Assembly: GCA_949130485.1 (NCBI GenBank)
Contig: OX422185.1
Span: 10,576,118 to 10,640,117, forward strand
Reading direction: 5' to 3'
DNA length: 64,000 nt
Origin: Agelas oroides
Taxonomy: Eukaryota; Porifera; Demospongiae; Agelasida; Agelasidae
Shown here: positions 1-64,000 of the stretch, one piece after another
Layout of the letters: every line of letters starts with the position of its first letter
Position numbering within the stretch: position 1 is the first letter of the stretch
Notes under the pieces: model-generated
Database searches by the model: none
Told to the model about the DNA's origin: nothing
The model's input: the letters and a program-made list of their open reading frames with translations, nothing else
Translations under genes and position numbers: made by a program

Positions 1-519
1 GTGTCTACGGAGAGCATCAATATTCGGCCCTGTGATAGTGCATGGAGCGGAATTAAATATGTAAATTGAACATCACTCACAGTGATGTATTTTACGCATG
101 CATGCATTCTTTTGTCCTGAACAATAACATTGGCTACCAGATTGACTTTGAGATATCCTGACCCTTTTGCCTCTGTCGGCAATTCATGTGAAAATCTCCC
201 AGGCCTTCTCTGTGCTGTAAATGATCAAAAAGTTGACAGTGCGAAGGTCTGGGAACAATGCTAGATGTGAAACCCTGCTGCAAACCTTCAGCTACACACA
301 GTATTAGTAGCCTCATTCCCATGTGGATCCCACGCAGCTTTCTGTTGCTTACCATACAGCAAGCAACAGAAAGCCAGGTGGCGGCCTGAGAATGAAGCTA
401 CCCAAGTTACTCTCTGGTTACTCTCTCCAAGAAAAAGTTGTATACCCACATGAAGTACAAGAGTATCCCAGCAGCCGCAACTTATCAAATCATACAAATT
501 CAGCAGTAAATCTAGCTTA
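1..519. other. No gene seen; unique flank of the first transposon
   Basis: Both strands hold only short open frames with no recognisable domain, no splice-site pattern and no conserved motif. The stretch ends at the TTAA target site of the element that starts at 524. I see nothing functional in it. Confidence 0.5.
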
Positions 520-523
520 TTAA

Positions 524-1468
524 GGTAGGACAACCTTGAATCACAAATCTCCAAGTCATGTGGACGGATGGATGGGTAATGTCTAATTGTTCACAAGATT
601 CACAAAAAGTTTGTACCAAACTGCTTTCTCTACCTGATAATGCCAAAAAACTCAATTTTTAGTCCCTCAGCTAAAATAAAAATTTGCTCCTCTCCAAAGC
701 TCCACCCCCAGTCTGACCACATCATCAACACACACACAAGTCAAGTAAAAACTTTACGTATGGATTTGTCCTGGGACCACTTCAATTCCAGTCTACAAGC
801 CAAAACACACATTTGACCTCAAAAGCAGTCATTTTGGCTGTGCTGGCTTTGAAGAAAAATTCGACACGCCTCCACTCAAACCAACCAAAACTGAAACCAG
901 TTTCAGAAAGCTTAACTCACTCCCTACAAAACTACGTATGCTTTTTCCCACTCACCTCTAGGTCAGGGAGTTATGCCCACAAACCTACTCCCTGTCATTG
1001 CCCCTAGAATGGAGCTAAGTTACACACATTCCCGCTAGCATAAAATCGGGCGGGGCCTACAAGCCCGAAAAGGTCAGCTTTCTACAGTACCTTTGCCAGA
1101 CAACTGTGTGATGACACCCGTCTTCCAGGATGGCTCTCTGCCTTTCCACCACACTCGCAAACATTGAAGCCCACTCAGGCAAGCTTTGCACACACATTTT
1201 GTCTACCATCACATTCAACGAGCTAGAAAATCTTTATAGTGTTTTTTTTTTTCAAAGTTCCGCCCAGCCACATGAAAGTGCCGCCAGACCACTATACAAA
1301 GGGCCGCAGGCCACATCAAAGGGACACGCCCCCCTTGTTGATTCCGGTTGCCGCCATGAGAAAGTGTAAACAAGCCAATGAATTTCAATCGCGCCATTAT
1401 GGTCACCCGACCTCATTAATTATTCATGAGCGGAATCGGCCCGATTCGCGATTCAAGGTAGTCCTACC
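524..1468. mobile_element. TTAA-flanked non-autonomous DNA transposon (945 bp)
   Basis: The element is bounded by terminal inverted repeats, GGTAGGACAACCTTGAATC on the left and its near reverse complement ending GTAGTCCTACC on the right, and each end abuts a TTAA (520-523 and 1469-1472). TTAA duplication is typical of piggyBac and Kolobok superfamilies, but no transposase is encoded, so this is a deletion derivative. The inner right end (about 1395-1468, with the CCCGATT..GCGATT motif) resembles 32835-32925, so the family has at least one more partial copy in the window. Confidence 0.65.
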
Positions 1469-2410
1469 TTAAGCCTTCCCACGGCCCCATTGCATAGTAT
1501 ATCGACAAAAAGATGGCTGACAAATAGCCGTTTTCCAGAAATAGCACACCGGAGACATCATCAACTAAAACATCGGCGGCTTTCCAGTCAATCAACGCCA
1601 CGCACAGTATGGCAATACAGCCATCGGACTCACTTATGAATACACCATCTCTTCGGGTAGCAATTATTGGCGCATGGAGACGATCAGTCTTTCCACGTAG
1701 TGAACTGATGGATCCTTTCAACACGCGTTTGGAATTCCCCATACATTCTCTGTGGCCAACTGCCGAACTTTTACCCAGCTCTCGTACGTGACGTCATCAT
1801 GCAAGTCGGCCATTGAGGTAGTCGTTCCAACCGGGAGCCATTCAAAAGCAGCTACAAATATGCAGAAATAAGCGTGTGCACAAAGCAGGTCTGAGGTGTT
1901 CGCGCTGGCTAAAATTGCGGTTACCGCTTGCGCAATGTTCCAAGGTCAACAACTGAGAAGACAACACATACTAGGAATACGCATGCGTATGATGCCTCGC
2001 GGAGCAATCGTCAGAAATGTTACACTGCTGGTTTAGTGGGAGCCAAAAGAACAATACCTGGCTTGTGGAGACTCCAGTACGTGCTTTTTACTTTTGAACT
2101 CTGTTGTTCTCTTCTTGCTCTCTTGGCCTCTACGGTGGACTGACCTCTTTGCTTTTTTCATTGTCAGAGTTGCTAGTCGTCGTCTGTGTTCAGCACTCGT
2201 TTCTGCACTTGACTCCGCCAAATACGTGCTTTGCGAAGGCCCAGCCGCGCTGTCCTCCACATCCTCCATCGCCAGGAAACGTCTCCCAAACTCCGCCCTT
2301 CATTGACGTCCTCGTATAATGCACGTTTCAGTGACGGCCGATTCCTGAGCGTGAGCCATCCCAAGCGTGACCTCAAATTAACCTTCCTAAGCGATACCCC
2401 AAATTCACAT
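1469..2410. other. CpG-richer stretch, no supported gene
   Basis: CpG is more frequent here than in most of the window and several frames are open for 60-92 codons (for example 1464-1742 on the minus strand). None shows a domain, a signal peptide or convincing splice sites. It could hold a promoter or first exon of a gene I cannot identify. Confidence 0.3.
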
Positions 2411-2422
2411 TCCTAAGCGTTA

Positions 2423-2466
2423 CCCACGTACGTACGTACGTCCGTACGTATGTCCGTACATACGCA
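2423..2466. repeat. (TACG)n-like microsatellite
   Basis: A run of TACG/TCCG/TATG tetramers beginning at the ACGTACGTACGT block. It is an imperfect tetranucleotide repeat with no coding potential. Confidence 0.75.
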
Positions 2467-2847
2467 CATCCCGAGAATAAATCCCCGATTCAGAGCCTCG
2501 CGCCAATGCGCTCGGCAATAATATGGGCATGCGTGAGCAAGCTCCACACTAGTAAGTTGAACGTGGGGTTTCTCTGATATCAGAGGGGGCCCACTAAGTT
2601 CACAACATCTGATACCCATATCGTGATAGCAATTACATGACCTCAGGAAATGATCTTTGTATCAGACCAAAGAGGATTAGCAGCTAAGTCGAGGTTACTT
2701 TAGTACGCTGTATGTAGGGTAGACCCCGAAAGAAAATGGCGGCGTAGACGATTATTTGCCCGTTCTAGCAACTTGCGTCTGTTACTTCAGCGATGCTTTC
2801 CAGCGAAGGTAACCGTCCCGTTGCTCGTGGAAGCACTTGATAAAAAA

Positions 2848-3545
2848 AAGGGGGGGGTGGTTTAGTAGAGTGCTGTGGTGTCAGTAGCTGTGAGTAGTGC
2901 GTAATCCTGCTTGTGAAAGCAAGCTTGTGTCTAGAAGCAGCAGAAAGGCCACAGTGGCCAAGACTGTACTCATTGAGTAGGCCCAGGTCTTGCGATCGTA
3001 TGCTAAGCTTAGTAGGTGACCGTGGCCCGGTGCTTCGAGTGCTGGGCTGGGCTTTAACTAGAATGTGCAATGTATCGTTGGTACTACCCTGCAGTACACA
3101 AGAAAGCTGAAGAATGTTTGTGTGTGGAACAGAGCCGTGAGCTGTTTAGCGACATGAGGGGAGAGGTGGGAGTATTAATGCTTGCTTCCATTCGTGCATG
3201 AGCCCCTCCCGTAGACAAGCTGTTTGAAGTGTGCATTCAGTTTGGTGCAGTCAAAGTTGTCCATTCCAAGAGTATAGTGACAAACATGAGTCTAGCCTGA
3301 CCTTGAGAGTAGTTCGGAACAAATGGATTGGTTTGAGATACATTGGTGGTTAGGACGCTACCTACAGGGAGCATGTAGATGTCATCCATCAGTGGCAATT
3401 TTGGGTTCATGAATACATTAATAATTACTAAAACCCTTTTTAAAATTGGGAAAAGCAAGATTGCCCCAAAGGAAACCCTAACCCTGAAACTAGGAGTAAC
3501 CCTGCTCCTGACTGTAACCCATGCAGGTTTGTGTTTTCGTTAACC
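2848..3545 (+). repeat. Dispersed repeat family A, copy 1
   Basis: About 700 bp nearly identical in layout to 21870-23205 (inverted) and 47579-48560 (direct). Shared landmarks in order are the TTTAGTAGAGTGCTGT block, CTTGTGTCTAGAAGCAGCAG, GCCCAGGTCTTGC, GGGCTGGGCTTTAACTAG, GAGCCCCTCCCGTAGACAAG, and a terminal segment CCCTAACCCTGAAACTAGG. The left part present in the other copies (the CAAGGTCAACAT end) is missing, so this copy is truncated. No intact protein frame is shared by all copies. The superfamily is unknown. Confidence 0.75.
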
Positions 3546-3549
3546 TCCT

Positions 3550-4910
3550 CCGAGTGACGGGCGTGCACCTTAATAGCGCCGTCATTTTGTTAGAATAACA
3601 TTATTCATAGCAAGTACCCCACCGCCCCCCCCGAAGCTCAACTGAGCACGTGTTTAGGTCGGTATAAAATAATTGTCGAGTTCGAGATGGCAATCACTTA
3701 GCGCTGCGTACTTGCGCTAGAGCTACGTGCGCCTGCGTTGCACCCGTAAGGCGGGAGTTAGGTTTGTGTAACCCCAAGGAGAGAGGAGCAGACCGTAGTA
3801 GCGATGTCTGTACTTGGGAACAAACTCGGCGAGCCACACCCTTCGCAGTTAGGGTGTGGCTTGCGAGGCTGAGTAGTGCGTATTTGAGCAGGTGAGAAGA
3901 TAGTTACAAAACCTAAGGGCAGAATCTCAGTGAGGCTTACCTGCTGGAATCATAGATAATCATAACTGTCTATTGAGTTATGTAAGGTTGAAACAGTAAG
4001 ACTTGCCTGGTGGCAGACATTAAAACAGTGACCTTCTGGGGAATCAAAGCTAAAATGATAACCATAACAATTTTAAGCAAGAATTGAAATACCATACTCT
4101 TAAATTACGCGGAACTTTAACTTATGACATCATGGGCTAATGAGTAATTCATGGCTACGAGCCATTGTGGAGGCACTAAACTAAATGATGAAACCTGAAC
4201 CAGTTAGTACACTTGAACTATATGCTCCAACTGTGGCAACAGACGTCATTATAAAAATTCTAGTGTAAATGAAAACTTCGTTATATGATAACTTTCATGT
4301 TGTTACTGTTTTACTATAGCTAATTTGTGTTACATGAAATCCTCATTCACCTTCCCACTGTCAAGCTTTATGACCATGCATGGAAAGGCAGCTTGGGAAC
4401 AAGACTAGACTAACCATGAAGAACGTTGTCTTAGGCCATACCAATCTAATTTTTGTTGCTCAGGCCAGACGACTTTTCAAAGAGAGTCAGTATAGGTAGG
4501 CAAGTGATAACATTCACACGATTATGATATTGGCGACAGTTTTGCTGCAAAACATACACTAAGAGCTCTCCAAGAGTCTGTCCATCTATAGGTGATGATG
4601 TTGGCCTTTCGTTTGATTTTTAGGGCCTATTTTGGTGAGCATCCTTGTAGTTTTCAATGAAAAAGATGACACCACTCTAACGAAGTCAACTTGCAGATTC
4701 ATGCACACACTCATTTTTGAGTTTGGGTTTGTCAGGTCTGAGCAACATAAATGGTATGGTCTGTGCCCAAATGGTAAGTGATTCGTTGATATAAAGTCAT
4801 AGAGCATACCTTGCTAGCTAAATGACACTAGGAGTGTAGACAAGTGAGCATCATTTTAGTATGTGCCGTGAATAAGCTCCTGTTGACATTGACCATTACC
4901 ATATATTTTT
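3550..4910. other. No gene seen
   Basis: AT-rich sequence with frequent stops on all frames. It may contain upstream, unrecognisable remains of the helicase relic that starts near 4919, but I could not identify any helicase motif (Walker A or DExH) in it. Confidence 0.4.
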
Positions 4911-4918
4911 CATTTTGT

Positions 4919-5585
4919 AGGAGCAAGGATTTTCAATCTGCTTATGGATGACTTCATGAAGTACGAGCACTCATCCCACAAGCAGTACCGTATCTGGCTT
5001 GTACTGCAACAATTATGAGAAGTGTTCATGGAACGAAATCTTGATGTGAGCAATTGTGATTTTGTTTGTACATCACCGGACCGGCCATACATTCGTTATG
5101 AGGTATGCTGTCACACAGATATAGAAACTGACATGCACAGCTTGGTTGCTTCTCTAAAGGAATGCAACAAAAAGGCTCCTTGTGTGACTGTTTATTGCTT
5201 ATCGTACATTGAACATGTGTGCAGATCTGTATGCGCATTTTCATTTTGAACTTGGAGATAATTCATACTATCCACCAGGAACAGCAAATATCAGTGATAG
5301 TTACTTGTTTGGCATGTTTCATTCAAACACCACACAACACAACAAAGACGTTATTTTGAAGAGTTTATCCAGAGTTTTTTTTTGCCACCGTTGCCTTGGG
5401 GATGGGAGTGAACCTTGTAGACTGCAATGATGTTATTCATTATGGAGCCCCACAGAGTATCGAGGACTACTTTCAAGAAAGTGGTAGAGTGGGAAGAAGT
5501 GGAGATCATGCCAACAGAATGCATTTCGGCCAATACCATGCAGGCCTCATCAGCTGTGCTGGGGTGCATTACTGTGAAATAGGGA
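4919..5585 (+). pseudogene. Decayed RecQ-like DEAD/DEAH helicase, C-terminal half
   Basis: Three reading frames must be combined to follow the similarity. In order they give a fragment ending LACTATI (RecQ motif III region, L-T-A-T-A), then SPDRPYIRYEV (5077-5102; the S-P-N-x-x-N-I-R-Y-E-V stretch of the family), then HFELGDNSYYPPGT (about 5235-5280), then [10 protein letters not shown] and GRVGRSG (about 5388-5505; motif V, and motif VI Q-x-x-G-R-x-G-R). The frame breaks at a run of nine T residues near 5376 and elsewhere, and a stop follows soon after motif VI. RecQ-like helicases of this kind are often multiplied in sponge and cnidarian genomes. This copy lacks Walker A and the RQC/HRDC part and cannot make an active helicase. 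Genes with small introns could explain one frame change but not all. Confidence 0.7.
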
Positions 5586-5599
5586 TGCACATCATTGTG

Positions 5600-6388
5600 T
5601 ATCTTTATTCATGTTTGTATGCATCAAAATTTGTATATACGAACTTTGTATGCTTTGATCATTGATTGACACAGCACTTTTATACAAACTGATAGAGTGG
5701 CTTACTAGATTTGCAAAGTAGGGTAGAAAGTTATCAGCACACTTGTAGCTCATTTGTTGTATCAATATAGCAACCATGAATAAGTACTCAGGTGATGTAA
5801 TACGTTGTATGTATCCAACATATTTGTTTTGCACATTCAACATGACTAATGGTAAACCAAAATCATATAATAAGAACTCGAGATTTTCTTCCATATAAAA
5901 TTTATGACTGACCAGATCACTTGCTTGGTTACATATACATCCCTAACACTCTCATAAATCTCTTCATCTCATGGTCAGCCTGGTACTGTAGCTACCTACT
6001 TTGCTACTGTGTTTCTGGTGACATGGAATAGGACATCTCTGGCTGGTAAGCACAGGTCTTGTATTCATTTACAGCTGCATGCTGGTATCAGAGCAAGAAA
6101 CATTCTGTTGAGCCTGGCATATACGCATAACCTCGATCAACATCATGTAAACGATTATAAAGGGTTGGGCTCACGCACGTGATTTGAAGACATGACACTA
6201 CTCTCAGTCGATATTTGTCAACACCGTGCAGTATTAACAGCACCGAGAATGAAAGAAGCAGCAGTACAGACACCTAACAGTAGTATACACAGCCTGGTAG
6301 CTTATACACATACATGCAGCACAAACCATGCAGCTATGAAAGAAAGTTGTTTTATGTATCAGCCAGCAGTGGTCCTCATGCGCAGTTA
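5600..6388. other. Intergenic, 3' flank of the PB1 gene
   Basis: No convincing coding frame. This is the downstream side of the minus-strand PB1 gene and should hold its 3' UTR; I found no canonical AATAAA (TTTATT on this strand) close to the stop codon. Confidence 0.4.
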
Positions 6389-7222
6389 TCATTGATTAGA
6401 ATCTTCGGCAGCAGCAGTGCTCTCAGTCTGTGGTTGATCTTCCTTCTTTACCTCCTCCTCCTGCTTCTCTGTTTCCATGTCTTCTCCATATGTGGCATGA
6501 TATCCGTAGGGCCCCCACGTCCACTGTGTGGAATGTGGGCCTTCATGTACCACTGGCTCCCAGGAACCGAATGGTCTGACTGTCCAACCTGGAGGAAAGT
6601 CAGGAATGGCAGGTGCTTTTATAGGCGTACGGCTCAATTCTTGTGACTTCCTTCGGGCTTCCTCCAAGTGCTTCATCCTTTCTTCCTGTGCTTGCTTTGC
6701 CTTTTGCATAAGCGCCTTTCTTCGCTCTATCTCAGCCTTGCGCACCTTCTCTTCGTACAATCGCTGCTGGCGTAGCTGTTCTTCTCTCTCGCGAAGGGCC
6801 TGCTGTCGTTCGCTGAAAAAAGCTCCAATGGGATGGTGATGCAGGTGGTGTCCCAATGTACCGAATAGGGATGGTAGGCTTAGTCCGTGTTGGAAGAATG
6901 GATCGCTCCAGGAATCACTGAAGAAGTCCGCATCCATCAGCCCATGAGATGGCGTCGATTCCTTGACTTTTATAGCGATGAGCACACGAATTGTGTTGTC
7001 TGTCCCGGCATGTTCGAGGGCTGTCCGGAGTTCTTCGTCTGAGCAAAAGCTTATGTTGTCACCATCGGCGTCTCTGTAGTAGAGGCGGACGTCATCTGGA
7101 TTCTGCTCTCCAAGGGAAGGAAACACTCGGACGAGTTTCAGCACCAGATCGGAGTAGGAAATATCCGACTCGACTGTGATCTTACGAATCTCGTTGTTGA
7201 ATGCTGCCTTGATGAGCACCAT
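6389..7222 (-). CDS. PB1-domain and coiled-coil protein, single exon (277 aa)
   Basis: The protein starts at the ATG at 7222 and reads through without an intron. Residues about 2-85 form a PB1 domain: a lysine near the start (VLIKAAF) and a complete acidic OPCA-type loop, YRDADGDNISFCSDEEL, near residues 50-67. PB1 domains of this kind pair front-to-back with basic PB1 partners, as in p62/SQSTM1, NBR1, TFG and atypical PKC. A His-rich patch (GHHLHHH) follows, then a strongly charged helix of about 60 residues (roughly 135-195; Glu, Arg, Lys and Gln rich) that should be a coiled coil, then a Pro/Trp-rich segment and an acidic low-complexity tail. There is no ZZ, UBA or LIR-like motif that I can recognise, so it is not a plain p62 orthologue. 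Two perfect heat-shock elements and a TATA-like box upstream suggest stress-induced expression. It is probably a cytosolic scaffold or co-chaperone-like protein; that function is inferred. Confidence 0.85.
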   Translation of the reverse strand: MVLIKAAFNNEIRKITVESDISYSDLVLKLVRVFPSLGEQNPDDVRLYYRDADGDNISFCSDEELRTALEHAGTDNTIRVLIAIKVKESTPSHGLMDADFFSDSWSDPFFQHGLSLPSLFGTLGHHLHHHPIGAFFSERQQALREREEQLRQQRLYEEKVRKAEIERRKALMQKAKQAQEERMKHLEEARRKSQELSRTPIKAPAIPDFPPGWTVRPFGSWEPVVHEGPHSTQWTWGPYGYHATYGEDMETEKQEEEVKKEDQPQTESTAAAEDSNQ

Positions 7223-7324
7223 GCCTTGCTCTACTCTGCAGGAAAGATCTTCGTGTCGTATTCTTGAGCTACGGTATTGGCCGATGTTTTACTAGTAATG
7301 TCGCCTAGTAATGCAACTGACCGC

Positions 7325-7336
7325 TTTTAAATATAC
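7325..7336 (-). promoter_or_regulatory. TATA-like box of the PB1 gene
   Basis: On the minus strand the sequence reads TGTATATTTAAAAG, about 105 bp upstream of the PB1-gene ATG. Position and sequence suit a TATA box; no transcription start was measured. Confidence 0.45.
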
Positions 7337-7372
7337 AGCCGGTGATTAATATAGCTGTACTGCACTTCTTGC

Positions 7373-7385
7373 GAAAATTCTCGAA
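7373..7385 (-). promoter_or_regulatory. Heat-shock element 1
   Basis: GAAAATTCTCGAA is a perfect nGAAnnTTCnnGAA trimer, the HSF1 binding site, about 150 bp upstream of the PB1-gene ATG. It is repeated at 7463-7475. Confidence 0.6.
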
Positions 7386-7462
7386 GCGGCAGGAATGTTA
7401 ATGGTATTCATAAGCGTTATAATAGCAGACTTTGCACTTTGACCGTATGATAAACCCTTTCC

Positions 7463-7475
7463 GAAAATTCTCGAA
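7463..7475 (-). promoter_or_regulatory. Heat-shock element 2
   Basis: A second identical GAAAATTCTCGAA trimer, about 240 bp upstream of the PB1-gene ATG, in the second copy of the duplicated module. Confidence 0.6.
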
Positions 7476-7590
7476 GTGGCGAGTGTTCACGCGGGAACGT
7501 TATTAATCCAGTATAATAACACAGTTGCACTTTGACCGTATAAGTACATAATAAACAACTGTTTGTTCTGCCAAACCCAAACAATCATAA

Positions 7591-7600
7591 ACACACACAT

Positions 7601-7644
<44 letters not shown>
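7591..7644. repeat. (CA)n microsatellite
   Basis: An almost pure CA dinucleotide run interrupted once by TG. Confidence 0.95.
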
Positions 7645-7645
<1 letters not shown>

Positions 7646-7772
7646 ACGTATACTACAGCACCATATCAACAATCCAAACTGCATATATACATATATACAT
7701 TCTGGTTTACAATAAAGCAGGGATCCCAGTAATTCAGTCACAAAAAAGTTTTCAGAACGAAAACAAGCGCAT

Positions 7773-7845
7773 GTAGGGATGGAACCCTCAAAAACCAGCC
7801 AAACAAGATGTGAACGACACCACAACACATTCACACCATCCCTAC
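7773..7845. mobile_element. Mini-MITE with GTAGGGATGG ends (73 bp)
   Basis: The left end is GTAGGGATGG and the right end CCATCCCTAC, a perfect 10-bp inverted repeat. The same ends recur at 19154-19247, 20288-20381 and 21400-21666, so this is one of a family of very small non-autonomous elements. Confidence 0.55.
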
Positions 7846-7885
7846 AGAACGAAGTCCACGCAGGCAGTACCCGGCAACTACTATA

Positions 7886-8218
7886 ATGGCGTCGCGGAAA
7901 GCTAAAAACCCAAAGGCTAGCACAGCTATGTGCCCTGTCTGTGAGAAGGCTGTAATTGACGGGGAACGAAAGAGCCAAGACTCTATCTTCTGTGAGGGCT
8001 CCTGCCAAGCATGGCTGCACCGATGTTGTGCAGAGCTGACTCGTACCCGTTTCGCTGAGCTAAGTGATGACAGCAGGCCGTTCTACTGTCCCAGCTGTGC
8101 GTCTGACAAGCACACACATGAACTGGCAGAGTTGAAGAGTGCCGTGGCGGCCCTGGTCCCGGAAGTCGAGCAACTGAAAAGTACCGTTGTCGCAGGAATG
8201 GGTGACCCCCCATTTTAA
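7886..8218 (+). CDS. PHD-finger plus coiled-coil ORF, probably retroelement ORF1 remnant
   Basis: The frame opens MASRKAKNPK and gives a C4HC3 PHD finger: CPVC at residues 18-21, IFCEGSC near 36-42, WLHRCC near 44-49 and FYCPSC near 67-72. A short Leu/Val heptad-like helix follows (ELAELKSAVAALVPEVEQLK) before the frame runs into a low-complexity ATGACCCCC repeat and stops. PHD fingers followed by a coiled coil are found in ORF1 proteins of CR1/L2-type non-LTR retrotransposons and in sponge and cnidarian elements. No reverse transcriptase follows, so I infer a 5' fragment of such an element, truncated by the repeat. A host gene cannot be excluded. Confidence 0.6.
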   Translation: MASRKAKNPKASTAMCPVCEKAVIDGERKSQDSIFCEGSCQAWLHRCCAELTRTRFAELSDDSRPFYCPSCASDKHTHELAELKSAVAALVPEVEQLKSTVVAGMGDPPF

Positions 8219-8360
8219 TGACCCCCCTCCCGGTCAAATTATCCTAGGAATGAATGACCCCCAGTCATTCCTTCCTAGGAACAAATGACCCCCTGGGTCA
8301 CTAACTCCTAGGAACCAGAGACCCACCCCTGGAAAAAATGACCCCCCCCCCCCCCCTCAC
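8205..8360. repeat. Degenerate ATGACCCCC / TCCTAGGAA repeat
   Basis: Five or more copies of a block containing ATGACCCCC alternate with the palindrome TCCTAGGAA and close in a pure C run (about 8341-8357). It truncates the PHD-finger frame. A similar style of C-rich mini-repeat occurs inside the element at 18651-18913. Confidence 0.7.
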
Positions 8361-8537
8361 ATGCATAGTTGCAGTCAAAGGGATGACAGTATTCAAAGAG
8401 GTGCATGCAAAAGAAGTGCAAACAGGAATTGTAAAAGGTTCACAAAGCAAAAACTGCAAGCGATCAAAACTGGAGCCGGGGAAGGCCTGGGAACGAGGCA
8501 ACGATTACGAACGTTCAACGGAAAGTTTTCCCGGGAG

Positions 8538-8789
8538 ATGGCAGCTACGAAGAGAAGTTCTACCGATTTCAGTAGTTCTTAAGAAACACCATCTAAGAGA
8601 AGGAAGACCGTCTCTTCCAGTCAGGATAACTCACCAAAAGGGGTAGCGGGCCAGATTCAGCGCAAGTAAGCAGCTCGAACATTAATTCGCCCCTCACAAC
8701 AACAACTCGATGTATGCTAACCCTATCATTCTCTATTGCAGTAAAATACCTTCTGTATCCGAGAAGTCTTCGATTTTGCAGTTGGCACG
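8538..8789 (+). pseudogene. Two coding-like exons with an in-frame stop, unidentified
   Basis: The first exon-like segment (8538-8665) begins ATG GCA GCT ACG, encodes a Ser/Lys-rich stretch (MAATKRSSTDFSSS, then after a TAA at 8580-8582 ETPSKRRKTVSSSQD), and ends at a GTAAGC donor. The second (8742-8789) has a good TCTCTATTGCAG acceptor and a GTAAGT donor, and its phase (2 into 1) keeps the frame open. The composition looks like the disordered, basic N-terminus of a nuclear protein. The stop codon argues for a dead copy or fragment; alternatively a start lies downstream of it. I do not recognise the family. Confidence 0.35.
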
Positions 8790-8799
8790 GTAAGTCTTC

Positions 8800-9600
8800 G
8801 TTGAAGACGGACGCTGCAGACGGGATATCAGCCATTCCGGTGGCACGAGAATTACGCAATTGCGTTTGCGTCATTGCACGAGCTGAATACCATGCAAGTA
8901 AATTTGAAAACTATATTCAGCATTTTGCCGTCTATGTACGTTGCATGCCCTCTCGCCGCCTTCGGCGGCTCGATGCGCCCTTCGTAAGCAGCTGTGATTC
9001 CGACTATGGAGTTCAGTATCGACAAGTGTGGAGTGTGTTGCCGGACAGTGTTGGAGAGTGAGGAGATACCCAGTTTGGAATACTAGATGAATTTGGAAGG
9101 TTTGCCAAATGACTGCACTACTTCTGTTGATGAGGTTAGCATAACTCATGGAGCCATGCAGTCCAGAGAAGCACATCTGGATGTATACTTTGCAACAGCA
9201 ACCTGTTCCTGCACTAGTTAAAACAGCATTCTCCTGTTTTTTTTTTGAGCCCTGACAACTATTGTGAGTCAGAACTTAATGCTCCTCCATGGTAGTCTCC
9301 CGCATTCTCCATTCTAATGACATGCTGGGGGATGGCCAAGATATAGCATACACGCTGTGGTGCTCCAAACCTGATGCTAATTTAATTTTTACTGCAACAT
9401 GTGAAGCTTTGCATTCCAAAAGCCTAGATCCTGCATGCAGTATGGCTATACACCCCATAATGACATCGAAAAGTAAAAGATCATGAAATACTAAATATTG
9501 ATGTGAGTTACAAACACCCAGAAGATATAAACCAAACTGTTGTTCAAACACACTATTAACTACCAGTACCAAAAAGAGGCTTATACACTAATAATACATA
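8800..9600. other. Intergenic; 3' flank of the NLR gene
   Basis: Several open frames of 65-115 codons overlap on both strands but none carries a recognisable motif or splice-site pattern. The part near 9300-9600 should hold the 3' UTR of the NLR gene that ends at 9601. Confidence 0.4.
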
Positions 9601-9706
9601 TCATACATAAAGGTCAAGTTTAACAAAGTCAGTGTTGCTCTTCCTTTGTTCTGCTGCCTGTCGTATCTGTGCTTTTCCCTCTTCACTGAAACCATTAAGT
9701 TGAAGG
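9601..9706 (-). CDS. NLR exon 8: C-terminal cap and stop
   Basis: The acceptor is TTTTGACCTCCAG and the exon keeps phase with exon 7. It encodes LQLNGFSEEGKAQIRQAAEQ and a short tail ending DLYV before TGA at 9603-9601. The pattern (SxxGxxxIRxAxEQR) is the usual last RI-like repeat of metazoan NLRs. Confidence 0.8.
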
Positions 9707-12700
9707 CTGGAGGTCAAAAGATCACAATAGTGCTATAATGCTTACCAAACTAATACGTGAATGCAAGTATTAATTTCGAATGAAGCCTCAATTAGTCATT
9801 AATTATCCAAATGAGCAACATTTTTCACTATGTGGTAGCAAAGTATGATAAAAATGGACACTCCAGGTGACTAAATCAGGATGACAGAGGAGGTCAGGTA
9901 AAAATTAATGTTTTTTTTTTATTGTGTAACATGCACAGCAAGATTGTGGTACTAGAACAGTGAAATATTCACAAGTTCATATGAACCCTTTCTGTATGAT
10001 CAAGCAAACTGCTTTAATGTGTAGTTTCTACATGTTCTAGTAACCCCTTGACAACTGCCAAGTGGGAAGTGATTGGCTGTGAATTATGCACAGGAACCCT
10101 AGTTATACAATGCATGGCCAGAGCAAGCAGTGTTTGAGTGGTCAGACCACACATGTGCTTTTGCCTGCATGCCTGCTGTTGAAATATGTTATAAACTTCA
10201 GGCCCGGAGATCACTTTTGATGGTAAACTGCTATCGAAGACTTTAGCTGAAGGAGGCTTGTATTCGTATTTCAAAACACAAAGTTCCAGCTAACAGTGAG
10301 AAATAGACTTCATACATAATCTCACACATTGGTCACTGCCAATGGCTGAGTCAGATTTTGAAGGAGACATGTCTAACAGAAATTTATTCAGTGATCATGT
10401 GATGTGCTTGATTATTCAACCAGTATAATTATACAACCAAAACCTGCTAAACATATCCCTGAATGTGCATTGAAATTAGCATAAATATATAAACATTAGA
10501 TGCACAATGACTGGTTGTTTGAGAATATCAATATCGTGGTTATAATGGATAATAATATGAGGCCAAATAGGGGTTGTGAAATAGGTTAAGTTATGAACCT
10601 AATGTAGTGGTAACTGCCTAGAGTTTTATTCACAGTTTCAACATCGTAGCCTCAATCCCAGCCCTTTGCAGCCTCCAGTATATTTGATCATCTCTAGTAT
10701 GCAAATACAAAGGAGGATGCCCTTGGTGATCATGTCATATGGAATGATGTCAAAGCAGGTTAGGTAGCTAGACAAAATGTAGACACACAGAGTCAGGTCT
10801 CATTATTACCACTTAGCTATATACCATTGCACTGAGCAACAATTTCATAAGTTGAGCATATTTTGATATAAGATAACTATACACAAGCATGCAATGTATG
10901 ACTGTTAACTTTCAGACTTGTAGCTAGCCATGAGATGAAGTAGGGAATTTGCTGACATACAGGTGTCCTTTTGATAAAGGAGTTTATGAACATCTTAGCA
11001 AAAAGAGTTCCTAGTACAGTTCCTTTGAGGAGTGAGGGTGGTGTAGCCAGTGAAGTGAGCGTCCAATCAATAAGTCTGCAAGTCTGCTATGTGTGAACTA
11101 TCAAATGGTGTAGGCATTTCGGTGAGCCAAGAAATTTTGAAGTTGTATTGAGTTGGATATTAAATCTCCTGCTTTGGCTTGAAAGTAACAACATGTTTAC
11201 TATGGAAACATTGTAGCACACTATCTGGTCATAGTCTCTTGTCCAGACCCATGTCTCTTTTAAGGAACAAAATCTGCTGACACAAGCCTGAACCTTGACA
11301 TGGGCTTGTGGAAGTGCAGAAACCATCACAAATCAGCCAGCATTGAACGGTGAGTTTCATAACATCACCTTGAACGGTAAGATTGAAGTACAAACCTGAC
11401 TTACTATACTTCCTTGAGAAACTTTGCAGTCTTAATGAGCTCTTCCAAGGCTGGGACACTATCATCAGTGACATGATTGTTAATAAGGCTGAATGAGAGA
11501 ATATAATTGTACATGTACACAAGGAATGTTTACACAATGTACTATACAACAAAGACAATCAATGCTCTACGTTAAAAAATAATACTATAGTGAGTATATC
11601 AAATGGATTTTATGGAGAGCCAATGTAAACAATTGGTGGACACTACTCTCTATAATTAATATTTGGTGTCCTGTGGTACTACAGTGCTTAACTTCATACT
11701 CACCTAAGGTGTTGAAGCTTTGTGCATTTTTTCAGGGCACTTGCCAATGCCACTCCTCCTCTATCTCCAATCTGGTTTTCTTGAAGACTGTGGAGAGATA
11801 ACACTCAGTCACCATATCCAGCCGAGATCAAATACTAACATGCTGTTCCTAAACTACACCACAGATTACTAACCCATCTATCTTTACATATTTTTGAAAC
11901 TATAATGTTGCACTTGCAAAAAGAAAAAAGATGGAGGGGTGGGGTGGAGGGGTGGGGTGAAGGGGGGGGGGGGGGGGTGGGGGCCGAGCGCGAAGTGCGA
12001 GGCGTCGCCGAGCGTAGAACGCAAGGTGGAGAGATGCTCCCGACGCTAGCGGGAGGCTGGCGAGCTTCAGCGTTGAGGGGCAAGGAAGCAGGGCGCTTCC
12101 GCGAAGTAGCTGGCGTGTCCATCGTTGCTGCGGGCGGTCCGGGTTCGCGGTAGACACTTTAACAGTAGACAACCGAGTGGTTTAAATAAACTTAATATTT
12201 CGACTGCGGGATGAGTCTTCTTCAGGAGATGACTGGTGACTGTGAGGCAGCTAGCTATACAGTATAGCTGCGAGTAGTAAATATAGGCCCAGTTCAAGTT
12301 GTGAGATGTTAGGTGCCATGTGCTTAGATAAGCATTAGCGTTGTGCTAAAACCAAGGTGACTGTATAAATTTTTCTTGAGTTATTGTTATTGATTCAACA
12401 AAGAAAATGACACTTTCATTACATCTTTCGACTCAATTTTAGGTATGACATTGTCATTCTATTTGTAAACCGGTGGATGAACTCCACTTCAAGTATGTTG
12501 TCATTCTTGAGATGGGGACCATCCTGTTTATCATCTTAGGTTTCAAATCAATTCAGGCAGTTGGACAAAAAACAAAACAATAAAACAACTGCTTTAACAT
12601 AGTCAATGATGTACGTGTTTGCACTGGCAAACCTTTGGAGAAAGTTTATTGTGGACAATGTTTTCATGTGAGGAAGTTATAGTTAGGCAAAGTTGCTGTT

Positions 12701-15700
12701 GTTAGTAAGTTCATGAATGCAGAAGTAGCTGTTTCTTTGAGAAGAAAGATATTTCCTACAAGAAACGTGGTTTTGACCAGCATAAGTGATGACTGTGATG
12801 GGATAACTTATGTAAATTTTTTTTTGCATGTGATAGTTGTTTTATTAAAGCAGTTCAACATACTCACTCCAGGAATTGAAGCTGCTTGCACTCCTGCAGT
12901 GCACTGGAGAGAGCTTGGCATTCACAATCACTGATGGAAGCATCAAAGAGGCTGTGCAAAGAATGGAATGAAGACTACTTAAATTTTATCCATCATTTAA
13001 TGATTGAATTATTTCCTGTACGAAAGTTGTGCCATATTTTGTTTTTAGTATTCATGCATGCTAATTTTAAGTTGCTTTTAATAAATATGCTACAAATGTG
13101 CATACATTATTACAGGTAGTACATTCCATTGCATATTATTACATAGTGTTGTATACCTCGTGATTTCACTTGCCTTCAGCAGATATTCTGAGCCATTTAT
13201 CTATTTTACAACAATTTCTTCAGACAAAGCACCAGAACAATCCACATTCCAGTTTCACAATTCAACCTTGCCACAATACATATGCAGTATACTATTCAGA
13301 AAATGCATAGGTTATATAATAGCTTGGCCCAACAAAATGTGCAAGACTGCAGCATGCACAAGGAGCATAAGTATTAAAATAAGCTCAGCTTTATTTTTGT
13401 TCACAGCATGCAACACCAGTATAATAACTAGACCTGAAGCTAAAAAGGTCAAGTTTTTTAATGAGACATTAAATGCATGTAAGATACTGACAACACAAAA
13501 GAATCATCAGGTTCAAATGCAGACATGAGATGCTATAGAAACACAACAAACATTTCTTCGCTGTCCTAGCTCTTTGTCTTAAACTGCAAAGGATTTAGGT
13601 ATAGCTCCCATATAAGGTGCAAGCTTTAGATATGTTCTTTTCCACTCGAAATTATACAATTCACAGTTTAGTTATCCACTTGATAACTTACACAGCAAGT
13701 ACACTGCAGCTGTATTGTGTGCAAATTGTTACATGATTATTGATAATTTTAGCTGCACTTTATTGGAGTTGCATGCTAGCAATATCTGATTTTGTAGGCG
13801 GAACACCAAGTATGGGGAACTGAGGTAAGTTAAAAATAGGACAGCTACGAACATGGTAGCTGATACTGTTGTAGCTATGTCAACTTACTGTAACTTTTGA
13901 AGGTGAACAAATTTCTTCATGCCTGAAGAGAGTGATGTGATGTCACTTCCTTTAAGAGAATTGTTGTTGAGACTGTAAAAGTAATAAAATCAAAAGGGAA
14001 CTGTACACAGACAAACCCAGCAGGAGAAGATGAGAAGTAAAGACAAGGGTTGGAGAAGAGGATATGTATAGTGAGAAGCAAACACTATATACTGAAAAGA
14101 CTGAATTCCACAGTAAGCACATTTGGTGTTTAGCACACGTACTACATTACTGAATGATGTATAATTTCCTCTTACTGTAGGCACAACTGTCATCTTGCAA
14201 TATAGTACTTATACATCAGGCTTTCCACCCGCCAGGTCATAGTAGACTATTTTTATTTTGTTGTCAGTCATCGTAGAGTGTAAATTCAAGTACTGGCTTA
14301 CAACAAATAGTACACTTGGTGGCCAGTATGAGACCAGTAAGTCCACATGTAAGTCAAAGAGCAGCAACTCTACAGTTTACTCCCTAGGAAACCATAATAC
14401 AAAGGACAGTAAGCTTCCCAGGTCCCATGAGCTCAGAGTTGACAAAATACTAAGGTCATTCATCATGCCCATTTGCCATAATTACCCTGTAGTTTTACAA
14501 CTTCCAGTGGTATAGTAATCTACAACTTTCTGTGCAAGAGTGAAAATTATTATGCACCTGTTACTATAGAAGCAATAGCGAAGTGGAGAATATAATACAA
14601 ATACAGTACAGGAGAGTGGCAGTATCTCTATGTAGTATGGTACAAACGTACAATATAGCTATGTAGTACCTTTAAGCAAAGTTAGCCAGCATCATACCTT
14701 TATCTTTCAGTGATTTTGTAACCAACAACACTAGCTATAATGCTACATAGTTGACCAAAAGTGTTGCAAAAAACAGGTAACTAAACACAAACGTGAATGG
14801 CATTTTTCAGGGTTAATTGTTCTTCAAAACTGATATTTACAAACAGAAATCTGAATGTTAAACGTTCCAGAGGGTGTAGGCAACAAGAGTCACTCATGAC
14901 TTCATGACCCAAACTGAACCCATACCAACGTTTACAGCCACACTATACTTTGCTGTCTGTTGGGGGGTCATCATCTTCTATTTGTGTATGTTAATTACTT
15001 ATGAGCACTTACTTCAAAACATGTAGCTTGTAAACTTGACCTTGTGAAAGCAGCTGTTTTAAGCCTTCAGCATCAATGGAGCAGCCACGAAGATTAGTGT
15101 AAATTTCTGCACCATGTTCAAATAAGTAGCTGATGGAGAGACAGTCTGTTGGATTGACAGTCATGAAACTTAGATCCAGTTTTTCCCCAAGATTTTCTGC
15201 TACAAACTTGTATATAAATGTGTTCTTAGCTTCATGTAAACAGTGCAGTAGAGACAGTAAACAAGCCTTGTCTTCAGTACCAGGTTTGTCAGCTGTACCT
15301 CGTTTTAGAATCAGAAGAACGATGTCTTCAATTCCTGGAGATGCTAACTTTGTGATGCAAGAGTAGTGTCTAAATGTTGACGAAAATCGAGCTTGACCAA
15401 ATAGCGTATTGAATTGTGCTACCTGTTGTGCTGGTTTGAATGCAGTTGCAATGTGATGTGCAGCCAAGAACTCCTGGATAGACAAATGGAAAAAAGTATA
15501 AAAATATTCGGTTCCGTAAGAAGTGAAGCACTCTACTCCTTGAAGCAGACCAAGAGTGTCAAAATTCTTAGAAAGTTCAAAGATGACACCGTCTTCCATC
15601 ACTCCTTTGTAAGCTATCTTACAAAGCTCATGGTATTGGGGTTCCAATTCTGAAGGAAGATTAGCCAAGGACTTGATGGCATCTATTTCAAGCTGGTTTT

Positions 15701-18700
15701 GTTTTTTTACATGACGAAGTATGCAATTTCTGATGAGAGCTTCAAAGATGCGATGCTCTGTAGCAGGTAAATCTTTATCCCAAATAAACACATTTACAAG
15801 AATAGAAGCATTCAGTGGGATGGCACAAGTTCCTGTCACGGCAGGGTTTTTCTTGATCCTTTGCCATAGTTCTTCTGCTTTGCTGGCGTCTCCACCTAAA
15901 CACTCAGTAAAATAATGATGAAGTTCGAGATGGTCAAACCCTAGTATTTCGATTCGTGTTGGTTGATGGTGCTTTAAAACAAAATGCAGATTTGCTGATG
16001 AAGTTTGTCGAGATGTTATGACTACATCACTCTCTGGCAGTTCATATCGCCGAATGATTTCAGAAATGGTCTCACGACCTGGAACCTTCTTGGGTAGTTC
16101 ATCCCAACCGTCCAGTATGAAAAGGACTCCACTTCCATGTCTACTGTCTATAACCTTTGCTATGTCATCAAGCTCACCTTTCATCCCAACATGTGGTAGT
16201 ATTTCTTTGATCTCTTCTGCACTGTGAATGGCTGGCTCCCTCAGTCGTACTAAAACAACAAGTTTGTAGTCTTTGAACATCTTTCCATCTGCCCACTCCT
16301 TACAGAGGTGAAGAGTGAGTGCTGTCTTGCCTGATCCAGGGCAGCCCTCAAAGACAATTGTCATCTGTTCATCAGTTTTCCTGAAGATATCTTGCAGTTC
16401 GATTGCATTTTCATCCTCATCTTCTCTTCCAGTCATTTGCAGTCTTATAATTGTATCCGATTCTTGAGACTTTTTCTTTAAATGGAGGCGAATGAACTTT
16501 TTACTCTGTTGAAGAGGCCATTGTTCTATTGGATCAGTTTCACAAACTGGTCTGCACTTGTAGCGTTCTTTTAGCTTGTCAGCATACTTTTCAGCAACTA
16601 CAAGAAACACATTTTGCCTTATAAACAAAAGATACTGTTGATCGATATAAGCTATATTCTAACTAAGAAAATTTGGTGCATATGGATTTCAATAGTCACA
16701 TTATTTTAGCTACTATTACACCTTGCACAGTTTCTGTATGCTACTGGTATATATGCTCTATGTGAAGTTGCAGCCACCCACAACATAACTCATTCTCCAT
16801 GCACAACAATGTGCACTACACACTCATCACTACTCACTTCACTGTCTTTCACATGCAAGACAATCTTCCTGTATACACACGTAACAAAAACAAGGGCATG
16901 GTAATTGGCAAAATAGAGCAACATATAGGATTTTAATGGTGTAAAAGTAGTGTGGTGCCACTCCCATCTTGCTTGGATGATTTAGGGTCTGTCCTATTGT
17001 AGAAATCTTTTGCAACCTTATATACAATCGTTATAGGGGTAGCAAGCTCTTAGGACACCAACTCACTTGGAGGCCAATCAGCAATGGCAGGTGGTGGCAC
17101 ATCTAACCCTGTACAAACGAAGGGGACATGTAAGACTAAAGCTAGGGCTGTGCATGCTTATACTGAAGCATGTAGGCACTGAAAGTACTGAGATACAAGG
17201 CTAGCTACATACCATGCTAATGCATGCCATATCTAAAAAAAGAAGATACAGTGAGTTTGCTCAGAATGTCTACCTACAATACAGGCCAATCTGTTTAGTA
17301 AGTATTTACCATGGCAAAGCCAGAGAAAAGAAGGCTAGTACTCATAGGCGTAGGAACCGTGGGGGGGCACCGGGGGGCATGTGCCCCCCAAGTTTACGTA
17401 AATTGTTATATAAATTGCTCACTACTCTATGTATAGTTTCAAACTGTGCTACCCCAATCAAAAAGGCTTACCTACGCTACTGGTACTTATACAAACTTTT
17501 AGAACCCACTTTTTGAATACCATGCACTATTCATGCAGTACTCTCACTGATGTCTAATCTAATGCTATAAGATGGTGAGCATGGTTTGGGCAATGATTGC
17601 TGACTATCTCTGTTTCTCAATAGGACATGAACTGGTAAGAAAAGAGAGTGTATGCCTAAATAAATCATGCACGGCTTGACTGGTGCTGGTGATGTAACTG
17701 CTACTAAGTTAATGTTCATGTATCTGGAAACTGCACAGTATAATTATACGTATCAATCTAGAGCAACTTTCTGATTTTTAAGGTTTTGTGTTTTAGGTAT
17801 ATTCAAGACAGTAATGAGCTTTGTCTTGGTTTAATATCAACATTCATACACTTCCCATCAAATCATATTATCTACATGTGATATATCAGAGAGTCGGTAG
17901 ACTCTCTATGTAGGGATGGCGCCGACGCGCAATATATGCAATACTTAAGCATAAGCCGTATAACTTCACCACAAACACGCTAAAAGCTTATTTAAGCGCC
18001 CAGGGTTCCTCTTTGAGTGCCTTTGTGATCAGCAAGACTCATATAGTTGCCCAAATGCCACGCGGAAGACAGCTAAACGTAAAAGTGTGCGGTAGCAAAA
18101 GTGCCATTTTTCGTATTCTTCTGTCTTCTTTCTTCTTCTTTCTTTGTTCAGACCACTTGTCAAACAACGATAACTCGAAAACGGCTCAAGTACTCACCTT
18201 GATTTTAGCACGAAACTGATACTCATCACAGCGCGCAGCTTCCCAACCACTCAGCGTCTTCATAGCTTCAGATTTACCCTGGTCAAAATAGCTGTTCACA
18301 GCACTGCCCGACTGCTGTCCGTTGCATAGGACGCCATTTTATAATCTTGTACGCATGCGCACATGCAGTCTAGTTCCCAGACCGAAAACCACGGTCATTG
18401 CTCTGGGAACGAGACTAATGCTCACACGAAATCGCGCTTGTTGACTGTATGCACGGCTGGCACGGTCTATTCCCGTGGTTGTGGGAAGGGCTTATGGACA
18501 CTACGTAGGTAAGGAGCTGTATTCAGTTGCTTACTTAGACTATGGCTACACTATAAAATACAGCTTTAGGTAACGCCTGGATGGTCAGTTTTTATGCTCT
18601 GTCGGTACAGTTGTCTGTCAGTGCTGGTCAGTTGTCATGTGATCGTAAATGGGCTATTCCATTTAATAGGTGTGCACCCCCTGTGGATGAACAGATTTGA

Positions 18701-21700
18701 GTTCTCCCCTTGGACAACAAATTAGTAGCATCACCCCGGCCCCCCTTGGACGTAATCAAAGCAGGCTATTGAGCCCCCTGGACACAATTTACCCCCTGGA
18801 CACAATTATTTTGCCTTTTAACCCCCCTGAACATAATTAACTTGACTGCACCCCCCCTAGACATAATTAAGGTTCATCCACAGGGGGTGTCCGCCTATTT
18901 AATGGAATAGCCCAATATAAGGAAATTGGCTTCACAAAGGGGTCAAAATCTGGTACAGAGAGTTATTAGCCCTCCATCGGATTCCAGCTGGCATATTACA
19001 CGCTTGGAACCACTGCTAAGCTGTCTGCTTCAAGTTCTAGGGTTGTGATTACACTTGAACGAATCTTCTTAGGCTTAGGTCTAACTGTAACTGAGGTTAA
19101 CATCAAAAAAGTACAGAAACAAGAAATAAAAAACATTAAAAATGTAAAAAAGATGTAGGGATGGCATGCCAAAAAGTATACAAACAAGGTAGGGATGATA
19201 GCATAAAAGCAAAGGTCAACATAAAGGCAATGCCCCATCCCTACATCTTTTTCACACTGCAGTTAGACAGTATGCTTGAAACCTAAACCTGCACCCATCC
19301 GTGGAGTTAACAATGCTGTAAATGAGCACCGACCACTTGAGTTTTTAAACACTGTACAGCACTGACTGTATGACCAGTCCTGCAGCTCACTTCAGCTCAG
19401 TGTCTAGGTTGTATAAGCGGTCCCATATACAATATTAAATGCCAACAATTAAGGGTTCCACCGTTACTACAAGCAGCATGTCAGCACCAAAAGCTACCTG
19501 GTCGCTACATGCATAGCAGGCACATACCCCATGCTGCTAGACTACACTGCAATCTGGACCCCAGACCCTTCTTGCCCTTTCAGAAGGGTTTGGAGTCCAG
19601 GCCCCAGGCCATGTGGGAGGAGGAATGTGGCCTGAGAACAAGGCTACAGCTATGCCCTTCACAGTGGCGTAGGAACCGTAGCGGCCGTAGCGGCTTTGGC
19701 CGCTACACTTTTTAGGCCACAAATTAATATTCATAACCTGCTAAAGTTACTATACAGTGGCGTAGGAACCGTAGCGGCTTTGGCCGCTGCACTTTTTAGG
19801 CCGCAAATTAATATTCATAACCTGCTAAGTTATACTAATAGCTCAAGCTAGCCTCGTTCCCAGCCTCTTCGTTGCATCGGTCTCATATGCAGTTACATGC
19901 GTACATTTCTGCAGTACATGCACTATAAAAGCGATCGAAATCTACATGTACAAGCGACGAAAGCTGGGCCGTCTCCTGCGAACAGTATCTTACCCGTTTT
20001 CCACATAAATTGAATATTTTACTGGACGGTTGGGAAGGTTTGAGAACGATGCTAGAATATTACATATCCTTGAAAAAAGGCTTTAATTAAGTGCTGTCTG
20101 AAGGTGCACACTTTTAAAAAAAAAAATTCGCCGCCGCGCTACGCGCGGCGAAATCATTTTTCCCCACCGCGCTTTGCGCGGCACACCATGCATGGCCTCT
20201 ACACTTCAAATTTGCTTCCTACGCCCATGCTTCAAGAACTGCCAGTAAGGTTGTGGTACATTTTAGTTATAACTGCAGTGTGAAAAAGATGTAGGGATGG
20301 GGCATTGCCTTTATGTTGACCTTTGCTTTTATGCTATCATCCCTACCTTGTTTGTATACTTTTTGGCATGCCATCCCTACATCTTTTTTACATTTTTAAT
20401 GTTTTTTATTTCTTGTATATATAAGTGTCACCTACTGATGTGACTTGAAGAACACTTTTTACTTTTTCTACCTAACTAACCAGAAAATATTTTATAGCCA
20501 CCCTACTTCATAATATATTATATAACCTTCAAAATGTATTGTTGTTTGGATATAACTTGCACTTCATATTTTACACTTGCAAACATCATTTCAAATGATA
20601 GCTTTTCGACCATCTCACAAGTTCATGCCATTTTTTGACAGGTTTTCAGGAAACTCCACAGTTAGCCACACAATGCTAGTCCAGTTATGAGTGTTCATTC
20701 AAAAGGTGGGATTGAGCATCTTTTTGCAGGTGGACACTCCTTTTTGCATTACTGCATATTATGCTCATAAGTAAAAAAAAGAATGTACAAGTGCATAGGT
20801 GTAGGAACCGGGGGGGGGGGGGGGGGTACCATGTGCCCCCCCGTTCATAAATTGTTATATAAATTGCTCACTACTCTGTGTGTAGTTTCAGACTGTGCTC
20901 CCCCAATCAAAAAGTCTTTCCTACGTCTATGAAGTGTTTCTGCAGTATACTTTCTGTTGAAGAGATAACCTAGATTCCTGACACCTCAAGTTAATACTGT
21001 AAATTGTACACAATATTTTTTAATCTAAGGCTGTAAATATAACAATCAGCTCACCATATTTCTCACAAAGTCTTTTCACTTCATCTCTGTTTCCAATTGC
21101 ATTAACTGCCTGAATCAGTACCTCACAGGTTGATTTACAGTTATTCAACCAAAATTCAAACATACATGTCAGGCAGCTTTGCGATTGATAAGGATTATCA
21201 ACTTGTATGGTATTCAGCTGATGTTGAGGCACCTCAAGTAATGTTCCCAGATTTTTCCACTCGGCTACCAGGTGAAGAGAGGAGAGGAATGCAAGGTTGG
21301 CGGGTGATGCATCTGGAGAAGTGACAAACACATGCATAATTTAGGGTCAATTGACTAAGATAGTCAAGCTGATTATTCACTGTTATCAGAGAGTCGGTAG
21401 TAGGGATGGTATGAATGCGCATAATATGCAATACTTAACGTATAACATGACCACAAATACGCTAAAAGCTTAATTTTTAAGCACCCAGTCTTCCTCTTTT
21501 TCTTTGAGTACTTGTATGCATGATCAACAAGACTCATAGAATTGCCCAAAAGCATAGATATGGAGTGGGACTATATCTTCACTTGTATTGTGAAAAGACG
21601 AGGGTTTGTATACCTTAACCATTATATCCTACCTTGTTTGTGTACTTTTTGGCATACCATCCCTACTTCTCTTTTCTTTTTTAATTAGTGATAATTTCTT

Positions 21701-24094
21701 TCTATAGAGTAACCTTCAGCTAGAGTGGGCACTCTTGACTATATACTATTTAATTGGAGCAGAAGCCTTTCCCAGATATGCCAGAAACTGGAATAAAATT
21801 AACATATCTCTTTAGGTTTACATAACAAAAACAATTAAAAATATTTTAAGCAATAATTGTGCATGATTTAAGGTGGTGGTGGAAGTCTCTCGGCGGAGGT
21901 TAACGAAAACATAAACCTGGGTTAGTCAGGACCAGGGTTACTCCTAGTTTCAGGGTTAGGGTTTGGTTTAGGGCAATCTTGCTTTGCCTAATTTTAAAAA
22001 AGGATTTTAGCTGCTTATTAATATATTCATGACCCAAAATTGCCACTCGGTGGACGCATCTACATGCTCACTGTAGGTAGCGTCCTAACCACCAATGTAT
22101 CTCAAATCATTCTGCGCCAGCTTTTGTTCAGAGCTACTCCCAAAGTCAGGCTAGACTCATGTTTGTCACTACTCCTGGAATGGACAACTTTGACTGCACC
22201 AAAATGAATGCACATTTATCACTGCTTGTCTACGGGAGGGGCTCATTCACGAGTGGAAGCAAGCATTACTAGCCCCACCTCTCCCCCTTATGTCGCTAAA
22301 CAACTCACGGCTCTGTTCCACACACAACCACTCTTCAGCTTTCTTGTCTACTGCAGCGTAGTACCAACGATATATTGCGCATTCTAGTTAAAGCCCAGCC
22401 CAGCACTCGAAGCACCGGGCCACGGTCACTGACTAGGCTTGGCATATGATCGCAAGACCTGGGCCTACCCAATGAGTACAGTCTTGGCCACTGTGGCCTT
22501 TCTGCTGCTTCCAGACACAAGTTTGCTTTCACAAGCAGGCATTACGCACTGCTCACAGCTACTGACACTACAGCACTCTACTAAAGTCCTTCTTTTTTTT
22601 TTTTTTTTTAAGTCGATCTAAGCTAATCTTCAAAGTTCCGACCACCACATGAGGGGTTCCGCCAGGCCATACGATGCCAATGCCGACAGAAAATCCCCAA
22701 TTTTACGGACAGTGAAGACTGACTGTTCGCTAAAATTTTAAGAAGACAAAGAATTCCATCAGCTTGGATCAGTGGCGTAGCCAGGACATCGCCGATGCTA
22801 GGGCACAGCATGGGCACATTATGTTTGTGCAAAATTCTGCGCGAAGTGTAGGGTCTGGGGCATGCTCTCCCAGAAAATGTTTGGAATTTTACAGCCTCCC
22901 AGGTCGGTTCTTAGGCCGTATTGTAGTGCAGTGTATGTAACGGCAAACTCGTGCGTACGGTGAGCGTACGAGACCCGTAATTCTGTGGATAAACATAGCG
23001 ATACTGCGCCGTTCGATAAAGACCGTTTAGCGCCCGATTGGCGATCGACAACGATATCTTCCTATCAGCGCCGATAATTCGGACGCATACCTGCACTGGT
23101 GGGGTACAGCCTCTAGTTGCTAGGGCATGTGCCCCAGTGTGCCCCAGCCTGGCTACGCCACTGGCTTGGATTCCAGGTTTGTCGACCTTGAAAGTACAGG
23201 GTTCTCTGCCAGAACATGATTCTGACTCAGTAGGTGAAAAGCACTTGTGTTGGAATGCCTAGGATATGATATTTCCCTGCTATTGTAGCCAAAATGAGTC
23301 ATCCTTGCAAGTGAGATAATTATGCAATTATAAGTTAGCCTTGAATGTAACAAAATCCTGCGATTAGTTCATGTCACACAAGTCATCAGATGTTTGCTGC
23401 TCAAATGACTAGTCTTCAAGCAAAAATGTCTGTGTTGAAATGTTTTACTTCTTTTCTTTTTCAATTTCTTTGGTTTTATGGACATTTTGTAATGAACATT
23501 TTCAAATTGAACATTTTTACAATCATAAATAAAGTATTTTAGACTAAGTGCAAAGGGTTGCCTGTGAGTAGTTAGGTCAATAGGTGAAGCTTGTTAGAGA
23601 GCATGTACGAGACAATATTAACCCGTACTAAGACCAACGTAAATATACACGTTTGCCCCAAATTGACAATCTCAAAACATCTAAATTTTTCTTTGGGGGA
23701 CATAAACCCAGACCCTCTGCATATACTGACTTACGCGCGCACTTATTTGGCCCAAACGCCACGGAAGTATATAGTTGTCTCAGTCGCACAGAATAATGCG
23801 GCGCAAATAAATAAGCCTTCAACCGTGTGTAGCTGTATGAAAGTGAGGTAGCTGGTTTTTTTTTAGTTCACAAGTCTGTTAGATGTGAGATGGTGTTAAT
23901 CATATTTACAACAACTAACACAATTTCATAAACTGCCAATATGTTGGGGTTCTCTCTACCAATATGCTGACGTTATGTCGAAATTAAGTGGATACTGATC
24001 ATATACCTAGCTTGATAGGACCCGGGTTCAACTCCACGTCTCCAGCAAGAATGAGTAACATGTCAAGTAGCCGGCCAAAGGAGGTTGTTTCCAT
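9601..24094 (-). CDS. NLR immune receptor: 2A-like leader, DEATH, NACHT, LRR (8 exons)
   Basis: I join eight exons on the minus strand: 24094-24007, 21312-21055, 17108-17067, 16597-15013, 13972-13889, 11787-11704, 11488-11405 and 9706-9601. All intron phases agree, the lengths sum to 2331 nt (777 codons with the stop), and every junction uses GT and AG. The product is a tripartite NLR: a DEATH domain for homotypic adaptor binding, a NACHT ATPase for nucleotide-driven oligomerisation, and a C-terminal RI-like LRR sensor. NLRs of this design are known from sponges, cnidarians and sea urchins and act as intracellular pattern receptors. The first exon adds a hydrophobic leader ending in a 2A-like motif, which may send a fraction of the protein into the secretory pathway. 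Only about five LRRs are seen, fewer than in many NLRs; missed exons are possible. Joining of exon 1 is the least certain step. Confidence 0.75.
9850..11400. other. Last NLR intron, no further exon found
   Basis: I searched this stretch on the minus strand for 84-nt LRR exons and found none. A segment at 10630-10690 faintly resembles a decayed C-terminal LRR (RLQRAGIEA) but lacks splice sites. No other feature seen. Confidence 0.4.
11405..11488 (-). CDS. NLR exon 7: LRR (84 nt)
   Basis: Exactly 84 nt, same phases, between CTCTCATTCAG and GTAAGT. It encodes LINNHVTDDSVPALEELIKT, a more divergent LRR. Confidence 0.8.
11704..11787 (-). CDS. NLR exon 6: LRR (84 nt)
   Basis: Exactly 84 nt, same phases, between CTCTCCACAG and GTGAGT. 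It encodes LQENQIGDRGGVALASALKK, a textbook RI-like LRR with the GxxLAxAL core. Confidence 0.85.
11930..12260 (-). mobile_element. 3' end of a retroelement with G-rich terminus
   Basis: On the minus strand this reads TCCTGAAGAAGACTCATCCC, then AGTCGAAATATTAAG, then GC-rich sequence, and ends in a long C run (G run 11962-11979 on this strand). The CTGAAGA...GRCT...AGYC-GAAA layout is common at termini of Penelope-like and other retroelements and overlaps with hammerhead-like cores. The GC-rich composition contrasts with the AT-rich intron around it. No reverse transcriptase remains. The assignment to a superfamily is a guess. Confidence 0.4.
12300..13880. other. NLR intron sequence, no gene seen
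   Basis: AT-rich with frequent stops. The open frames at 12713-13119 and 13160-13528 (plus strand) show no domain and biased low-complexity composition, so I leave them out. Confidence 0.4.
13889..13972 (-). CDS. NLR exon 5: LRR (84 nt)
   Basis: Exactly 84 nt, phase 2 to phase 2, between CTTTTACAG and GTAAGT. It encodes LNNNSLKGSDITSLSSGMKK, an RI-like LRR, and ends HLQKLQ. The 28-residue single-repeat exon is the standard NLR LRR module. Confidence 0.8.
14000..15000. other. NLR intron between NACHT and the first separate LRR
   Basis: No additional LRR exon could be found. A short acidic frame at about 14955-14990 (EDDDPPTDSK) has no splice sites and is rejected. Confidence 0.4.
15013..16597 (-). 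CDS. NLR exon 4: NACHT domain and first LRR
   Basis: One 1585-nt exon. The acceptor TTTCTTGTAG at 16600-16598 is chosen because it keeps phase with exon 3, although the frame itself is open from 16634. Motifs in order: pre-NACHT helix (YADKLKERYK), Walker A GCPGSGKT, Walker B ILDGWDEL with the second acidic residue, sensor-1 ITSRQ, the GxP-like CAIPLNAS, and the winged-helix/HD2 hallmark HLSIQEFLAAHH. The exon closes with a partial leucine-rich repeat (GLKQLLSQGQVYKLHVL). All catalytic residues for ATP binding are present, so the ATPase looks intact. Confidence 0.9.
17067..17108 (-). CDS. NLR exon 3: short Pro-rich linker
   Basis: A 42-nt exon between CGTTTGTACAG and GTGAGT encoding about LDVPPPAIADWPP. 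Its phases (2 bases in, 1 base out) fit both the DEATH exon and the NACHT exon, which is the main support. It links the DEATH and NACHT domains. Confidence 0.6.
17343..17482. mobile_element. hAT-like MITE with GGCGTAGGAACC end (140 bp)
   Basis: The left end is CATAGGCGTAGGAACC and the right end ACCTACGCTACTG; both resemble the CAGTGGCGTAGGAACC terminus of the hAT-like elements at 19662 and 22771. The interior, with ATTGTTATATAAATTGCTCA, is nearly identical to 20796-20935, which shows a shared source. Confidence 0.6.
17885..18060. repeat. Dispersed repeat, partner of 21384-21556
   Basis: CAGAGAGTCGGTAG, TGCAATACTTAA, CGCTAAAAGCTTA and CAGCAAGACTCATA/CAACAAGACTCATA occur in the same order at 21386-21556. 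The repeat carries a GTAGGGATGG motif and belongs with the small TIR element of that sequence. Confidence 0.6.
18198..18345 (-). other. Candidate promoter and first exon on the minus strand
   Basis: Reading the minus strand, an NRF1-like GCGCATGCGT at about 18352-18361 and ATTATAAAATGG at about 18335-18346 precede an open frame that includes MKTLSGWEAARCDEYQFRAK and ends at a clean GTGAGT donor (18197-18192). The first ATG (in AAAATGGCG) is out of frame with this peptide and soon stops, so the start is uncertain. The exon lies inside an NLR intron; its phase-0 end does not fit the phase of NLR exon 3, so it is not an obvious alternative NLR start. It may be a nested gene. Confidence 0.3.
18371..18416. 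mobile_element. Small foldback TAGTTCCCAGA...GGGAACGAGACTA
   Basis: A 46-bp hairpin with ends TAGTTCCCAGACC and CTCTGGGAACGAGACTA. The ends match the TAG...CTA family described at 28157, 33015 and 34097. No clear 9-bp duplication flanks it. Confidence 0.45.
18651..18913. mobile_element. MITE with ~40-bp TIRs and C-rich mini-repeats (263 bp)
   Basis: The left end GGGCTATTCCATTTAATAGG and right end TATTTAATGGAATAGCCC are inverted copies that extend through CCCCCTGTGGATGAAC. The interior is made of about six degenerate copies of a CCCCCTGGACACAATTA unit. No coding capacity. Confidence 0.7.
19119..19265. repeat. Left arm of a perfect 147-bp inverted repeat
   Basis: This segment is the exact reverse complement of 20270-20416 as far as I can read, including the inner GTAGGGATGGCATGCC and CCATCCCTAC motifs of the small TIR element family. 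The 1-kb interval between the arms holds hAT-like MITEs. Confidence 0.75.
19662..20228. mobile_element. hAT-like MITE with duplicated 5' end
   Basis: CAGTGGCGTAGGAACCGTAG begins at 19662 and again at 19755, each followed by a CGGCTTTGGCCGC block and GCAAATTAATATTCATAACC. A single degenerate 3' end, CTTCCTACGCCCATG, lies at 20214-20228. The interior has a GC-rich palindrome (CGCCGCGCTACGCGCGGCG, about 20131-20149, and CCGCGCTTTGCGCGG). Nested insertion of one copy into another, or a 93-bp tandem duplication of the 5' end, would explain it. Confidence 0.55.
20270..20416. repeat. Right arm of a perfect 147-bp inverted repeat
   Basis: Exact reverse complement of 19119-19265. Such perfection indicates a recent duplication or gene conversion between the arms. 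Confidence 0.75.
20796..20935. mobile_element. hAT-like MITE, partner of 17343-17482
   Basis: The ends are CATAGGTGTAGGAACC and TTTCCTACGTCTATG, and the flanks share AAGTG. The interior matches 17343-17482, with a longer G run (about 20811-20827). Confidence 0.6.
21055..21312 (-). CDS. NLR exon 2: DEATH domain
   Basis: The exon is 258 nt (86 codons), preceded by TGTCACTTCTCCAG and followed by the donor GTGAGC. It encodes a complete death-fold: the FLSSLHLVAEWKNLGTLLEV helices with the conserved Trp, PQHQLNTI, then a CLTCMFEFWLNN helix with the second conserved Trp, and a last helix ending VKRLCEKYG. The whole domain in one exon fits exon-shuffled DEATH modules of metazoan NLRs. Confidence 0.8.
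21400..21666. mobile_element. MITE with GTAGGGATGGTATG ends (267 bp)
   Basis: The left end GTAGGGATGGTATG and right end CATACCATCCCTAC form perfect 14-bp inverted repeats. It lies just upstream of the NLR DEATH exon. The inner right part (CCTTGTTTGTGTACTTTTTGG) is shared with the 19119/20270 arms. Confidence 0.65.
21870..23205 (-). repeat. Dispersed repeat family A, copy 2 (inverted, interrupted)
   Basis: The same landmarks as copy 1 occur in reverse order, from GGTGGTGGTGGAAGTCT through AGTTTCAGGGTTAGGG and CTTGTCTACGGGAGGGGCTC to CAAAGTTCCGACCACCACATG and GTCGACCTTGAAAGTACAGG. It is interrupted by the 393-bp hAT-like MITE at 22771-23163. It sits in the first intron of the NLR gene. Confidence 0.75.
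22771..23163. mobile_element. hAT-like MITE (393 bp) with 8-bp target duplication
   Basis: The terminal repeats are CAGTGGCGTAGCCAGG and CCTGGCTACGCCACTG, perfectly inverted. The 8-bp duplication GCTTGGAT flanks both ends (22763-22770 and 23164-23171), as expected for hAT elements. No transposase is encoded. It is inserted in family A copy 2, so it is younger. The element at 41032-41424 has the same length and related interior. Confidence 0.9.
24007..24094 (-). CDS. NLR exon 1: hydrophobic leader with 2A-like motif
   Basis: From the ATG at 24092-24094 the exon reads M-E-T-T-S-F-G, a Leu-rich stretch (RLLDMLLILAG), and then DVELNPGP at 24040-24017, a full match to the 2A consensus D-[VI]-E-x-N-P-G-P. 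Ribosomes skip the Gly-Pro bond in such motifs. The exon ends IKL plus one base before a GTATAT donor; that base joins the first two of the DEATH exon to make an Asp codon. Start choice: this ATG makes the 2A motif part of a 26-residue leader, as in sea urchin NLR leaders. The frame stays open upstream to 24511, with repeated EKR-type triplets and an ATG at 24118, so a longer N-terminus is possible. A retrotransposon origin is the alternative, since 2A also occurs in non-LTR elements. Confidence 0.6.
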
Positions 24095-24850
24095 TCCTGC
24101 GTTTCGGCGTTTCTCCATCGATTTACGTTTTTCCCAGCCGCGTTTCTCGTATCCACGTTTCTCCGATCCAACAAGGAAGAACACGAGTGCTAGACGGATC
24201 GGCGGTAAGACACAAGTGCTCGTAAGTTGGCACAACAGGTTGTTGAAAAAGTTGCTTCTGCTGTCAAACACTATCACTAGGGTGAACAGCGCAACTAAGG
24301 GAAGGAAATGGTTGCGCGCTCGAGTCTGCTGCTGGGTAGCTCTCCTCACTTTGTATCTGGCTTTAAATGTGCGCTTGCATTCATGTTTCTTCTTTCTCGG
24401 TCTGCCACTCAGTGGTTTGAAGCACCGACGACGACGAACAAGTGGCCTTCCTACCGCGAACGCATGCCAGAGACCTATCCTAGCTCTCCACTGGTTTACG
24501 TCGATCCCCATATTTGGTGGTGCTTCAAATCTAGCACAATGTATTTACTGCTCTGTCCGCACCGTTTTCAGTGCCACACATTTTACACATCAACATAAAT
24601 GCTCTACTTGCTACTGCTTTACTTATATTCATGTAAAAGTTGCAAATTTTGGCTCAAAACTTTTCATCACTATGGAGCAACATAAAAGAGAGTTTTACTA
24701 ATTCTAATTCAGAATGACGCTAATTTACTAATCTCAATTCAAATTCCCAGAAAGTTTTCAGTTTCACAGCACAAAATTTACAAATTCTAATTCAAATGAA
24801 GTGAATAAAGTTTACCACTTCTGATTAAATGCTTCTGAGCAACATAATAA
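24095..24850. other. 5' flank or extended exon 1 of the NLR gene
   Basis: On the minus strand the frame of the 2A leader stays open to 24511, giving a basic, partly hydrophobic peptide with four EKR triplets immediately before the leader. It may be untranslated sequence or a longer N-terminus. On the plus strand a 237-codon frame (23988-24701) runs antisense to it; I treat that as chance. Confidence 0.35.
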
Positions 24851-24852
24851 GC

Positions 24853-25010
24853 TTTACTCTATCTAATTCACAAAAGGTCTAAAGGTTTACTCTACCTAAT
24901 TCACAAAGGGTCTAAAGGTTTACTCTATCTAATTGACAAAGGGTCTAAGGGTTTACTCTATCTAATTCACAAAGGGTCTAAAGGTTTACTCTATCTAATT
25001 CACAAAGGGT
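24853..25010. repeat. 33-bp minisatellite, nearly five copies
   Basis: The unit begins TTTACTCTATCTAATTCACA and ends AAGGTCTAAAGG. Copies differ by one to three bases. Related single motifs recur nearby (AGTTTACTAATTCTA at 24690-24830 and 25985-26210). Confidence 0.85.
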
Positions 25011-25029
25011 TTCCTACACACTACACACA

Positions 25030-26300
25030 ATGAGACATTTCATATTAGTTATTAGTATGCATGTGTACATGTACATGTACAATACTGTTTGCATTGGTAT
25101 GTGTCACTGTGTATGTGTATATCTGTGTTTGTATCACTGTCATGATATGGATGGCAAAAAGGGGAGGTGGAGGACTTCACTCAGATGGTTTTGCTGACAT
25201 CCTTTGTTGGAAGGTGGGGTGAGCCTTTCACACATAAATTGCTTCTACCTGGAACACTGGGTTTGTTGTTGCGATGACCACATTAATTTGAGTTGGCCTG
25301 AATTATGTACTGTTGCATATATATCTTTGTATCTGTACACCAAAGATTACGTGTAATTGTGTGTGTGTGTTTGCAGGCGTGCAAAGGACAAGGATAGTAG
25401 CTATATAGTGTGAGGTTGAAGTGCAGTTGTGAGGATGGCAGAGTATGTGTGTTTGGATGTGTGTGTGGTAGAGTGTGTAAACATTGGTGTATGTGTGGAA
25501 GGAGCAGAGGGCATCGCGTGTACAGGTGTCGACATAGTAGTTTCCATGTAGCATTTTAGTAAATTGGTTCTTTTCCATTGAGGGAAGCAATGCCAAAAAT
25601 TGAGTATCTGATACAGGTGGGATATATAGTAAGGGAAAAAAGCTGACATGCCAATCTTGTAAGTACCAGACCTTCTCTCTTTCCCATTCACAGCCTCACT
25701 CACTGGATCACTTTGCCTCAGAATAACCTTAGATAGAGCAAAACATTTCTGGCACTTGTTTGCTTTCTCTATGCTTAACCAAAGAACTCTGTACTTAGCC
25801 AAACTTAGACCAAGATTAACCATAAGACTATTAAAATTGTCACAAAAGATTCATCACCATAGAGTTCACTAGTTCTGTTTTGGGAGCAACTAAAGATAGG
25901 TTACTTGTCTACTTCTCATAAAGTTATGCTCTTTCTAAATCACATGATCATAAAATTTTCATAACCACAGAGCAACATGAATAAAGTTTACTAATTCTAC
26001 TTATAGCTAATTTCAGAGCAGCATCAAGTTTACTACTTTATAAGCAACACAAATACAGTTTACTTGTTCTAGCTCTCATACAATTGTGGTCTTTCTCATT
26101 CAAATGGTCATAAAATTTTCATAACTATAGAGGAACATGAATAAATTTACTAATTCTAATCCCAGAGCGGCATGAAGTTTACTAATTCTGTGTGAATAAA
26201 GTTTACTGTGTCTAATTTAAATTGTCATAAACTTTGCCTACACAGAGCAACATATGCAAGAATGTTCCTTATTAGCTGAGTATGTGTAAACGTACAGTAC
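25030..26300. other. No gene seen
   Basis: AT-rich sequence with short TG-rich stretches. The open frames on the minus strand (25303-25596 and 25401-25823) are rich in His/Thr from TG repeats and lack any domain. Confidence 0.4.
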
Positions 26301-26325
26301 TTTGCAAAATGTGTTTGGGATGATT

Positions 26326-26421
26326 GTATGTGTGTATGTGTGTGTGTGTATGTGTGTTTGTATGTGTGTATGTGTGTGTGTATGTGTGTGTGTGTGTGTA
26401 TGTGTGTGTGTGTGTGTGTGT
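26326..26421. repeat. Interrupted (TG)n microsatellite
   Basis: TGTG runs broken by TATG at irregular intervals. Confidence 0.9.
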
Positions 26422-26535
26422 TTGTTGGATGTTGCTTAGCAACCAAATCTTTGAACTTGAATAACACGAAGTGGAAGGGGTGGAGGTGATAATGGGTGTG
26501 GCAGTGGGTTGCTAGGGGTACCATCCAACAAATTA

Positions 26536-26602
26536 GTTACATTCCCCAGACAGAACAGCATTCGCCCTTTGGGCTCATGCTGCTCCATCTGGGGAATGTA
26601 AC
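26536..26602. repeat. Hairpin (67 bp) between two TG microsatellites
   Basis: GTTACATTCCCCAGA on the left pairs with CTGGGGAATGTAAC on the right, with an inner AGCA/TGCT match. It may be a tiny foldback element; the flanks show no clear duplication. Confidence 0.6.
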
Positions 26603-26605
26603 TAT

Positions 26606-26607
<2 letters not shown>

Positions 26608-26699
<92 letters not shown>
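26608..26699. repeat. Pure (GT)n microsatellite
   Basis: About 45 uninterrupted GT dinucleotides. Confidence 0.95.
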
Positions 26700-26701
<2 letters not shown>

Positions 26702-27514
26702 GAAAGTCTTCCTTAACAAGGAGGGTGGCAGGGAACGTGTCCATTGCACCATGAGTCAGTGAAAATGAGATACTTGATTTTATTTACTTATTCCTTTTGG
26801 GAGGACTTGTATGCGTGTGATACAGCGTGCCGAGTAATGTAATGTTAAGCTTATTATTGTGGGGGTATAACAGTAGTAACTACATATTTGACTGTTCTGC
26901 TGTTTCCAGTTCACAGTTTCTTTTGCTGGTCGTCAGGGGAGTTCCCAGTCTGATCTTTGCACAAACACAGGTTTCGGCTCCTTTAAACTCCCAACCTGTG
27001 GATGGCTACAGAAAGGGCGGAGCCACTCCCATATGTACATGGAGTCCAGCTAAATCTGGTGGTTGGGACATGCTGCATGTGGGCTTGGAACATGTAGGCT
27101 CACTACATGCGATCTTACACATGCTTTGAGTCACGAGTCTTATGGTAGCTAGATGACTATAGACTGTCACAGCTGTTTGGCCTTTAACTTGAATCTCTGA
27201 GAATCGAATGAGTACTTGAGCTATTTTTTAAAAATTTTTTTATTTTTATTTTTTTGTTTACAGGCCAGCAAAATGAAAGTAGTAGCAATGCTAAAAGTAT
27301 ACTTCTATGACTTATCTCTTAGGAAGGCAATGGATGCTGCTAGATTCTTCTCTTTAGTTGACCTCTCTTCTTTCTCTTCTACATGTGACTGACTTTTTCT
27401 CATGATGTCATAGGTAGGCTATGATATGATTGCTAATTGGTTGGGTGTCGATCAATAATTGCTATCTATAAGTTGTCTAATTTTGGTTAATGTTATTATG
27501 TGGACTCAGAGAGA

Positions 27515-27523
27515 GTGTGTGTG

Positions 27524-27611
<88 letters not shown>

Positions 27612-27612
27612 T

Positions 27613-27644
<32 letters not shown>

Positions 27645-27645
27645 A
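27515..27645. repeat. Long (GT)n microsatellite
   Basis: About 60 GT dinucleotides with a few TATG interruptions toward the right end. Confidence 0.95.
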
Positions 27646-28156
27646 CATAGTATGTCACAGTGCATAACTGTGTGTGTCACTGTCATAAGTTGCAAGATGA
27701 GGGAGCCAGGGAAACATATTTGCACTGGTCCACTCATAAACATGCATCTTTCAGTTTTCTGCAATCTATGAAGGGTAGGTACAAAACCTGGACTCTGGAC
27801 TGGACTATGGACTGGATTATGGACTCAATTTTGGACTCGATTTTGGACTGGACAGCAGAACCTACAAACTAACCTCACGTTTCCAGGCCTTCCCGCCGTC
27901 CAGTACTTGATTGCTTCTAGTCTTGTGTCGATGGTTAGGATTATACAGATTCCCATGCATTTTTTCGGCATAGATGTCAGCGTTTTAGGCCTAGACAATG
28001 TGTTGGGGGAAACTTAATTTGAGCTAGAGAATGAGTATAGTCTCACAAGTCACACCCTTTGTGAAGGGTCGGGCTTGCAAGACTAGAGGCCGAGGTGGCA
28101 GCTAGTGAGCATTACCTGCCCAAACAATGTACTTGTACAGCCAATATACCCCAACC

Positions 28157-28211
28157 TAGTCTGGACCCCAGACCCTTCTTACGTGGCTAGAAAGGTCTGG
28201 GGTCCAGACTA
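28157..28211. mobile_element. Mini-element (55 bp), TAG...CTA ends, 9-bp duplication
   Basis: The ends TAGTCTGGACCCCAGACC and GGTCTGGGGTCCAGACTA are perfectly inverted, and the 9-bp duplication ACCCCAACC flanks it (28148-28156, 28212-28220). It is almost nothing but its own terminal repeats. It belongs with 33015-33760 and 34097-34695. Confidence 0.85.
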
Positions 28212-28326
28212 ACCCCAACCCCTTCCACAGGGGATCTCCATTTGCAAATTATTGGCAGTCTACCCGGCAGCTGAATTAAATCAGCTGAGGACTCTAGCCT
28301 GTCTGTTACAAGGCTTCCTTCTGCTG

Positions 28327-28395
28327 CAGGTCCAGTGGCTCAGTGGTAAGAGCATCCAACTAATATTCACAAGGTCCCAGGTACAACTTCAAGCT
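28327..28395 (+). repeat. tRNA-derived SINE-like head
   Basis: TGGCTCAGTGGTAAGAGC is a good RNA polymerase III A box, and GGTACAACTTC a degenerate B box about 35 bp later. No cloverleaf can be completed, so this is a SINE head or tRNA relic, not a tRNA gene. Confidence 0.45.
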
Positions 28396-28741
28396 GGATC
28401 TCTGGATTTACTTTCTCTCTAAATCTTACATTAAGCATGTATAACGCAACTCCTTGCCAACCAGCTGGGCTAGAAGACTGTAAAGGCAGAGTAATAGCAA
28501 CCACCAAACCTTTGCTAAAAGCTGCATATATGCCCATTCCTACTGTTAGGCCATTCCTACACTCATTGGGCAATCTAGCATTAATAGTCTGCTTTAAACG
28601 GCAGAGCTAGAACACTAGCTACTGTCCAATCGAGTCCAAAATTGAGTCCATAATCCAGTCCAAAATTGAGTCCATAATCCAGTCCATAGTCCAGTCCAGA
28701 GTCCAGTACAGAGTGCAGGTTTGTACCTACCCATCTATGAA

Positions 28742-30115
28742 AGATATTTACCTGCTAGACTGACAGTCTCCTCTGAATTACGATGCATGTATCAGTTTTG
28801 TTTTCATTTGTATATTGATAAACTAGTTTCACAAACTTTAAATTAGTGACCCTTTTTACTATTGCTTTTGATGGATGTTTACAGCAACTATTTATTACTC
28901 AAACAATAGATTATTCATTTTAGCTCACTTTTTGTAAGTGACTTTTAATCACCAGCAACTTTTCATGATCACTGATGGGCAATGACTTATAACGAGGATC
29001 AAGAAATTGAAAAAAACACTACAGGTAATTGCATAATGCTGCAGACTGAGTCAATTTGTGCTATAATAGAGTTGATCATCATTGTAGAATTCATCTGAAT
29101 GGTTTTAAACATTATAGGTAGCTCCAGTTAGACATCATGACTGCATGAAGTCTGTAATTATTGTTTTGACATAAAACTAATTACTGGCACTTGATTCTGC
29201 CACTTTATTCCTCATGCCACTGCAAGCTTCAGGAGGAAATACATAGATCTGAAGACCAATGGATTTGTTTTAAGGGTCAATGTTTGTGTAGTATATGCTT
29301 TGGTTATACCATACCTAACCACCCAAGCCTGCCACATGTCACACATTATCTAGTAGAGTGATCTAGCAAAGAAGTGGGTGTGGTCATGCTGCAGCAGTTA
29401 TGAACTATCAACAAAATTGGAGTTAGCTGTTTCAGAGTGTGATTAGGTACGTAATGGTTACACAACCAATTCAGCATGGTAAGAATTAAAGTTCAGATTC
29501 GGAGGCAGGGAAGGTCTAAGGCTATACTCCCCACTCCCTTACACATAAATATTTTTGAAATTAGATACTCGAGATTGCTTCTGAGGCAATTTTTGGTTCA
29601 AAACACCCATCTGACTAGGTCTTTTAGTAATCACAGATTTGCAGTCAGACAAGAGTATGCAAGCCAGGCCAAGTGTAAGATTCACATTTCATGTCATTTG
29701 TTGGGCCAAAATTTTTGAGTCTACATGCCAATGATATGTGACTCCCACTTGGTCTTTTGAGTCCCTACACACTAACCAGTCCCAAGCTTGTCATTGTGCA
29801 GTCAAGCACAACTCAGACACAACTTCATTTTTTGTCATGTAGTGGGAAATGGTTTATGCTCTGCACAATTTTCACGGAACTAGGACAAGTTCAGATAGTG
29901 AATCACCCCTCGATGTCCTCCTTTGTGCCAATTGCTCATACAAGCAGTGTATAACCATGTGTTTTCATCCTCGTTACCTATGGTTGCATTCAGTGGAGCA
30001 AATTCATCATTCACTACGATCAAGTTGACATCTCTGCTACATCACAAAAGTTTACTCAAAAAAAAACTCCACACCATGCATATATAACATTGCAAAACGT
30101 AGTTTAGGATTGCAG
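28742..30115. other. No gene seen
   Basis: Unique AT-rich sequence. Two plus-strand frames (29476-29718, 29757-29954) have no domain or splice support. Confidence 0.4.
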
Positions 30116-30480
30116 CTAGAAAGCTATAGCACAAGTTTCAGTCTTGGATCTCAGTGCATGATACAAAGAACACCTATTTTGGATGGAGAAAATTACCATC
30201 TGCACCCATTTCAATACCATAATGTGGATTGAATCCCTTGAATGCCAGTATTTCAACTGTATTGCCGACTTTTCGTACTGTGTCATCCCCTGGTGGTGCA
30301 TGTGGTTGTTGGGGCAGTTGGGATCCTTCACCTAGTCTTCTAATTGATGAGCTTACCATTGTTTTTTACTGGTAATTGTATAGTCACTCTTTAGAACTTC
30401 TCTTTCAACTAGCTCCTCAGCAATAAGGACTATGTACATTAAGTGCTTGTGGTCATTTGTTTTGTGGTCCTTGAGCTGGT
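30116..30480 (-). pseudogene. Duplicated C-terminal fragment of the multi-pass membrane gene
   Basis: On the minus strand the sequence encodes IAEELVEREVLKS (about 30395-30430) and, after a frame change, DDTVRKVGNTVEILAFKGF (about 30230-30290). These match AEEPVERELVKS and ADVVQKVGNIVGALAYKQL near the C-terminus of the gene that ends at 30833. The proline-rich linker is shortened and the frame is broken, so this is a decayed tandem duplicate of the 3' end. Confidence 0.65.
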
Positions 30481-30803
30481 GTTGTCTTGCCTGAGGTTGT
30501 GCTGAAAGTTTTATAGTGTTTCATGCCACATTCTTTAGTAACTATTTCTCAAATTGAAACTTACCATTATTAGCCTCGTACCCAGGCTAACCATCATTAC
30601 AATTACTAGCATACACAATGGATCAGAATTTATACAAACTAAGGATTCGCAATAACAAACACAAAGTAACTTCAACTGTGATTTAGCATTCTACATAGCT
30701 AGAACAAACTTTCAAATTTCAGCTTTCTATACAAATTCTGTAAAAAGAGTATATGTTACATTAGAAGCGGGGATTAATACTATAGCTAGTATACAAGCCA
30801 ATC

Positions 30804-30809
30804 TTTATT
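30804..30809 (-). terminator. Polyadenylation signal of the membrane gene
   Basis: AATAAA on the minus strand, about 24 nt after the stop codon at 30833. It is close to the stop, which would give a very short 3' UTR. Confidence 0.5.
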
Positions 30810-30832
30810 TAAGTCCGCAGTATGAAGTATAG

Positions 30833-32299
30833 CTACACTGGAGGTGGGGTGCAAGGACGAAGCAAGTCGGCATCTGAGTCGTCATCTGCAACCATCTTAA
30901 TGACAACATGTGAGCTAAGCTGTTTGTAAGCCAGTGCTCCAACTATATTACCCACTTTTTGCACAACGTCAGCTCTAGCTGGCTTATGAGATTGCACCTC
31001 AGCTGGCACTGGAGGTGGTTCTTCTTCAGCTGGTGGCGGTTCTTCTGCAGCTGGTGTTCTAAATTTCTGGAAGTAGTAGTAGAAGTTTCGTACCACACTT
31101 TTCACTAACTCTCTTTCAACTGGCTCCTCAGCAGTAAGGATTGCGTATGTTATGACTGCTGTCAGAAAGAATACTGCAACTTGGAAGAGGCTGAGGATGT
31201 AATTTGGGGTATCTTCAATTACACCAATTAGAGGGAGTAGCACAAGGGAGGTGATTGAGTAAACCTGAAGTGATGCTAAAAGCATACCAAAGATACCAGT
31301 CATGAGTATTGCCCAAAATGAAATGTGTGTGTCTGGAATGACTTTTTCATAATCTTCTATTTCCTTTTCAGGACTCTCCAAATCATTCATGTCATACAAT
31401 AGTTGGTGTTTAATTTTTCCATTGTTGATCCGTGGAAACTTTAGGAGACAGTTGCAACAACAAGAACAGCAGCGATTCTGTGCTACCTCCGCATTACGGC
31501 AACAGGTTAAGCAACCAGTCCTTCCATCTATTAGGAGCTGGTAGAATGCTTTGAGTGTTACATAATAGTAGAAGAACATAAAGATGTAAATTACCGATAC
31601 AGCCCCAGCATGTTTTGGGTCTGCAAGCCAAGCTAACACTACAAAGCTAATATGACTCCCAAAGCATATAATTGGAGCAATGCAAGTTGCTGCTAAAATC
31701 CAATTCATTTTTTCTTTAGATCTAGATTTTGGACTAGAGTAACAGAAAATTGGCCACAGCCAAACCTGAAAGCACACGTTTACGCATTTATCAACATTCT
31801 GATTGCAGCAGAAGAGTCCACATTCCAGTAAAAGTCCAACAACAAATATGATGCAAGACAACACAGTAGCTGCTACATCCACAACTAAGGTACCAATGGC
31901 AATGTTGTGACTTTCGATGGTGGAGTTCAATCCACTTTGCTCCAGCTCATTATCTGTCTCATTAATATGTTTACCAAATGCCCAAAACAGTGCACAAATA
32001 TCCAGAGAAATTACGAAGAAAGAAAACAGCATTCCCATGGTTGCAAGAGAGGCAAATGATGGAAAATAGCTAGGATGGTTTAGCTTGACCCTCAGCTGCA
32101 GACGTGCCCCTTTGAAACAGACTACAGTCAGCATTATTATGATTGGGATGGGAAAGACAATGGTGAAACTGAAGTATGTGTTCACATGTTTGTAATAGAT
32201 GTCGTTTATGTCCAGAACTGGTATTGCTTTAACTGCATAGGCAGTATCATCAGGTACCTCAACATGTTCAAGGTTGTTGTATTGAGAATATAGTTTCAG
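30833..32299 (-). CDS. Multi-pass exon of the membrane gene
   Basis: One 1467-nt exon beginning LKLYSQYNNLEHVEV after a strong polypyrimidine tract. Hydrophobic segments in order include FTIVFPIPIIIMLTVVCF, MLFSFFVISLDICALFWAF, VVDVAATVLSCIIFVVGLLL, ILAATCIAPIICFGS, SVIYIFMFFYYYVTL, ILMTGIFGMLLASLQVY and VAVFFLTAVITYAILTA. The stop is TAG at 30835-30833. Confidence 0.85.
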   Translation of the reverse strand: MKLYSQYNNLEHVEVPDDTAYAVKAIPVLDINDIYYKHVNTYFSFTIVFPIPIIIMLTVVCFKGARLQLRVKLNHPSYFPSFASLATMGMLFSFFVISLDICALFWAFGKHINETDNELEQSGLNSTIESHNIAIGTLVVDVAATVLSCIIFVVGLLLECGLFCCNQNVDKCVNVCFQVWLWPIFCYSSPKSRSKEKMNWILAATCIAPIICFGSHISFVVLAWLADPKHAGAVSVIYIFMFFYYYVTLKAFYQLLIDGRTGCLTCCRNAEVAQNRCCSCCCNCLLKFPRINNGKIKHQLLYDMNDLESPEKEIEDYEKVIPDTHISFWAILMTGIFGMLLASLQVYSITSLVLLPLIGVIEDTPNYILSLFQVAVFFLTAVITYAILTAEEPVERELVKSVVRNFYYYFQKFRTPAAEEPPPAEEEPPPVPAEVQSHKPARADVVQKVGNIVGALAYKQLSSHVVIKMVADDDSDADLLRPCTPPPV

Positions 32300-35200
32300 C
32301 TGAAAGGTAGAAAAAATAATGCACAAAAGTAAGAATCATTTTTATGATCATGACAGGTAAATTTGTTTTCCTGTGCTGTGTCGGTCGTCTGCTATATACC
32401 AGAAAGTTGTAGCTAATAGATCTAGCTTGTCAACAGTGTACCTACCTTAGCCTTTACAAAACTCCCCAGTTGCAAGTCGGGATGAAGTTTATGTGGTCAC
32501 TGAAGTGTCAACATTTGTGTTCATAACTCAGGTAAGCAGTGGTCTAAAAAATTACATCTTTAGCAAATGTAAGTATCTTCATGTTAAGATAGCTAGTTTG
32601 GCCACTGTCAATATGTTTGGCCCTGTGCAATCGCCGCGGATTTGCTCTTGACGTTAGCACTTGCACAGTAGATACTTCAATAGTAACTTTCTCAAGCTGT
32701 GGTGTCAGTAAGTCCTCTCAGGGTGTGAAAGAAATGCTAAAACATTGGGCATGCACATGCACTTTTGTGACTTTTCATTCATTCATTTGTACATATATTA
32801 TTTTATTTTCACCTGGGATGTAATAAAATGTCAGAGGATTTATTCAATACCACCGTCATGGTCACCTGACCTTCACTACATATTCATCAGCCCGATTGGC
32901 GATTTAAGGGTGGTCAGACCTATTATATAATCTTGCATCACCGTTTGCCTGTAACTCTGAAAGTATAGCAGCTATGAACACACAGATTTTTGCATTACAG
33001 TGTAAGTGCACAGATAGTCTTGGAACCAGACCTTCGCACGCAGAGGAGGAGGAGGGTCTGGTAAACTTGCATACATACAAATTTGAAGTCCGTGGAATTT
33101 CGGTGGGATGAATCTGATTGGTTGATGACTGTGTAATTACATTTCTGCCCACGAAGGCATGTGTTCGTGTAATAACAACATGGCGAATTTGATTGACGGC
33201 CAGCGATTGATACAAGAATCGAAGCAACCATTGTTCAACAAGCTTAGGTACCCTCCAGCGAATCTCGAGCACCTGGAAGATGTTATGAAAGGGATAGAAG
33301 TCTTCGGTTTCACTACCCGGGCAGTGGAACAGTGAAAGCCCCTCTGCTACAGTAGTCTACGTTCATCGGTGAATTTTGGCGCATGGAAGTAATGGAGGCA
33401 GATGCAAGTCCATCGTAGTTCTTGTAAGCCCTCTGGAGGCGCTCGTGGTTGATGTAGCCGAGGATTTCGGTAGCCAACACCACAGTTCTGGGCTGCCCTG
33501 CTACTCACTGTTTAAATTGTCTGCCAAAGGTAGCAGTGGCGTTCTCAAGGTACTATCAAACGGTCGCTTCATTACTAGTATCTTTACTGGCAGCGACAAA
33601 GTCTACAGTAGCTAATTGAGCACATGCATATTTGCACTCAATCAACACCTTCAATTATTGCTTAGGAAGCCTGCAAGGAGGCCATATCCCATAAAGAGTT
33701 TGTGTATGCAAGTTCACCAGACCCTCCTTCTCCACGTGCAAGGGTCTGGTTCCGAGACTAGTGCACAGACTGATATACTCCATAAAAATGATAGCTCTAC
33801 CTTTTCCACAGGAGGCATGGCAAGGCGACAAAATCTTGACTTATTTGTTGATAAAAGTCTCCAATGAAGTCACCTACCTTCGTGAAACAGGGCTTTCTAG
33901 GGCTATTTTGGCGAGAGGAATCCAATAACAGAGCCCTTTTTGCGAAATTACTGCGACATCGCAAGTTATGCATGAGTTTTAACATTTTGGAGCGTTCAAT
34001 ATCAGAAAACTTTCTGTTATGGTCAAGAGTATCTCATGCGTATGTCGCACAGCAAGTATCGTCCCATTCCGATGAGCGCACATCAAGTTTTACAGATAGC
34101 CTCGTCCCCAGGCTCTCTCCTCAAAAACGGGGGGAGGAGAGAGCCTGGTAACATTCGCGAGAAAAGCTGTCGACTTCCGGCGCGTCATCATTCATGTGAT
34201 CAACGTAGGACGCTCCCACTTTAGTAATAATTGTCATGTGATTTAATAAGCTGCCATGCAATATTGGTACTATACCTGGTAGCAGCGCAAGCTATTTACA
34301 ATTTCGCTTCTCGTCTTCGAGGCATCCGCAGCTCTGTTGAGTTCCGTGACGCGCTTTGTACATGTAAACTCGGAGCTGCGAAGTATGGTGAGCGAGTCGG
34401 TCCCGCAAACCAACTACAGCGAACTTCGATCTTGGACTCTCTGGACTTGCGCCCCTTCCGCACATCCGGAAACTGTTTTTCACCAACCTTCGAGGTGTAG
34501 TCTACGCTTATAAGTTCATTTTCGAGTTGACAATTTTTGCTGAGTGGACAAAATGTCACGTGTACACGTGGTTTCGTTCTGCAATCTGATTGGTACCGCC
34601 AGAGCAAGGCGCCGGAAGTCGACAACTTTTCCCGCGGATGTTACCAGGCTCTCTCCTCCCCCCGTTTTTGAGGAGAGAGCCTGGGGACGAGGCTATTTTA
34701 CAGAGTTATGCACTTTTCTCATTTCCTCGTACTTGTGCGCTACTTGCAGTGCGTTGTGAACTTGAATGGTTTTGCGGTTAGTACCCAAGCCACGCAATCA
34801 TAACAGTGTTAATTGCATACTTTTGTATCACTTCTGTTGTTATGGCTGACCACCCTTAAGGTTTTCTACCCCCCCCCCCCCCCCCCCCCGAAGATTAAAT
34901 GGAATGCAATTAACCTCAAACACAGAAATAGATTCACTTCACGTGATGTCAATTTAATAAAGCTTTTTTCCACAGATTAAAGCATCAGGGAAGTCAAATG
35001 AAGCTCTATAGAGTGACCCAAGGGACAGACGAAGGCTTTCCACTCAGGGCAAACTAAGGCATGGAACATGTCATTTTTACACTAGATACACAGGTATTTC
35101 AAAAATCAAGTGTGTATGGAAATCTGAAAGACCAGATGAGACTTGATTCATGTATATATGAAGCTCTAAGCTACACATATGGTACCATGGAAACCGTATT

Positions 35201-38057
35201 TGTGGGCGTAGCTATCAATTACCACTAATATCAATTAAGCTAATATTTGAGAGTCTATCGTCGAAGGCGGAGCAGAAGACGACGGTTGCTCGCTACCAAA
35301 CTTGCTATACTAATTCAGTTGAAGGTAGTATACATAAAAGTATCTGGAAGAACCAGCAGCCTCCTACAGTATTCTTGCATGATGCCAAAAATCATTGATA
35401 TTGGATAGCGGTGAAACACTACACACGCTACAAAAGCAACACCAATTATAAGCAAACCTCCTTCCAGAACGTTTTGGTATTCTCTGATGGTAAGCAATCC
35501 TTGAAGCCATGTCCGATTGTTCTGCTCAGAACAGTTAAGGCAGGCTAAAACATATAAAATGATACACCCATCAAGTTTTTACATGGTGAATTTAACTTTA
35601 AATATCTCATGAACCCATGGCGGTATGAACATGGGGTTTGTAACAATGACAACAATGATGCTTCCCAATTCTGTAAATGAAAACAATTTGTTGTCATGGC
35701 AACTAATTAACAGCAGCCGCGCTCGTGTAAACAAGCCATTTGTAGCAATAAATACACCAAAATGCGGAACTGAAGACGTAGCCTGAGAGCTAAGCCATTG
35801 TAGCCACTATTACTATAGATCATGGTCTAACAGAAACCAGGTGGCATGAAACGGCTTTCCTTTTTACGGCTGATATATAATCGAAAATAGGTAAAAATTG
35901 GGGCTTATCGGGTGGTCCTTAACTTTCAAAAGTTAAGGCTTTCTCAGCACAGCGTTAACAGCACAAATGCCACTTGGTTATAACAACTTCAACTCCTCCT
36001 GTACACAGAAAAGCCATCAGATCTTGGTTCCAAGGCTGGTGAGTGTTCCGCATAAACCGCCAAAGACGATCGGTCATCGTCGCTTGATATGACTTATTAA
36101 TAAGCTTTACTTCTGCCTTCTGCTCGCGGAAACATGCGGCTCTCGGTCTCAGTGATATCCCTTCTGAAATTCGGACATACCTACTTCATTATCAGCGCTA
36201 AAACAAAGCTATGGAGAAAATACTAACGGTCAGAATAACGATGACAAAGTTAAGACGCTTGGCGGCTTACACTCGGCACCCATTCAGTTTCCGTAAACTA
36301 TTGCAATATCCTCGCGTACTTCCGCGTTACGAATAATAAAGTTTAATCGTTCTGACTGTTTGGCGTTCTTCTGCTACGCCTCGACACAGTTCTCATGCGC
36401 ACGGTCGGCAGTACAGAGTACAAAGGTCATTTGCAGTTGAAGCGCTCAACTGGTGAACGGCCTATAAACACCACGCTTCTGCATTTTACATACAGCTTAC
36501 AGGCCGCACACTACATTCACCAGGGTATGACAACGATATAATCTCAGAGCACGACGTAGAAAGCCACTATACCTCGCTCGCATTTTCAGTTACGCCCACT
36601 TCTGTTAGTCACGTGAGATTTACATTGCGGTTACGTGAAAATTAATCGCCCTGAGCAGGTCTATTCTGAACCTATGTATGTTTTCTGAATTTAATGTAAC
36701 TGGTTTGCGGATGGTGATTACCTGCCGCATGTTGTGTATACTGTCTTTGGCTTTGCTCGTTGATTAACAAGGCACAGCTCGAGATCTGTCTTGATATTTA
36801 TGAAGCGCAAGAAATGCTGTACCTTCATTGTTAGCGCTGTGCCTCTACTTATTGGCATTGAGAAAAAAACTAATATGCCATTTCTCGGACGAGGAGATCA
36901 ACAACCACCCGGGCTATAATTGGTTTTAAACTACAGCTACCATTGAAGGATAAAACACACATATTTTATTAGCATCGATACAGCTAACAGAAGGTACCAG
37001 TGTTAGGTGGCACTATTAAGGGTTCAACTTTACAGCTAGAGATACACAATTAAATACAATGTCATGGAACATGCTTTATGCAGTAGTACTACCTCTCCAA
37101 AAATTTCTGTCTTATTCTTCTCTTCCACTTTATGCAGGGGCGCAGGAACCATAGCACTGTAGCAACTCTGGCAGCATGCACATATTTTAGCTTAAAGTTA
37201 AAGCAAACTAAACCTTGCCAGTGGGATGACCTTGATATGTGGCTAATGCACTTTGTCAAATGACAATTGACCATTAATGTAAGGAGCAAAAGCTAAGCAG
37301 TCCACTGGGAACGACGAGGAAGTTAAGATCTGACTGTTTTCAGAACATCATTGTAATAAAGGCTGTATGTCTTGACTGCTTAATTACTTTGTTTCTGCCA
37401 AACATATAATTAATCCTAAGAATCAATTGACACTTTCTTTTTATGAGAGGGAAAATGGGAGTGGGGAGGATTGCAGCTGCTTACTAAAGCAATTGTACTT
37501 CACTTACCCTTCGGGTGAGGATTTCCAACATTGAGACTTTATTGGGATTGCTAGCACATTTTTGTGCTACACCGGCACAATCAGCTGGTAGACGCAGTGT
37601 AAGAGTGTGTATTTTATTTTCAGGATGCACAAACAGAAGTGAAGTGAATAGGAAAACATCTGGAGACTCTATTAAGTAGAAGGTACCAGTAGTCCATATC
37701 CAGTTATGGCAAACAGTCAGTTCTGTCTGATCATTCTCAGGAATACTGAAATTGTACTTCACATTCAGAAACAGTGTAGCACTTTCTCTAGCTGGATAAA
37801 ATGCAGAGATAAGCTCGAATCGATTGTTGTCCGTAAAGAAAAGGGCTCTTTCTAATGTTGAGAAGTTGGTGGTGCAGTCATTGTAGTGGTTAGACTCTTC
37901 AGGTGTGGAAACTGTTTCAGTTGAGGTGTATATGGGTGAGAAAGTGTGCTGTTCATTATTGGTGCTTGATGCACACTGAAAGAAGACAGCGATCAGCAGC
38001 AGCAAAATGTGGTATAGACCTAACTTCAACATTGTCAATGGCAGCAAGTATGTGTCC
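30833..38057 (-). CDS. Multi-pass membrane protein with N-terminal ectodomain (two coding exons)
   Basis: The first coding exon (38057-37508) follows a TTCTTTTCCAG acceptor, so a 5' UTR intron is likely; the ATG is at 38032. It joins in phase 0 to the exon 32299-30833 (acceptor TTTTCTACCTTTCAG), giving about 663 residues. The order is signal peptide (MLKLGLYHILLLLIAVFFQC), a ~150-residue ectodomain with possible N-glycosylation sites and paired Cys, seven or eight membrane segments, a Cys-rich cytosolic loop (CCSCCCNC), a Pro/Glu-rich linker (AAEEPPPAEEEPPP) and a short conserved tail. I do not recognise the family and make no claim of a receptor or channel function. Partial copies on both sides show that the family multiplies locally. 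Confidence 0.65.
32835..32925. repeat. Fragment related to the right end of the TTAA element
   Basis: GGTCACCTGACCTT, CATATTCATCAGCCCGATTGG and CGATTTAAGGGTGGTC follow the order of 1400-1468 (GGTCACCCGACCTC, CGGCCCGATTCG, CGATTCAAGGTAGTC). It is a diverged, partial copy. Confidence 0.5.
33015..33760. mobile_element. TIR element (746 bp), TAG...CTA ends, 9-bp duplication
   Basis: The ends TAGTCTTGGAACCAGACC and GGTCTGGTTCCGAGACTA are inverted over about 60 bp. The 9-bp duplication GTGCACAGA is perfect (33006-33014 and 33761-33769). The size of the duplication suggests a Mutator-like element. It carries a 51-codon plus-strand frame (33180-33335) but no transposase. It sits in the intron of the minus-strand membrane gene. 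Confidence 0.85.
33180..33335 (+). CDS. Small ORF carried inside the TIR element (51 aa)
   Basis: The frame starts ATG GCG AAT and reads MANLIDGQRLIQESKQPLFN, continuing with an amphipathic, gene-like composition to TGA at 33333-33335. The composition is not that of random sequence, so this may be a captured host exon, as Mutator-like elements often acquire. I do not recognise it. Confidence 0.3.
   Translation: MANLIDGQRLIQESKQPLFNKLRYPPANLEHLEDVMKGIEVFGFTTRAVEQ
34097..34695. mobile_element. TIR element (599 bp), TAG...CTA ends, 9-bp duplication
   Basis: The terminal repeats start TAGCCTCGTCCCCAGGCTCT and run about 85 bp inward, including the poly-G/C block and GTCGACTTCCGGCG. The 9-bp duplication TTTTACAGA is perfect (34088-34096 and 34696-34704). 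No transposase. Ends are shared with foldbacks at 18371 and 49433. Confidence 0.88.
34869..35075. repeat. Dispersed repeat, inverted partner of 63395-63580
   Basis: After a C run (34870-34889) the segment shares TTCACGTGATGTCAATTTA, AAGCTTTTTTCCACAGATTAA and GACAGACGAAGG with the reverse complement of 63395-63580. Family unknown. Confidence 0.65.
35315..35521 (-). CDS. Possible alternative last exon: single-pass form of the membrane protein
   Basis: An acceptor AACTGTTCTGAGCAG opens a 69-codon frame in phase 0, which fits the phase-0 end of the signal-peptide exon at 37508. It encodes NNRTWLQGLLTIREYQN, a membrane helix (GGLLIIGVAFVACVVF) and a short basic tail ending TFMYTTFN before TGA. 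Used as a last exon it would give a ~243-residue type I protein with the same ectodomain. It could instead be an exon of a separate duplicated gene. Only transcripts can decide. Confidence 0.4.
   Translation of the reverse strand, partial: NNRTWLQGLLTIREYQNVLEGGLLIIGVAFVACVVFHRYPISMIFGIMQEYCRRLLVLPDTFMYTTFN
35530..37500. other. Intron sequence with a CpG-richer part, no gene seen
   Basis: 35900-36600 is richer in CpG and may be a regulatory region. GGGGCGCAGGAACC at 37137 is a partial end of the hAT-like MITE family. No supported gene. Confidence 0.4.
37508..38057 (-). CDS. Signal-peptide and ectodomain exon of the membrane gene
   Basis: The ATG at 38032 starts a clear signal peptide. The ectodomain contains FFTDNNRFELISAFYPARE and FLNVKYNF, which resemble the fragment at 42383-42604. 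The exon ends LTRR in phase 0 at a GTAAGT donor (37507-37502). Confidence 0.75.
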
Positions 38058-38059
38058 CT

Positions 38060-39250
38060 GGAAAAGAATAATAAGAAATTATCGATTACTTGACTGGAAA
38101 AGCAACATATTGCAGGATCATAAATTTCATTCAAAATAGCTTGAGCTGGCTCACAGAATGTAAGTATTAAAAAAAGTTTCTGGGAAAACATGAATCTCCG
38201 TTGGTTCACCGTTATCCGCCCCCAAACTGAGAATAACGATCCAGAAAATTAAAATGATGTGCATTTCAGAATGGAAAAGTCAGCCTCAAATAATTTGTTT
38301 ATAGCAGAGAACTATGCCAAAAATATTGTTGGAGATCAGTTGGCTGCCATGTAAAAGGTTTTTGCATTTGCTGTCACTACTCTTAGGGGTAGGGTTGTCA
38401 TTGATAGACTATGCTCAACCCTTCTCAATCAAGCTATGGCATTTTCTTTGAGTGCAGTGTGCTTAGCCCATGTAGCTAAGGTGTTGTTATCAACTGCCTC
38501 ATGTCGTGCATACACTAAGTGCTCAAAACTGTATGCTGTGCTGCAGCTATCGTACAGATATTTGTTAATGTATTAATGGCAGTGGCTGCAAGGTTTACGT
38601 AGTAGCCTCCCAAGTTAGACATACCACGCACTGCTTTCAGTATCATGCGCAGGGAAGAAAGTGCCTGCGGTAGAATTTCATGTGCATGTTGAATGTAGAA
38701 ATTTCTCCTGCAAATGCTGTTGCATGTTTGCACAAAATGTGTTTCAGAAGCAACCTCTCAGCACCAAAACTGCAAAACATTTCGGTACGTCACATACCCC
38801 CAGATCCCACTAGATGGCTGCCATGCAGCCAACGGTTAACTGTGATTGCCCCAACCATACATTTCTATGTCCGCCCCTGCCTTTTGCCTATAGTTGGTAA
38901 CTGTGTGATGGTGCTAATAGGTAAAATACCTAGCTATGTCTGATGTAAACAAAGGCTACCAATTGGATTGAAAGCTGCATTTTACTGGAAGGAGACAGGA
39001 ATACAGATCAACTCTTTAGTAGCTGAGGTGTAGGTGAAACCCCCTGATAACCCCACAAATTGGCACTTTTACAGTCTGCCTGCTCAGTGTCACTTCTGCC
39101 TGTTTATTTAATCCTAAGGTATACAAGCCACTGTGCAGGATGCTAGACACATTGATGATGTAACAACTGAATCATGTTTGAAGAGCAATAAGAAACCATT
39201 ATGTGACACTAGTACACACAATAATTTGTTTCTTCTAAACATTCAACACA
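38060..39250. other. Upstream flank of the membrane gene, no gene seen
   Basis: It should contain the 5' UTR exon and promoter of the minus-strand membrane gene. I could not place the TSS. Open frames here are short and unsupported. Confidence 0.4.
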
Positions 39251-39254
39251 GACG

Positions 39255-39709
39255 CAGTGGCATAGGAAGATGTTTTGATAAAGGGGAGTTTTCAAGTGAG
39301 GGGTCCCAATTGAGTGACCAATGTAGTACTGATTTGCTTGGTTTAGCCAGAAGCAATTTATCCATCTATCACCTATACAATGATTTTGATGACTGAAGTT
39401 TAGCTAGTAAATCATGCACACTTAATAACAGTCAAGCTCAGAGTATAAGTTAATACATGAATCAGCTCACTCAGACAAAGAAGACAGTATTTCTCGTATG
39501 AAATGCAGCTTTTGCTGGTAGATTAGCTAAATATACACGTTAGGTCAACACACAGTAGGATCATTTTCTATTACTATAACGTATTAACGATATCTATTTA
39601 ATGCTCACTGTGACGAGAGACTGTACAGAAGATAAGTATTATATGCAATTCCACCAGAATATAAAGGAAGGCACCAGCCCCTGAAGCCCCTTTGTTTTCT
39701 ATGCCACTG
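39255..39709. mobile_element. hAT-like MITE (455 bp)
   Basis: The left end CAGTGGCATAGGAAGATG and right end TTTTCTATGCCACTG are inverted. No clean 8-bp duplication is left. No coding capacity. Confidence 0.65.
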
Positions 39710-40199
39710 CGATAAATTAGCTAATAATTCTCTGCTTGAACTTTCTGATGTAAATTTTTGCAAGGCAGACTTGATGTTCATTGGCTAGCAGACACACAGG
39801 GTACCTACATTTGTCCTCACAATCAAAATTGCACTCTGTGGCTGCCATGTCTACAAAGCTGTGTGAGAGTCGTGTATTGATGAGTTAATTGACGCTCTAT
39901 AGACCACATGAGGGCAGGAAGGTTGATGACAGCCATGTAAATTTTAGAAGCTACATTCAATTTCCACCAACCTGATTTACAGTGGTGGGCTGTGCCTGCA
40001 CAAATTCTGCTTGTGCTCAGGTAACGATAATGTGAAATGCTAAGGTCAAAACAATGCACATGAGGGAGGAGATTTTAAAGATCAATTGAAGACTGTCTGT
40101 GATTACTCTTTCCATCTGGATGTGAAGTGAATCAGAATCTTGCAAAGAACTCCTGTCTCATGCTGGAATAAAGAGGATTTTTTTATGCTGAAGGTAGAG

Positions 40200-40290
40200 G
40201 AAAAACGAAAAGACCAGTAGTTGCTGGGAATGAACCCAGGACACATGGCTTGTGCAGCAAGTGTTTTGCCACTGAGCTACACAACCAGGC
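40200..40290 (-). repeat. tRNA-derived SINE-like unit
   Basis: The minus strand reads TGTGTAGCTCAGTGGCAAAA (A box) and, 35 bp later, GGGTTCATTCCCAGCAAC (B box). Six of seven acceptor-stem pairs can be drawn, but the D stem fails, so I call it a tRNA-derived repeat and not a functional tRNA. Confidence 0.45.
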
Positions 40291-40329
40291 AACTACCAGC
40301 TTCCACAATCGTCGATATGTGCTGCAGAG

Positions 40330-40645
40330 GTGGGACTGAAATGCTTTAGCCCCTCAGCCACTCAGTATGTGCTGTCAGAACCCCGTCTGCAAAATTCTCT
40401 CCATCAAGAGAGAGAATCCATGCTGAGTGGCTTTCTCTATCTAAACGCTTCAAACTCTCTTAGAATAAGAGGAAGCGAAAGAGTCGGCAGTTGCTGGGAA
40501 TCAAACCCAGGTGAGTGTTGTAAGCATTTAGACTGCAAAAATCACTTAGCATGAGTTCTCTCCTGATAGAATTTTTTAGTTTAACCCCTAACGGGGTTTG
40601 GCGACATACTGAGTGGCTGCAGGGTGTGCGACTGCGGCACTTCAG
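40330..40645. repeat. Inverted repeat pair with a CACTCAGTATGT end
   Basis: CAGCCACTCAGTATGTGCTG at about 40355 and the reverse complement of GACATACTGAGTGGCTG at about 40602-40619 bound two arms that share ACCCCGT and TTCTCTC blocks. It has the layout of a foldback inserted between tRNA-like units (a B-box GGTTTGATTCCC lies at 40494-40510 on the minus strand). Confidence 0.5.
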
Positions 40646-40689
40646 TCCCATCTGTGCAGTAGTATAGCTATAAAGGATTGTGAGGGCTG

Positions 40690-40790
40690 GTGGTTTTCCG
40701 GTTGTCATGGCTCAATAGCAGAACACTGGTCGCACAAGGTCAGATGCCCTAGGTTTAATTCCTGACATCTGCCAGCCTTTTCCTTTTCCT
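40690..40790 (+). repeat. tRNA-derived SINE-like unit
   Basis: GTCATGGCTCAATAGCAGAA (A box) and CTAGGTTTAATTCCTG (B box) on the plus strand, 40 bp apart, with no complete cloverleaf. Confidence 0.45.
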
Positions 40791-41031
40791 CTATTTTTGC
40801 CTCAAAATATCTAAGTAGCTAGTCTGTGATCAGAACCATATTAATTTTGTCAAAAGCTACAGGTACAACTGAAAGCAAACAATGGTGAAATTTGTTGCCA
40901 AATCAATTAATCCCACAATGTCCCATATATTTTTCTGCCCCATAACCCCTCCTGTCAGATGTGTGCTCACCAATGCACTGAGTATGCCCATAGTGCTCCA
41001 TAAATGTCTGAAATGTAGTGACAGGTATGCT

Positions 41032-41424
41032 CAGTGGCAATTCTAGGACACTATTACCGGGTAGCAGTGGGGTGTGAGTAAGAGTGGGCATCAGTGCACT
41101 CCACCTAGGGGGGTCTGAGGGGATGCCTCCCAAGAAAATGTTTTGGATTCTGGCTCCTCTGAGATGGGTTCTAGTGCAATTTGAGTCAGTTAGAGCTTTC
41201 ATGGACTGCCAGTCTGATAGTGATCCCATAGAGCATTCTTGAGATACCGAAGTTTTTAGGCCAACTTCCAGTTGATGAAGACTACAACGACAATGATGAA
41301 AAATCTGGGTATAACCTCGCTTCGCTCGAAATTTTGTATCATCCAAGCATGTATCAGGGAGAGGGGCAGAGAAGTTTGGTGGGGCTCCAGCCCCTCCCAG
41401 CCCTCCCCCATAAAACCGCCACTG
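41032..41424. mobile_element. hAT-like MITE (393 bp) with near-perfect 8-bp duplication
   Basis: The ends are CAGTGGC and GCCACTG. The flanks are GGTATGCT (41024-41031) and GTTATGCT (41425-41432), one mismatch. Length equals that of 22771-23163 and inner blocks correspond (AGAAAATGTTT, GGATTCTGGCTCC). Confidence 0.75.
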
Positions 41425-42041
41425 GTTATGCTGTACAACTTGCACAACCTTAACTGGCCTCACCTACTCACAACCTTGCCAGTCAGATGTCACAGGTAGG
41501 ACCATTTATGGCAGCTTCAAAATAACAAGGTATAGTGATGATAGTTGCTACTTTGTGGTTTACTCATGCTTCATTTATGGTAGCCATGGTTAAAAACTGT
41601 TTTGTTTCCTACTCTTTATTCTCTAGTGTAAACAGCTTTTTCACTGCAAACCAGCGCTGACAAACACTAAGCGATAGACACATGTGTCAATACTTATAAT
41701 GTACAGCATATGGCAATGTCCCAATGGTGCTTGCTGAGCAAATAGGAATTAATCATATTTATATTTGTTACTTACTTCACTTCATGAGTTTCTCAAGTCA
41801 CTTTCTTTATAAGCAAAGGGGTGCAATTTTCATGTCTGTAAAACGTGCACCAATTCCTTAATTACCAAAGAAATCAAATTAAGTTCTGTAGAGGAAAACA
41901 AAAACGCATGATCTAATCTAGTGCAAGAAAATCAATTCTAAGAATTTATGAGTGCATCCAATATTTTGTGACAATAAAGGTCGGTCAAGAACAATTGCCA
42001 AGAAAAACAGCTATCCCATAAATGTTTTACTTTGGGTTTAA

Positions 42042-42092
42042 TTACTTAATTAACCCTAATTTTTGGGAAATACCCTAATTTTTGGGAAATAC
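42042..42092. repeat. 22-bp tandem duplication
   Basis: The unit CCCTAATTTTTGGGAAATA occurs twice in succession. Confidence 0.8.
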
Positions 42093-42382
42093 TCACTCAG
42101 AGCCCAAGCCACCTTCCCTGCCAGAAGTGAACACCCCAAAAGGTGAGAGCAGCATTCTAGCAGCTGCCACGTGCACAGCAACCTGCGGGTAACTGCACCA
42201 ACCTCCCCCTGTCCCACCATTTTTGCTGACGCAGAACCTGTGCGCGGCCCCGTAGAGACTACCTTTGCTGCATGTGCGCAGTGTGATGTAACCAAAAGTG
42301 CACTGTAGGGTTTCAAGAGTTTTTAACTTAAAAGATCTTTTTGTTGCTGCAGCTGCTAGCTATTGTCTAGCTATCAAGAATT

Positions 42383-42604
42383 TCACTTGTGGAGAAGACT
42401 GAGAACTGAAGGCCAGGAACTCATTGTGTTTCTGTTTTGAACCAAAAAATGTTCTTGTTTGTTCGGATCACCCACAGGATTACCTGCTAATGGTGGCTGA
42501 TCAAAGCGGAGGTACAGCAGCACTTGGGTTATATTAATATCAAGACAGTTCTGGAGCTGTGGTTCATTATCAGTGAAAAATAACCTTCTCACCACTGATG
42601 ACAA
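42383..42604 (-). pseudogene. Diverged fragment of the membrane-gene ectodomain
   Basis: The frame reads RRLFFTDNEPQLQNCLDINI and VLLYLRFDQPPLAGN, which lines up with RALFFTDNNRFELISAFYPA and LFLNVKYNFSIPEN of the ectodomain exon at 37508-38032. It has no signal peptide and no clear splice sites. I infer an old duplicate, possibly one exon of a lost paralogue. Confidence 0.5.
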
Positions 42605-42609
42605 GTGTA

Positions 42610-45430
42610 CTCGTCATGCAACTTGGCTGCATGTTATCAGTTGGTGCAATCTGTTTTACACTAACAAAAAAGGTGGGATAGGGGGAGGTGGGCGGCCATA
42701 GTCATGACATGCCATGCACATGGTGGCTGTTTTTGGCTGGCTATAGAAAGGCCTTGGTCAGCACTCATTGGGCCATTTCTCTCCTTTTCAGCACAAGTGG
42801 GTGTAGAAATTGCTCCTCTGCCATTGTAGGGGCTCCTTTTCTGGCACTGTAGGCAGTTTTAGTCAGGAGAAGCGTTCACAGGTCAGAGAGCCCTGACCAT
42901 TGTAAGCTTGCTAATGAGGTGCAGCTGAGGTCGTGAGCTCTAAAACAATTCATGGAAGAACCCCTGGCTCAAGTTTCAAGTACTAGCTCCCAGGAGATGT
43001 GGAAACATAGATGATACAAAGTATCCATAGCTTCAGAAAGGCCTCTAGAAATTGAATTTCAGTGTATAATGGGTTAAACGGTGTACACACCAAGCAGCAA
43101 GTAAGTGCCCTCTGTAAGCCGATATGTTATTACATCAGAAACAACCTATAAAATCACCACGTACAACCTAAGTTCTCTGATGCTTCAATCCATGCCTACA
43201 CACCACTGAGCGACCATCCATATAGCTAATCCATCCCATACACAAGGCGTACAATCCCATTACAATGAATGCTGTTTGTTTGCTAATACATGTAGCTTTA
43301 CTATGTGGCATGTACCAAACTATGAATAGACACAAACAGTGAAAACAAAGGACGGGCAGCAAAGCCACAAAAATACTATACAAAGTTAAAACGGCACATC
43401 CAGAGATGGTAAGATAGCTTTGGTTACAAGCTTCTTTGAACTAGTACAATGACTAGACAGTGGTTGCAAATGAGCTGCACCACTTTCAGTTTGTGGTTCT
43501 TTCAGTATTCCATTTGTGGCTGTCACTGAGGTGTATTGTGCCTACACATCCAACCACACTCTTAGGTAACAAAACCATAATAGCGAAATATGCTATATAT
43601 ATGGAGTGGGAAACACAGGGCATGCTATAGCACGTTGCCCTAGCAGTGCCAGCACATTATTCAACATCAACCCTTGGCTCTTTGTGTGGGAAAAGTTAGA
43701 ATTGCATGTTTGCAACTGTCTTATAGAATAGCTGAGAGCCATCCTGTAAGTGGATGTCATCACACGTGTAGCTCTCTGGATATAGTACTAGCTAATGTAC
43801 TCACTAATGAAGATTTGTTTCAGTTGAAGGACTGAATAATAGAGTACCTTTGGCATCATCAGGGAGAGGAAACAGTTTAGTACCAATTTTTCTCAATCTT
43901 GTACGTGTGGAATTTAACCATGCCCAATTAGCCATCCACATGATTTGGAGATCCCTGATGCATGGTTGTCTTCCCTTAATGCACTTGCATCAGCTGTGTA
44001 CTTTCAGGTGGTCAAAAGAAACTTTCCCACACTCTATACTAACTATTCAAGCTAAAGTACAGCAGATTGTAGCAGTCATGCAACAGCACAAGGTAAACAA
44101 TGACTACAATGAATCTGATTAACTTCCCCCTCCCCAGGCATGCCCTTCCTCTTGGCTTACACATAATCTCCATCTATGGTTGTTACAAGATTCAACCCTA
44201 CTTGGATTCATTCCAAAGCTGTCTTTCTCAAAATGGCCCACCAAGAAACCACAGACGGATTGGGTTCAAGTCAACCTTTCAATGGATTGTGCACACTTTC
44301 ATGGAGTGGTAAAATCACCCCATTCCAATTATGGAGGTGTAAAACTCTGGACTATTGGACTGGACAATTGGATGTGAGTCAGTAATGAATGGAAATGAAA
44401 ATGTTTTGAGCTTTGCTGACAAGGCGCAAGCTTGAGGCAGCTCTGCTACTGCTATCTATATCTAGAGTTGTAGAGGTGCTAAGAACACTTGCACAAGTAA
44501 AATGAAACTATAATAATTGATGTTAAATGACCATTTTCAACCAAAACGTACCATATACAAAGTATATATCACTACAAAAACAAAGTTGTTATTTGGTTAG
44601 TACAGTTGCAGGACTATCTTTACTATACAAGTTTTATCAATGGAGTGCTAGAAAATATTCATTCACAGGAAGCTGATACTTGAGTAAACTATAATAGCCT
44701 CCCACAAAAATTAATGCCACCACACTCTTTGAATTGGCGTAGGAAGGATAGTCAAGCTACCCCTTCTCCATGTTCCTCTTTCATTGATGTAGGATATTTG
44801 CACCTGCCATTACTCTTCCTTCATGTGTGCAGGGGCTGCACTAGCTGAATATGGTGACATTTCAATGCCTGAACATGCATATCTGCTGATTTGTTTTGTA
44901 CCGTGAACACATTTCTGTATACATCTTTGGTTAACTGTCTGCATGATCTACATCAATGGACATGGAAAATCATGTGAACACCAAGTCTCCTTTCTTAAGT
45001 AGTTGCACCCAGCTGCATGCATGCTGGTTGATAGAAATGTCAACAAATTTAGGTACAACATGCGCAACACCGAATAACTACATACGCGAGACTACACCTG
45101 AATACCACCGTCCAAAATCAATTAAGACACCGCATTACGAAACTACAGATCATGTCCATTCGTCTTGTACTTCGGCATATGCATGGTACAACATTACACA
45201 CGATACAGATACACAGCTATACAATGCACCTTGTACACCAACACAGGCTACTGCATGTAGTCCGAGATTACCTGGTTATACTATGCACGGTGAATGACTT
45301 CTGCTTCTGAATCACGGAGTTCCGAATGTACGAGCAGTGGGTGAGAATGAATGCACCACTCGACGACTTGGTTACAAATACTACATCAAAGTATACTTGT
45401 GGGCGGGGTGTCTAGTCTGCGTCAGATAAT
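42610..45430. other. No supported gene
   Basis: A 71-codon hydrophobic minus-strand frame (43168-43383) and plus-strand frames at 43850-44385 and 44956-45297 are open but show no domain, no splice-site support and no start context. GGCGTAGGAAGGATAG at 44737 is a lone hAT-like MITE end. Confidence 0.35.
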
Positions 45431-45454
45431 TCCATTTCCTGTGTCATGCGCAGA

Positions 45455-45540
45455 GGGGAGAACTGGACCCGAGGACCCAAGGACCGGGGACCCAAGGACT
45501 GGGGACCCAACTTGGAATCGAGGATCCAAGGACCGAGAGT
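45455..45540. repeat. GGACCCAAGGACCGG minisatellite
   Basis: Five degenerate copies of a ~16-bp unit containing GGGGACCCAAGGAC. Confidence 0.8.
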
Positions 45541-45735
45541 CTTGAGGGCTGCGCTGAACTACAGCAGTTATAGCGGAGCTACAACTATAGTACATGCAAT
45601 CTGTGCCAATGCTACAAGCCCAAACTCACGTCTATGTCTTGTACGACACGTGTCTCCGTGCTTATCGGCGCGCGCCTCCAAGTATATTAACCCTTTGATG
45701 CGGTGATGTCAGCTATACCGTACCGTGCGGCTTAC

Positions 45736-45775
45736 ATGTCCTCTGCTGATTCACTAGTTCCGGAGGATAAACCAG
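45736..45775 (+). CDS. Candidate first coding exon (13 codons)
   Basis: ATG TCC TCT GCT GAT begins a short frame, MSSADSLVPEDKP, that ends at an AG|GTATGG donor, phase 1. It lies at the edge of a CpG-richer region, as expected for a promoter-proximal exon. It may belong with the exons at 48933 or 49519-50360, but intervening exons were not found. Confidence 0.35.
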
Positions 45776-45843
45776 GTATGGCATTGCTTGTGTAGCTACT
45801 GATAATTACAAAGGTTTGCTGTATAAAAATTGAATTGTGTTAG

Positions 45844-45895
45844 TTTCGTACCCAGATCCCATTCGGAAAAATCGAAAAGGGGTCTGGGCACGAGT
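45844..45895. mobile_element. Small foldback TAGTTTCGTACCCAGA...CTGGGCACGAGTCTA
   Basis: Inverted ends of the TAG...CTA type around a 20-bp spacer. No duplication can be seen. Confidence 0.45.
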
Positions 45896-46530
45896 CTATA
45901 CACACCTATGGATGATTTTTCAGTGTCAGGTTGAAACACTAGGATATCTCCGTATTCTCCTGTAAATTTTCAGTAATTTTCCGTAAACTATTGTCTGTCC
46001 TAGGGGTGTCAAGCCAAAATTTTTGTCCCAGGGTAGGCAAATAGTTCTGTCATCCATATGGAGTACTTTATTAAGATGCCACACATAACTGAACCAAGGA
46101 TATTCCACATTACATTAAGGACTGGGTCCAGGGCTTCTGAGGCTATATTATGGCAAAATTTGAATCAACTTTATGACAAATGAAGAAGCTTAAAGTAATT
46201 GTTTAGTGTTGTTACATGTAGCCCCACCCTTATTGTTTACTGTGACATAATTTTAGGCCCCGCCCACAAACAACTTAGCTGTACCAAGCTCCTCCCTCAG
46301 GGTATATCAATGCAATAAACGCGGAATTCGCACGAGCAAAATTTCACGATTCTTTTTGCACCAATATGTTCTATTTCAACTGGCCCAACTTTTTATCCGT
46401 GGGAATAGTCGATGTCGCTTTCTAGAGCGCTAGAACTGGCAAATATGCCACGCCCACCGGGCATTTAAAGCTTCACTTCGTACCTTTAGCGGTAAGCTAC
46501 GAACTTTTCCCACGGTGAAATCAAAGACAA

Positions 46531-46872
46531 TTAGATTTCTTCTCCATCAAACCGAATAGTACACTCCAGCTCTCTTCTGTAGAATTCCGCATGAGTTACT
46601 TCCGGAAAAAGAGCTGCCAAGCGGCCATTATGCGGCTTATTCAAGAGTAGCTGGCACGTGCTACCGTACATGGTGCACGTGACTCCACTACAGACGCTTT
46701 GAAAATTGCTGGAAGCGCTTTCTAGAACGACTTTTAGTGTTACAGACGTGCGTATCGCATCACGTTTAGTCGAACGAGGTAAGAACAAGACCGTTAGGAA
46801 GAGTACACGCCTAGAACGGTCCATCCGTACAGTGATAGCGAAGGTACTTAATTGCATTCCAAGGTTCCGCAT
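46531..46872 (-). CDS. Hypothetical ORF (113 aa), unsupported by homology
   Basis: The frame starts MRNLGMQLSTFAITVRMDRS and ends ECTIRFDGEEI. It has basic and hydrophobic composition with four Cys and lies in a CpG-richer stretch. I recognise nothing; it may be chance. Confidence 0.2.
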   Translation of the reverse strand: MRNLGMQLSTFAITVRMDRSRRVLFLTVLFLPRSTKRDAIRTSVTLKVVLESASSNFQSVCSGVTCTMYGSTCQLLLNKPHNGRLAALFPEVTHAEFYRRELECTIRFDGEEI

Positions 46873-46984
46873 TGTTTACATAGATACAACCGCCTTCCTG
46901 TTTATGGTAAGATAATGCCGGCGCCCGCCTCAAGGGTAATTTAGGCAGCGCGCGCAAAACAGCTGGACCCAGTCCTTAACACGC

Positions 46985-47570
46985 CTGAGTTCGTCAAGTC
47001 AACCCTATCCAGTGCTACCACAGAACAAACATGATACCACTAGCTAATCGTATTCTTGAGGACCAATGAACGGAATGTTGCCTAGGGGTGCCAAACAAAG
47101 CTAGCTAAATTGAACTATTAATATGCATGAGGGGAGGGATTACCTGACTTCCAGTCGGAATTACATGCCTTTAATGCGATTCATCAATCTCAATTTGGAC
47201 ATTAACGACATTCACAAGTATCCAAGGAGGGTTAATTGGATTCATAGCCCAGTTCAGTCCATGAAAGGCTTAGGGCATACTCATAAATATTCAACATCAT
47301 TTACCCATTCCTTTCAACTCCAAGCCAAGCTGCCAATGCTTCAACAGAAGGTCAGTAATGAGGTTCATGAGAGTCAACATACTCTAACCCTCCCATTGGA
47401 CAGCTGACTGAACCCAGGGTTGTTCATGGGTAATGCTGAGGTCTAGTTAAAGCCAACTCATTAATATTCATAAGGTGAAAAGAAACACTCCAGGTTTTAG
47501 AGCAGATTCATAGGCTCAATTAGGGTTAGGAATTTTAGGGTTAAGGCAAACTAGGGTTAGGCTAGACTTA
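46985..47570. other. No gene seen
   Basis: A 94-codon plus-strand frame (47123-47407) has no recognisable feature. The TTAGGGTTAGG motifs at 47521-47575 are short and not telomeric arrays. Confidence 0.35.
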
Positions 47571-47578
47571 GGGTCTTA

Positions 47579-48560
47579 AGGTGGCAGGGAACCCTGCATT
47601 TTCAAGGTCAACATACCTCGAATCCAAGCTGATAGAATTCTTTGTCTTTGTAAACTTTTAGCGCACAGTCCGTTTTGGGAGTCTTCATCCGTTCACTGTC
47701 CATAAAATTGGGGATTTTCCCAATTTCCTGTCGGCATTGACATCCAATAATCAGTTTATAATTAAGTTAGTTAAGATGTGGCCTGGCGTAACCCCTCATG
47801 TGGTGGTCAGAACTTTGAAGATAACCTTAGATCAACTTTAAAAAAAACAGAGGAGTTTAGTGGAGTGCTGTAGTGTTAGTAGCTGTCATAGTGCGTAATG
47901 CCTGCTTGTGAAAGCTAGCTTGTGTCTAGAAGCAGCAGAAAGGCTACAGTGGCCAAGACTGAACTCACTGGGTAGGCCCAGGTCTTGCAATCGCCTAGTA
48001 GGTGACCGTGGCCTGGTGCTCCGAGTGGTGGGCTGGGCTTTAACTAGAATGTGCAATATATCGTTGGAACTACCCTGCTGTAGAGAAGAAAGCTCCAGAG
48101 GAGTTGTGTGTGGAACAGAACCGTGAGTTGTTTAGCGACATAAGGGGGAGAGGTGGGGCTAGTAATGCTTGCTTCCACTCGTGAATGAGCCCCTCCCGTA
48201 GACAAGCTGTGAATTTTTTGAAATGTGCATTCATTTTGGTGCAGTCAAAGTTGTCCATTCCAAAAGTAGTGACAAACATGAGTCTAGCCTGACTTTGAGA
48301 GTTAGCTCTGAACAAAAGCTGGCACAGATTGATCTGAGATACATTGGTGGTTAGGACGCTACCTAGAGTGAGTGTGTAGATGCGTCCATCGAGTGGCAAT
48401 TTTGGGTTCATGAATATATTAATGAGCCACTAAAACCCTTTTTAAAATTAGGTGAAGCAAGATTGCCCTAAAGCAAACCCTAACCCTGAAACTAGGAGTA
48501 ACCCTGGTCCTGACTGTAACCCAAGTTTATGTTTTCGTTAACCTCCGCCAAAAGACTTCC
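47579..48560 (+). repeat. Dispersed repeat family A, copy 3 (most complete)
   Basis: It opens GGTGGCAGGGAACCCTGCAT, contains all landmarks of copies 1 and 2 including CTCATGTGGTGGTCAGAACT, and closes in CCCTAACCCTGAAACTAGG and GTTTTCGTTAACCTCCGCC. About 1 kb. It has no open frame that survives in all copies. Confidence 0.75.
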
Positions 48561-48657
48561 CCACCACCGTCAGGACCATGGTTACTCCTAGTTTCAGGTG
48601 GCGGGGAAGTCTTTCGGCGGAGGTTAACGAAAACCTAAACTTGGGTTACAGTCAGGA
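48508..48657. repeat. Hairpin at the end of family A copy 3
   Basis: TCCTGACTGTAACCCAAGTT...CCGCCAAAAGACTTCCCC is followed, after 25 bp, by its inverse GGGGAAGTCTTTCGGCGG...AACTTGGGTTACAGTCAGGA. Two family A ends meet head to head here. Confidence 0.8.
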
Positions 48658-48825
48658 CTCTATGTGGAAAAGTTCAGAGCAATCCCAGTCTTCTTTACGG
48701 TAATTGGTCTTGTCAACCATACCCCCACATGTGGTCTGATCACCATGAGCAGGTTCAAGTTCATGGACAACAATTTTTCCTTTAATAATGTCACCAACAT
48801 GGACTACAATTTGAATATTATAGCA
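48655..48825 (-). CDS. Coding-like exon, minus strand, unidentified
   Basis: The acceptor CTCAAATTTTTAG (48827-48825 side) opens a frame that reads CYNIQIVVHVGDIIKGKIVV, HELEPAHGDQTTCGGMVDKT, NYRKEDWDCSELFHIES and stops inside the family A hairpin. The composition is clearly protein-like (alternating hydrophobic beta pattern, Cys, Trp). The donor is not visible and the 3' part has been overwritten by the repeat, so this is probably a broken exon. Confidence 0.4.
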
Positions 48826-48932
48826 CTAAAAATTTGAGATCTTGTTCATATAGCGATTTTAAGTGGTTCTCATACCCCAAAGTGTTACATGTGCACTAGA
48901 CCAGTTCATTATCTGACTTTTCATTGCCTCAG

Positions 48933-49034
48933 TTGAGAGAGCTGATGAACGATGGGCCCGACGCTAAGCATCCTAACCATTTACAAAAAGATTCTGAGGT
49001 CAAACAGGAGGAATCAGTAACGTATCAACCATAG
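48933..49034 (+). CDS. Coding-like exon, plus strand, unidentified
   Basis: A strong acceptor TTTTCATTGCCTCAG opens LRELMNDGPDAKHPNHLQKD followed by SEVKQEESVTYQP and TAG. The charged, disordered composition resembles a regulatory tail. A donor-like GTAACG after EES could splice it onward. It may belong with 45736 and 49519, but phases do not allow a direct join with 45736. Confidence 0.4.
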   Translation: MRELMNDGPDAKHPNHLQKDSEVKQEESVTYQP

Positions 49035-49432
49035 TGTACGTGTGTCACTTTTGAGTAGGACAATATTAATGAGCTTAAAATCTTCTGTATGACCCACAGT
49101 CATATTCCACAGGAATGTGCCCAACTGTGATGATAATGTTGTACAAGACTTTTACCCACAGATAAACGGACATTGGTCCTTGCAGACATACCTGAGTTGC
49201 TCCTTTGGGTTATATTTCTGTGTATACCTCTCTGAGATTATTGCATCTGACTACTTACCTTATACACCGTGTGTATATTATGTTTCAGTGCTCATATTGT
49301 GTATATTGACTTTTTCTAGAGTATTTGCTGACAAGTTTAGTAATTCAAAACTGCCTTTGGCTGCTGTAGCTACTTCAACCTTCTCCATTGTGAAAGACCG
49401 AAGACAACTGATTCTCTAACATGCACTTGTGC

Positions 49433-49482
49433 TAGCCTCGTTCCCAGGCTCCGCCCACGCACGTGAGCCTGGGAACGAGGCT
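49433..49482. mobile_element. Perfect foldback TAGCCTCGTTCCCAGGCTC (50 bp)
   Basis: TAGCCTCGTTCCCAGGCT and AGCCTGGGAACGAGGCTA are exact inverses around a 14-bp spacer. It is the smallest intact member of the TAG...CTA group. Confidence 0.7.
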
Positions 49483-49518
49483 AGCACTTGCGTGTACTCG
49501 TTCCCAGGCCGCGCCCAG

Positions 49519-49570
49519 CTTTTTTGACGAACTAGACTTCAGTGAGGAAGACCTTACTTTGAATTTACAA
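49519..49570 (+). CDS. Coding-like exon: acidic peptide
   Basis: An acceptor GCGCCCAG, then FFDELDFSEEDLTLNLQ, then a GTGAGT donor in phase 0. It joins in phase 0 to 50313-50360. The acidic, leucine-containing pattern resembles activation or interaction tails. Family unknown. Confidence 0.4.
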
Positions 49571-50312
49571 GTGAGTACTCAACAGATCTTGTAATTTTGC
49601 TGTGCTTATATTTACAAAACGTTTTACAGCACTGCTTTCCTGCTGTATTTCTAGAGCATTTGCAAAGGAGGGAGTTATTTAGAATATTTCACGTTTGTGG
49701 GGTATAGCTATGTAGTCTTGTTCTAAGTTTGTGTTCAAAATAACTCATGGAAGTGAAAGAGTGACACAAAGTTCAGGAACACTTCTTTGGAAAGATGTCA
49801 GGTGGACATTACCTCGTTCCCAGGCCTCCTGCTTTTTTGTTCTTCGGTTTATGTTCAGTATAATACGCAGAAGTGGAAGAGTGATGAAAAACAGAGCACT
49901 TGGTGCTAAAGTTGAGTATGTTATTTGAATGTGCACCCTCCCCCCTACATCTACCTCACCTCCACCTGACATTATTCATGTGATAAGTGTTACCAAGCCT
50001 TCCCCTTTTTTCACTGCTCTTCTGCCTCCGTTTGAATGCAAACTGAAGAACATAAAACAGGAGGGGCCTGGGAATGTGGCTAAGGTGGACGGAAGGGGTG
50101 AATTTCCCAACTGCAAATATGATGCACTAAACTTTGCAAGTGAGTTTCTACCAGTCAGGTTGAGAGTACTTTTGATTGTGCATCAGGGATCTTGCCGGAG
50201 TGCTTGATTGATTTTTATTTGGATATGACTCCCTATGTCCACCTCACATCTACTTCATGTTATGTTTATGTGATAAATATTTTCACTGTATACTATATAT
50301 GTATCGTTTCAG

Positions 50313-50360
50313 GAAGAATGGCTGGATTCAGATGAAGAGTTACGGAAACTGTTATGGTGA
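50313..50360 (+). CDS. Coding-like last exon: EEWLDSDEELRKLLW
   Basis: The acceptor is ATGTATCGTTTCAG, and the frame EEWLDSDEELRKLLW ends at TGA. In phase with 49519-49570. The two together would end a protein with an acidic C-terminus. A segment at 50090-50130 (GRGEFPNCKYDALNFA, followed by GTGAGT) may be an additional exon. Confidence 0.4.
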   Translation, partial: EEWLDSDEELRKLLW

Positions 50361-50369
50361 CACTTTCAT

Positions 50370-51890
50370 GTTCTGCATATGTTTACAACTTTCCTATTTC
50401 ATGGCTATAAACAGCATTATTTCTTCTTGTAATGCTGCATTGGAATAGAAACATTCCAGCCCATTCTTGGGTGGCAACTAAGTTTGCAGTGTATACTAAC
50501 TTGTTGAGAACAGTACTACAAATTGTACTTTTTTTTACCTAGCTATTCATTTGGGATCTTATTACCTGAAGTGAACTAAATTCTAGTGTTTTTTATCTGG
50601 CTAGAAGTTTTAGATCTTAAAATTAGTTATAGGAACTAAACAATAGTAGTCATCTCTGGTGAGTGTAATGCAACTAAATTCTAGCATATTTTATCTACCC
50701 GTAAGCTTTGGATCTTAAAACTAGTTTTAGGTACTAGAAAATAGTGTTCACCACGATTTAATGTAATGCTACTAATTTGTAGTACTCGCACTAATAAATA
50801 GGAAAAACTTTTGCTAATAATTGGAAAAGTTACGTTAAAAGTTAGTGTATTGTGTGCTTGCCTCAGTGAATACCCTTTTTACTAGAAAATAGTTGATTTT
50901 TCACTAGCTTTTAGAAAAATTTTTTTCTTGTGTACAATAGTTCATATGACTTTCGTTCTTCCGAAAGCGAACAGAACGTTATGTGCCAAAATATGGCCAT
51001 TATGAGATCATATATGAACGTACATTTAACAGATATGCACGCGAGTGGTCCAGCTATTTTAATACTAAATAATCAATTGCACCGGTGCTTGCTAAATTTA
51101 CTTGTCAAAAGTCACTTCAAACAATCAATTATTCTTCAATGGGAGAAATGTATTGCAACATAAAATAAAATCTCTTGACAGCTATAAACTTGCATGAGTG
51201 GTCCAGGTATTTTTGCACAAGATACATCGAGTGAAATCCATCAGTACCACTAGTTTCATAGCGAAACTTCAAAAATCACTTGAACTGAATTGTGTCCAAT
51301 TTTTGGCACTTCACCCTTTCAAGTCCAAGGCGAATTGGCTGAAAATAGCTTTGTGGCACCAACTATTATAGTCCGGTTTTTATATATCTCAGATAGATCA
51401 GGACACTTGCAGTGGGTCCCATAAGTGTCCGCATTAGAGGGGTTCCACTGCCGGAATACCAAGAGGGTCAAAAATGGCCCCATAGGAATGGCCTAAACAA
51501 AAGAAAGATTGGGGCACAAAACACTCCCTGTGAAGAGGTCTCAAAAACCACATAGTCTATCCAACAACATCAGGTAATAAACATAATACCCCTACATAGA
51601 CGTCTACTACAGTCATTGCTCTAGGTGCCCCAATTATACTTCAACTTGTACTCTGTGGTCTGTTGCTCCTTGTCTCAGATGAGCATTATAACAACTTTTT
51701 GTAGTTTCAGTGTGGGGAGGCTGTCTTTTCACCCAATCCCATGCTGATCGTGTGATAGGTCTGCAGGACGAAAGGTCATTGTATGAAGGCAAATGTGTTG
51801 GATGCTTGCGAAAGGCAGTAGCTGCATGTTCTCCTCGACAGGTAAGACAGCTTTATAGATATAGTGCTGTTTTAGTTTACATATAAATGA
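50370..51890. other. No gene seen
   Basis: AT-rich. A loose repeat of CTAAATTCTAG / TTTTATCTG / TTAGATCTTAAAA motifs occurs three times at 50570-50760. No supported coding sequence. Confidence 0.4.
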
Positions 51891-51904
51891 GAGAGGGTAT
51901 AAGT

Positions 51905-52090
51905 CTAGCTTAGTACGCTGATGCTCTACCTTCTGAGCCAAGAAGCCCATCCGGCAAGCACAGCAGTGGAGGAAGTGTTCTTAGGGCTGAACTTGTGGCT
52001 GTCCTTGCCGGATGAGCTTCTTGGCTCAGAAGGTAGAGCATCAGCGTACTAAGCTGAAGGTCGCTGGTTCAAGTCCCCGTAAAAGTCCAC
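51905..52090. repeat. Head-to-head pair of tRNA-like sequences
   Basis: On the plus strand 52009-52080 reads GGATGAGCTTCTTGGCTCAG, AAGGTAGAGCATCAGCGTAC, TAAGCTGAAGGTCGCTGGTT and CAAGTCCCCG, with good A and B boxes and an ACT anticodon-like loop. The first 50 bp are repeated inverted at 51905-51955. Acceptor stems do not pair, so these are tRNA-derived repeats. Confidence 0.55.
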
Positions 52091-52353
52091 TTTATACTCC
52101 TACCCCAAAAATTGTGCTTTATTCAGACAAACCAGGCTAGGCTGGGTTTGGTTGCCCTAGACTTAAATAACCATTATGTCTGTATAGCCACTCAATTTGA
52201 CCAGTGTAAGTTCACAGTTTGCCAGCATAACTTTAATACTTGGAGTGGGAGTAATCTCACAAAAGGCAGAAAAAAAACTTGAGAGAAAACTGTATATTCT
52301 CTAAATTTGGTAGTGTAATAAATAATTGTAGTTTTACAATGAAGAGGACACTC

Positions 52354-52593
52354 CTAGAAACCAAGGGCATTACATAAACAAAACAACAGCAGAAGAGAAT
52401 GCATGGTGCAATGAGAAGTTATAGAATTGGCATCTAAAAGCACTGAACATAGCCAATACTTGGTCCATTTTACTGCCTGATCCAAGATCATAATGCATTC
52501 TTCTGGTTTCATAGCGTTGTTGGAACAGACACTGTACCATGGTTTCCCCAACCCACTGTACATTTGCACTATGTACACCTTCCTGTCAGTCAT
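52354..52593 (-). CDS. Array unit 1 ORF (79 aa)
   Basis: The frame follows an acceptor CTTCCTTTCACAG by 19 nt and reads MTDRKVYIVQMYSGLGKPWY, then SVCSNNAMKPEECIMILDQA, then VKWTKYWLCSV. It is the longest-lived version of the frame found in every unit. Family unknown. It is probably one exon of a spliced gene. Confidence 0.4.
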   Translation of the reverse strand: MTDRKVYIVQMYSGLGKPWYSVCSNNAMKPEECIMILDQAVKWTKYWLCSVLLDANSITSHCTMHSLLLLFCLCNALGF

Positions 52594-53720
52594 GGTCAGA
52601 AAGGCTCACTTCCTGTGAAAGGAAGATTTGGTTGAATATTAATAGTCAAGCTGCCACATTCCTGTGAATAGTTACACATTGGGGCCATTCACTAATGTTT
52701 CTGGAAGGGCTGCATGCATGCATGCACTGTGAAAAGGGAATTGTAATTTCAACCAGCCATTTGCTATGTAAGTTTTAGGTGAATAAATATATTACATGTT
52801 AATTCTGTGAACAGATTGGTTAAGAATCCAAAAACACATTGCAGCTATCATCTTTCCACCTTTTCCTCCATGCCCAACATTTCCTCATCTACATCACATA
52901 GTATAGTATTCTTGATTGGCGACATGTTTGTTATTTTTTATTCAGATGAGTGAGTAAATGGCTGGCGTTGATGGCAAAAGGAATGCTGAGTTTTGCATTG
53001 TTAAAAGTATGACTGTCCATGCATGTAATATGTTACCTCACTTGTCACTCAGATAACAAATGGATAGTCCTAATGACAATTCCTTTCTTATATATAATTA
53101 TATATACACTCTCATATATGATTGACTGCAGCCACCATGTTACCCTAGCTGCTGCATTATTCCTCCTTGGAACTCAGCTAAAGGAAAAAGAATACACTTT
53201 AAGAGCAGGGAAAGAGTTACAAATGGTAGTAAATGGTAACTGCGATTAGGAGGTAGTCTGTTTCTTGTCATTCATCCCATCTGATTACTGACATGAACTT
53301 TCAGAGCACCTTTTCGAAGTGCTGGTAAGTTACGAGTATAGCCACGCATTGAATGACGTACACATAGCTTACCTAGCAGCGATCAGCTACTTAGATAAAC
53401 TAATCCAGCGTAGTCACACACTATCTAGGCCAAAGGCTACGCCCAGGGCTTGCTATAAACGAACGCTTGGCACTTTGACCTCAGAGTAATAATGCTGATT
53501 ATGCAACAGCTGTTGCGGTTAATTAACGGTGATGTAATATTATTGCTGCGCCAAGAGGGTTAATACTTTGGAAGGCACAAAAAAAAGGAAACTGTATATT
53601 CTCAAAAATTTCGTAGTGTAATAAATAATCAATGAGGAGGCCACTCCTAGAAAGCAAAGGCATTACATAAACAAAGCAACAGCAGAAGAGAATGCATGGT
53701 GCAATGACCTTTATGAGAAG

Positions 53721-53891
53721 TTAGCAACCATCTAAATCCACTGAACATAGCCAATACTTGGCCATTTTTACTGCCCGATCCAAGATCATAATCCCTTCTT
53801 CTGGTTTCATAGCGTTATTGGAACAGACACTGTACCATGGTTTCCTCAACCCACTGTACATTTGCACTATGTGCACCTTTCTGTCAGTCAT
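53721..53891 (-). CDS. Array unit 2 ORF (56 aa)
   Basis: Same frame as unit 1, MTDRKVHIVQMYSGLRKPWY, ending VDLDGC and TAA. Units 3, 4 and 5 have the same 56-codon form; unit 6 has lost the ATG (ATT). Confidence 0.35.
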   Translation of the reverse strand: MTDRKVHIVQMYSGLRKPWYSVCSNNAMKPEEGIMILDRAVKMAKYWLCSVDLDGC

Positions 53892-54567
53892 GGTCAGAAA
53901 GGCTCACTTCCTGTAAAAGGAAGATTTGGTTGGTTGAATATTAATAGTCAAGCTGCCATATTCCTGTGAATAGTTATGCATTAGGGCCATTCACTAATGT
54001 TTCTGGAAGGGCTGCATGCATGCATGCACTGTGAAAAGGGAATTGTCATTTCAACCAGCCATTTGCTATGTGAGTTTTTTTATAAGTGAATAAATATATT
54101 ACATGCATGGACAGTTAATTCTGTGAACGGATTGGTTAAGAATCCAAAAACACATTGCAGCAATCATCTTTCCACCTTTTCCTCCATGCCCAACACTTCC
54201 TCATCTACACCACATAGTATAGTTATTTTTGTATTCTTGATTGGCGACATGTTTGTTATTTTATATTCAGGTGAGTGAGTAAATGGCCGGTGTTGATGGC
54301 AAAAGGAATGCTGAGTTTTGCATTAAAAGTATGCCTTTATGAGAAGTTATCAAAAGTATGACTGTCCATGCATGTAATATGTTGCCTCACTTGTCACTCA
54401 GATAACAAATGGCAAGTCCTAATGACAATTTCTTTCTTTTATATAATTATATATACACTCACATGTAGGATTGACTGCAGCCACCAAGGTATCCTGCTGC
54501 ATTATTCCTCCTGGGAACTCACAGCTAAAGATACACTTTAAGAGCAGAGAAAGAGTTACAAATGGTA

Positions 54568-55442
54568 TTGTGCCATAGTGCGTGGGAAGATGAAAGGCGC
54601 CGGTGTGCCAATATATGCCATATGGCACTGCCCGCTAGGGCTTCCCAGTGCCATATGAGAATAGTGGCACACCGGCGTCTTTGATCTCCCACGCACTTAA
54701 TGAGATATTGGCACTGGGAATCCCTAGGTATACCTATGGTCAATTAGTAGCAACAGCTTTTTTCTGCATTGTTGGAAAAGAAATACAGTCAAAGTACAGA
54801 GAAAAAAACAAGACACAAAACTGAGTGTTCACTAAGAACATGTACAAACGTTCCAAGGGTCAACAGGACGCGATCGTTCGGTTTCAGCAACTCGGTACAT
54901 TCCACACAGCCCCGTACGTTTACACAGCCCTCACACAGCTCCGTAAGTTCACGCAGACTCGTGGCTATCCCCCGTGTGGCGTAGACGGTTCACACAGCCA
55001 TCGTAGTATCATTTATATATTTGCTATAGCAGTGATTCTCTGCAACGAATACGAATCCTTCGCTGTACACCTCCAACTCCAACTCTTTCTTGTTAGTGCC
55101 AGACCGCGTGTCTTCCGCAGTGGCCGCAGTGTAGCTACGCTTGTTTTCACAGCGCCTCCGAGCCGTAGTAGTAAAGTTGCTGTTTCTTTTGATCTGCTCT
55201 TTCGAGATTTAACGGAAATTTTCAGCATTACTCCCAGATCACTCCATCAACACGGGGGATAGCACACAAAGATCAGCATACCAGTCACCTTCAAAGAAAA
55301 AGTCAACGGAGAAACTCCTTCACAGCAACTCTTTCTTGGTCGATTGAAATTATGGCGCAACTTGGTTCACGTTCGTATTACACCGTGCACTGTTAGCACT
55401 CATACGTACATTCTTGTGCTCCTTCCGTATACTATGGCACAA
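54568..55442. mobile_element. TIR insertion in array unit 2 (875 bp)
   Basis: The ends are TTGTGCCATAGT and ACTATGGCACAA, a perfect 12-bp inverted repeat. A long hairpin (GTGCGTGGGAAGAT...GGTGTGCCA) lies at the left end. Other units read straight across the site, so this is an insertion. A CpG-rich interior has open frames on both strands (145 codons at 54825-55262) without any recognisable domain. A separate hairpin (TTAGTTATTGTATGG...) fills 55444-55503. Confidence 0.7.
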
Positions 55443-58400
55443 ATTAGTTATTGTATGGCTGCTCGTGCCTCACGGCACTCGCAACCATACAATAACTAAT
55501 ACGTAAATTGTAACTGTGATTAGGAGGTAGTATGTTTCTTGTCATTCATCCCATCTAATTACTGACACGAACTTTTAGAGCACCTTTTCGAAGTGCTGGT
55601 AAGTTACTAGTATCGCCACGCATTGAATGGCTTCAAACACGTACAAATAGCTTACCTAGCAGCAATCAGCTACTTACATAAACTAATCCAGCGTAGTCGC
55701 ACACTATCTAGGCCAAAGGGTATGCCCAGGGTTTGCTATAAACCAACGCTTGGCACTTTGACCTCAGAGTAATAATGCTGATTATGCAACAGCTGTTGCA
55801 GTTAATTAATGGTGACATAATATTACTGCTGCACCATGAGGATTAATACTTTGGAAGGTCCCCCCCAAAAAAAGAAAACTGTATATATTCTCAAAGAATT
55901 CGTAGTGTAATAAATAATCGATGAGGAGGCCACTCCTAGAAAGCAAAGCATAAACAAAGCAACAGCAGAAGAGAATGCATGGTGCAATGACCTTTATGAG
56001 AAGTTAGCAACCATCTAAATCCACTGAACATAGCCAATACTTGGCCATTTTTACTGCCCAATCCAAGATCATAATCCCTTCTTCTGGTTTCATAGCGTTG
56101 TTGGAACAGACACTGTACCATGGTTTCCCCAACCCACTGTACATTTGCACTATGTGCACCTTCCTGTCAGTCATGGTCAGAAAGGCTCACTTCCTTTAAA
56201 AGGAAGATTTAATTGGTTAAATACAAATAGTCAAGCTGCCACATTCCTGCGAATAGTTACACATTGGCGCCATTCACTAATGTTTCTGGAAGGGCTGCAT
56301 GCATGCATGCACTGTGAAAAGGGAATTGTCATTTCAACCAGCCATTTGCTATCTGAGTTTTAGGTGAATGAACATATTACATGCACGGACAGTTAATTCT
56401 GTGAACAGGTTGGTTAAGAATCCAAAAACACATTGCAGCAATCACCTTTCCACGTACCTTTTCCTCCATGCCCAACATTTCCTCATCTACATCACATAGT
56501 TTTGGTCTTCTTGATTGGCAACATGTTTGTTATTATTTATTCAGATGAGTGAGTAAATGGCCGGCGTTGATGGCAAAAGGAATGCTGAGTTGTGTATTGT
56601 TAACTTTATGAGAAGTTATCAAAAGTATAACTGTCCATGCATGTAATATGTTGCCTCACTTGTCACTCAGATAACAAATGGATAGTCCTAATGACAATTC
56701 CTTTCTTTTATACAATTATATATGTATGATTGATGGCAGCCACCAAGGTACCCTGCTGCATTATTCCTCCTGGGAACTCACAGCTAAAGGAAAAAGAATA
56801 CACTTTAAGAGCAGAGAAAGAGTTACAAATGGTAGTAAATGGTAACTGTGATTAGGAGGTAGTCTGTTTCTTGTCATTCATCCCATCTAATTACTGACAC
56901 GAACTTTTAGAGCACCTTTTCGAAGTGCTGGTAAGTTACTAGTATTGCCACACATTGAATGGCTTCAAACACGTACAAATAGCTTACCTAGCAGCAATCA
57001 GCTACTTACATAAACTAATCCAGCGTAGTCGCACACTATCTAGGCCAAAGGGTATGCCCAGGGCTTGCTATAAACCAACGCTTGGCACTTTGACCTCAGA
57101 GTAATAATGCTGATTATGCAACAGCTGTTGCAGTTAATTAATGGTGACATAATATTACTGCTGCACCAAGAGAATTAATACTTTGGAAGGCCCCCCCCCC
57201 AAAAAAAGAAAGCTGTATATTCTCAAAGAATTCGTAGTGTAATAAATAATCAGTGAGGAGGCCACTCCTAGAAAGCAAAGGCATTACATAAACAAAGCAA
57301 CAGCAGACGAGAATGCATGGTGCAATGACCTTTATGAGAAGTTAGCAACCATCTAAATCCACTGAACATAGCCAATACTTGGCCATTTTTACTGCCCAAT
57401 CCAAGATCATAATCCCTTCTTCTGGTTTCATAGCGTTGTTGGAACAGACACTGTACCATGGTTTCCCCAACCCACTGTACATTTGCACTATGTATACCTT
57501 CCTGTCAGTCATGGTCAGAAAGGCTCACTTCCTGTAAAAGGAAGATTTGATTGGTTGAATATTAATAGTCAAGCTGCCATATTCCTGTGAATTGTTACGC
57601 ATTGGCGCCATTCACTAATGTTTCTGGAAGGGCTGCATGCATGCATGCACTGTGAAAAGGGAATTGTCATTTCAACCAGCCATTTGCTATCTGAGTTTTA
57701 GGTGAATGAACATATTACATGCATGGACAGTTAATTCTGTGAACGGATTGGTTAAGAATCCAAACACACATTGCAGCAATCACCTTTCCACCTTTTCCTC
57801 CATGCCCAACATTTCCTCATCTACATCACATAGTTTTGGTCTTCTTGATTGGCGACATGTTTGTTATTTTTTATTCAGATGAGTGAGTAAATGGCTGGCA
57901 TTGATGGCAAAAGGAATGCTGAGTTTTGCATTGTTAAAAGTATGCCTTTGTGAGAAGTTATCAAAAGCATAACTGTCCATGCATGTAATATGTTGCCTCA
58001 CTTGTCACTCAGATAACAAATGGATAGTCCTAATGACAATTCCTTTCTTTTATATAATTATATATACACTCACATGTATGATTGACTGCAGCCACCAAGG
58101 TACCCTGCTCCAATACTCCTCCTGGGAACTCACAGCTAAAGGAAAAAGAATTCACTTTAAGAGCAGAGAAAGAGTTACAAATGGTAGTAAATTGTAACTG
58201 TGATTAGGAGGTAGTCTGTTTCTTGTCAATCATCCCATCTAATTACTGACACGAACTTTTAGAGCACCTTTTCGAAGTGCTGGTAAGTTACTAGTATCGC
58301 CACGCATTGAATGACGTACAAACACATACAAATAGCTTACCTAGCAGCAATCAGCTACTTACATAAACTAATCCAGCGTAGTCGCACACTATCTAGGCCA

Positions 58401-60867
58401 AAGGGTATGCCCAGGGCTTGCTATAAACCAACGCTTGGCACTTTGACCTCAGAGTAATAATGCTGATTATGCAACAGCTGTTGCAGTTAATTAATGGTGA
58501 CATAATATTACTGCTGCACCAAGAGAATTAATACTTTGGAAGGCCCCCCCCCCAAAAAAAAGAAAGCTGTATATTCTCAAAGAATTCGTAGTGTAATAAA
58601 TAATCAGTGAGGAGGCCACTCCTAGAAAGCAAAGGCATTACATAAACAAAGCAACAGCAGACGAGAATGCATGGTGCAATGACCTTTATGAGAAGTTAGC
58701 AACCATCTAAATCCACTGAACATAGCCAATACTTGGCCATTTTTACTGCCCAATCCAAGATCATAATCCCTTCTTCTGGTTTCATAGCGTTGTTGGAACA
58801 GACACTGTACCATGGTTTCCCCAACCCACTGTACATTTGCACTATGTATACCTTCCTGTCAGTCATGGTCAGAAAGGCTCACTTCCTGTAAAAGGAAGAT
58901 TTGATTGGTTGAATATTAATAGTCAAGCTGCCATATTCCTGTGAATTGTTACGCATTGGCGCCATTCACTAATGTTTCTGGAAGGGCTGCATGCATGCAT
59001 GCACTGTGAAAAGGGAATTGTCATTTCAACCAGCCATTTGCTATCTGAGTTTTAGGTGAATGAACATATTACATGCATGGACAGTTAATTCTGTGAACGG
59101 ATTGGTTAAGAATCCAAACACACATTGCAGCAATCACCTTTCCACCTTTTCCTCCATGCCCAACATTTCCTCATCTACATCACATAGTTTTGGTCTTCTT
59201 GATTGGCGACATGTTTGTTATTTTTTATTCAGATGAGTGAGTAAATGGCTGGCATTGATGGCAAAAGGAATGCTGAGTTTTGCATTGTTAAAAGTATGCC
59301 TTTGTGAGAAGTTATCAAAAGCATAACTGTCCATGCATGTAATATGTTGCCTCACTTGTCACTCAGATAACAAATGGATAGTCCTAATGACAATTCCTTT
59401 CTTTTATATAATTATATATACACTCACATGTATGATTGACTGCAGCCACCAAGGTACCCTGCTCCAATACTCCTCCTGGGAACTCACAGCTAAAGGAAAA
59501 AGAATTCACTTTAAGAGCAGAGAAAGAGTTACAAATGGTAGTAAATTGTAACTGTGATTAGGAGGTAGTCTGTTTCTTGTCAATCATCCCATCTAATTAC
59601 TGACACGAACTTTTAGAGCACCTTTTCGAAGTGCTGGTAAATTACTAGTATCGCCACGCATTGAATGACGTACAAACACATACAAATAGCTTACCTAGCA
59701 GCAATCAGCTACTTACATAAACTAATCCAGCGTGGTCACACACTATCTAGGCCAAAGGCTATGCCCAGGGCTTGCTATAAACCAACGCTTGGCACTTTGA
59801 CCTCAGAGTAATAATGCTGATTATGCAACAGCTGTTGCAGTTAATTAATGGTGACATAATATTACTGCTGCACCATGAGGATTAATACTTTGGAAGGTCC
59901 CCCCCAAAAAAGAAAGCTGTATATTCTCAAAGAATTCGTAGTGTAATAAATAATCAATGAGAAGGCCACTCCTAGAAAGCAAAGGGATTACATAAACAAA
60001 GCAACAGCAGAAGAGAATGCATGGTGCAATGACCTTTATGAGAAGTTAGCAACCATCTAAATCCACTGAACATAGCCAATACTTGGCCATTTTTACTGCC
60101 TGATCCAAGATCATAATGCAGTCTTCTGGTTTCATAGCATTGTTGGAACAGACACTGTACCATGGTTTCCTCAACCCACTGTACATTTGCACTATGTACA
60201 CCTTCCTGTCAGTAATGGTCAGAAAGGCTCACTTCCTGTAAAAGGAAGATTTGATTGGTTGAATATTAATAGTCAAGCTGCCATATTCCTGTGAATTGTT
60301 ACGCATTGGCGCCATTCACTAATGTTTCTGGAAGGGCTGCATGCATGCATGCACTGTGAAAAGGGAATTGTCATTTCAACCAGCCATTTGCTATCTGAGT
60401 TTTAGGTGAATGAACATATTACATGCATGGACAGTTAATTCTGTGAACAGGTTGGTTAAGAATCCAAAAACACATTGCAGCAATCACCTTTCCACCTTTT
60501 CCTCCATGCCCAACATTTCCTCATCTACATCACATAGTTTTGGTCTTCTTGATTGGCGACATGTTTGTTATTTTTTATTCAGATGAGTGAGTAAATGGCA
60601 GGTGTTGATGGCAAAAGGAATGCTGAGTTTTGCATTGTTAAAAGTATGACACTATCTAGGCCAGGGCTTGCTATAAACCAACGCTTGGCACTTTGACCTC
60701 AGAGTAATAATGCTGATTATGCAACAGCTGTTGTGGTTAATTAATGGTGACGTAATATGACTGCTGCACCAAGAGGGTTAATACTTTGGAAGGCACAAGA
60801 AAAAAAAGCAAGCTGTATATTCTCAAAAAATTCGTAGTGTAATAAATAATCAGTGAGGAGGCCACTC

Positions 60868-61122
60868 CTAGAAAGCAAAGGCATTGCATAAACAAAGCAA
60901 CAGCAGAAGAGAATGCATGGTGCAATGACCTTTATGAGAAGTTAGCAACCATGCATCTAAACGCACTGAACATAGCCAATACTTGGCCATCTTTACTGCC
61001 CAATCCAAGATCATAATGCATTCTTCTGGTTTCATAGCATTGTAAATGTTGGAACAGACACTGTACCATGGTTTCCCCAACCCACTGTACATTTGCGCTA
61101 TGTACACCTTCCTGTCAGTCAT
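60868..61122 (-). CDS. Array unit 7 ORF (84 aa)
   Basis: MTDRKVYIAQMYSGLGKPWY, with a three-codon insertion (IYN) relative to the others, and open to the end of the frame (LCLCNAFAF). It follows the same acceptor. In-frame indel and mostly conservative changes suggest some past coding constraint. Confidence 0.4.
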   Translation of the reverse strand: MTDRKVYIAQMYSGLGKPWYSVCSNIYNAMKPEECIMILDWAVKMAKYWLCSVRLDAWLLTSHKGHCTMHSLLLLLCLCNAFAF

Positions 61123-61874
61123 GGTCAGAAAGGCTCACTTCCTCTGAAAGGAAGATTTGATTGGTTGAATATTAATAGTCAGGCTGCCACATTCCTGTGA
61201 ATAGTTACGCATTGGGGCCGTTCACTAATGTTTCTGGAAGGGCTGCATGCATGCATGAACTGTGAAAAGGGAATTGTCATTTCAACCAGCCATTTGCTAT
61301 CTGAGTTTTAGGTGAATGAACATATTACATGCATGGACAGTTAATTCTGTGGACAGGTTGGTTAAGAATCCAAACACACATTGCAGCAATCACCTTTCCA
61401 CCTTTTCCTCCATGCCCAACATTTCCTCGTCTACACCACATAGTATAGTTATTTTGGTCTTCTTGATTGGCGACATGTTTGTTATTTTTTATTCAGATGA
61501 GTGAGTAAATGGCCGGCGTTGATGGCAAAAGGAATGCTGAGTTTTGCATTGTTAAAAGTATGACTTTGTGAGAAGTTAGCAAAAGCATAACTGTCCATGC
61601 ATGTAATATGTTGCCTCACTTGTCACTCAGATATCAAATGGCGAGTCCTAATGACAATTCCTTTCTTTTATATGTACACTCTCATGTATGATTGACTGCA
61701 GTCACCAAGTTATCCTGCTACATTATTCCTCCTGGGAACTTACAGCTAAAGAATACACTTTAAGAGCAGGGAAAGAGTTACAAATGGTAGTAAATGGTAA
61801 CTGTGATTAGGAGGTAGTCTGTTTCTTGTCATTCATCCCATCTAATTACTGACACAAACTTTTATAGCTCTTTA

Positions 61875-62335
61875 CTGTGCAGTTTATTTATGGTGTCTAA
61901 GTATTCATATTTCAGTATGCACTGTGTGCTCTGTTAACTGTTCAATCTAGAAGTGTTCAACACTGAAAACAACTGAAGTCAAGCTATTACATATTTTAAG
62001 AAGTTATGAGATGACCAAAATCAACAGACATGCAATTTTTCTCAGATACAAAGAAAGCAGTTAAAGCTACCATTTTATGCTAACCCTGGGCAAAAGTTTT
62101 GTGTTAGTCTTGGTAATTTAGTCTAGCAAACCAGACCCACTTCTTCTAAAAAGGGAAGGGTCTTATGAACTGTGTATACAAGTGTGTGTCACTGAAAAGC
62201 AATTAACTAATCAGATTTCACATAACACACTCTTACCTGCTGCAAAGTTACTTTCATACCCAGTCCCTTCCCAGCAAGTAAAAAGAGGGCCTGGTGTTCC
62301 GAGCAGCTGCATGGGGTGGAGCCTACTGAATAGAT
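61875..62335. other. No gene seen
   Basis: AT-rich sequence. A decayed TAG...CTA-type element may lie at 62120-62300 (GTCTAGCAAACCAGACCC ... GGGCCTGGTGTTCC). Confidence 0.35.
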
Positions 62336-62339
62336 AATG

Positions 62340-62573
62340 TGTGGCAGTCCCGGATAGAAATCGAATATTATTCCATCGCGTATTTCGAGCGCATCACCAA
62401 GTTCCGCTAAGGGCGGGGCTCATACGCGCTATGTAAACGCATGAACGTTTACGAAGCGCGCGTATGAGCTCCGCCCCTAGCGGAAGCTCAGCGCTACAGC
62501 GCGTCAAACTCCGTGATGCGCTCGAAATACGCGACGGAATAATATTCGATTCAGTCTATTCGGGACTGCCACA
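62340..62573. mobile_element. 234-bp foldback palindrome
   Basis: TGTGGCAGTCCCG at the left and CGGGACTGCCACA at the right are exact inverses. The complementarity continues inward through TCGAATATTATTCC, CGCGTATTTCGAGCGCATCAC and CCGCTAAGGGCGGGGCTCAT. The whole element is its own reverse complement apart from small loops. It is GC-rich against an AT-rich background. Confidence 0.85.
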
Positions 62574-62579
62574 TGTCTT

Positions 62580-63390
62580 AATTGTGGATTTGAGCTCAGT
62601 CTGCTGCATGATATGTACAAAAGTTCGAGAAGGCTGTGAAGTTTCTTGGGACAGCCATGAACAAGTTGCAGCTGTGAGATGTTTATTTTTTGGGGGGGGG
62701 AGGGTTTGTTTGTTTTGTTTTTGGTACGTCCAATTCAGTTACATCATGTACACATAATTCAGCATTCTGGAATCTGATTCAAGATCTAAAATCAAAGAGT
62801 GACCCTGTCCATGTCACAAGAAAACTGGTTGCTCAGATCGTCAGACCCTTTTAATAGTAGAGCTCTGGGCAAAAGACTATAATTTGCAAAGTGTGCATGC
62901 TCCCTAAGCTCAAGCATTACAGTTCCTACCGCAGTGGAAAGGTGTCTAGCTCTTTGTCACTGTTGTCAAAAGTGTATATTGCTAATCAAACTGTGGTGTA
63001 ATGTGTCCTGTGACAAAGTACTGCAATGTGATAAACAATTTGGATTCCACTATACAGTATGTGCATGCACTTCACCAGCTTACCCTTTTCATTTCTTGTC
63101 GTCTGGCTCAAGAGACTGGAGGTAATTATGGACCCGTTTCTTAGCAGATTACAGGAATTGCCTTATACTGTACCTTGACTTATGTCTACAGAACCATTAT
63201 GTCTAATTCTTTGAGACATGGTATTTCTTTCCACTATTTACTTCAAACTATTTGCTTACCAACTAGTTACTATAGTTACCATGCAGTTCAGCCCTTGTCT
63301 TGTCTTACTTTGAGCGTTAGCCTTGATAAAAGATTAGCCCGTGATGCGCATGCGCACAACTGTGCTTTTCAAAGTCTAAGTTGGAAGTGG
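62580..63390. other. No gene seen
   Basis: A G run (62691-62702) and several short open frames without domain or splice support. Confidence 0.4.
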
Positions 63391-63394
63391 GCCA

Positions 63395-63580
63395 AACCTA
63401 TACCTAGGTTCCAAACAACCATGGAAACCTTCGTTTGTCTCTTATTTCACTCCGTAGAGTTTCGTTTGACCTCCCTGACACTTTAATCTGTGGAAAAAAG
63501 CTTTGTATAAATTGACATCACGTGAAGTTATTCTATTTCAGAGTTTGAGGCTAATTGCATCCTATATTAATCTCGCGTGT
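63395..63580. repeat. Dispersed repeat, inverted partner of 34869-35075
   Basis: Shares CTGTGGAAAAAAGCTTT, AAATTGACATCACGTGAAG and CCTTCGTTTGTC with the reverse complement of that segment. Confidence 0.65.
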
Positions 63581-63686
63581 ATTCGGTTAAAATTTATGCA
63601 TATAAAGAATTCTGCGTCTAAAATTTGTGCATATTGTCCTTTTTGCTGATTTTATTGTTTTCAACCTACGTACTTACTTGCTAAGG

Positions 63687-63759
63687 ATGTCGCATTCATT
63701 GGTGGTGCTCCTGTTGCTGACCTCAGGTCTGGCTCAGTTCCGACCTGCTTTGGGGCAAT
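63687..63759 (+). CDS. First coding exon with signal peptide; gene runs off the window
   Basis: ATG at 63687 gives MSHSLVVLLLLTSGLAQFRP and ALGQ, then a GTAAGT donor in phase 1. The hydrophobic core and Ala-Gln cleavage-like site are those of a secretory signal peptide. The rest of the gene is beyond 64000, so only a secreted or membrane protein can be claimed. Confidence 0.55.
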
Positions 63760-64000
63760 GTAAGTTGTCCGTCCACTAGCTAGCTACAACTAACTTAATA
63801 ATAATTTGTCAGCGTACATTACAGAGTGCCATTGGCTACAAAGTAGAGATGTGAGAAGAGAGCATTGTACACTTAGACTCCGACGTCGCGCGGCTATAGT
63901 AGCTTTCTGTGGGAGGCCAGTTGCCGGTGGCTAACGGGCGAACCACTAAAATACTCCATTAATTACGTTCTAGCGCCACACTTGCAACGGCGATCCATTT

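Follow-up and report, generated by a model that had tools for sequence, protein, structure and literature searches.

A conserved leader exon with a predicted ribosome-skipping (2A) sequence at the probable start of a sponge DEATH-NACHT-LRR receptor gene

A DEATH-NACHT-LRR gene preceded by a 2A leader exon

The window is a stretch of 64,000 nucleotides of the Agelas oroides genome, and the genome that we searched with its sequences comprised 259.3 Mb in 141 contigs. On the minus strand, the window contains a gene for an NLR of the DEATH-NACHT-LRR type. In the joined protein, the Death domain scored 30.9 bits against a Pfam cut-off of 22.6, and NACHT (69.9 bits), LRR_4 (37.0 bits) and LRR_6 (32.6 bits) were all above their Pfam cut-offs as well. 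The gene model has the following features, all on the minus strand.

24007..24511, minus: leader exon, 168 codons plus one base (MGIDVNQWRARIGLWHAF... to ...NPGPIKL-G); open frame, five paralogues, 33 full-length homologues including itself
24260..24310, minus: first hydrophobic segment, residues 68-84; Kyte-Doolittle windows
24167..24217, minus: second hydrophobic segment, residues 99-115; Kyte-Doolittle windows
24041..24073, minus: Leu-rich 2A context RLLDMLLILAG; sequence, and register against the F2A residues given in the accessible part of PMC12846837
24017..24040, minus: 2A/StopGo core DVELNPGP, predicted skip between Gly-164 and Pro-165; sequence, kept in paralogues and homologues
24001..24006, minus: splice donor after the leader, phase 1; position common to all six paralogues (+10 nt from NPGP)
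21055..21312, minus: DEATH exon, phase 1 to phase 1; PF00531, phase kept in four paralogues
15013..16597, minus: NACHT exon; PF05729, exon bounds
13889..13972, minus: LRR exon 1 (84 nt); gene model
12868..12951, minus: LRR exon 2 (84 nt); gene model
11704..11787, minus: LRR exon 3 (84 nt); gene model, LRR_4 and LRR_6 over cut-off at residues 833-876
11405..11488, minus: LRR exon 4 (84 nt); gene model, LRR_4 and LRR_6 over cut-off at residues 833-876
9601..9706, minus: last exon with stop codon; gene model

The leader lies in an open frame (23999-24544) whose first Met is at 24511. The codons of the 2A core run from 24040 to 24017, and a GT donor at 24006 follows three codons and one base after DVELNPGP. 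This donor, GTATAT, is weaker than most of the leader donors that we compared. The DEATH exon starts at 21312, directly after CAG, and its first two bases complete the split codon. All eight exons are in frame, every donor is GT and every acceptor is AG, and the intron phases are 1, 1, 2, 2, 2, 2 and 2. The first-pass annotation had described this predicted in-frame junction of the 2A sequence to the receptor, the restored codon and the unbroken frame, and the gene model bears out all three. Its exon total of 2331 nt was wrong: starting from the Met at 24094, which it had taken as the beginning of a short leader, the model is 2373 nt long with the stop codon. From Met 24511 it is 2790 nt, encoding 929 amino acids.

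Several other features of the window were recorded. Intron 1 of the receptor gene contains a repeat (21924-22550) that is inverted relative to 2906-3513, at 90-94% identity, and is also approximately 93-96% identical to 47890-48515. Downstream of the receptor gene, a frame at 6392-7288 on the minus strand encodes a PB1 domain (50.2 bits). The region from 52276 to 61873 is a tandem array of units of approximately 1.35 kb, many of them 95-100% identical, and a weak match to tRNA at 52017 was the only one from Rfam.

The leader belongs to a family of conserved exons

A similarity search of the genome with the whole leader, rather than with the 2A pattern, found six places including the window, the other five being 53-64% identical to it. 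All six leaders end in D-V-E-x-N-P-G-P, followed by three codons and one base and then a G|GTA donor. Met 24511 is kept in five of the six paralogues and in 30 of 33 full-length homologues, as compared to three and nine, respectively, for Met 24094, which we rejected as the start. The conserved frame therefore probably begins at Met 24511, giving a leader of 168 codons and not the short one proposed earlier. D-x-E-x-N-P-G-P is kept in every one of the 33 aligned full-length homologues, a set that includes the window protein and leaves out the partial or distant proteins P0034-P0093.

What follows the leader is also conserved. There is a homologous DEATH exon, 54-60% identical, on the same strand 2.1-7.6 kb downstream of four of the five other paralogues, and these four exons share the phase-1 acceptor and donor of the window gene. 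A NACHT exon lies within 8-16 kb after three paralogues. Two paralogues on contig C3, at approximately 15 Mb, have no listed NACHT closer than 42-44 kb downstream, which is too distant to claim a single gene, and for the paralogue on C4 no recognizable DEATH exon was found in the approximately 16 kb ahead of its NACHT. The sixth member, at C13:1841203, has a palindromic insert that breaks the leader past approximately codon 12 (L019 5877-6207, equivalent to C13:1840876-1841206). Frames of an LTR-type retroelement (protease, RT, RNase H and integrase by Pfam) were seen downstream of the DEATH exon of the paralogue at C3:14932222, from L012 8522 to L013 1947; this element does not adjoin the 2A sequence and is of a different kind from the APE elements discussed below.

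We measured selection on five members of the window family, leaving out L005, which has a broken N-terminus. Pairwise dN/dS was 0.26-0.37, and 0.09 for the closest pair. Pooled, uncorrected pN/pS from the five sequences was 0.04 for the eight codons of the 2A, 0.27 for the twelve codons ahead of it and 0.49 for the remainder of the leader. A phase-1 donor after NPGP was present in 34 of 36 loci. Pfam detected no family in the leader, and an AlphaFold model built on the 33-row alignment was poor (mean pLDDT 52, pTM 0.21). Taken together, these comparisons indicate that 24511-24007 is very probably the genuine first coding exon of the receptor and a member of a large conserved leader family.

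2A leaders and Death domains across the genome

A degenerate 2A pattern, GAYRTNGARNNNAAYCCNGGNCC, had 285 matches in the genome, compared to none for the reversed control. The analysis of neighborhoods covered 258 of these 285 sites, together with 105 of 314 NACHT candidates and 150 of 810 Death candidates. A listed 2A site was present on the same strand within 6 kb upstream of 89 of the 150 scored Death places, a proportion that does not represent all Death domains because the Death query came from a 2A-bearing locus. None was downstream or on the opposite strand, and 200 random placements averaged 1.0, with a maximum of 5. In six cases the Death match starts in frame 0-2 codons past NPGP, so an intron is not needed at these places. 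For NACHT, with the window's own excluded, 13 of the 105 listed places were preceded on their own strand, at a distance of up to 20 kb, by a listed 2A, two had one downstream and none had one on the opposite strand.

Reading 30 loci on contig C1 revealed two further classes of leader, which we call A2 and B. Class A2 shares its MGID..WRARIGL start with the window's family, and class B starts differently. In both, a hydrophobic segment is followed by a second hydrophobic stretch that abuts the 2A sequence. Of the 30 loci, 29 have a Death-like domain no more than 1.5 kb downstream, and leader plus Death units occur in tandem arrays in the genome. Both classes were found by means of the 2A pattern, so that constraint on the motif within them is circular; the loci compared, 7 of A2 and 11 of B, were picked by hand among the 30 fetched. 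Queries lacking the 2A part gave 80 matches for A2, of which 69 were followed by a listed 2A, and 63 for B, of which 55 were. Judged by these patterns, 2A leaders are widespread in the genome, and many other Death genes are predicted to carry one.

Of the 258 listed 2A sites, half (129) had no assignment to any of the three leader classes. Some 2A sites are identical dispersed 23-mers that may be borne by retrotransposons. Clusters of DVETNPGP, at approximately 6.5-10.2 Mb on C8 and 3.0-3.3 Mb on C7, fall in none of the three classes. In the C1 arrays, Death is followed by a conserved region approximately 200 residues long (L048, L049, L050 and L052); two copies of it, L048 and L052, were scanned with Pfam, which detected no family.

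Related leaders in other sponges

A profile of the leader matched 93 proteins, and an Amphimedon-type profile matched 798, of which the best 120 were listed. Among the matches listed, the closest named relatives were proteins of Amphimedon queenslandica. The N-terminal motif of the leader is kept in Amphimedon relatives, and the 2A sequence is kept in 31 of the 32 named Amphimedon UniRef proteins with a related leader among the matches listed. By their source names, these 32 comprise 19 Death, 2 CARD, 1 NACHT and 10 uncharacterized proteins. In five Amphimedon-type proteins (P0072, P0079, P0084, P0085 and P0091), Pfam detected no Death domain at E values up to 0.5, so the UniProt names "Death" and "CARD" rest on the source. 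Likewise, P0267, named NACHT by its source, had only a weak NTPase match below the cut-off. Five relatives in other genomes combine the 2A sequence and a precomputed Pfam Death domain within one open frame.

The DEATH-NACHT-LRR architecture of the window gene is shared with NLRs of Dysidea avara, as described in the accessible part of PMC12909245, and with UniRef models of Amphimedon queenslandica. The Amphimedon models also resemble the window gene in having a related leader with 2A. Transmembrane segments are reported in some Dysidea avara NLRs, and the accessible text of that paper makes no mention of 2A or of a skipping leader (PMC12909245). The literature search, whose coverage excluded most subscription journals, found no description of a sponge 2A leader of this type.

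Predicted skipping and topology of the leader

In the 2A of foot-and-mouth type (F2A), according to the accessible part of PMC12846837, changing D12 or N16 abolishes skipping, and changing L7 or L9 lowers it. By register, all four residues are matched in the window leader, and the likeness extends to the Leu positions, Ala-Gly, D, E, N and the NPGP skip site (PMC12846837). Most ribosomes should therefore release the leader at Gly-164 and continue with the receptor from Pro-165. The leader itself begins with 67 basic residues, which are not of the cleavable-signal type. Its net charge is +20 before the first hydrophobic segment, +1 in the loop and +5 between the second segment and the 2A sequence. 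The positive-inside rule relates such charges to topology; by this rule, basic ends and a near-neutral loop predict a hairpin whose two ends both lie in the cytosol. A receptor chain still attached to such a hairpin would be tethered to the membrane and face the cytosol, rather than being exported. This topology is derived from simple hydropathy and charge, and in several relatives the hydrophobic stretch touches the 2A sequence, which allows other arrangements.

The reading that we consider probable is that the 2A first exon yields, in most rounds of translation, a leader anchored as a membrane hairpin and a soluble receptor. The bond between Gly164 and Pro165 would be skipped in most rounds, freeing the leader peptide, which would probably be held in the membrane by its hydrophobic hairpin, and a soluble cytosolic receptor beginning at Pro-165 would then be made. 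Chains in which skipping fails would stay fused to the hairpin, tethered to the membrane with their DEATH-NACHT-LRR part on the cytosolic side. The parts of this reading differ in strength. The sequence itself shows the exon structure, the leader family, the link of these leaders to Death domains, and that both the leader and its 2A are constrained. Splicing of the leader to the DEATH exon in vivo is predicted with high confidence. Skipping at the window 2A is highly likely, and insertion of the leader in a membrane is likely. That the tethered pool matters is nearly an even question, leaning slightly toward no.

The main alternatives differ in the fate of the two products. In sea urchins, the leaders of NLRs with 2A (SpNLR2A) direct an unskipped reporter into the exocytic pathway, as reported in the accessible part of PMC4981915, and the window leader is hydrophobic, as a similar secretory role would have it; the unskipped chains would then be exported or lumenal and the skipped ones cytosolic. 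Against this stand the 67-residue basic start of the conserved leader and its two hydrophobic segments flanked by basic stretches, and we regard such dual targeting as improbable. Thus, of the dual-targeted 2A-leader NLR proposed in the first-pass annotation, the 2A leader as first exon is very probable, but the exported pool is disfavored by the charges. It is conceivable, if rather unlikely, that skipping is nearly complete, so that the leader acts as a stand-alone membrane peptide made 1:1 with the receptor and a tethered form is of no consequence. Purifying selection on the leader outside its last 20 codons (the pN/pS of 0.49) and the retention of its N-terminal motif in Amphimedon relatives are consistent with this, but a targeting or tethering role would predict constraint on the leader as well. 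ER translocation of an upstream sequence can inhibit 2A, according to the accessible part of PMC2978324. The ratio of the two pools would then depend on membrane targeting, and at the extreme the 2A would do little or nothing and the leader would be only a membrane anchor. That extreme seems very unlikely, since no part of the leader in the window's family is more constrained than the motif codons and D-x-E-x-N-P-G-P is kept in all 33 homologues aligned.

Two further possibilities concern the transcript and the origin of the exon. An open frame at 21020-21340 has an ATG at 21337 that reads into the DEATH exon, so a leaderless transcript from intron 1 could supply some receptor that never carries the leader; we consider this quite unlikely. 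The first-pass annotation had given, as a refuting case, that 24007-24511 belongs to a non-LTR retrotransposon; the exon would then be the 5' end of such an element or a remnant of one. A 2A sequence is known in APE-type non-LTR elements (cited in the accessible parts of PMC4981915 and PMC11512398), and the identical dispersed 23-mers among the 2A sites of this genome may be such elements. However, the in-phase DEATH exons beside four of the five other paralogous leaders, the tandem leader and Death arrays and the six places elsewhere in the genome where 2A and Death are fused in frame all contradict this origin. In the window, 2A is followed by the DEATH exon, and of 10 frames around the leader none matched a transposon domain or was an endonuclease or reverse transcriptase frame. 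We therefore rejected it as extremely improbable.

Comparison with known 2A systems

The closest known precedent appears to be the NLRs of the sea urchin Strongylocentrotus purpuratus. As reported in the accessible part of Roulston et al. (2016; PMC4981915), approximately 35% of these (85 of 241) have a 2A sequence, the 14 listed N-terminal SpNLR2A sequences are 26 amino acids long, and both skipping and secretory targeting were shown for a tested leader. The likeness is that DEATH-NACHT-LRR receptors carry a 2A-like sequence at their N-terminus or close to it, as do the window gene model and its paralogues. In contrast to the short signal leader of 26 amino acids, the conserved window leader has 168 codons, and the leaders of this genome run to 130-170 residues and combine two hydrophobic segments with a basic N-terminal motif that is conserved. 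Unlike in SpNLR2A, a phase-1 intron separates the sponge leader from Death in most of the loci read, and such leaders also precede Death genes with no listed NACHT nearby. By this comparison, the sponge leader is longer, of another likely topology and placed ahead of a wider set of Death genes.

The other two systems share the motif but differ in its setting. F2A sits in a viral polyprotein, whereas the window 2A is in a host first exon. APE-type non-LTR retrotransposons also place D-[VI]-E-x-N-P-G-P in an animal genome, but there it precedes endonuclease and reverse transcriptase, whereas the window leader precedes a DEATH exon.

Implications

With these results, the hosts that use ribosome skipping would include a second, distant group of animals. 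The longer leader, with its likely hairpin tether on the cytosolic face, departs from the export model. On a more speculative and rather doubtful extrapolation, the sponge may have a genome-wide immune StopGo system, in which approximately a hundred or more death-fold genes, NLRs included, each encode in one frame a conserved membrane-hairpin peptide and a soluble signaling protein. Because the efficiency of skipping depends on the behavior of the ribosome, the balance between free and tethered receptor could serve as a readout of translation stress in infection. The window gene offers a test of whether an NLR is divided between membrane and cytosol by translation alone. If the leaders are homologous to those of sea urchins, the device would date to early animals.
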